Source: a virus
IMG/VR virus record: IMGVR_UViG_3300037485_001192
Location: 1 to 31,062 of that record
Direction: 5' to 3' (one strand)
DNA: 31,062 nucleotides
Each line of letters opens with the position of its first letter. Position 1 is the stretch's first letter. A model generated the notes under the pieces. The model saw nothing but the letters and a program-made list of their open reading frames with translations. It ran no database searches and had not been told where the DNA came from. Positions 1 through 31,062 of this stretch are shown here, piece after piece. A program made the translations under genes and the position numbers.

Positions 1-363
1 AGCGATCCTTTTACTATTGTAATATCAGGAAATACAAGTCAAACATATACAGGAACCGGATTAACACCGGCTGCACCCGCAGATCCTTCATTATGCAGGG
101 TATACGAATATCTCAGAAATCCGGACGCTACTTATCCGGCTACAATTAGCAGTTCTGCCGTCATAACAACGCTTCCGTATGATGATGGATCATTATTATA
201 TAGCGATGATGAGCTAACCGGCACATATAATGCCGTTACTGGTTTGATATACTGGGATTTAGTTAAAGGAGCTACTGTATTTTTTAATATAAAAGAATTT
301 AGAATTACAGGAACGGGAACAATACCGACATCAAGTACAATAAGGTTGTCAACGTTAATATGA
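1..363 (+). CDS. Partial CDS, C-terminal end of an unknown virion protein
   Basis: Frame 1 is open from the left edge of the window to a TGA at 361-363, giving about 120 residues; the start lies outside the window. The protein is rich in Thr, Ser, Gly and Pro, as in beta-rich virion proteins, and ends in an alternating beta-type pattern (RITGTGTIPTSSTIRLSTLI). Its stop overlaps the next gene's ATG (ATGA). Its position just before the head-tail connector suggests a capsid decoration or other head-associated protein, but I do not recognise the family and this role is inferred from position only. Confidence 0.7.
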   Translation, partial: SDPFTIVISGNTSQTYTGTGLTPAAPADPSLCRVYEYLRNPDATYPATISSSAVITTLPYDDGSLLYSDDELTGTYNAVTGLIYWDLVKGATVFFNIKEFRITGTGTIPTSSTIRLSTLI

Positions 364-980
364 GTATAACAGCAGCAGACATAAGAGCATATTTAGAAGG
401 TTATGGAATTACAGACACTCAACTGTCATCAAATTGGATTGAGAACAGGTTGAATAATTTTGTTATTCCATTTGTAGAAAACTATACAAGACAAAATTTT
501 GATGGTGTTCAATCTATAACTGAATATTATAGCGGAACTGGAAACAATGTATTGATGCTTAACAGACGACCCATAGTGTCAATTACTGAAATACGATATG
601 TAATAGGCGGGTACTCGATGCCGATTCTTAATCTCTCAATGATTGAGACTATTGCAGCGGAAGGGATCATCAAGGCAAAGAGTAATTTTGATGAAGCATA
701 CTTCCTTCCAGTTTTCGCAAAGGGAAGCAAGAACATAAAAGTGGTTTATACTTATGGATGGTCTGATTATCCGGTAGACATTAAAGAAGCTATCATAATG
801 TTGACGTCAACAAAGTGCCTTACATTTGTAGGGGCTAGAACCGGAGGTGGCGCTTTGGGAGTTCAGGGATTTTCAAGAAATTATGGAGCCCGTGGAAAAT
901 ATACAGATGAAATACAGCAAATAGACAGAGAGGCTATTGCGATTTTAAATAAATATAAATCTAGCGTTGTAGGCTCGTAA
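360..980 (+). CDS. Head-tail connector (gp6/YqbG-like adaptor)
   Basis: 206 aa. Probable adaptor that docks under the portal and links head to tail. The N-terminus (MSITAADIRAYLEGYG) and the helical segment with WIENRLNNFVIPFVENYTRQNF fit the short helical connector fold of HK97 gp6 and SPP1 gp15. It is followed by a beta element (VLMLNRRPIVSITEIRYV) and a further helix (DIKEAIIMLTSTKCL), as usual in this family. It is the first of three consecutive neck genes, in the standard order connector, closure, completion. It starts in an ATGA overlap with the preceding gene and ends in a TAATG overlap with the next. The family call rests on pattern and order, not on a profile search. Confidence 0.72.
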   Translation: MSITAADIRAYLEGYGITDTQLSSNWIENRLNNFVIPFVENYTRQNFDGVQSITEYYSGTGNNVLMLNRRPIVSITEIRYVIGGYSMPILNLSMIETIAAEGIIKAKSNFDEAYFLPVFAKGSKNIKVVYTYGWSDYPVDIKEAIIMLTSTKCLTFVGARTGGGALGVQGFSRNYGARGKYTDEIQQIDREAIAILNKYKSSVVGS

Positions 981-1423
981 TGTCAATAGCAATTGGAGTA
1001 CAGCTAGAATCATGGGGTGCGTTAATAGACGCTAAAGAAATAATAGATTTATACGGTGACGATATTGTTATATATAGACGTGATGAAGAGCTTGACTCTG
1101 CAAGAGTTGATAGAGATTCATACAGATCAATTAAGAGGAGCAAAACAACATCGACATTTAGACAGACAATGAAAGCTTATCCCATTATATTTCAACCAAA
1201 CGCAAAGCAGATTGAGAAAGCCGGTTTGAAGGAAAACTGTGAACTGATTATATATACTGCTATGCTGGATTGGACAAATTTAGCAATAGGATTTGAGGAC
1301 ATTGATATCATACGGGACACTGTAGAGATAAGAGACATTAAGTATACGATTAAAGAAAAAACAATGACCAATTGTTTTAGTGATCAATTTTTAAATATTT
1401 CATTCGGTTTAATGAGAACATGA
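980..1423 (+). CDS. Head-closure (stopper) protein
   Basis: 147 aa. Probable small beta-barrel protein that closes the connector after DNA packaging and gives the tail its docking surface. The C-terminal half has the typical alternation of short strands (DTVEIRDIKYTIKEK, then FLNISFGLMR) seen in SPP1 gp16/YqbH-like stoppers. The N-terminus has a charged helix-rich part (GALIDAKEIIDLYGDDIVIY). It overlaps the connector by one base and the next gene by four (ATGA), so the three neck genes are translationally coupled. Assignment is from position and secondary-structure pattern. Confidence 0.6.
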   Translation: MSIAIGVQLESWGALIDAKEIIDLYGDDIVIYRRDEELDSARVDRDSYRSIKRSKTTSTFRQTMKAYPIIFQPNAKQIEKAGLKENCELIIYTAMLDWTNLAIGFEDIDIIRDTVEIRDIKYTIKEKTMTNCFSDQFLNISFGLMRT

Positions 1424-2088
1424 TACAATTTAAATTAAGCAATAGTTTTATAGCAAAACAAAATCGCATTAAAAAATTGCCGTTAATGCTTAATGATGTT
1501 ATGCAGTCATTTACTAAAAAAGACGCAAATGATTTTATTAAAATATTTCAAGATGGAATAAAACAAAACAGCTTGGGACTTAAAGAATTAAATCGTATGA
1601 CAGTAATGTCAAAAAGAGAAATGGGATTATCAAGGCCGGATAGTCCACTTTACGCCAAAGGCGAGGAAACAAAAAATAGTTTAATCAATGCACACTATAT
1701 TAAAAAGATTAAAAATGGGTATGCTGTTAAATTGAGAGAGGCCAGACATCATAATTTAACTAACCCTAAATCGAATATAACATTAAAAAAACTTATGATG
1801 ATACATGAACACGGAGCGACAATAAAAGTTACAAATTCAATGCGATGGGCTTTGGGGCTTGGGTACAATCTATGGTTAAAAAAAACAACGGCACAATTGA
1901 GAATACCGCCAAGACCGGCAAGAAAAAAAGCATATATTAAATTGATGCAAATGAAAGCACAAAACAAAAGAGAGCGTTCAATTCAAGTTAGAAATGCAAT
2001 GAGATATTATATAAGAGAACAGGAAGGTTTTGTTAATACATTGATTGCAAAAAACAATAAGGATATGGGATTTGAGAACAACAATTGA
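1420..2088 (+). CDS. Tail-completion / virion morphogenesis protein (HK97 gp10- or Mu gpG-like)
   Basis: 222 aa, basic and Lys/Arg rich. The segment LMMIHEHGATIKVT followed about 30 residues later by LRIPPRPARKKAYIKL is the hallmark of the gp10/virion-morphogenesis family: an (E/H)xG turn, then a (I/V)PxRPF-like strand before the last helix. Members sit between head-closure protein and tail terminator and complete the tail end that binds the head. The usual Phe after RP is Ala here. The gene overlaps the next reading frame by 44 bp if the upstream TTG start of that gene is used, so the next gene may start later. Confidence 0.68.
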   Translation: MIQFKLSNSFIAKQNRIKKLPLMLNDVMQSFTKKDANDFIKIFQDGIKQNSLGLKELNRMTVMSKREMGLSRPDSPLYAKGEETKNSLINAHYIKKIKNGYAVKLREARHHNLTNPKSNITLKKLMMIHEHGATIKVTNSMRWALGLGYNLWLKKTTAQLRIPPRPARKKAYIKLMQMKAQNKRERSIQVRNAMRYYIREQEGFVNTLIAKNNKDMGFENNN

Positions 2089-3253
2089 AAACTTCAGCGT
2101 TTTAACGGGGTGGGCGGGGTCGGGGACAAACCCGCCGACAGCTTATGCGCTTAATGCACATCCTGAATTTATAGCAGACGAGCTTTCAAATTCCGTTATA
2201 TTTAAATTTCCAGCTGGATCACTTAACAAGTATATACAAAAAACAATATCGGTCGATGTGAGCGATTATGAAGAGTGTGTATTTTCGATATGGAGCCGAA
2301 ACAAAACAAGTAATGAGTATAACAGAAAAGATGATTTTTTTTATAAGATAGATTTTGGCGGAACTGGTTATTATATACCGGTTAGTGAAAATTTTGGAAT
2401 GGTTAATTTCTATATTGGAGACTTGACAACCCTGTCGAGAATAAGAATTACGTGTCTGCATAATGATGAAGATTATTTAATAGTATCAAGCTGTCAGGCA
2501 ATTAAAGAACAACTTCCGCTTGATATATTTTCTAGCTTAAAAACAAGCATGAGAACTTTTATTGATACTCAAACTCAAATAAGTTGCGGAACTGTGACAT
2601 GTTCAGCAAATGCGACATCCGTCACGGTCACAGGGAATAATTATTTTTTAGAACGATATGCAGTAATTAAAATTACTGATTTAACGAATACAGAATATCA
2701 TCAAATTATAGAGACAGACGGAGAAGGAGTTTATAAATTTTCAAGCCTATACGATGGTACCAAGATGTTGAATTCCTATACATCGGCAAATGTGTACTTA
2801 TATATTCCGGTTGAGTATGGTCTTGACTCAACTGAAGTTTTGTTACCGGGGATAATCATAAATGGTTTTACGCCTGAAAGTATTTTAAGAAGTTCAACGC
2901 TCGAAACTGTTTATGATACATTTAAAGATACTGACATCATATCGTCAATGAGAGAGGCCAGAATATTTCAATATGGAATTATGGTTGATTGCGAGTCTAG
3001 GCATTTAGAAATAACAAATTTAATGAGTGAATATATTAGAAAATTTATATCAAAACAAAAGCTTTGGTTGAACGGGCAAGATTGCGAAATACAATTTGAA
3101 GGGATACCGACATATTTAGAGCCAGTTGACCCTAATTTTGTAATTCATAAAATGCAATATATTTTTAATATTGAGTATAAAGAAAGTATTTATTCTAGGA
3201 CGGCATTGTCGATTTCTAATGATCCGACAATCGCAATAGAAATTTCACAGTGA
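2045..3253 (+). CDS. Probable tail terminator fused to an N-terminal beta-sandwich domain
   Basis: Up to 402 aa. Position between tail-completion protein and sheath is that of the tail terminator, which caps the tube and sheath. The last 130 or so residues (from about 275) alternate helices and strands, with VYDTFKDTDIISSMREARIF near the start and FVIHKMQYIFNIEYKESI near the end, consistent with a terminator fold. The first 150 residues look different: IENFSVLTGW, Gly/Asn turns and beta-rich segments, as in jelly-roll carbohydrate-binding modules. A middle linker has TVTCSANATSVTVTGNNYF. The start is uncertain: TTG at 2045, or TTG at 2072 a few bases after an AAGGAT site. There is no in-frame ATG near. 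Domain names are inference; the two-part layout is visible. Confidence 0.55.
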   Translation: MQKTIRIWDLRTTIENFSVLTGWAGSGTNPPTAYALNAHPEFIADELSNSVIFKFPAGSLNKYIQKTISVDVSDYEECVFSIWSRNKTSNEYNRKDDFFYKIDFGGTGYYIPVSENFGMVNFYIGDLTTLSRIRITCLHNDEDYLIVSSCQAIKEQLPLDIFSSLKTSMRTFIDTQTQISCGTVTCSANATSVTVTGNNYFLERYAVIKITDLTNTEYHQIIETDGEGVYKFSSLYDGTKMLNSYTSANVYLYIPVEYGLDSTEVLLPGIIINGFTPESILRSSTLETVYDTFKDTDIISSMREARIFQYGIMVDCESRHLEITNLMSEYIRKFISKQKLWLNGQDCEIQFEGIPTYLEPVDPNFVIHKMQYIFNIEYKESIYSRTALSISNDPTIAIEISQ

Positions 3254-3261
3254 GGTAGTTT

Positions 3262-3522
3262 ATGGCAAAAGAAGAAAAATTTTCAGGTGAGTTGAGTGTT
3301 GATACATATAGCGGTTCGCAAAAACCAAAAAAGAAATATATAATACAAAGCAAGGTTAATGCGACTACTGAATTATATGTCGGAAGATTATATTTCAAGT
3401 TCGGTCCTTACGAGGTGCTGACAAGAGATATTGATAATAAAAAAATAAATGATGATGTTATAAATCATCCTGACTTTTTGCAACAGTCAGAAAAATACAG
3501 CTATAAAGAGGTAAAAGAATGA
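3262..3522 (+). CDS. Small protein preceding the sheath, unknown
   Basis: 86 aa. Starts at an ATG with a GAGG site 9 bases upstream and overlaps the sheath gene by four bases (ATGA). The N-terminal third is charged and probably flexible (EEKFSGELSVDTYSGSQKPKKK). The rest has LYFKFGPYEVLTRDI, then a helix around NHPDFLQQSEKYSY. Small proteins of this size sit just before the sheath in several Mu-like and P2-like tail operons (compare Mu gp38), but I see no motif that proves homology. Confidence 0.55.
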   Translation: MAKEEKFSGELSVDTYSGSQKPKKKYIIQSKVNATTELYVGRLYFKFGPYEVLTRDIDNKKINDDVINHPDFLQQSEKYSYKEVKE

Positions 3523-5336
3523 GTAGACAAATACTCGGAGTTTACGGGGCTAATTTACCGACAAAAAAAACCCTGACAGTGGAAGCGGCAGACTTTGGAA
3601 TAGGATGCGTATACGGTGTATTTGAAAGAAGTTATGCAAATGCTTATGCTGTAAATAACATGGCAGAGTTTCAGGAAATATTTGGAATAAATTTTTCAAG
3701 CTCATACTATGGATATGATACGGTTAATTTATTTTTCCAAAATACGTCGGGAACTACGGCAAAAACATATGTAAAATCTTTTATAGGGAATACGGGGTCA
3801 GCGGTTGACGCTGTAGTCGCTACAGTCTCAATAAATGACTTATTGCCGACTGTAATTTTAAATCTTTTTGCGGCCTATAAAAATGATAAAGAATATGGGA
3901 CACACGGAAACAGGATCGGTTATACAATAACTAATGGAGCAAGATTTACAACAGCTCTTAATGGTGGCCATGCTGCATCGTTGACCGTGGTTACCGTTGA
4001 TAGTGTGTCAGGAATACGTGTGGGAGACATTGTGAAAGTTGTTTGTACAGGTGCGCCATCGACTCAATATTTTGAAGTTGCTACAATAGATGAAACTAAT
4101 AAAACATTTACTTTCACAGGCGGCGGAATTTTTACAGGAACCGGAGCGGATAACGATGTTGTCACGGTTATGGGTATTAGGGTTCGGGTTTATGAAAAAG
4201 GTTTGACTGGAATAATAAAAGAAGTTGAAACTGAGATAGGACAGACATACTGCTCAATGCAAAGTTCGGTAAGTGAATTTTATATTCAAAATGTATTTGC
4301 TAATCATAAATATATGAGAATAGACGTGGCAGCAAGCGCGGCTACGTTGGAAAAAAGATTTCCTGCCGATGTGTCCTCAGTTGCATATCTGGCAAGCGGG
4401 GCAGCGGGAACGGCGCCGACAACTGTAAGCCACTGGCAGTATGAATTTTTAACAACACTAAGATTTGATAATCTTACATTTAGGTTTTTATGCTGTCCGG
4501 AAACTACTCTGGCAACAGTTAACAACATGATGGAAACATACTGTTATGGACGATGGGACAATCCAAAAGTACTTTTTAATTTGCCGTCAAATCAGACGAA
4601 AGCGCAACTTATAACAATCGGTAATAGTTATCAGGTGTCAAGAGATACTTTGGGAATAGGTGTTGCTCATTGGTTATATATATCAGATCCTTTTGTCAAT
4701 AGCCCTACGGCGCCATATAGAGCTGTTCCGAACGTGGGGGCGGTTATGGGTGCATGGATTAAGACTATTAACACATATGGCATACATGTCGTGCCAGCGG
4801 TTAAGGAGATTTCGATTTCTGGAATAACTGGAATATATGGAACTCAATTCACGGCAGCGGTTGACAGGACAGATCTTGCCGAAGCTGGGATTAACTGCAT
4901 GGAAACTCTATCGGGTTATGGCAATGTAATAAGAAATTTTAGAACATTTAGCATAACAACTGAGTTTAAATATGCAAATGGAATTTTGATGAGATCATTT
5001 TTTCAAGTTTCGGCTGTCAATAGTTTGCAAGGCGAAGAAAATAAACCAAATAGTCTATCAGCGATTGCACAAAATAAAAATTCGATTGAAATGTTTTTTA
5101 GGAGAATGTGGGATAGAGGGTCTACTGGAAATGTGTCCAAAGGTGAAACTTTTGGAATGGGCGTAAATACAGATGGCTCGCCAACCACATTCAGCGATCA
5201 TATAGTTTTGCAGGCAGATGCGGTTAATAATCCACAGTCAAACATAAACCTGGGAATCAGAAAAATTGACGGTTGGTATTCGTATCCCGCACCGGCAGAA
5301 ACTATTATCATAGGTATAGGAATATTATTAAGGTAG
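3519..5336 (+). CDS. Contractile tail sheath protein
   Basis: 605 aa, a usual size for sheath proteins. It polymerises around the tube and contracts on infection. The N-terminus carries the family pattern of a short strand followed by GIGCVYGVFERSYANAYAVN, a segment naming the target (EFQEIFG) and a strand with KTYVKSFIG. A middle insertion of about 130 residues (FTTALNGGHAASLTVVTVDS and onward) looks like an added surface beta domain. The C-terminus, with EMFFRRMWDRGSTG, INLGIRKIDGWYSYPAPAE and a final hydrophobic strand IIIGIGILLR, matches the conserved sheath core, whose end donates a strand to neighbouring subunits. The tube gene follows 12 bp later, the standard order. Confidence 0.85.
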   Translation: MSRQILGVYGANLPTKKTLTVEAADFGIGCVYGVFERSYANAYAVNNMAEFQEIFGINFSSSYYGYDTVNLFFQNTSGTTAKTYVKSFIGNTGSAVDAVVATVSINDLLPTVILNLFAAYKNDKEYGTHGNRIGYTITNGARFTTALNGGHAASLTVVTVDSVSGIRVGDIVKVVCTGAPSTQYFEVATIDETNKTFTFTGGGIFTGTGADNDVVTVMGIRVRVYEKGLTGIIKEVETEIGQTYCSMQSSVSEFYIQNVFANHKYMRIDVAASAATLEKRFPADVSSVAYLASGAAGTAPTTVSHWQYEFLTTLRFDNLTFRFLCCPETTLATVNNMMETYCYGRWDNPKVLFNLPSNQTKAQLITIGNSYQVSRDTLGIGVAHWLYISDPFVNSPTAPYRAVPNVGAVMGAWIKTINTYGIHVVPAVKEISISGITGIYGTQFTAAVDRTDLAEAGINCMETLSGYGNVIRNFRTFSITTEFKYANGILMRSFFQVSAVNSLQGEENKPNSLSAIAQNKNSIEMFFRRMWDRGSTGNVSKGETFGMGVNTDGSPTTFSDHIVLQADAVNNPQSNINLGIRKIDGWYSYPAPAETIIIGIGILLR

Positions 5337-5348
5337 GAGGTTGATAAA

Positions 5349-5765
5349 ATGCAGCAAAAGGATATGGCCGAAAAGAGAAGATTATTTGTTGACGGCTCTG
5401 AATTAACAGGGCTTGTCAGTGTAGCAGAATATAAACTTGAAAAGGGAACCATCGAGGTTCCCGAGTTTGACAAAATTCGAGTTATACAGAATGGCGTAAG
5501 AAAATTACAGCCATTAGAAGCAGTATTTAAAATCCAAAGAAATAGTCAGACACTAAAAAAATTGTGGGACTGGTACGACAATAATGAGATACATGATATT
5601 TCCATGGAGAGAACAGATGCGCACGGAAACACTTTTGAAACTGATATGTTTCCAGATTGTGAATGTAACTCTGTAAATTTGCCAGCATTCGATGCGGCAA
5701 ATCCGATTTATGCACAAATCAATGTTCGATTTATTCCTTGGGACATTGATCATAGGAGTTCATAA
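5349..5765 (+). CDS. Tail tube protein
   Basis: 138 aa, directly downstream of the sheath, with GGAGG at about 9 bases before the ATG; an internal Met at codon 6 is an alternative start. Tube proteins of this class (P2 FII and Mu gpM type) are single beta-barrel domains that stack as hexamers. The sequence shows the expected series of strands: RLFVDGSELTGLVSVAEYKL, TIEVPEFDKIRVIQNGVRK, AVFKIQRNSQ, DISMERTDAHGN and a closing strand YAQINVRFIPWDI. It overlaps the chaperone gene by one base (TAATG). Confidence 0.75.
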   Translation: MQQKDMAEKRRLFVDGSELTGLVSVAEYKLEKGTIEVPEFDKIRVIQNGVRKLQPLEAVFKIQRNSQTLKKLWDWYDNNEIHDISMERTDAHGNTFETDMFPDCECNSVNLPAFDAANPIYAQINVRFIPWDIDHRSS

Positions 5766-6592
5766 TGATAAAATATCCTGTTCCAATTCTAAACAACAAC
5801 AATGAATACACAGGGTGCGATATACGAAAGCCATCCCCAGGACTTATAGCCGATGTTAAAAAAATGGCAGAGACTGGGGATAAGTTTTCATCAACACAAG
5901 TTTTTATTGAAGGTATTACAACCTCAATATATAAAGGAGGTCAGGCAATAACGGATAGATTGTCAATAAAATCCATCCTCAAAAACACTCCATACCGTAC
6001 AGCAGAATATATATTGATTAAATCAATGTTATTGCTTGACCCTTCCGATTATATCGAAGGATATTATCAATGTCCGAGGTGTGGACAGACTATCACATGC
6101 GAACTAAAAGAAGAAAATGATCAAATGATTTTTGATACTAGGGACAGGATATCTGATTTATCGTTAAAATGTTTAGAAAAATATGAAGATATTAAAATTG
6201 ACTTGTCTGATCCGGTTGAAATTATGCAAGGCGAAGAACAGGTAGAGAGCGTTGGAAGTTTCGTTATGGGACATCCAACATTAAAGGATTGCATAACAGC
6301 CTATCAAAGGGTTGGAGATAAAGACGATTTAAGACTTCAATTTGCTATTTATACAGAGGCATTAAAGAAAATCAATAATACAAATATAGATAGTAAATGG
6401 AAAAACAGAAATGGAAAATATTTATTTGATAATTTAAAAAATTTCAAAAAGGATTTTGTTAATATTACAAATAAAGTTAATGAATATGGTCTCGATAAAA
6501 GACTAGAAAAAACTTGTAAAAATTGCGGCAAGGTTTTTAAGGCGGTTGTGAATACATCAAATTTTTTCGACTTCGATCTTCAGCGTATGTAA
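5765..6592 (+). CDS. Tail assembly chaperone, zinc-ribbon form (in-frame product)
   Basis: 275 aa zero-frame product, between tube and tape measure, where myophages encode the tail chaperones that hold the tape measure during assembly. Two CxxC pairs (CPRC at residues 103-106 and CKNC at 251-254) suggest a zinc ribbon, as in the T4 gp26-like baseplate assembly family. The segment between is helical (TAYQRVGDKDDLRLQFAIYT). The last residues (VVNTSNFFDFDLQRM) run through a slippery heptamer at 6559-6565, after which only 9 zero-frame codons remain before the TAA. The gene therefore very probably makes two products; see the longer entry. Confidence 0.72.
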   Translation: MIKYPVPILNNNNEYTGCDIRKPSPGLIADVKKMAETGDKFSSTQVFIEGITTSIYKGGQAITDRLSIKSILKNTPYRTAEYILIKSMLLLDPSDYIEGYYQCPRCGQTITCELKEENDQMIFDTRDRISDLSLKCLEKYEDIKIDLSDPVEIMQGEEQVESVGSFVMGHPTLKDCITAYQRVGDKDDLRLQFAIYTEALKKINNTNIDSKWKNRNGKYLFDNLKNFKKDFVNITNKVNEYGLDKRLEKTCKNCGKVFKAVVNTSNFFDFDLQRM

Positions 6593-6807
6593 CCGCTGAG
6601 GATCTGGCCGAAAGTTTATGGGTATTCAATAGCCTTGATTATATTGATTTTAATATAGAGGTTTTCATAAAAGAATTTTGTGTCATTAGTTACAGTCTAA
6701 AAGGCGGGTTGGGGTATAAGGATTTAAAGTTTATGGATTTTGATGAATATGAGATTATTATCAAAGAAGTAAATGAATTGAATAAGGAATTAAATAAAAA
6801 TGAATGA
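5765..6807 (+). CDS. Tail assembly chaperone, predicted -1 frameshift product
   Basis: If ribosomes slip back one base at the A AAT TTT heptamer (6559-6565), translation continues in frame -1 from 6565 to a TGA at 6805-6807, giving about 347 aa: 267 shared residues plus an 80-residue extension. The extension looks like real protein (YVTAEDLAESLWVFNSLDY, then VISYSLKGGLGYKDLKFMD) and has no in-frame start codon or ribosome site of its own near its beginning. It would otherwise leave a 207-bp untranslated gap in a tightly packed operon. Its end overlaps the tape-measure start by 8 bp. The arrangement matches the lambda G/GT and P2 E/E' chaperones. The shift itself is inferred. Confidence 0.7.
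6559..6565 (+). promoter_or_regulatory. Programmed -1 ribosomal frameshift site
   Basis: The heptamer AAATTTT is phased with the zero frame as A AAT TTT (X XXY YYZ, X = A, Y = T), so both tRNAs can re-pair after a one-base slip. A further TT follows. The -1 frame is open past the zero-frame stop at 6590-6592 up to 6807. Confidence 0.68.
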
Positions 6808-8281
6808 TCTTGAATTAACATTTAATCCCAATATGTTTCTTGATGGAATAAAAAAAATCAATGATGGTCTTGTATCGTTAAATCAAAAATTTCAGTCAAG
6901 TGCCGATAAAATGAATACAGCTTCTACAAAAGCCAGCAAAGTAAACAAGACAAATATGGCAGATACCGGCAAAGGCGTTAAGTTATTTTCAGAGGGGATG
7001 AATTCTTCTTTAAATGGATTGCTTGCCAAAGTAGGAGCTATCGGCGCGGCCTATTTAGGATTTAAATCAATACTTTCAAGAATGCCTGAAATAGGACAGA
7101 CGTTTTCAATTGCCGGAGAAATACTTATGAAGAATCTACTCTGGCCATTGAGACAAGAGTTGATGCCGTATTTACAAAAAGTTTTAGACTGGGTAAGAGA
7201 AAATAGATTCAGATTTTTACAATGGGGAACGGTTCTTGTAAATATATTCAGGGCAATTATACAAGTTGGCAAGGCGGTAATCGATGCACTTAAACCGATA
7301 TTTGATGCATTTTCAAACGTAACCAAAAAGATGTTTGGTAATTCCGTAAAGACTATTTCTGATTTATTGAATATAGTTTTATTTAGATTAACGGTTGTTG
7401 CGTTATTCATGGTTGAAATATTAAAACCGGTGTTTAGAGCAATAGGGAAATTGATTGAAGTTGTTTACGATCTTGGAAAAGTTTTCATGGATAACGCTTT
7501 AAATTTTGACACTTCATTTTTGGGGACGTGGACAGAGGCTTTCACGAGTCTATCTCATGCAATAAGTGAGTTAATAGATGAATTAACAAAGTCAGAGGTT
7601 GCGGGCCCGATACTTGACGTTTTAAGAACTGTAATGGCTATGCTGGGAAAAACAATAAATATTATGTTTGTGGCACCGTTAAAATTTGCAATACTCGTAT
7701 TAAGAGATTTTATAAAGCTCATAACTTTTTTAATTAGTGGAAACGTGTCAAAAGCTCCCGCATGGTTGAAAACTTTTCATAGTTTTTTAACAGGACTTTC
7801 AAATGCTTTTAATGATATAGGAAATAAAATTTCAAACTTTTTTTCAAATCTAGGGAATACGATAACTGGATTTTTTTCAAATATGATTGACGGTGTTTTA
7901 AATAAATTGAGGGCGTTAAAAGATTATTTAAAAGACTCGATTCTCGGATTAGTTCAAAAAATTCAGGACAAAATAAATGAATTAACTGGAAAAGTAAAAG
8001 AAGTTTTTGGAGCTGGTGGGACCACGGCAGAGAAAATAAAACAACAGGTTCAGGCTGCCAAAGATTTACAAAGTCCGTCCAGAATAAATACTAATAACAT
8101 ACAGAATAAACAAAGCAATAATAATGTCAAAATTGACATAGGCGAAATAAAACTGACCGCCAACAACCCTGACGATGCAAGAACGGCCGCAGATGAATTT
8201 ACAAAACGATTAAAGCAGAATATGGATTTCAAAGGGTTGTTAATGGGCGGGCTTAACGAAAATGCATTAGGGAGAGGATAG
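6800..8281 (+). CDS. Tape measure protein
   Basis: 493 aa, short for this family. It sets tail length; at the usual rough 1.5 Angstrom per residue the tail would be around 70-75 nm (family rule, not measured). The start ATG overlaps the end of the frameshifted chaperone frame. The N-terminal 60 residues are helical and Lys/Asn/Ser rich (LVSLNQKFQSSADKMNTAST). Hydrophobic segments follow: LAKVGAIGAAYLGFKSIL, LFRLTVVALFMVEIL and PLKFAILVLRDFIKLITFLI. Further on are phenylalanine-spaced repeats (SNFFSNLGNTITGFFSN) and a helical C-terminus. The last 90 residues are polar and end with a conserved-looking NENALGRG. It stops one base before the next ATG. Confidence 0.82.
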   Translation: MNDLELTFNPNMFLDGIKKINDGLVSLNQKFQSSADKMNTASTKASKVNKTNMADTGKGVKLFSEGMNSSLNGLLAKVGAIGAAYLGFKSILSRMPEIGQTFSIAGEILMKNLLWPLRQELMPYLQKVLDWVRENRFRFLQWGTVLVNIFRAIIQVGKAVIDALKPIFDAFSNVTKKMFGNSVKTISDLLNIVLFRLTVVALFMVEILKPVFRAIGKLIEVVYDLGKVFMDNALNFDTSFLGTWTEAFTSLSHAISELIDELTKSEVAGPILDVLRTVMAMLGKTINIMFVAPLKFAILVLRDFIKLITFLISGNVSKAPAWLKTFHSFLTGLSNAFNDIGNKISNFFSNLGNTITGFFSNMIDGVLNKLRALKDYLKDSILGLVQKIQDKINELTGKVKEVFGAGGTTAEKIKQQVQAAKDLQSPSRINTNNIQNKQSNNNVKIDIGEIKLTANNPDDARTAADEFTKRLKQNMDFKGLLMGGLNENALGRG

Positions 8282-8869
8282 ATGAATTTTAACACTCCAA
8301 ATGTTCCTTTTAGCTTACCATTCTGGATGATGGATATTTCAAACTATCAGTTAATAACTTCCAAGATTGTGCCGTCTGACATATCAGATACAAAAGACAT
8401 AGTTCTCGTAGAAGTTCCGATTCCTGGACTTAATTTTCAACCTGTCATGCAAGGCGGTGGCGGAAATAGAAAAATAAGTTTCACTTTACAGCTTATTAAA
8501 AGAAATAATACAATCGGAAATTTGTTGATGCTTAAACAGTTTGATATGTTGAGAAATCAGGCGAAGGGATTATTTAGTTTTTTTAGTGATCAATTTACCA
8601 GTTACCCGAAAGTTTTGTTTAACTGGGGCATAGGTTCAGTTCCGTTAATTTGGTATGTCGTTAAAGCCGATGTCACGCATAGGCAAGGATGGGTTAATCA
8701 GTGGGGTATGCCGATGGTGTCAGAGGTTAACGTGGAATTGATACTTGATGAAAATAATGTTCTTTATAAAGTTGAGGAAGTATTTAGAAAGTTGTCTGCT
8801 TTTGTTGGTATGGTTACGGGTCTTGTGGATGTTATTCAATCGGAAACTAAAAATGAGAGGATTTACTAA
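8282..8869 (+). CDS. Baseplate tube-initiator-like protein (CIS tube / XkdP type)
   Basis: 195 aa, first gene after the tape measure. The motif VEVPIPGLNFQPVMQGGGGN followed by the strand RKISFTLQLIKR is typical of the domain that starts the tail tube on the baseplate in Mu-, PBSX- and CIS-type systems. This is followed by a helix (IGNLLMLKQFDMLRNQAKG) and a strand with the pattern VNQWGMPMVSEVNVELILDE near the end, which is also family-like. In many relatives a LysM domain is fused at the C-terminus; here it appears to be carried by the separate next gene. The stop overlaps that gene by one base (TAATG). Confidence 0.62.
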   Translation: MNFNTPNVPFSLPFWMMDISNYQLITSKIVPSDISDTKDIVLVEVPIPGLNFQPVMQGGGGNRKISFTLQLIKRNNTIGNLLMLKQFDMLRNQAKGLFSFFSDQFTSYPKVLFNWGIGSVPLIWYVVKADVTHRQGWVNQWGMPMVSEVNVELILDENNVLYKVEEVFRKLSAFVGMVTGLVDVIQSETKNERIY

Positions 8870-9141
8870 TGTGGATGTTTGACACGCTGGATATTCCGTT
8901 CTCTTGGTTAAACAATACAACGTATAATATTAAAGCCGTTAAAGACATACCTGCTTATAATAGATGCATAGACTACAAAATAACAAGCGGTCAGCTAATA
9001 GATGAAATTGCAACTAAAAGCGAGATATACGGAGAGGGACGGGAAAGTGATTCATATAAAATTTTTGAAGCCAACGCATGCGTGTTGGTAGAAAATAAAT
9101 TTGATTTAACAAAAATAAAAACTTTAAAGATACCAGTATAA
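8869..9141 (+). CDS. LysM-like tail protein (gpX type)
   Basis: 90 aa. The C-terminal 50 residues follow the LysM pattern: DEIATKSEIYGEG, then YKIFEANACVLV and a closing LTKIKTLKIPV, corresponding to the usual D-IA-YG, I-aNp and L-G--L-IP landmarks. P2 gpX and the LysM end of PBSX XkdP have this role in the baseplate, probably helping to centre the hub. The 'ANA' at the usual 'ANP' site and the weak final glycine are departures. Overlaps both neighbours by one base. Confidence 0.62.
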   Translation: MWMFDTLDIPFSWLNNTTYNIKAVKDIPAYNRCIDYKITSGQLIDEIATKSEIYGEGRESDSYKIFEANACVLVENKFDLTKIKTLKIPV

Positions 9142-10403
9142 TGCTAGAAATTACACAGTGGGACAGCTCATATTTCAGGATAGAACTTTCTGGAATATCT
9201 CAATTAAATCCGCTTTATGAAGAGCTGACAAATAAAGTTATATCCTTTTCGATAACTGAAGAAAACAATATGATGATGACCGGGGATATAGTATTTAAAG
9301 AAGATGATAATCAGATGATGTCAACTATTTTGGCAGTGGGAAAGAGTCTTGATATAACATGGGGATACAAAGGAAACAATATTACATCTTTGGATATAAC
9401 AGCTAAAATGATTTCAAACCCTACTGAGATATATTCACCCGCTGCGCCGTCAAGATTTTGCAAAGGGTTGATCAAGTCAATTTCTGGAGCTGGCGACGCA
9501 TCAGGAAAACAAGAAATAAGAGTTTCGTTTGTTGCGTTAATGCTGGACAAGGCTTTAAAAAATAGAAATTTTACAAATGACACTTTACCGGGATGCAATA
9601 GACAAATGGCCGTGACGGTTCCGATGTTGGAACTAGGCGCAACTCCAATTATTGATTTTTCTACCATGATGGAATCAACAAAAGAGTTTCAAATAAACCA
9701 GACTAATTTTAGATTTTTATCTAATTTGGCATTTAAATATAATTGTTTGTTCAGACTCGGATTTACAAAACTTGGAACTCAGGTTGGATTGTTTTGTGAT
9801 TATGATAACGATACGGCAATACAGGCGTTTATAAATCAATGTCAATCAACTCTAGGCGTATCTTGCGTTATGAATTATAAATTAGGAAGCCCCGCGAATG
9901 TTAAAAGTTATGATTGGACGATAAACCCAAGCCAGGGCGGCGGGGATAATGTAAGAATAATGTATCAGAACGGAAACCCTGTTTTTTTGAGAACAATTGC
10001 CACGCCTCAAAGTACAATAGTATATAAATTAAATTCAGCCAAGATAGCGACAGATTTGGGAGCACAGGGAAACCCCGCAAAAATGGTTGCTTTAGTATCT
10101 GAGCTTTTAAAAATAGACACCATGGACGAACTAGTGAATAAAAAATATTTTGAGCCAGTATCCCAAACGACTGCACCGCAGGGCATAGGCATGCAGATAA
10201 ATCTTGAAGTACTTGGAAACCCTTATCTAAGCCCACCGGCTAGGATTAAATTTGGAGAAGGTTTCCCAAACGCAGTTAAGATAAAAACTCTTATATATTT
10301 TATACAGAAAGTTACACATAAAATCGACAGAACTGGTTATTCATGTACTTTGAATGTAATCGATGCTTGGCAATTTGGTTTGTCAATGGTAGGAGTTAGA
10401 TGA
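9141..10403 (+). CDS. Baseplate hub protein (gp27 / gpD late-control type)
   Basis: 420 aa, placed between the LysM protein and the spike, as in P2, Mu and PBSX. The hub trimer joins the tube to the spike. The sequence is rich in short strands with the family feel of tube-like domains: VISFSITEENNMMMTGDIVF, DITWGYKGNN, FCKGLIKSISGAGDASGKQ and KQEIRVSFVALMLDKALK near the first third. Further on, FQINQTNFRFLSNLAFKYN matches the segment that in gpD-like proteins reads as a helix after the first tube domain. The end (YFIQKVTHKIDRTGYSCTLN) is also characteristic. It overlaps the spike gene by four bases (ATGA). Confidence 0.72.
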   Translation: MLEITQWDSSYFRIELSGISQLNPLYEELTNKVISFSITEENNMMMTGDIVFKEDDNQMMSTILAVGKSLDITWGYKGNNITSLDITAKMISNPTEIYSPAAPSRFCKGLIKSISGAGDASGKQEIRVSFVALMLDKALKNRNFTNDTLPGCNRQMAVTVPMLELGATPIIDFSTMMESTKEFQINQTNFRFLSNLAFKYNCLFRLGFTKLGTQVGLFCDYDNDTAIQAFINQCQSTLGVSCVMNYKLGSPANVKSYDWTINPSQGGGDNVRIMYQNGNPVFLRTIATPQSTIVYKLNSAKIATDLGAQGNPAKMVALVSELLKIDTMDELVNKKYFEPVSQTTAPQGIGMQINLEVLGNPYLSPPARIKFGEGFPNAVKIKTLIYFIQKVTHKIDRTGYSCTLNVIDAWQFGLSMVGVR

Positions 10404-11047
10404 GTATAGATTTAACAGCAAGAGGATTATTAAACTCTATCATACTGGAGGAGACTAAATATTTACGTCACTATCCGGCAATAGTAGTAACCAATGTCGA
10501 TATTGAAAACAAGGGCAGAGTTCTTGTGACTTGTGACGAGCTTGGAATGTCAACGCCTGATTTGGGAATATGGGCAGTACCTAGATTTATGCATTCAATG
10601 ACCGTCCCGATGATAGGGGAATATGTTGAGCTTTATTTTATTGCGGGTGATCCAAATAGACCGGTATATCTTGGAAAGTGCAATGAAATGTTTTTACAAT
10701 TGCCAAATACTTTTGACGGTAAATTTACGACTCACGTTGTATTTGAAAGCCCTACTTTAAAAAAAGGTATTGTATTTGATGAAGTTCTTGGAAAGTTAAT
10801 ATTAGATTTTATACTGTGTGAAATAGGGGCGGGGGCTAGCGAGGCTATGGTTTTGGGTAATACTTTAAAGACAGAATTGCAAAAAGTGGTAGACCAATTA
10901 ACTCAACTAAATGCAGATTTTACAGCATGGGTTCCCGTGCCAAATGATGGCGGAGCCGCCTTAAAGACTGTTTTGGGAACTGGGTTTTTGACAAAGCCGC
11001 AAGCATTATTGACTAGTATTTTAAGTTTATTTGTAAAAACCAAGTGA
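10400..11047 (+). CDS. Baseplate spike protein (gp5 OB-fold / gpV type)
   Basis: 215 aa. Residues 25-95 form an OB-like domain of the gp5/gpV type: HYPAIVVTNVDIENKGRVLV, then GIWAVPRFM, VPMIGEYVELYFIAGDPNRP and VYLGKCNE, matching the usual 'G-V-V-----G-V-v-', 'w-----p--G---ip--Ge-V-v-F--Gdp--P---G' order. The C-terminal part is helical with no obvious enzymatic domain or repeat, so the needle is short or formed elsewhere; no PAAR gene is seen beside it. It acts at the tip of the tail and pierces the outer membrane. The next gene follows 6 bases later. Confidence 0.78.
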   Translation: MSIDLTARGLLNSIILEETKYLRHYPAIVVTNVDIENKGRVLVTCDELGMSTPDLGIWAVPRFMHSMTVPMIGEYVELYFIAGDPNRPVYLGKCNEMFLQLPNTFDGKFTTHVVFESPTLKKGIVFDEVLGKLILDFILCEIGAGASEAMVLGNTLKTELQKVVDQLTQLNADFTAWVPVPNDGGAALKTVLGTGFLTKPQALLTSILSLFVKTK

Positions 11048-11053
11048 GGATAT

Positions 11054-11449
11054 ATGCGACAAATGACTGACCTTGCGGATTTTGATATTTTTTTTCACTA
11101 CGGGGAGAATGATCTTGATTTGGAAATAGAATCTGATTTGATGTGTTTAGTATTGCAAAATAAAAAATCAATGTTTTATGACAGGTCATACGGCGGAGGA
11201 GTTAATGAAAATTATCCAAACAGTTTAGTTCAGGCAATATTGTTGCCGTATAATATCGTGTCGAGTATTGGAAGGGAGAATCAAAAGGTCAGCGATGGAA
11301 ATAACGGACATCCCGATAGACGAATAGCCGTAAGTCAGGCGGCGGTAAAAATTGAACAAGAATGGAATGAAATGAGGGTATTGATACCATATATAAAATT
11401 TGTTGACTATAATACATTACAAATGATAACTGTAAACAGGGGGGCTTAA
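11054..11449 (+). CDS. Baseplate wedge protein gp25-like
   Basis: 131 aa, usual size for gp25/gpW lysozyme-like wedge proteins. The sequence shows LQNKKSMFYDRSYGGGVNEN, followed by NIVSSIGREN, RIAVSQAAVKIEQEWNEMRV and a strand at the end (LQMITVNRGA). Family members carry an EPR sheath-binding motif near the helix before the strands; I do not see a clear EPR here. The call rests on size, on the position just before gpJ and on the A-I-A---I--W-P-i-like helix. It overlaps gpJ by one base (TAATG). Confidence 0.68.
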   Translation: MRQMTDLADFDIFFHYGENDLDLEIESDLMCLVLQNKKSMFYDRSYGGGVNENYPNSLVQAILLPYNIVSSIGRENQKVSDGNNGHPDRRIAVSQAAVKIEQEWNEMRVLIPYIKFVDYNTLQMITVNRGA

Positions 11450-13179
11450 TGTTTAACTATACAAGCCGAACTTATAATACTATTTTAGCTGATATAAATT
11501 CAGATACAAATTTAACAGACAAGCCGGATTGGTTCAAAAATATGGTTGCGGGTTCTCACGATGTTTTGTCACTCGCTTTGAATGCGGCTGTAAATGATCT
11601 TTATTTGTCAACCGCATTTACGGAGCAATCGGTTGATAAATTATTGCAATTGATAGATTACCAGCGAGCGGCAAGAACTACGTCAAGCGGATCTATATTA
11701 TTTGACATATTGAGAACGGCGACATTTCCGGTAACCGTTGCGACAGCCGATGTAGTGGCATATAGTCAAGGGAGCGTATCGGTATCGTCTAAAAGGTTTG
11801 AAGCCCTTGCAGGGTTTACGCTGGCCTCGACTACGGAGACAGGCACGAGATCAGGCAATACTTTAACAGTTGCTAGAGTTTATACTACAGGGGAATTATT
11901 CAGAATTTCAGGGGCTGGACTTCCTAGCCCTTTAGTGATATCAACTGATTATTATGCCATATACGATTCAGCAACCTCAATAAAAGTAGCAGCGTCAAGA
12001 ACTGATGCATACAACGGGACATATATTACATTAACTGGGGCTGGATCAGGCACTATAAAATTATTTAGTCAAAAAGTCACTTGCTATCAACAAACATCTA
12101 AAACAAATGTTATCGTGGGAACGAGTGACGGCTCGGCATCGTTCCAAGAGTTTAACATGCCGGAATTGGATGTATTAAAAACGTCAATATCAATAACGAT
12201 AAACTCGTTATCATGGACAAGGGTTGATACATTTGTTAATTCGATTAGTACCGACAAGCATTATAAAGTTGAATATAAAACAGACGGGTCTTGTGTTTTA
12301 GTATTTGGAAATGGCACATATGGCTTAATACCGCCTGCGTTTCCGATTTATGCTAGTTACGCAATAGGCGGGGGGACAGCTGCGAACATAACGGTTTTGA
12401 ATAAAATAAATTCTTATGCCGGAACTGACTCGAACATAACAGCCGCGTCAAATTGCACTACATTTTCAGGCGGAGCAGACAGGGAAGCTATTGCAGTATC
12501 AAAAAGACTTGCTCCAATACTTTTAAAGACTAGAGATAGATTTGTCACGGTTGAGGACGGAGAAAGTTTGGTTTTAAATTATGGTGGCATTCAATCAGCC
12601 TCAATAGACAGAAATTACTATGGAGTTTTGTCATGTAGAGTTGTTATAGTGCCAACGGGCGGGGGGGCTCCAGCGGGGGCTCTAGTAACGGCATTGCAAA
12701 ATTATTTAATTGATAGAACTATACTTGAAAGCATTGACGTTGTGGTGATTGGGGTATCATATGTCAATACGGCGTTTACGTCATCGTTGCATGTTAAAAC
12801 TGGATATGTTTACGCAACAGTCAAGCCATTTTATGAGTTAGGAATTCTGATGTCGATATCAGAAAAGAGTCAAGAAATAAAAACATATTTACTTGCTAAC
12901 GGTATAGCAAGTACAATAACGTTAATAAACACATATTGGTATGCTACCCTTGGATATGCTTTTACAAGTGCAGATTATACGCAAGTATCTAATATAGTCA
13001 CTTATTCGACAGCTCCGACAATAGGGGGTTCAATTTATGAGCCTGATGTCGTAGGTGTTTTAGATCAGTGGGTTGACGGAGTTGATTATTTTACAATTAC
13101 GCTTCCGGCAGCTTTTCCGGTTTCATTCGCAAGCAATCAAATAAGTCATGAGGGTGCAATAACGACAACGAGTGTTTAA
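11449..13179 (+). CDS. Baseplate J-like protein (gp6/gp47 type)
   Basis: 576 aa, at the large end of the family. The N-terminus has the usual helix and start (NTILADINSDTNLTDKP, then LSLALNAAVNDLYLSTAF). The mid-region holds the hallmark GGGTAANITVLNKINSYAG followed by the acidic and Gly-rich ASNCTTFSGGADREAIAVSK and LKTRDRFVTVEDGESLVLNY, which match the conserved 'GG-aGN---g-i---' and 'D---fe' blocks of gpJ proteins. An inserted beta region at residues 140-220 (TETGTRSGNTLTVARVYTTG) is repetitive in Thr and Gly and may be an added Ig-like part. It forms the wedge ring with gp25 and gpI. Only a single base separates its TAA from the next ATG. Confidence 0.8.
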   Translation: MFNYTSRTYNTILADINSDTNLTDKPDWFKNMVAGSHDVLSLALNAAVNDLYLSTAFTEQSVDKLLQLIDYQRAARTTSSGSILFDILRTATFPVTVATADVVAYSQGSVSVSSKRFEALAGFTLASTTETGTRSGNTLTVARVYTTGELFRISGAGLPSPLVISTDYYAIYDSATSIKVAASRTDAYNGTYITLTGAGSGTIKLFSQKVTCYQQTSKTNVIVGTSDGSASFQEFNMPELDVLKTSISITINSLSWTRVDTFVNSISTDKHYKVEYKTDGSCVLVFGNGTYGLIPPAFPIYASYAIGGGTAANITVLNKINSYAGTDSNITAASNCTTFSGGADREAIAVSKRLAPILLKTRDRFVTVEDGESLVLNYGGIQSASIDRNYYGVLSCRVVIVPTGGGAPAGALVTALQNYLIDRTILESIDVVVIGVSYVNTAFTSSLHVKTGYVYATVKPFYELGILMSISEKSQEIKTYLLANGIASTITLINTYWYATLGYAFTSADYTQVSNIVTYSTAPTIGGSIYEPDVVGVLDQWVDGVDYFTITLPAAFPVSFASNQISHEGAITTTSV

Positions 13180-13180
13180 T

Positions 13181-13831
13181 ATGTTACCAATACCATCAAG
13201 CAAATATATACCTCAATTATATAATCAATATGCAAATACTGACAGGGACTCTTTTACCGCAAAAATCGACGAGCTATTAAATGACATATTGACAGATGTA
13301 ATAAATTTAAGATATTTATTCGAGCCTGATAGATGCCCGTCTTCTGCGTTAACATTTTTGGGTGATTTTGTAAAAGCAGATTTAAAACAAACTGACAGCG
13401 ATCAGACAAAAAGAATTAAAATTTATTATGCAATCTTGGGTCATAAAAATGCGGGTTTGTGGAATGATAATGTCAAAAATCAAGTGGATGCTATAACTGG
13501 ATACGATGCTAGAATTTACAGAGGATATGATTTGCCTAATTGGATTTTTATTGGGGATGGAGTTGTGGGGGCTGGCAAGCACTATGCCTATCTAGGCGGG
13601 GACGGTTTAACGACATATGCGTTACCATTGATAGGACAAGGGAATGAGATACAAATTAAGGGTAACATATATGTTAATTGCCACTATGGAGTTTATACGG
13701 CTGTTTTGACTAGTGATCAATTATTGCAAATTATAGATTTATATAACGAATATTTACCGGCATACATGGAAATGTGGTTTGGGTACATAAATGTTGCTGG
13801 GCAGTTTACATATTATTTTGTTTATCCGTAG
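13181..13831 (+). CDS. Tail protein I-like baseplate protein
   Basis: 217 aa from the ATG at 13181, one base after the gpJ stop; a GTG at 13172 in frame is possible. The segment DSFTAKIDELLNDILTDVIN and then CPSSALTFLGDFVKAD resembles the P2 gpI signature, where the conserved 'P---LP-LAw-l' and 'W' region follow an N-terminal helix. KRIKIYYAILGHKNAGLW corresponds to the 'H--kGT' turn of gpI proteins. It is expected to connect the gpJ ring to the tail fibre, and lies exactly between the two. The C-terminal aromatic residues (WFGYINVAGQFTYYFVYP) suggest a fibre-docking end. Confidence 0.7.
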   Translation: MLPIPSSKYIPQLYNQYANTDRDSFTAKIDELLNDILTDVINLRYLFEPDRCPSSALTFLGDFVKADLKQTDSDQTKRIKIYYAILGHKNAGLWNDNVKNQVDAITGYDARIYRGYDLPNWIFIGDGVVGAGKHYAYLGGDGLTTYALPLIGQGNEIQIKGNIYVNCHYGVYTAVLTSDQLLQIIDLYNEYLPAYMEMWFGYINVAGQFTYYFVYP

Positions 13832-13839
13832 GAGGACTT

Positions 13840-15453
13840 ATGACTATTAACAAACATCATAATTTTGATATAAGCGGAACATATCCCGATAATGTGGGAG
13901 ACGCTTACTACAGTCAGGATTTAATTAGAGATTTTAATTATCATAGAGATCAATTGGGATTGTTTATAAAAGACGCAACTTCAAAAGTTCCTTTTCTGGT
14001 ATCAGGCGGGACGGTGACCCAGGGGGCTGGCGACACTTTAAATATAACCTCTGGAGTTGGTTATGTCAAGTTTTCAGTTAAAATTCCAAACGATTCAACA
14101 GTAATACCGGCCTCGTTATCAAATGCAGACGTTGAGGCAATTAGGGTTGCATGGACTCAACAAACTAATTTAGTTATAAACACGGCAACTTTGAACGGAG
14201 CTGCCACAAATTATGTTAAAGTTAAGTATGCAGAAACTGATTTAAATTTGCGAAATAGAGCATACTCATCAGGAACTTATTATTGTGAACGAGTTCCAAG
14301 TTATACATTTGTAGTTGATACCGTTTCGCCGACTGATTATGATTTATGTTTATATACATTAGTCGGATCAGCAGGCGGGACGTTTACGTTGACTCCGTAT
14401 GCGTATACAGACTTATCACATTTAAATTCTAATAGTATTTTAAGAAATGCTATTATAAATGGCGATATGATGATTGCACAAAGGGGCGTCTCGTTTGCAG
14501 CTATTGCAAGCGGTTCGTATTCGTTGGATCGATGGGCATATAATCTTATAAGTGCCACGGCTTTCCATACAATAACACAAGACACAACAAGTCCGCTAGG
14601 ATCATATTGTTTAAAATTAGATTGCACAACCGCCGATATTCTTATTTCCGCGGGTGATTTATGTTTTTTATCGCAAAAAATTGAAGGATATAATTTTATT
14701 CCTTTTGTTAAAAAAACGGCTACATTGTCTTTTTGGGTTTGTGCTGTAAAGCCTGGAATCTATTGTGTTTCATTCGTTAACGGTGGAATAGATAGAAGTT
14801 ATGTTGCTGAATATACAATTTATCAAGCAAATACATGGGAAAAGAAAGAAATTACAGTCACTTTTGATTATTCCGGTGGGACTTGGTATTATGATTATAG
14901 GGAGGGGTTGAGAATAGCTTTTACGATTGCTGCGGGATCAACTTTTCAAACTACCGCAAACGCATGGCAGACGGGAGAGTACTATGGTACATCAAATCAA
15001 GTAAATGGTATGGACAATACAGCAAATAATTTTTATTTAACAGGGGTTCAGTTAAACATCGGATCAAAAGCATTGCCATATAATTTTTTATCATATAGAG
15101 AATCATTAAATCAGTGTAGAAGATATTTTTATCGGGCCAATTCGGTGGGGTATAATTATAATACATTCGGAAACGGGTATATTGATAATGCAAATGACGC
15201 TTGGTACTCGATTATTATACCGACAGAAATGAGAACATATCCCACGTTGGCGGTCAGCAGCGGATCTGATTTTAGAATTGCATATGCTGGAGGCTCTTCA
15301 GTCACAACCGGAATAACCCTTGTTGGCTCTTCGAATCAGGTGGCCAGAGTAAAAGCAACAGAGGGGGGCGGTGGGTTAACTGCCGGATGGCCGACTCATT
15401 TAATATCCGACAACAAGCAAACATCATATATTGATTTTTCGGCTGATATTTGA
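13840..15453 (+). CDS. Tail fibre protein
   Basis: 537 aa from the ATG at 13840, which has GGAGG 5-9 bases upstream; a longer reading frame without a ribosome site overlaps gpI and is not chosen. The first 190 residues are a base-attaching part (DAYYSQDLIRDFNYHRDQ, then ITSGVGYVKFSVKIPN). From residue about 205, RNAIINGDMMIAQRGVSF followed by SLDRWAYN is the well-known start of a beta-sandwich receptor-binding region in many fibres ('NG-m-iaQRG---LDrW'). FYLTGVQLNIGSKALPYNF and the Cys/Arg segment SLNQCRRYFY open the last domain, which ends in YIDFSADI, a typical fibre end. It should bind the host surface. Confidence 0.8.
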   Translation: MTINKHHNFDISGTYPDNVGDAYYSQDLIRDFNYHRDQLGLFIKDATSKVPFLVSGGTVTQGAGDTLNITSGVGYVKFSVKIPNDSTVIPASLSNADVEAIRVAWTQQTNLVINTATLNGAATNYVKVKYAETDLNLRNRAYSSGTYYCERVPSYTFVVDTVSPTDYDLCLYTLVGSAGGTFTLTPYAYTDLSHLNSNSILRNAIINGDMMIAQRGVSFAAIASGSYSLDRWAYNLISATAFHTITQDTTSPLGSYCLKLDCTTADILISAGDLCFLSQKIEGYNFIPFVKKTATLSFWVCAVKPGIYCVSFVNGGIDRSYVAEYTIYQANTWEKKEITVTFDYSGGTWYYDYREGLRIAFTIAAGSTFQTTANAWQTGEYYGTSNQVNGMDNTANNFYLTGVQLNIGSKALPYNFLSYRESLNQCRRYFYRANSVGYNYNTFGNGYIDNANDAWYSIIIPTEMRTYPTLAVSSGSDFRIAYAGGSSVTTGITLVGSSNQVARVKATEGGGGLTAGWPTHLISDNKQTSYIDFSADI

Positions 15454-15478
15454 CAGTGATTATAAATATTGCAGCAAA

Positions 15479-15592
15479 ATGGTTTATGATGCCTGCAGAG
15501 ATGCTGGTATTATTATTGCTAAATGTGATAATCCATCATGCGGAGAGATTGAAAAATATAATGCATTTACTATTTTATTTGACCGGAGGTAA
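15479..15592 (+). CDS. Possible 37-aa ORF between fibre and endolysin
   Basis: The frame from 15479 to the TAA at 15590-15592 encodes MVYDACRDAGIIIAKCDNP and 18 more residues. The frame stays open upstream into the end of the fibre gene, so an earlier non-ATG start is possible. It has three Cys (VYDACRD, AKCDNPSC) and an ordinary amino-acid mix. No good Shine-Dalgarno site precedes the ATG, and the stop lies inside the ribosome site of the endolysin gene. It could be a real small coupled gene or a chance frame; a competing frame at 15450-15683 is judged less likely. Confidence 0.3.
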   Translation: MVYDACRDAGIIIAKCDNPSCGEIEKYNAFTILFDRR

Positions 15593-15594
15593 TT

Positions 15595-16038
15595 ATGATA
15601 AGTCCAGTAACAAGCCCAAAAATAACGAGTCCGTACGGAGTCAGGCCCGATCCCTCGGGAAATGGACACACTCAATTTCATGACGGGATAGATTTTATTG
15701 ATAAAAATGACAATCGAGAAGTTATGGCAATTTCAAGCGGAATCGTATGTTTTGATTTTGACGGATATGATGAGAAACAAAGATGGGTAAGTCCGGTTCA
15801 TTCCGCTGGAAACTATATAATAATAAAACATATAATTGCAGAATCATTTTATTATTGTCGGTATTTACATCTAGGAAAAAATTTTGTGTCTTTAAACAAA
15901 GAAGTAGCAGAGGGGGATATAATCGGGATTTATGCCGATGCCGGAATCTCATATGGATCACATTTACACTTTGACATGTATGATGTTAACTGGAAAAAAA
16001 TTGACCCTACTTCAATTCTGTTGGAGGTGTTGATATGA
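15595..16038 (+). CDS. M23-family peptidase, probable endolysin
   Basis: 147 aa. A LytM/M23 zinc endopeptidase that cuts peptide cross-links of peptidoglycan. The zinc ligands are visible: H29 and D33 in FHDGIDF, and the HxH motif at 123-125 (GSHLHFDMYD); the catalytic region has HSAGNYIIIKH. The start follows GGAGG at about 5 bases. There is no signal peptide or binding domain, so the enzyme is minimal and probably released by a holin, which would be the next gene. The position between fibre and holin-like gene supports lysis rather than tail-tip cell-wall opening, but M23 proteins are also found as tail lysins. Confidence 0.82.
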   Translation: MISPVTSPKITSPYGVRPDPSGNGHTQFHDGIDFIDKNDNREVMAISSGIVCFDFDGYDEKQRWVSPVHSAGNYIIIKHIIAESFYYCRYLHLGKNFVSLNKEVAEGDIIGIYADAGISYGSHLHFDMYDVNWKKIDPTSILLEVLI

Positions 16039-16295
16039 GCGGAAAGAAATTTGGACTTATAGCGGTAATAATGTTTTTTATATTTGTTATTTGGATGCTG
16101 ACATTATTGACTATAATATATTTTACACGTCCTGAAATATTTAAATTTGATTTTTTTATATCAATATTAACTCACATGGTGACTGTGATTATAACTATCT
16201 GGGGGGCCGTATTTGGCAAGAATATTATAGATAATAAATTCAATAATCAAATGCCGATAAATCAATCAATCAATTCTCCAGTAATGCCGAAATGA
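16035..16295 (+). CDS. Holin-like two-helix membrane protein
   Basis: 86 aa. Two hydrophobic segments (GLIAVIMFFIFVIWMLTLL, running on into TIIYF, and FFISILTHMVTVIITIWGAV) are separated by a short charged loop (TRPEIFKFD), with a polar Asn/Gln-rich tail. Size and topology fit a class II-like holin, and the gene overlaps the endolysin by four bases (ATGA). It would pass the signal-less M23 enzyme through the inner membrane. No family-specific motif is seen; the call is from topology and context. Confidence 0.6.
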   Translation: MSGKKFGLIAVIMFFIFVIWMLTLLTIIYFTRPEIFKFDFFISILTHMVTVIITIWGAVFGKNIIDNKFNNQMPINQSINSPVMPK

Positions 16296-16657
16296 AATTT
16301 CTAGAAGGATTGCAAATAATAATTTCTAGCGGTGTTGGTATGACAATCGCTACAATATTTTATGTGCTATTGGTAATTATTTTAAAATTAACTTTGAAGT
16401 CATTGAATAAAACTATTGAGACAATAAACAAAAAACAAGAGGAAAAATGGGAAAATTTTAAAGAGTTTGCAGACATGGAGAGAATCGGACGAATGGATAT
16501 ACTCACAAAACAATCTGAACATATAGAAGAGCTTTTTGATATATGTAAAAAAAATTGTACTGAAATAAAAACTATTAAAACTTCATTTAATGATTTTAAA
16601 GAATTTCAGCAAGACAAATGTAATGAAAGACATTCTAAAATAATTTTTGATAAATAA
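16292..16657 (+). CDS. Membrane-anchored coiled-coil protein (lysis cassette)
   Basis: 121 aa. One N-terminal membrane segment (VGMTIATIFYVLLVIILKL, about residues 15-33) is followed by a long charged helical region with heptad-like spacing (SLNKTIETINKKQEEKWENF onward), then KKNCTEIKTIKTSFND. A type II anchor plus a coiled coil is the layout of an inner-membrane spanin (Rz type), or of a holin accessory protein. It overlaps the holin-like gene by four bases. The next gene has the same layout, so only one may be the spanin. Confidence 0.5.
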   Translation: MKFLEGLQIIISSGVGMTIATIFYVLLVIILKLTLKSLNKTIETINKKQEEKWENFKEFADMERIGRMDILTKQSEHIEELFDICKKNCTEIKTIKTSFNDFKEFQQDKCNERHSKIIFDK

Positions 16658-16662
16658 AAATA

Positions 16663-16986
16663 ATGAATATATTAGATATAATTAAAAATTTCTGGCCTAT
16701 AATTGTTTTTGCGATAACCTCAATTATCGGATTTATAGTCTGGCTTATTAGGCTAGAGGGAAAAGTCAAAGTAATGGATGTTTCCATCATTGTTATGGAT
16801 GGAAAAATATGTCGCATAGAAGAGGAATATAAAAAAGACTTTAAATTTATGGAGGATAACTATATTAAAATGAATGATAAAATTTATTTCAGCATAAATG
16901 AGATTAAAGAAATAATAGTTGAGTTAAAAGAAAGCATTGCAAGACTTGATGAAAGAACCGGTAGAAGAAAAACAGATATAGAATAA
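16663..16986 (+). CDS. Second membrane-anchored coiled-coil protein, spanin-like
   Basis: 107 aa. The N-terminal membrane segment (FWPIIVFAITSIIGFIVWLI, about residues 10-29) is followed by a short beta-like part (VMDVSIIVMDGKICRIEE) and a helical region (INEIKEIIVELKESIARLDE) ending in RTGRRKTDIE. The layout resembles an inner-membrane spanin and is in second place before a lipoprotein, the usual Rz-Rz1 order. It also resembles the 'XhlA-like' single-span proteins that work with holins. It starts five bases after the preceding stop. Confidence 0.5.
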   Translation: MNILDIIKNFWPIIVFAITSIIGFIVWLIRLEGKVKVMDVSIIVMDGKICRIEEEYKKDFKFMEDNYIKMNDKIYFSINEIKEIIVELKESIARLDERTGRRKTDIE

Positions 16987-16995
16987 GGAGGACTT

Positions 16996-17313
16996 ATGGA
17001 TAAAAATTTAATTGTTAAAGGTGTTATAGTTTTATTGTTAGTAATTGGAATAGGCCTGAGCGGCGTAGTATTGACATCATGTATATCATCGCCAAGAAAA
17101 AGCAATTATTCCACAGATGATTGTTTTATGTTTTCTGATTGTTTGTATAGAATCCGCGCCATGAAGGACAAATCAGAATGCGTTACGCTGGCCGAGGCGT
17201 GCAGGGACAGCCTTAAAGAATTGCGAACATATAAACGTATAGATTTTTGTAAAACAACTGGCATTGATGGTCTAAGTGCCTCGGAATGTCGATTATATTT
17301 AAATCAAAAGTGA
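16996..17313 (+). CDS. Cysteine-rich lipoprotein (outer-membrane spanin candidate)
   Basis: 105 aa with GGAGG about 5 bases before the ATG. The N-terminus is a signal peptide (charged start, then VIVLLLVIGIGLSGVV) followed by a lipobox L26-T27-S28-C29, so the mature protein would be acylated at C29 and placed in a membrane. The mature chain holds six further Cys (in DDCFMFSDC, SECVTLAEAC, FCKTTG, SECRL), enough for three disulfide bonds, which is unusual for Rz1-type spanins. Position after the coiled-coil proteins favours an outer spanin; a superinfection-exclusion or moron lipoprotein is the alternative. It is the last gene before a terminator. Confidence 0.6.
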   Translation: MDKNLIVKGVIVLLLVIGIGLSGVVLTSCISSPRKSNYSTDDCFMFSDCLYRIRAMKDKSECVTLAEACRDSLKELRTYKRIDFCKTTGIDGLSASECRLYLNQK

Positions 17314-17349
17314 CGATTATGTGAGATTTTTTCAGTATAAACTCCTGTC

Positions 17350-17377
17350 AAGCCTGCGTAAAAAACAGGCTTTTTTT
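17350..17377 (+). terminator. Rho-independent terminator closing the late operon
   Basis: A 7-bp stem AAGCCTG (17350-17356) / CAGGCTT (17366-17372) with a 9-base loop is followed by a run of T to 17377. It sits 37 bp after the lipoprotein stop and marks the end of the virion and lysis genes. Confidence 0.85.
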
Positions 17378-17419
17378 ATGACAAGTTATTTGACAAAAAA
17401 CATATATATTTTGTCATAA
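17376..17419 (+). promoter_or_regulatory. Operator-like inverted repeats
   Basis: TTATGACAA (17376-17384) and TTGTCATAA (17411-17419) are perfect inverted repeats. A further TTTGACAAA (17389-17397) lies inside and pairs with TTTTGTCA (17409-17416) as a second, overlapping inverted repeat. The site lies between the late terminator and the early promoter at 17459. A repressor or activator site is plausible; the element is AT-rich and could partly be chance. Confidence 0.4.
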
Positions 17420-17458
17420 ACAATTTTTCAAAAAACATTAAAATAATTAAAAAAATAC

Positions 17459-17487
17459 TTGACAAATAATAAACAATTTAGTTAATT
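17459..17487 (+). promoter_or_regulatory. Early promoter P1
   Basis: TTGACA (17459-17464), a 17-bp spacer ending in TTTAG, and TTAATT (17482-17487) as -10, preceded by an A/T tract that is nearly identical to the one before the promoter at 20270. It reads into the small-gene block that leads to Erf. Confidence 0.7.
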
Positions 17488-17507
17488 ATATATATATGAG
17501 GTATTAT

Positions 17508-17615
17508 ATGACAAATGTAATAATCAATAAAAAAGACGAAAATGAAGAATTGAGAAAAGAGCAATTAAAAGATTTACTTAATATGATTAAAAAAATGCCG
17601 GTTAAAAAATTATGA
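17508..17615 (+). CDS. Small 35-aa protein, unknown
   Basis: 35 aa (MTNVIINKKDENEELRKEQ and on, ending MPVKKL). It is the first ORF after the early promoter, with a GAGG site 7 bases before the ATG. The sequence is charged and probably one helix. Its TGA overlaps the next ATG (ATGA). No family recognised. Confidence 0.55.
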   Translation: MTNVIINKKDENEELRKEQLKDLLNMIKKMPVKKL

Positions 17616-17707
17616 TACAGGATAAAATAAGGCGTGAATTGTTATTAGAGCTAATTTTAAGACCAGAAAAAACACCATATGTTTTATGGTTATTAAATCA
17701 TTTATAG
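17612..17707 (+). CDS. Small 31-aa protein, unknown
   Basis: 31 aa (MIQDKIRRELLLELILRPE, ending TPYVLWLLNHL), coupled to the previous ORF by ATGA. It looks like one or two amphipathic helices. No family recognised. It is followed by GGAGG for the next gene. Confidence 0.5.
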   Translation: MIQDKIRRELLLELILRPEKTPYVLWLLNHL

Positions 17708-17715
17708 GAGGTTAT

Positions 17716-17877
17716 ATGGGTAGAAATGCAATAGGAGACAGGTCAAATGTTTTTATTAAATTAAAAACAACGTCATGGGAAAAATATCAAGAAATTAAAA
17801 AAAATCTTGGATTGATTCCAAGGGTTCAGCTTGAAAAGGACATTGATAAAATGCTGGAGGAAAAAAATGGCAAATAG
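17716..17877 (+). CDS. Small DNA-binding-like protein (ribbon-helix-helix candidate)
   Basis: 53 aa from the ATG at 17716, which has a GGAGG site 4-8 bases upstream; an upstream in-frame start at 17686 has no site. The strand-like VFIKLKTTSWEKYQEIKKNL followed by a helix (PRVQLEKDIDKMLEEKNG) fits a minimal ribbon-helix-helix shape, as in small phage regulators near early promoters. This is inference. The last 11 bases overlap the next gene. Confidence 0.5.
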   Translation: MGRNAIGDRSNVFIKLKTTSWEKYQEIKKNLGLIPRVQLEKDIDKMLEEKNGK

Positions 17878-18148
17878 TGTAAGTATTTTTGTTGATCATC
17901 CGGATGAGCTGTGTAATTTACAGATCACCCCAAAAAGCGGGGAAAAAGGTAAATATTATGTAATCAATTTAAATTACATAACGACATTATTTTTAGAAGA
18001 GGAATCTTTTATTAAATTTTGTAAAAAAATAAAAGGCTATAATCTAGCCGGTATTAAAGGAGTTTTAAATGAAAAAAAGCGAGTCGATAAAAAACATTGT
18101 GGAAGCATTGCTGATGGTTCAATCGGAAATAAAAAACCCAAAAAATAG
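17867..18148 (+). CDS. Unknown early protein
   Basis: 93 aa from the ATG at 17867, which has GGAGG about 6 bases upstream. The N-terminal 65 residues show strands (SVSIFVDHPDELCNLQITP, KYYVINLNYITTLFLEE) and then a helix (SFIKFCKKIKG). The last 27 residues (KKRVDKKHCGSIADGSIGNK) overlap the Erf gene by 80 bp in another frame, an unusually long overlap, so the tail may be under little selection. No family recognised. Confidence 0.6.
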   Translation: MANSVSIFVDHPDELCNLQITPKSGEKGKYYVINLNYITTLFLEEESFIKFCKKIKGYNLAGIKGVLNEKKRVDKKHCGSIADGSIGNKKPKK

Positions 18149-18653
18149 CAGTGAAAATCCATTTTATAAATCAAAGTACGCGCCGCTTAATGAAATTTTA
18201 AATGACATTAGGCCGTTGCTTGCTAAACATAAATTATGTTTAATTCAGGATGTAGACAATATTGATAATAAAATTATTGTTAGGACTATGCTGATGCACT
18301 CATCTGGGGAATGGATGGAGCAAGCGGGAATTGCGGGAACTATAGACAAACCCACAGGCGCAGCCGTTGGATCAATGGTTACATATTGTAGACGATACGC
18401 TTTAAACGCTATGCTTAACATTAGTGGAGAGTCTGAAGATGATGACGGTCAAGCAACTGAAAAGAATGTAATATCAAAAGAAGATATGGACAAAGCATAT
18501 TTAAAAGCAAAAGAAGAAATTAGTAATTGTATTGAAACTAAAACGTTAATTTTAATTGCAAATAAATATTCAAAACATCCATTTACGACAGATCAAAAAA
18601 CGGCCTTACATGATTTGTATAATGAAAAGTTAAATCAACTAAAGAAGGTTTGA
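18069..18653 (+). CDS. erf: Erf-family ssDNA-annealing recombinase
   Basis: 194 aa, normal length. ERF proteins form rings on single-stranded DNA and anneal complementary strands in phage recombination and genome circularisation. The family core is clear: NPFYKSKYAPLNEILNDIRP near residue 30, LCLIQDVDNI, LMHSSGEWMEQAG and the signature PTGAAVGSMVTYCRRYAL followed by DDDGQA. The ATG has AAAGGAG upstream. The partner exonuclease gene starts two bases after the stop, so the two form a recombination pair. Confidence 0.88.
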   Translation: MKKSESIKNIVEALLMVQSEIKNPKNSSENPFYKSKYAPLNEILNDIRPLLAKHKLCLIQDVDNIDNKIIVRTMLMHSSGEWMEQAGIAGTIDKPTGAAVGSMVTYCRRYALNAMLNISGESEDDDGQATEKNVISKEDMDKAYLKAKEEISNCIETKTLILIANKYSKHPFTTDQKTALHDLYNEKLNQLKKV

Positions 18654-18654
18654 C

Positions 18655-19374
18655 ATGGGACGTTATTATGATAAATCGGGTATAGTGTTGACCGGCGGGC
18701 TCAGAGAGGCCCGCAAGGTTGATGGAGTTCCATCTGTGACGACTGTTTTAAATGTGCTTGATAAATCAGGGTTGACTGAATGGAAAATTAAACAGGGTAT
18801 ACTTGCAGCATTAACCCTGCCAAAAATTCAAGACGAAACTGACGAAGATTATTTAAAACGTATTCTTTTAGACAGCAAAGAACATAGTAAAAATGCAGCC
18901 GATATGGGTACTGAGATTCATAATTTTATTGAAAATTATTTAAAGAAAAAAATTAAATTGTTTCAATCGCATCAGGATACAGACTATGTATGGACAAACA
19001 TCACAAATTGGATTGATGAAAACATCGGTAAAATATTTGGAGTCGAGGAGGTCGTTATATGTCCTAATTTGGCGGTTGCTGGGCGTTATGATTGTTATTG
19101 CATGACTATGGAAGGTCAAACTCTAATTGACTGGAAAACGCAAGCGGTAAAAAAAGATAAACCTATTTTTTATGAAGAGTGGACATACCAGCTTGGCGGA
19201 TTGCATTTAATTATGAATGCAGATATAACGCAGCATTGGTCAGTTGTTATTTCAGCAGCCAAGGACACGCTTGGTAATATATACGTTAAAAAGTGGTCAT
19301 ATGATGAGATTATAAAAGGTATGCAGATATTCAATTATTGCTTACAGATTTTTAAATTACAAAAAAACTTATAG
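18655..19374 (+). CDS. Cas4/RecB-like PD-(D/E)XK exonuclease
   Basis: 239 aa. Probable double-strand-specific exonuclease that makes single strands for Erf. The nuclease core is visible in order: a helix with GTEIHNFIENYLKK, the first acid in VAGRYDCYCM, the catalytic strand TLIDWKTQAV (the D-x-K of motif II/III) and the QxxG-like YQLGGLHLIM, all spaced as in YqaJ/Cas4-type enzymes. The N-terminus (SVTTVLNVLDKSGLTEWKIK) is the usual 'pSVT-vL---' start of the PD-(D/E)XK nucleases found in phages. Four cysteines are present but no clear iron-sulfur cluster ligand set, so a RecB-like rather than true Cas4 class is likely. Confidence 0.8.
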   Translation: MGRYYDKSGIVLTGGLREARKVDGVPSVTTVLNVLDKSGLTEWKIKQGILAALTLPKIQDETDEDYLKRILLDSKEHSKNAADMGTEIHNFIENYLKKKIKLFQSHQDTDYVWTNITNWIDENIGKIFGVEEVVICPNLAVAGRYDCYCMTMEGQTLIDWKTQAVKKDKPIFYEEWTYQLGGLHLIMNADITQHWSVVISAAKDTLGNIYVKKWSYDEIIKGMQIFNYCLQIFKLQKNL

Positions 19375-19384
19375 GAGTTAAAAA

Positions 19385-19615
19385 ATGAATAACATCGGCG
19401 CAGCGTGGATTAAGAAATCTAAAAAAGGTGAGACTTATTTATCTTGCCAAATAGAAATAGATGGTAAAAAAATTCATTTCGCTTGCTTTAAAAACAATCA
19501 CAAAAAAGAAGATAAGCACCCCGACTACCAATTTGTATTATCAGAAAAAAAAGAAAGTGTTTCAAATCAAGTTCAAAACACTTTTGGCAATGATGACAAT
19601 CCCTTCAATATTTAA
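19385..19615 (+). CDS. Small DUF736-like protein with an SSB-like tail
   Basis: 76 aa. The sequence NIGAAWIKKSKKGETYLS, followed by DGKKIHFACFKN and HPDYQFVLS, resembles DUF736 proteins (G-aW-k-s--G--Yls). The C-terminus, NTFGNDDNPFNI, looks like the acidic DDxPF-type tip by which single-strand binding proteins recruit partners. Location after Erf and exonuclease supports a role on single-stranded DNA, which is an inference. It is directly followed by a terminator. Confidence 0.6.
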   Translation: MNNIGAAWIKKSKKGETYLSCQIEIDGKKIHFACFKNNHKKEDKHPDYQFVLSEKKESVSNQVQNTFGNDDNPFNI

Positions 19616-19620
19616 CATTT

Positions 19621-19647
19621 AGCGGGTGTAAAATCCCGCTTTTTTTT
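19621..19647 (+). terminator. Rho-independent terminator
   Basis: AGCGGG (19621-19626) pairs with CCCGCT (19635-19640) over an 8-base loop, then T to 19647. It lies 5 bases after the SSB-like gene. The next gene's ATG is only 11 bases past the T run, so its expression must rely on readthrough or on a promoter I cannot see. Confidence 0.75.
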
Positions 19648-19657
19648 GGAGTAAATT

Positions 19658-20125
19658 ATGAATGAATGTATAACAAAAAAAATTAACGGTGAAATGCTTA
19701 TTGGATATTTCAATGAAGAGTCTAAAAAGTTTTTTGACAAACTTAAAATTGGAGAGTATTTACAACTCGAAATTAAAGAGATCAGAAATTATCAACAGTT
19801 GAAAATGCTCTGGGCGGTCTGTGATATGATCGCTCAAAATATAACCGAAGGCTTGGAACATTTAGACAGCAAAAAAAAGGTCATGGAATACATGAAGCTT
19901 CGTCTTGGTTATATTGACTATATGATACAGGTCCCAGACAAGACCGGACAAATCCGCACACATCTAAAAACAAAAAGCATATCATTTGATAAAATGTCTC
20001 AGTCCGAGGCTGATAAATTTACAGAACAATTTATGATCTTAGCTGAAAAAATTCTTGAAGTATCAAGAAGTCAAATACATGAAAATATACAATATTTTGA
20101 CTCAAATTTACTAGACGATAGATAG
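19658..20125 (+). CDS. DUF1367-like protein (NinB-region type)
   Basis: 155 aa with a GGAG site 8 bases before the ATG. KLKIGEYLQLEIKEIRNYQQ followed by LKMLWAVCDMIAQ fits the DUF1367 opening ('G--l----k--RN--------lL'). The ending SFDKMSQSEADKFTEQFMIL also resembles its C-terminal helix. Such proteins are common in recombination and late-early blocks of phages; function is unproven. NinB is an alternative of similar size. It is the last gene before a 210-bp non-coding stretch. Confidence 0.55.
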   Translation: MNECITKKINGEMLIGYFNEESKKFFDKLKIGEYLQLEIKEIRNYQQLKMLWAVCDMIAQNITEGLEHLDSKKKVMEYMKLRLGYIDYMIQVPDKTGQIRTHLKTKSISFDKMSQSEADKFTEQFMILAEKILEVSRSQIHENIQYFDSNLLDDR

Positions 20126-20141
20126 GGTCAATTATATTCAT

Positions 20142-20170
20142 AGCGTTGATTCTGAGCGTTCCTGAGCGTT
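20142..20170 (+). repeat. Short direct repeats AGCGTT (three copies)
   Basis: AGCGTT occurs at 20142-20147, 20155-20160 and 20165-20170; the second and third are both preceded by TG. They stand in the 210-bp non-coding region 20126-20335, whose other contents are an inverted repeat and a promoter. A binding-site role is only a guess. Confidence 0.35.
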
Positions 20171-20200
20171 TATAGAGGCATCAAGAGACATAATCACAGA

Positions 20201-20231
20201 CTAGTTTTAAATCATAACTAATAAAAACTAG
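20201..20231 (+). repeat. Inverted repeat upstream of promoter P2
   Basis: CTAGTTTT (20201-20208) and AAAACTAG (20224-20231) are perfect 8-base arms around a 15-base AT-rich loop. No T run follows on the + strand, so it is not a classical terminator here; an operator or a minus-strand stop is possible. Confidence 0.4.
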
Positions 20232-20269
20232 AAAAAACAACATTTTTTATTAAATAATTAAAAAAATAC

Positions 20270-20298
20270 TTGACTATTTTACATCTATTTAGTATATT
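20270..20298 (+). promoter_or_regulatory. Early promoter P2
   Basis: TTGACT (20270-20275), a 17-bp spacer ending in TTTAG, and TATATT (20293-20298). The preceding A/T tract plus the -35 matches P1 over more than 20 bases. It drives the small-gene block beginning at 20336, which has AAAGGAG 5-9 bases before its ATG. Confidence 0.75.
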
Positions 20299-20335
20299 AT
20301 ATATATAGAATGAGATTAACAAAAGGAGCAACAAA

Positions 20336-20551
20336 ATGAAAACTTTTAAAACAAATAAAAATTATCAGACAAGATCAATATGCGATTCTGATTGTATTTT
20401 TAATTTTAATGTTATTGGAAGAACAGAAAATTTTATTACTATAAATAGTAATTTTGGAATTAAAAAATGTAAAATAAATATTTGTGAAAATGCAGAATAT
20501 ATTTATCCATTAGGAAAATATAGCATGTGTCCTATTTTGAGGGCTGAATAG
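20336..20551 (+). CDS. Conserved small protein of unknown function
   Basis: 71 aa. The sequence TRSICDSDCIFNFNVIGRTE and the ending YIYPLGKYSMCPILRAE match a small conserved protein that I have seen widely in phages and plasmids ('TRSICDHDC...IYPLGRYSM-P'), whose function is unknown. First gene after promoter P2. The family recollection is from memory and not checked. Confidence 0.6.
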   Translation: MKTFKTNKNYQTRSICDSDCIFNFNVIGRTENFITINSNFGIKKCKINICENAEYIYPLGKYSMCPILRAE

Positions 20552-20594
20552 TATGAAAACAAACATAATGAAAATAAATGAAAGGAGAAATAAA

Positions 20595-20777
20595 ATGAAA
20601 AACAATCTTTTTGGAAAAATTGGAATAACAAATACGAATATGTATTATGGAGATATTTTTGAAAAAGATGGAGATGAATTAATTTTTTTAAAAAGCACTT
20701 TATGTTTCTCGCAAAAAGAAGTTCACAAATACTTTTATGAAAATAATATATTATATAATAATATTATTTTAGTTTAA
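20595..20777 (+). CDS. Small protein, unknown
   Basis: 60 aa from the ATG at 20595, which follows AAAGGAG; a longer frame from 20553 has no ribosome site. Short aromatic and Asn-rich sequence (NMYYGDIFEKDGDELIFLK). The next gene starts 21 bases after its stop. No family recognised. Confidence 0.55.
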   Translation: MKNNLFGKIGITNTNMYYGDIFEKDGDELIFLKSTLCFSQKEVHKYFYENNILYNNIILV

Positions 20778-20798
20778 ATGACAATAAAGGAGTTAAGT

Positions 20799-21104
20799 AT
20801 GAATTTTGAATTTAAAACAGATGTAAACGTTGATATTAAAGTTTGTGTAAATGGGTTTACGGCTGGACGACCAGCCCCTATATGTTCAAATCCTAGCAAT
20901 TATCAATATTCAGACCCTGGGGATCCGGCAGAATTTGACAATGTTGAATTGTTTTTTATAGTTGATGACAAAGAAATACCTTGTCCACGTGAATTATACG
21001 ATATGATAGTTGATCAAATACTGGATAAGATATTTGATGAGGGGCAAGAACAAAATTGTCAAGATAGATATGACTATGATGACAATCAAGAGGTGTGGCG
21101 ATGA
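20799..21104 (+). CDS. Small acidic protein, unknown
   Basis: 101 aa from the ATG at 20799 (AGGAG about 7 bases upstream). Strands at the start (FEFKTDVNVDIKVCVNG), then Pro/Cys residues (GRPAPICSNP), then an acidic helix (LYDMIVDQILDKIFDEGQEQ) and a very acidic end (DRYDYDDNQEV). No family recognised. It overlaps the next gene by four bases (ATGA). Confidence 0.58.
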   Translation: MNFEFKTDVNVDIKVCVNGFTAGRPAPICSNPSNYQYSDPGDPAEFDNVELFFIVDDKEIPCPRELYDMIVDQILDKIFDEGQEQNCQDRYDYDDNQEVWR

Positions 21105-21313
21105 TAAAAAACTCAAAGGCAAGCTGGATTAAACCAGACATAAACATTTTGCCACATGATGAAACAATGACAAAATTATTAAATAATAGTTTTAAATCAA
21201 TGCAAAAATATAGAAGAAAAAAATTATATCAATGTCAAGAATGTATGGCAGAGAAAGAGATCGAGCATATGGTCAGGCGAGGAACTGGATATGTATGTAG
21301 GAGCTGCATGTGA
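21101..21313 (+). CDS. Small zinc-finger-like protein
   Basis: 70 aa. Two Cys pairs near the end (CQECM and CRSCM) with a basic stretch between (VRRGTGYV) suggest a zinc ribbon like those of small phage DksA/TraR-like or Com-like proteins. A GTG at 21095 could start it two residues earlier. It overlaps both neighbours by 3-4 bases. Confidence 0.55.
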   Translation: MIKNSKASWIKPDINILPHDETMTKLLNNSFKSMQKYRRKKLYQCQECMAEKEIEHMVRRGTGYVCRSCM

Positions 21314-21474
21314 ATTATAAATATAAGGAAATTTCAACTACTTGTAAGAAGTGTAAAAAAGATTTAAAAATACATATCGATGTAACCAACTCAATCAACA
21401 AAATAGTACCCATATGCTGGGACTGTACAATTAAATTTCAAGAGGTGCATGATGATATTAAAATTAAAAAGTGA
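21310..21474 (+). CDS. Small CxxC-pair protein
   Basis: 54 aa read from a GTG at 21310 (VNYKYKEISTTCKKCKKDL, with CWDC in the second half). The GTG overlaps the preceding TGA, as in coupled genes. Two CxxC pairs about 25 residues apart would fit a small zinc ribbon. It overlaps the HNH gene by 26 bp. No family recognised. Confidence 0.5.
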   Translation: MNYKYKEISTTCKKCKKDLKIHIDVTNSINKIVPICWDCTIKFQEVHDDIKIKK

Positions 21475-21955
21475 AAAGCATGGAGACCAAGAATGTCTTA
21501 TAGACGATGACGACTATGACCTGATAAAAAATTATACCTGGTATCCAAAATATGATAAAAAATTAAACGGCTTTTACGCATGCACAAACATAAGGATAGA
21601 TAAAAATAAATATACATTAGCAACCATGTCAAGAATTTTATTACCAGTACAGCCCGGACAAATTACAGATCACATTAACCATAATACATTAGATAATCGG
21701 CGTTGTAATATCAGGATATGTACAAAAGCTGAAAACAATAGAAACAAACGTAAACATAAAAATGGATTGACATCACAGTATAAGGGAGTATATAAAATTA
21801 CAGGTAAAGAAAAATTTGGAGTGTCTATTTATATCGATGGAAAACAAAAAAGAATTAGTCAGCATAGATCAGAACGTATGGCAGCGTTACAATACAATAG
21901 AGCTGCTAAAAAATATTATGGTGAATTTGCAAGTTTGAATATAATTAGAAAATAG
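21449..21955 (+). CDS. HNH-AP2 homing-type endonuclease
   Basis: 168 aa. N-terminal strand (LKSEKHGDQECLIDDDDYDL) in the style of these enzymes, then the HNH core with H75 in QITDHINHNTLDNRRCNIR (D74-H75, H78), then an AP2-like DNA-binding domain: SQYKGVYKITGKEKFGVSIY, ending ERMAALQYNRAAKKYYGEFA, which is the hallmark 'A--Yn-AA-k--Ge-A-lN'. Free-standing members are mobile genes that insert into phages. A related intact copy is at 29908 and a wrecked copy at 29257. Confidence 0.82.
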   Translation: MMILKLKSEKHGDQECLIDDDDYDLIKNYTWYPKYDKKLNGFYACTNIRIDKNKYTLATMSRILLPVQPGQITDHINHNTLDNRRCNIRICTKAENNRNKRKHKNGLTSQYKGVYKITGKEKFGVSIYIDGKQKRISQHRSERMAALQYNRAAKKYYGEFASLNIIRK

Positions 21956-21984
21956 CGTGGCGAGTTCGCATATGAGGACGAAGT

Positions 21985-22170
21985 ATGAAATTTGAATTAA
22001 AACTTGATGCGGAGAAAATTTATGAGGCATTAAATCAGGCTGATGGAGATAATGCAGAATCATTATCACTTGTTATAATCGGGAATATAGATAAAGATGA
22101 AAAAGTAAAAGTTAGCAAGATATATTTACACGGAGAATGCGTGACAGAATATACTTGTAATATAAGTTGA
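21985..22170 (+). CDS. Small protein, unknown
   Basis: 61 aa, starts ATG with GAGGACG-like site 8-11 bases upstream. Two strands and a helix (FELKLDAEKIYEALNQADG, LSLVIIGNIDKDEKVKVSK). No family recognised. It follows the HNH-AP2 gene after 29 bases. Confidence 0.5.
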   Translation: MKFELKLDAEKIYEALNQADGDNAESLSLVIIGNIDKDEKVKVSKIYLHGECVTEYTCNIS

Positions 22171-22225
22171 TTTGTTTTTCGTCCAACATGCTGAATATAA
22201 TTAAAAGGTAAAAGGTAAATTGATC

Positions 22226-22474
22226 ATGTCATATATATTTGATAAACCAAAAAACTCAAATACCGTATTAAGCGATGGTTGGCAGGATTGTACAGAATCA
22301 ATGCCCGAAAATATAAATGAAGTTCTTTTAATTCATAAAAATTACAATCACGTTATGATAGGATATTATTATGATATAGGCAATAGATGGTATTTAAGGA
22401 AAGAGTTGGGGCATATAGATACTAGTGAGATTACTCATTGGATGCCACTACCAGATCCGCCAACTTTCATATAA
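22226..22474 (+). CDS. DUF551-containing small protein
   Basis: 82 aa from the ATG at 22226. GWQDCTESMPENINEVLLIH followed by IGYYYDIGNRWYLRK and the end EITHWMPLPDPP match the DUF551 pattern ('W------lP----vl', 'v---hW--lp-pP'), common in phage accessory regions. Function unknown. AAAAGGTAAA is upstream but the ribosome site is weak. Confidence 0.7.
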   Translation: MSYIFDKPKNSNTVLSDGWQDCTESMPENINEVLLIHKNYNHVMIGYYYDIGNRWYLRKELGHIDTSEITHWMPLPDPPTFI

Positions 22475-22513
22475 CAGATTATATCCGTATTCATATATAT
22501 TTTAAAGGCAATT

Positions 22514-22681
22514 ATGATAAAAAAAATATTTAAATCTGATTTCATACATAGATTTGTTTACAGGAACACTAATTATAAATTAGTATATTATGATAATTTA
22601 CTTGACAACAATAAATTATCTGATAATATTAAAGATGTTCAGTATGATAATTGGTGTTGTCATACTGAATATGATATCTGA
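22514..22681 (+). CDS. Small protein, unknown
   Basis: 55 aa (MIKKIFKSDFIHRFVYRNT, ending DNWCCHTEYDI). It is AT-rich, aromatic and Asn/Asp rich, and has an AAAGG site about 6 bases before the ATG. No family recognised. The 437-bp region after it, up to 23118, has no gene. Confidence 0.45.
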   Translation: MIKKIFKSDFIHRFVYRNTNYKLVYYDNLLDNNKLSDNIKDVQYDNWCCHTEYDI

Positions 22682-22755
22682 TTGATTTTTTATGACTGAC
22701 AAATAGGATCATTTCTATTTTGCAATGGTGTGCAATAGGTTATAAAAAATTATAT

Positions 22756-22936
22756 GGAGACGCAATCCTTAACCGCGTTGGCGTGGGGGAAAATTAGAAA
22801 GGCCTAACCCCAGGGGGAAATAAAGATCTTCGCCTTAAGTAAGATCATTCTATGGGTTTTGCATAACGACCTTTTCGGCTCTTATGGCAGGATTGACTTT
22901 CAATCGGGGCCGGATAGCAAGACCCATAGAATTAAA
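22756..22936 (+). ncRNA. Candidate structured RNA or other folded element
   Basis: GC is about 48% by hand count over 22756-22930, in a region otherwise near 30% or less, with no open frame. Helices visible: TGGGG(22784-22788)/CCCCA(22808-22812) with TTAG/CTAA inside; GATCTT(22825-22830)/AAGATC(22841-22846); then at once a 16-bp stem 22847-22862/22917-22932 with a single G.U pair, enclosing CGGCTC(22876-22881)/GGGCCG(22907-22912) and GATTGA(22891-22896)/TCAATC(22900-22905) with a 3-base loop. Strand is assumed from the neighbours; a DNA-level structure cannot be excluded. It matches no RNA family that I recognise and lacks a clear promoter of its own. Confidence 0.5.
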
Positions 22937-22944
22937 AAATTTAC

Positions 22945-22973
22945 TTGACAATTTTGTTTATATTTAGTAAGTT
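22945..22973 (+). promoter_or_regulatory. Promoter P3 before the replication initiator
   Basis: TTGACA (22945-22950), 17-bp spacer ending in TTTAG, and TAAGTT (22968-22973), with an ACT before the -35 and an A/T tract upstream as in P1 and P2. Expected start near 22980, giving a leader of about 140 bases before the initiator ATG at 23119. Confidence 0.65.
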
Positions 22974-23019
22974 AAATTATAAATAGGGCTTGGCGGCCTT
23001 TTTGCATGGACTGATATTA

Positions 23020-23100
23020 AGAGCTTTCAGTAGAGGATTTCCATTTTAATTACCATGCGATTAACTTGGAACGCCAATCCTCTATTGAAGGCTCTTTTTA
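23020..23100 (+). terminator. Terminator-like hairpin in the initiator leader (attenuator candidate)
   Basis: Arms AGAGCTTTCAGTAGAGGATT (23020-23039) and its partner at 23076-23095 form a 20-bp stem with G.U wobbles over a 36-base loop, followed by TTTTTATTTT. The leader also holds TTGGCG(22990-22995)/CGCCAA(23072-23077) and GCATGG(23004-23009)/CCATGC(23053-23058), which cross or overlap the terminator stem. The leader could therefore choose between a terminator and an alternative fold, or simply yield a ~120-nt small RNA. Confidence 0.6.
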
Positions 23101-23118
23101 TTTTATAGGAGTTAAAAA

Positions 23119-23934
23119 ATGAAATATACAATTGAAGGTCTTTCTCAGCAAAAACTTATTGATTTAAATCTTGATAATACAGACGCTTTAATAATTAGAT
23201 GGTTTTTAGATTTTAAAGCAACTGATAAAATGGTAAAAGTTAAAGAATATTTTTGGGTAAAATACGATGCAATAATAAACGATTTACCTTGTATTGGAAT
23301 ACATAATAAAGAGGTTATGGCAAGGCGATTTAAAAAATTTATTATCGCTGGAATTATGACCGGACATACCGAACGTAATTCAAAAGGTACATTCTCTTGT
23401 TATAATACTACTGATAAAATACTTGATTTAATATATGAGACGACTCAAAAGTCGAATGGTGACGACTCAAAAGTAGATACCCCACCCGACTTAAAAGTAG
23501 AACCAAAAGACTCTTCTATCAATTTAAATCAATCTATTAATAATATAAAGAATGTGGGTAAACCCACTATCGATAAAGTTGAGTCACATAATCACCTGAA
23601 TATGGTCAAAGCATTCAATGACTCTTACAAGTCGATATACAATAAAGATTTTGTTTGGAGTGATACAAAACAGCTTAAAGCAATTAAGCTATTGTTAAAA
23701 AAAGAAATACCTGATTTAAAAAAACGGCTGGAAGATTTTTATAAATATTGCAAATTGCATCCGAAAGATAAATATCATATTTTTACCCCGATGCACATCT
23801 TAAGTAATATTAACAATTTGCCATCAGTAATTAACGATAATAAAATAAACAGTAAGGAAGAGTTTGAAAAACGATATAAACAAACTGAAAAAGAATTTAA
23901 TGAATTAAAATTAAAACGAGGTATGAAAATATGA
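23119..23934 (+). CDS. Replication initiation protein (replisome organiser, lambda O-like role)
   Basis: 271 aa with AGGAG 8-9 bases before the ATG. N-terminal 110 residues look like a winged-helix domain (LNLDNTDALIIRWFLDFKAT, then KEVMARRFKKFIIAGIM), as in phage initiators that open the origin. A low-complexity linker (about 110-155: TTQKSNGDDSKVDTPPDLKV) is followed by a helical C-terminal part (KQLKAIKLLLKKEIPDLKKR, YHIFTPMHILSNINNLP) resembling DnaD-type domains that bind helicase or loader. The linker DNA carries three iteron-like repeats. It overlaps the next gene by four bases (ATGA). It is the likely control point of replication together with the leader upstream. Confidence 0.75.
   Translation: MKYTIEGLSQQKLIDLNLDNTDALIIRWFLDFKATDKMVKVKEYFWVKYDAIINDLPCIGIHNKEVMARRFKKFIIAGIMTGHTERNSKGTFSCYNTTDKILDLIYETTQKSNGDDSKVDTPPDLKVEPKDSSINLNQSINNIKNVGKPTIDKVESHNHLNMVKAFNDSYKSIYNKDFVWSDTKQLKAIKLLLKKEIPDLKKRLEDFYKYCKLHPKDKYHIFTPMHILSNINNLPSVINDNKINSKEEFEKRYKQTEKEFNELKLKRGMKI
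23439..23501 (+). repeat. Iteron-like repeats inside the initiator gene (candidate origin)
   Basis: Three related 17-base units: GACGACTCAAAAGTCGA (23439-23455), GACGACTCAAAAGTAGA (23461-23477) and CCCGACTTAAAAGTAGA (23485-23501), spaced 22 and 24 bp, about two helical turns. The first is itself palindromic (CGACT-CAAA-AGTCG). A looser copy, GACTCTTACAAGTCGA, lies at 23620-23635. AT-rich DNA follows at 23515-23552, and a perfect hairpin GTGGG-TAAA-CCCAC at 23554-23567. The layout recalls the lambda origin, whose iterons lie in gene O. Binding is inferred. Confidence 0.55.
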
Positions 23935-24233
23935 AACATTTAGATTTTATTGTATCAATGGAATTATATTATGGAGTTTATGAATCATATCACAAAACAA
24001 AATTACAAGAATGGTTGCTGGAAAGATTTAACGAAAAAGAGTTGAAATATTTTGAACGGATAGTCTTTGAAAATCATACAAGACAATATAAACAAACTCC
24101 AGACATAGAAATATTAAACAAAATATTAAACAATGAAAATAAAGAATTAGAATTATTGCATCTTGATAAAATTGGGATGGGAAATAAAGAATATTTAAAA
24201 CTGATTAGCAATGATAAAAAAGCTATAGAATGA
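23931..24233 (+). CDS. Unknown replication-region protein, helicase-loader candidate
   Basis: 100 aa, coupled to the initiator by ATGA. Nearly all helical and charged (SYHKTKLQEWLLERFNEKEL, then TPDIEILNKILNNENKELEL). No ATP-binding motif, so not a DnaC-type loader. A small adaptor of the helicase is possible from its place between initiator and helicase, but nothing in the sequence proves it. Confidence 0.5.
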   Translation: MKHLDFIVSMELYYGVYESYHKTKLQEWLLERFNEKELKYFERIVFENHTRQYKQTPDIEILNKILNNENKELELLHLDKIGMGNKEYLKLISNDKKAIE

Positions 24234-24334
24234 AGTTTATTAAACACATACTAATAACGATGTATTTAAAAGGTTTGTTAAGCAAACAACGAACTCAGGG
24301 AATATATGATTATTTTAAATTAAAAAATCTATAA
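24230..24334 (+). CDS. Small 34-aa protein, unknown
   Basis: 34 aa (MKFIKHILITMYLKGLLSKQ, ending YFKLKNL), coupled to the preceding stop by ATGA. Basic and partly hydrophobic. No family recognised. Its stop lies 17 bases before the ParB-like gene. Confidence 0.45.
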   Translation: MKFIKHILITMYLKGLLSKQRTQGIYDYFKLKNL

Positions 24335-24351
24335 GGAAAAAAGGGGTGGGC

Positions 24352-25488
24352 ATGGAAACATTAGAAATAAAAAATTTTATAACTGAACTAATTCAGAATA
24401 AAAATTTTTCAGAAAAAGTAAATTTAATAAATGATCTTAGAGAACATATTCACAAATTGTCTCCATTTGAAAAAGAACCAGTAGATTTTGTAAAATGGGT
24501 TGAATGTGATAAGGTTGTAGCAAATGAGTATAATCCAAATAAAGTGGCTCCTCCTGAAATGCAGTTGTTGGAAATAAGTATCACAAATGATGGTTTTACG
24601 CAGCCTATAGTGACATTTCCAAAAGATGATAAAATTGAAGTTGTAGATGGGTTTCATAGGAATAGAGTTGGAAAAGAATCAAAGGTAGTTCAAAAAAGAA
24701 TAAATGGATATTTGCCAACAGTTATAATTAGGAAAGAGCAGAGTTCTAAAAATGATAGAATAGCCTCGACAATAAGACATAATCGAGCGAGAGGAAAACA
24801 TATTGTAGATGCGATGTCTGAGATTGTAATAGAATTAAAAAATAGGAATTGGAAAAATGAAAGAATAGCTCGAGAATTAGGAATGGATCAAGAGGAAATA
24901 TTAAGGTTATGTCAAATAACTGGGTTAGAAAGTCTTTTTAAAGATGATGATTTTTCCAAATCTTGGAATATAGAAGACTCTGAAATGGATTTCGAGCCAT
25001 TGACGGATGAAGTTACAGAAGAGGAAAAAAAATTAAATAATTTTAGAACAATAAACACTAATGATAAAGAAAGAGTTTTTCATACTTATGATAAATGGGA
25101 ATGTTTTAAGGCTGGATTTTATAATACTCATGTTGATGGGATGACTAAGGATCAATGTGAAAATGAATATGCTAAATTTTTATCAGATGAGAATTCTTTT
25201 AGAGATGCTCTTGAACACATTATAAATGAATGGGTTAATTCTTGTGAACATTATTTAACAAATAAATCTATGAACCGGATAGCGTATTTAGGGCAAGCCG
25301 CTTTATGCTATGCTCGACAAATTCCAAATGTTTTTAGAGGTGGTTTTTATTTATTATCAGAATCTCAACAAAAAAAAGCTAATGAAATAGCATTAGAGTA
25401 TCTTAATAAATGGTTAGAGAATAATAATAGAAATCCTGTTTCATTGGAAGAGGCAATTCTTGAGAACAAGGAGAATAATATTTACTAA
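24352..25488 (+). CDS. ParB-like nuclease-domain protein, IbrB type
   Basis: 378 aa from the ATG at 24352, with AAGGGG 5 bases before it; a GTG at 24346 is also in frame. Residues 40-140 form a ParB/Srx-like domain: DKVVANEYNPNKVAPPEM, ISITNDGFTQPIV, the motif VVDGFHRNRVG, and ASTIRHNRARGKHIVDAMSE, followed by a helix-turn-helix-like part (NERIARELGMDQEEILRLCQ) and TGLESLFKDDDFSKSW, all in the order of IbrB. From about residue 230 a further domain begins (YDKWECFKAGFYNTHVDG, then SCEHYLTNKSMNRIAYLGQA), longer than basic IbrB. It is the first gene of the pair with the PAPS-reductase-like gene, overlapping it by one base. Function in phages is not established. Confidence 0.72.
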   Translation: METLEIKNFITELIQNKNFSEKVNLINDLREHIHKLSPFEKEPVDFVKWVECDKVVANEYNPNKVAPPEMQLLEISITNDGFTQPIVTFPKDDKIEVVDGFHRNRVGKESKVVQKRINGYLPTVIIRKEQSSKNDRIASTIRHNRARGKHIVDAMSEIVIELKNRNWKNERIARELGMDQEEILRLCQITGLESLFKDDDFSKSWNIEDSEMDFEPLTDEVTEEEKKLNNFRTINTNDKERVFHTYDKWECFKAGFYNTHVDGMTKDQCENEYAKFLSDENSFRDALEHIINEWVNSCEHYLTNKSMNRIAYLGQAALCYARQIPNVFRGGFYLLSESQQKKANEIALEYLNKWLENNNRNPVSLEEAILENKENNIY

Positions 25489-26690
25489 TGAATATAAAAA
25501 AATATCAATCTTATAATGTTTTAACTGCCTCCAAGGATAGAATAAGTAAAGTATTTGATGATTTTGAAAAAATATATATAAGTTTTTCGGGTGGCAAGGA
25601 TAGCTCAGTGATGACTCATTTGGTTATGGAAGAGGCAATTAAGAGGAATAGAAAAGTAGGGTTGTTGATTATAGATTTAGAAGCTCAGTATTCTGATACG
25701 ATAAAGCATGTTTATTCAATGGTTGATTTATATAAAAACAATATCGATTTGCATTGGGCATGTGTTCCTTTGTTATTAAGAAATGCTGTTTCTAATTATG
25801 AGCCAAGATGGGTTTGTTGGGATGAAGAAAAAAAAGATGTTTGGGTAAGACAAATTCCTGAGTGTGCTAAAACAGAAAAAGATTATCCTTTTTTTATTCC
25901 AAAAATGGAGTTTGAAGAGTTTATGGTTTTATTTGGAAAATGGTATGGTGATGGAAAATTGACGGCTGCCTTTATTGGGATTAGATGTGATGAGAGTTTA
26001 CATAGATATATGGCGATTGCCAGTAATAAAGATGGATTGACATTTAAAGATTATAAATGGACAACTAAAATATCAAAAAATTTATATAATATTTATTCTA
26101 TTTATGATTGGAAAACAGAAGACATCTGGATTTATCATGGAAAATATCCTGATAAAATTCATAATAAAGTTTATGACAAAATGAATATGGCGGGGGTTAA
26201 GTTGAGCCAGCAAAGACTATGCCAGCCTTATGGAGACGACCAAAGACGAGGATTGTGGCTATATCATATATTGGAGCCTGAAACATGGTATAGGGTAGTA
26301 GCTCGAGTTAATGGTGTTAATTCTGGATCATTATATATTCAAGAAACTGGAAATATGACTGGATATAATAAGATAACAAAACCAAATAATCATACATGGG
26401 AAAGTTTTTGTAATTTGCTTTTAAAAACTATGCCGCCAAAAACAAGAGATCACTATAAATCAAGATTTAAAAAATTTATTTCAGGATGGAGAGACAGAGG
26501 ATATAATAAAATTCCTGATGAGGCCCCGATAGAACTTGAAAATGCATGTTGGTGTCCATCATGGAGAAGACTATGTAAAGTTCTTTTAAGAAATGATTAC
26601 TGGTGTAAGGGGCTTGGGCAAACTCAACCTAAATCAGAGGCTTATATAAAATTTAAAGAAATACAAAAAAATAAAAAAAAGGAAAAATAA
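25488..26690 (+). CDS. PAPS-reductase-like PP-loop protein, IbrA type (DUF3440)
   Basis: 400 aa. Adenylating PP-loop family. The loop FSGGKDSS is at about residues 33-40 (S34-G-G-K-D-S39), followed by LLIIDLEAQYSDTI, the IbrA-like 'iD-EaqY--T' segment, and later FIGIRCDESLHRY and YSIYDWKTEDIWIYHGKYP, as in DUF3440. CWCPSWRRLCKVLLRNDYWC near the C-terminus adds Cys residues that could bind metal. In E. coli IbrA acts with IbrB on gene expression. The biochemical reaction is not known, and a modification of nucleic acid by sulfur or nucleotide transfer is only a possibility. It overlaps the primase-helicase by one base. Confidence 0.75.
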   Translation: MNIKKYQSYNVLTASKDRISKVFDDFEKIYISFSGGKDSSVMTHLVMEEAIKRNRKVGLLIIDLEAQYSDTIKHVYSMVDLYKNNIDLHWACVPLLLRNAVSNYEPRWVCWDEEKKDVWVRQIPECAKTEKDYPFFIPKMEFEEFMVLFGKWYGDGKLTAAFIGIRCDESLHRYMAIASNKDGLTFKDYKWTTKISKNLYNIYSIYDWKTEDIWIYHGKYPDKIHNKVYDKMNMAGVKLSQQRLCQPYGDDQRRGLWLYHILEPETWYRVVARVNGVNSGSLYIQETGNMTGYNKITKPNNHTWESFCNLLLKTMPPKTRDHYKSRFKKFISGWRDRGYNKIPDEAPIELENACWCPSWRRLCKVLLRNDYWCKGLGQTQPKSEAYIKFKEIQKNKKKEK

Positions 26691-28399
26691 TGGACATACG
26701 TCAATACATGCATTCAAAGGGTTGGAGCTGGTCTGAGAAACGGCGGGCGAGTGGATTGATTGCTGAATTAAACTGCCCTTTTTGTGATGACAGAGAAAAG
26801 AAATTTGCGGTTAGTTTGGTTGATGGAGCCTTTAACTGTATGCATCAAAATAAATGCGGGGTTAAGGGGTCGTTTTGGGATTTACAAAAACGGTTAGGAG
26901 ATAAACCGCAAGCATTGATTAAAGACAATTACATTCAGCGTCCTGAAAAAATTGAGTATAAGCCTATTAAAAAAGTTGATAGGGATGAGTTAAGCGGGCA
27001 GGCGCTGGGGTATTTAGAGAGCCGTGGATTTAAAAAAGAGATACTTGATAAGTTTTTTATCAGGCAGACAAAAGACGGTCAAGCGATAATGTATCCATTT
27101 ATTAAAGACAACAAGACAGTCAATATAAAATATCGGGCAATTAAAGAAAAGAAGTTCTGGAATGAAATCGGCGGGGAACCATGCTTATTTAATCGGGATA
27201 TTGTTAAAGATCATGAAATACTTTATATAACAGAGGGTCAAGACGATTGTATTGCGTTAAAACATTTCGGAATAGATGGGGTCAGCGTGCCATCAGGAGT
27301 GGGGGACGCTCGCTGGATAGAGCACGAATGGAATTTTTTGGAAGGGTTTAAGACTATTGTATTGATATTTGACAATGACAAGGCCGGTAATGACGCCGTG
27401 TTAAACGTAGCGACAAGACTAGGAAAGTGGAGATGTTTTAAAATAGTATTGCCTTATAAAGACGTGAATGAATGTTTGTTAAAAAAATTAGCACCTGAAA
27501 AATTTTTTGAGGTACTAACTAATCCGGTTGAATTTGACGATAAAATAAAAAAAGCAATTGATTTTCAAGATGAAATTATAGAATTAAATAATAATAAAGA
27601 AAAATTATATGGTACTGAAATAGATTTTCCTGGATTAAATAATATACTTAGGGGTTGGCGGGCGGGGGAATTGACAATATGGACTGGAAGAAATTCCGCT
27701 GGAAAATCCACAGCATTAAATCAAATTGTATTAAATTTACTTGATAAAAAAGAACCTTGCATGATAGCGAGTCTCGAAATGTCCCCAAAACATTATATAC
27801 GATGGGGCATTATTCAGCATTGTAGACAATCTGTATTAACGGATGATTTGATAAAAAAAACATTAAAGCAAATTGGAAATGGATGGTTTATATTTAATAT
27901 CAGAGGTAATGTAAATCCAGATGTAATGATAGAATCTTTTCAATATGCGGCTAGAAAGTATGGAATTAAATTTTTTATTATAGATAGCTTAATGAAATTA
28001 TCTTTTAGCGGTCATAATGAATTATCTGAACAAAAAGAATTTATGAGAAAAATAACAGACTTTAATCATGAATATAATGTACATACTCATTTAGTCGCCC
28101 ACCCTCGCAAGGGGTTCAAAGACAGTGATCAGCCGGACAAAGTGGATGTGGGAGGGTCTGGAAATATAACCGATGCCGCCGATAATGTAATTGTATTTTA
28201 TCGGTTTACGCCGGAGCAAAAAGAAAAATCAAAATTGAAATGCATAGATACGCCGGATACTCTTGCCACAGTTAAAAAAAATAGGGAGTGGGGTACCGAG
28301 GGAATAGTTCAATTGAAATTTGACGAGAATATAAAAAGGTTTGAATTATTCAAGGATGAAAATTTTAGAATAAATTCTATGGATTATATACATGACTAG
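26690..28399 (+). CDS. DNA primase-helicase (T7 gp4 / Twinkle type)
   Basis: 569 aa, normal for the family. Residues 25-60 hold a CHC2-like zinc finger (C29, C32 in NCPFCDD; C50, then H52/C56 in NCMHQNKC). The TOPRIM part at about 178-235 has YITEGQDDCIALKHFG and LIFDNDKAGNDA. The RecA-like helicase part has Walker A GRNSAGKST near 332 and Walker B FFIIDSL near 427, then HTHLVAHPRKG and DNVIVFYRF. One protein would make primers and unwind DNA at the fork. No separate DnaG or DNA polymerase is seen in the window. Eight bases overlap the HNH gene. Confidence 0.9.
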   Translation: MDIRQYMHSKGWSWSEKRRASGLIAELNCPFCDDREKKFAVSLVDGAFNCMHQNKCGVKGSFWDLQKRLGDKPQALIKDNYIQRPEKIEYKPIKKVDRDELSGQALGYLESRGFKKEILDKFFIRQTKDGQAIMYPFIKDNKTVNIKYRAIKEKKFWNEIGGEPCLFNRDIVKDHEILYITEGQDDCIALKHFGIDGVSVPSGVGDARWIEHEWNFLEGFKTIVLIFDNDKAGNDAVLNVATRLGKWRCFKIVLPYKDVNECLLKKLAPEKFFEVLTNPVEFDDKIKKAIDFQDEIIELNNNKEKLYGTEIDFPGLNNILRGWRAGELTIWTGRNSAGKSTALNQIVLNLLDKKEPCMIASLEMSPKHYIRWGIIQHCRQSVLTDDLIKKTLKQIGNGWFIFNIRGNVNPDVMIESFQYAARKYGIKFFIIDSLMKLSFSGHNELSEQKEFMRKITDFNHEYNVHTHLVAHPRKGFKDSDQPDKVDVGGSGNITDAADNVIVFYRFTPEQKEKSKLKCIDTPDTLATVKKNREWGTEGIVQLKFDENIKRFELFKDENFRINSMDYIHD

Positions 28400-28712
28400 A
28401 GAACAAAGATTAAAAATATTTCAGCGTGATAATTATACATGTAAAAAATGTGGCAAACTAGGAACGCCGGATAGTTTACAAGTTGCTCATAAAATAAGAA
28501 AAGGCGTGGGAACTTTGAATTATATCTGTAAATATTTACGATGTACAAAAATAGCTGATAAATTTATAAAAGAAAAAATAATAAATCATGACTGGAATTT
28601 AGAGACAGCATGTTGTCTGGAATGTAATGCCTCGTTCAATATATTTTTTAATAAAGTTGAATGTAATAAATTATTAGAAAAAATTTTAAAGGATTTGAAA
28701 ATAAATACTTGA
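28392..28712 (+). CDS. HNH endonuclease
   Basis: 106 aa. N-terminal MTREQRLKIFQRDNYTCKKC starts the HNH fold, with a CxxC pair (CKKC), then LQVAHKIRKG containing the first His, and after a spacer NHDWNLETACCLECNASFNI with the Asn and the second metal-binding Cys pair. The length fits a single-domain phage or homing HNH protein. It follows the primase-helicase directly, overlapping by 8 bp, and has only a weak ribosome site. Confidence 0.8.
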   Translation: MTREQRLKIFQRDNYTCKKCGKLGTPDSLQVAHKIRKGVGTLNYICKYLRCTKIADKFIKEKIINHDWNLETACCLECNASFNIFFNKVECNKLLEKILKDLKINT

Positions 28713-28738
28713 CAAATAAGCTATATATAGCTATATTG
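28710..28738 (+). promoter_or_regulatory. Promoter P4
   Basis: TTGACA (28710-28715), a 17-bp spacer and TATATT (28733-28738), with ATACT before the -35. The predicted start (about 28745) falls on the next gene's ATG at 28744, so the transcript would be leaderless or nearly so. Confidence 0.7.
28720..28733 (+). promoter_or_regulatory. Palindromic operator within P4
   Basis: AGCTATATATAGCT (28720-28733) is a perfect 14-bp palindrome between the -35 and -10 of P4, touching the -10. A dimeric repressor bound here would block the promoter. The adjacent small ribbon-helix-helix-like gene is a good candidate for that repressor. Confidence 0.6.
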
Positions 28739-28743
28739 TAATT

Positions 28744-28908
28744 ATGAAGAAACAAATTATATATAGATTGCAGTGTCCAGATGAAAAAAGCAAGGAAGAA
28801 TTAAGACGAGAATTAAGACGCATGGCTTTTTTATCAGATAGAACAGTTTTTGAATTACTTGAATATGCAGTGTATTTATTAAAAAAAGAAAATAAAAACG
28901 AGAATTAA
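28744..28908 (+). CDS. Ribbon-helix-helix-like small protein
   Basis: 54 aa (MKKQIIYRLQCPDEKSKEE then ELRRMAFLSDRTVFELLEYA). A strand (QIIYRLQC) and two helices resemble a CopG/Arc-type ribbon-helix-helix regulator, in which the first strand touches DNA. No Shine-Dalgarno site is seen and the ATG coincides with the predicted transcript start, so a leaderless mRNA is likely. It lies directly behind a promoter with a palindrome, suggesting autoregulation. Confidence 0.58.
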   Translation: MKKQIIYRLQCPDEKSKEELRRELRRMAFLSDRTVFELLEYAVYLLKKENKNEN

Positions 28909-28914
28909 AGTGAA

Positions 28915-29016
28915 ATGAACATAATTAAAACTATATTATTTTTTCTTTATTTTTTTGCCATGATGACATTTTTTTGTTTATATGATTTATATGATAGGAT
29001 AATTAACAATGAGTAA
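28915..29016 (+). CDS. Small 33-aa membrane protein
   Basis: 33 aa. Almost all of it is hydrophobic (IIKTILFFLYFFAMMTFFCL), followed by a short polar end (YDLYDRIINNE); a single membrane span. It overlaps the next gene by 8 bp and has no recognised family. Confidence 0.5.
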   Translation: MNIIKTILFFLYFFAMMTFFCLYDLYDRIINNE

Positions 29017-29260
29017 ATTAACAAAAGAAGAAGTTGTGAATGTTTTAGATAATGTTTATGTCGCTTATAATGAAAATGGTAAATTTTTAAAAATTGATTA
29101 TAAAGAAACGATTGAAAGACTCAGAAAAAAAGGTATTTTGATTAGCAAAAAAGAAGAAATATTAAATGAAATGGAAAAATTTTCTTATGAATTTATTGTT
29201 AACCCTGATATTAGAAATAAATTTTATATGATTTATGATAGAATTAAGGATGAATTATGA
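29009..29260 (+). CDS. Small protein, unknown
   Basis: 83 aa, mostly helical and charged (MSKLTKEEVVNVLDNVYVAY, then KEETIERLRKKG-like KETIERLRKKGILISKKEEI). Upstream site AGGATAATTAACA is weak; it is coupled to the previous gene. No family recognised. ATGA overlap with the next frame at 29257. Confidence 0.5.
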   Translation: MSKLTKEEVVNVLDNVYVAYNENGKFLKIDYKETIERLRKKGILISKKEEILNEMEKFSYEFIVNPDIRNKFYMIYDRIKDEL

Positions 29261-29440
29261 AAAATGAAAATAAAATTTTATATCAAGACAATGAGATAGC
29301 AATTTTAGAATTAACTCAGGGACAACAAACTATAATTGACATTGATATTTAATAATATAAAAGATGCAGCTATTAGATACAATAAGGCAGCTATTGAACA
29401 TTATGGAGAGTTTGCAAAATTAAATGTTATTGAGGGATAA
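29257..29440 (+). pseudogene. Remnant of an HNH-AP2 endonuclease, centre deleted
   Basis: The frame from 29257 reads MKNENKILYQDNEIAILELT and ends at a TAA at 29350-29352 after IIDIDI, which resembles the first residues of HNH-AP2 enzymes. Immediately after, one frame over, FNNIKDAAIRYNKAAIEHYG then EFAKLNVIEG (about 29348-29440) matches the end of their AP2 domain. Compare YNNAAIKYHGEFAKLN at 30423 and YNRAAKKYYGEFASLN at 21955. The whole middle, including the HNH core, is missing and the junction is out of frame. Confidence 0.75.
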
Positions 29441-29441
29441 A

Positions 29442-29603
29442 ATGAGTAAAAAAGAAATACAAGTTTTATGTTATCACTGTTCAAGCGTTAATACTATAAA
29501 GCGCAAAAAGTTATTTGGTATAGATTTAACATATTTATTTATAATGACATGTTGGAGCTGTGGTCATAGAATACCGTCAAGCGATTGGAAGATAATAAAA
29601 TGA
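29442..29603 (+). CDS. Small zinc-ribbon-like protein
   Basis: 53 aa. CYHC near residue 10 and CWSCGHRI near residue 37 form two CxxC pairs with LFGIDLTYLFIM between them. Starts just after the pseudogene; the GAGG in its C-terminal end could serve as ribosome site. It overlaps the VRR-NUC start by four bases (ATGA). Confidence 0.55.
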   Translation: MSKKEIQVLCYHCSSVNTIKRKKLFGIDLTYLFIMTCWSCGHRIPSSDWKIIK

Positions 29604-29908
29604 ATGAAACAGATATTAAACATCAAGTAAAAGATTATCTCGATTTGCAAGGATTTTTTCATTTTCCAATTATGCAGGGATTAGGGTCTATGCCTGGATT
29701 GCCAGATAGAATTGCAATAAGCAAAAATGGAATTGTGATTTTTTTAGAAATTAAAGCGGGCAAAAATAAACAAAGTGATTATCAGATAAAATTTGAGAAA
29801 GAAATTAAAAATCATAATGGGATATATTTATTAATTTATTCTATTGAAGAGTTGATTGATTGGATTGAAAATAATAATTTGGAAATTCAAGCAAGGTTAA
29901 TTAAATAA
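29600..29908 (+). CDS. VRR-NUC domain nuclease
   Basis: 102 aa from the ATG at 29600; a TTG start at 29585 is less likely. VRR-NUC enzymes cleave branched DNA such as Holliday junctions and are common in phages. The domain fills the protein: ETDIKHQVKDYLDLQGFFHF at the start, GLPDRIAI with the acidic PD, and the catalytic strand VIFLEIKAGKNKQSDYQIKF (E-x-K), then a helix with IYSIEELIDWIEN. Located after the primase-helicase, it may resolve replication or recombination forks. It ends with the ATG of the next gene (TAATG). Confidence 0.85.
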   Translation: MNETDIKHQVKDYLDLQGFFHFPIMQGLGSMPGLPDRIAISKNGIVIFLEIKAGKNKQSDYQIKFEKEIKNHNGIYLLIYSIEELIDWIENNNLEIQARLIK

Positions 29909-30423
29909 TGCCGATTAAAAAAGGATTTAATAAAATAATATATCAAGATAAATATATTGTTAAATTTTTAATAGAATCTGTTAAACATGGAAATTATGAA
30001 ATAATTATAGACAATGAAGATTTAAATAAAATAAATAAATTTAGATGGGGGTTGAAATATAATAATGGCGATATTAGGGCGATACAAGAAACAAGAAAGA
30101 GCATTAAATTACATAATTTAATTATGAATGATAAATGGATCGATCATGTTTCGGGAGATATTTTTGATAATAGAAAAATTAATTTAAGAAAATGTGATAA
30201 ATTCCAAAATGCAAAAAACAGAAAAATAAATAAAAATAATATTTGTGGTTTTAAGGGAGTTCATTATCGTCCTAAAGAAAAAAAGTATGTTGTATCAATA
30301 CAATTTAATAAAAATTATATTTATTTAGGATATTTTAAAAATAAACATTGCGCTGCTTGTGCATACAACAACGCTGCCATAAAATATCATGGAGAATTTG
30401 CTAAATTAAATTGTACGGATTAG
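29908..30423 (+). CDS. HNH-AP2 homing-type endonuclease
   Basis: 171 aa. The HNH core has a first His in KLHNLIMNDKWIDHVSGDIF with a following NRKINLRKCDKFQNAKNR, and the AP2 end reads CGFKGVHYRPKEKKYVVSIQ, YLGYFKNKHCAACAYNNAAI and KYHGEFAKLN. It is related to the gene at 21449 and to the wrecked copy at 29257, which supports repeated arrival of this mobile class in the early region. Like the neighbours it is AT-rich. Confidence 0.8.
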   Translation: MPIKKGFNKIIYQDKYIVKFLIESVKHGNYEIIIDNEDLNKINKFRWGLKYNNGDIRAIQETRKSIKLHNLIMNDKWIDHVSGDIFDNRKINLRKCDKFQNAKNRKINKNNICGFKGVHYRPKEKKYVVSIQFNKNYIYLGYFKNKHCAACAYNNAAIKYHGEFAKLNCTD

Positions 30424-30445
30424 CTGACAACATGAGGTTATTAAA

Positions 30446-30628
30446 ATGAAAAGATGTTATAAAAAATATTTTATAGGAATATTTCCATCTGTTTGTAGTT
30501 GTGATTTTAATGGATTTTGTCTATTATCAAAACGATGTTATTATCAAAAATTAAAAAATGCAACAAAAAATATTTATATTTCAAAAGAATATATTGAAAA
30601 ATTTGAGTTAATGGAATTAATGAAATGA
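30446..30628 (+). CDS. Small cysteine-rich protein
   Basis: 60 aa with GAGG about 8 bases before the ATG. Five Cys in the first 31 residues (MKRCYK, SVCSCDFNGFCL, KRC) then a helical end (SKEYIEKFELMELMK). Could bind zinc or form disulfides. No family recognised. ATGA overlap with the next frame. Confidence 0.5.
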   Translation: MKRCYKKYFIGIFPSVCSCDFNGFCLLSKRCYYQKLKNATKNIYISKEYIEKFELMELMK

Positions 30629-30792
30629 TTAAACATACAATTAAAATAATTAAAATAGATAAAAAACGATGTAGAACTAAATGTATGATTTTTGGGACAT
30701 ATTATGACCTACCGTCTGGATTAGTTAAAAAGCTAATAAGTAAAGAATTATTTATTTTAGAGAATGATAATAATGATTATGAAAAAAATTGA
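30625..30792 (+). CDS. Small protein, unknown
   Basis: 55 aa (MIKHTIKIIKIDKKRCRTKC, ending DYEKN), coupled to the previous gene. Basic beginning with two Cys. No family recognised. It overlaps the start of the next gene. Confidence 0.45.
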   Translation: MIKHTIKIIKIDKKRCRTKCMIFGTYYDLPSGLVKKLISKELFILENDNNDYEKN

Positions 30793-30961
30793 CCATTTTG
30801 TTGACGTCAACGAAATGATAGTGCATGATAATTTAAAATCTTGTGTAAATTGCAAGCATAGTTATTATATAAATGATGTTGGTTTGAAATGTCAAATGTT
30901 TGATAAAATCATAGTTCATCCTTTTTTTATTCCAGACTGGTGTTTAAATGAAAATAAATAA
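30764..30961 (+). CDS. Small zinc-binding-like protein
   Basis: 65 aa from the ATG at 30764; later in-frame ATGs at 30773 and 30779 are possible starts (60 aa from the last). CVNCKH, then KCQMFDK and PDWCLN make a C-x2-C...C...C pattern, of the kind that ends small phage proteins with 'PDWC'. No family recognised. Overlaps the next ORF by 14 bp. Confidence 0.5.
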   Translation: MIIMIMKKIDHFVDVNEMIVHDNLKSCVNCKHSYYINDVGLKCQMFDKIIVHPFFIPDWCLNENK

Positions 30962-31062
30962 ATTACATTTTATAAATAACAGATGTGATAAAATACGCTT
31001 ATTACATCCAATCGGCTTGATGATATTTATATTAGGTGTTTTGATTGCAACGCCATATTTTA
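30948..31062 (+). CDS. Partial CDS with a membrane segment, runs off the right edge
   Basis: The frame from the ATG at 30948 is open to the window end (38 residues). After a basic start (MKINKLHFINNRCDKIRLLH) there is a hydrophobic stretch (PIGLMIFILGVLIATPYF), so it is probably a small membrane protein. The C-terminus is not in the window. Confidence 0.45.
   Translation, partial: MKINKLHFINNRCDKIRLLHPIGLMIFILGVLIATPYF

Follow-up and report, generated by a model that had tools for sequence, protein, structure and literature searches.

A candidate small structured RNA joining a conserved 5' module to variable tails in distantly related phages

Genomic setting

The stretch of DNA analysed here (the window) comprises the 31,062 bases of a virus record and carries one module for replication and one of structural genes for a contractile tail. 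The structural module (positions 360-13831) is collinear with that of the Leptospira phages LE3 and LE4 (21-44%) and also, at up to 62%, with three IMG/VR contigs (G001, G002 and G004) and a Treponema MAG, all of which were reached through alignment with LE3/LE4. Together with the window, these form a deep group of myovirus-like spirochaete phages. For the tail sheath, LE3 and LE4 were the sole matches (34%), and protein scans with the initiator and the sheath recovered no viral relatives, nor, for the initiator, any in genome contigs. Because its relatives are Leptospira phages, IMG/VR contigs and a Treponema MAG, the window phage likely infects a spirochaete. Two further features of the window were recorded. 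A ParB-like gene and a PAPS-reductase/DUF3440 gene (24346-26690; IbrB/IbrA-like) have counterparts in at least 80 viral contigs, with identities reaching 85%; these contigs mostly lack the window phage's other genes, so the two look like a mobile pair. A strong hairpin at 5926-6075, in which GGTCAGGCAATAAC pairs with GTTATTGCTTGACC, lies in or overlaps the gene at 5765-6592 and represents the largest departure from shuffled sequence in the folding scan.

The element considered here (22756-22936) adjoins a DUF551 gene and sits in a 644-nt non-coding gap that precedes a probable replication initiator gene (23119-23934, + strand). The product of this gene resembles the replication initiation proteins of Tetrasphaera phage TJE1 (37.5% by tblastn) and Fusobacterium phage phiFN37, in keeping with the position before an initiator proposed in the initial annotation, and has relatives in nine of 393 spirochaete genomes. 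The element is a GC-rich island, at 46.4% GC (originally counted as 48%) against 32.8% for the whole window and 22% and 30% for its flanks (22475-22755 and 22933-23118), and, as first described, contains no listed open reading frame of at least 60 aa. Its + strand folds at -61.3 kcal/mol compared with -48.1 kcal/mol for shuffled sequences (z -3.2, none of 200 shuffles as good), while the minus strand gives a z of -2.7. Among 413 segments of 150 nt, only the one beginning at 22951, which belongs to a distinct hairpin (region C), has a lower folding energy than the one beginning at 22801. A drawing with six nesting helices is possible where at least five had been reported, and the reported 16-bp stem with one G.U pair is exact (22847-22862 with 22917-22932, 94% complementary).

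The remainder of the gap contains several other candidate signals. A consensus scan identified a promoter-like TTGACA-16-TAATAT at 22602-22629 (+) that could drive the element. It is followed in region A by an inverted repeat, TTCAGTATGA...TCATACTGAA, and then ATTGATTTTTT (22634-22690, +), whose link to the element is putative; this promoter-like sequence, long hairpin and T6 (22602-22690) could equally be read as a possible separate small RNA. Region C (22983-23101, +) is an inverted repeat forming a 20-bp hairpin with a T-run (z -5.3, 0 of 200 shuffles), a possible terminator lying directly before the initiator ATG with its own promoter-like TACTTGACAA immediately upstream (~22942). It is the nearest terminator-like structure in the window, ~170 nt past the element. 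The region C loop sequences CCATGC and CGCCAA complement GCATGG and TTGGCG upstream, and it is possible that a pseudoknot or alternative pairing with this upstream sequence might control the initiator gene. Promoter-like sites of the TACTTGACAA type recur at ~17458, 22601, 22944 and 28708, and possibly constitute one phage promoter class.

A conserved 57-nt module shared with other phages

Searching for homologues by BLASTN, the check suggested at the outset, returned nothing from named phage, plasmid and E. coli collections. Against 393 genomes of the spirochaete phylum it gave one clear match, to two prophage copies in Sediminispirochaeta smaragdinae (formerly Spirochaeta smaragdinae), which are identical to each other across the element and match 22757-22809 of the window only (85% identity over 53 nt, E 1e-9). 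Fixing 23 bases from this comparison as a search pattern added one viral contig from IMG/VR (L134). With the pattern relaxed to 16 bases, 28 stretches were returned; the complete flanking consensus is present in four of them (L155, L168, L169 and L171), which score 43-52 bits with model R1. The five contigs together span 43-66 bits, whereas other pattern matches reach at most 19 bits. Since the looser pattern itself dictates 16 bases, agreement of its four contigs at those positions was excluded from the evidence; GAGAAAATTAGAGCC and a 5' GAGAYGC are conserved largely outside the search pattern. A covariance model (R2) built from the five contig loci, without the window, recovered from 1.1 Mb both the window module (51.8 bits, E 4e-12) and the S. 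smaragdinae copy (56.4 bits). Counting L168 and L171 as the same kind of phage and the S. smaragdinae copies once, there are about six independent contexts including the window, a figure that underestimates the breadth of the family as the collection scans relied on exact patterns. Weak R1 matches in other spirochaete genomes had the appearance of coding sequence or chance and were set aside.

The element is absent from the phages with related structural genes (LE3, LE4, G001, G002 and G004), from the loci reached via the mobile PAPS-reductase gene and via the primase-helicase gene (L082), and from the nine spirochaete initiator loci. The phages that carry the module range from 33% to 57% GC and have little else in common.

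The homologues divide the element into two parts, a conserved 5' module (22756-22812, +; GGAGACGCAATCCTTAACCGCGTTGGCG-TGGGG-GAAAATTAGAAAGGCCTAA-CCCCA) and a 3' domain (22813-22932). Judged by sequence comparison, the conserved unit is the 5' third of the element rather than the 16-bp stem. The 3' domain is probably lineage-specific: a scan of 457 kb of related sequence with a model of it (R3) returned nothing beyond the domain itself and its complement. Short words common to this domain and S. smaragdinae (GCATAA, TTATG and GATAGC) were considered and dismissed, being at chance level, with nothing found by R3.

Comparison with known RNA families gave no assignment. At the gathering score, Rfam 15 had no match on the elements of the window, S. 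smaragdinae, L155, L168, L169 or L171, and at relaxed E-values nothing credible appeared on those of the window (E<=10), S. smaragdinae or L134; the relaxed scan of the window yielded chance matches to short snoRNA and miRNA models, all outside the element. The Rfam models for GOLLD and ROOL did not match, and ARAGORN found no tRNA or tmRNA in the window. A group I intron was rejected as there is no Rfam core match, the element is shorter than 200 nt and it interrupts no gene. The initial impression that the element falls in no known family has thus held, and the open-access literature searched yielded no description of its RNA.

Structure and covariation of the module

Across its members the module has the consensus GAYGCAAUCNUUAACYGCRUUGGCG - NNNGG - (A)GAAAAUUAGA - CCNNN, from which the L134 loop differs by one A-to-G change. 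Two helices are predicted within it. Helix 2 (22784-22812, +) pairs 22784-22788 with 22808-22812 and encloses the conserved GAAAATTAGA. Its arms read TGGGG/CCCCA in the window, CCCGG/CCGGG in S. smaragdinae, GGCGG/CCGCA in L134, GGTGG/CCATT in L155 and L171 and GCTGG/CCAGC in L169, so that pairing is kept in 24 of 25 cells, and the true assignment outranks all others among the 120 permutations of the 3' strands; in the window and S. smaragdinae the arms are farther apart than elsewhere and were matched by eye. Three of its pairs show 3-4 pair types, and inside the helix a TTAG/CTAA pairing is also available in the window and S. smaragdinae. Helix 2 is therefore a well supported, covarying prediction, displaying the compensatory changes expected of a structured RNA family.

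Helix 1 (22759-22779, +) pairs 22759-22763 with 22775-22779 (GACGC/GCGTT) around a conserved 11-nt loop and is less certain. It shows a single compensatory change (C-G to T-A), is broken by a C.A in L155, and 144 of 720 permutations do equally well; in alternative folds it competes with a hairpin of the form YGC-RUUG-GCG (22774-22783). Of the two helices, compensating changes keep helix 2, and helix 1 is a tentative prediction. Stretches from S. smaragdinae and L134 fold no better than their shuffles. In the broader sense, the initial suggestion of a structured RNA not yet described is supported by the existence of homologues, the compensating changes in helix 2 and the lack of an Rfam family, with 22756-22812 as the part open to comparative testing. 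The ribozyme that had been listed as one option gains no support from these results.

Variable tails and compact members

Sequences 3' of the module differ among phages, some ending in intrinsic terminators. In the window, folding tentatively places a small hairpin, GATCTT/AAGATC, 3' of the module (helix 3, 22825-22846, +), and the relatives read have a hairpin of other sequence after theirs. Helix 3 is followed by the 16-bp stem (22847-22932, +), which encloses hairpins at 22863-22885 and 22886-22911. The two S. smaragdinae prophages agree over the module and its flanks, then carry unrelated inserts of ~116 and 73 nt, and are alike again afterwards; these inserts (L128:3475-3590 and L129:3389-3460) occupy the same point and have ends able to pair, as if a hairpin domain had been swapped within a larger RNA.

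The most compact members occur in late operons, where the module of L155 and of L168/L171 starts directly past the upstream gene's stop codon. A strong intrinsic terminator follows the module within ~60 nt. The terminator stems of L155 and L168/L171 differ in sequence while the hairpin and T-run are kept. In L155, TGCTATAAT also lies a few bases before GAGACG, at a promoter-appropriate distance, giving this locus both a promoter-like site and a terminator, and L168 and L171 a terminator. The closeness of the terminator and the upstream TGCTATAAT in one member suggest that the compact members are ~112-nt small-RNA genes.

In every occurrence the module shares the strand of the adjoining upstream gene, and in five contexts it lies 0-97 nt past a stop codon. 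The neighbouring genes vary: Acb2 is immediately upstream in L169 (Pfam Acb2_Tad1_hairpin, E 1e-18), a Tad2-like gene lies downstream in S. smaragdinae (E 2e-27), an HNH gene is upstream in L134, and a 105-aa gene adjoins the module in L168/L171, with a relative one gene farther upstream in L155. These surroundings suggest an accessory cassette, in a sample too small for statistics. In L134 a tRNA (748-812, minus strand; Rfam 32 bits) is a separate neighbour ~150 nt downstream of the module.

Possible functions of the element

On present evidence, the element is probably a small structured phage RNA that acts as RNA and belongs to a family outside Rfam. That it acts in trans is a more tentative proposition, plausible but short of probable. 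In such a model, the + strand RNA would present the module as a fixed scaffold that docks on a conserved host or phage partner, contact being made through the nearly invariant AAUCNUUAAC, UUGGCG and GAAAAUUAGA, while the interchangeable tail would set stability or specificity. The RNA would travel with genes such as Acb2, Tad2-like and HNH genes in an accessory ('moron') cassette, and the window transcript would start at the 22602 promoter or closer, run through the element and stop at region C (~23101). Extending this model, we speculate, with considerable reserve, that the family is an RNA effector class with a fixed 5' docking module and swappable tails, spread among phages of unrelated hosts and directed against a host target such as defence, RNA decay or the transcription machinery.

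The chief competing reading is a transcription element acting in cis, in which the nascent RNA binds RNA polymerase or NusB/S10 and governs readthrough or regulation of a downstream terminator, in the manner of HK022 put or the boxA-boxB nut sites; we regard this as unlikely, though deserving of consideration. The module indeed stands before a terminator in L155, L168 and L171 and before a terminator-like hairpin in the window, but in L155 and L168/L171 it follows a stop codon within a late operon and not a promoter. Its loop and stem are, to our knowledge, unlike those of boxB. The put RNAs are ~70 nt with two stem-loops and require no dedicated protein (PMC9378689), although they belong to early lambdoid operons. 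The loop TCNTTAAC is boxA-like and precedes a hairpin as in nut sites, and the TCTTTAA of the boxA consensus GYTCTTTAANA (PMC5725501) is matched exactly in L155, L168 and L171; however, in the window, S. smaragdinae, L134 and L169 the motif has C or G at its fifth position, and the consensus is not matched in full, with AATCCTTAACC in the window deviating at several positions.

Other explanations treat the sequence as DNA or as coding. A DNA site targeted by recombination or homing, located like integron attC where accessory cassettes end at their 3' side, would fit the 0-97 nt spacing from stop codons in five contexts, the accessory genes alongside and the HNH gene adjoining in L134. This DNA-level reading nonetheless seems improbable, as the module always takes the strand of the upstream gene, three loci have terminators, helix 2 pairing is kept while its sequence changes, and no recombinase was seen to recur across the contexts read; we also know of no attC with a TTAAC/GTT spacing like that of the module. 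It is very unlikely that the module encodes a very short conserved peptide, (M)ETQSLTALA..., even though three of its four variable sites are third positions in one frame and a 17-codon ATG frame spans it in the window. Starts and stops are not conserved, frames vary across loci, and the Leu codons TTA and TTG are unchanged in phages of 54-57% GC, a persistence that argues against selection on a peptide. Least likely of all is the replication structure that had been offered as one option, and which the position ~186 nt before the initiator gene would favour. No known relative adjoins an initiator, the nine spirochaete initiator loci have no copy, and relatives are found in late operons or beside Acb2, HNH and Tad2-like genes; it is these neighbours, rather than initiators, that make a replication role unlikely.

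The preferred reading, a small RNA acting as such, bears on a field in which few phage non-coding RNA families are known, and in some phages the element is near anti-defence or homing genes. The compact members, at ~112 nt, can be directly synthesised and tested. If action in trans is correct, they would offer a transferable phage RNA tool; if the element acts in cis, protein-free antitermination would extend far beyond lambdoid phages.

Comparison with known systems

Among known systems, GOLLD and ROOL are likewise structured non-coding RNAs of phages and prophages, often found by tRNA genes, as with the tRNA ~150 nt away in L134, and GOLLD has one conserved and one variable half, as here (PMC12286853). 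GOLLD members are, however, often >800 nt, whereas the present family has its conservation in the 5' part, can have members of ~112 nt and matches no Rfam model. HK022 put shares the ~70-nt size and two stem-loops (PMC9378689) but differs in genomic position, the comparison with put being one of published description. The nut sites resemble the module in the boxA-like core of TCNTTAAC with a hairpin next to it (PMC5725501), and differ in their full boxA consensus. Small regulatory RNAs of phages that have a promoter and a terminator to themselves share the anatomy of the compact members, in L155 for both signals and in L168/L171 for the terminator; what distinguishes the present family is a module common to very distant phages and joined to unrelated tails.
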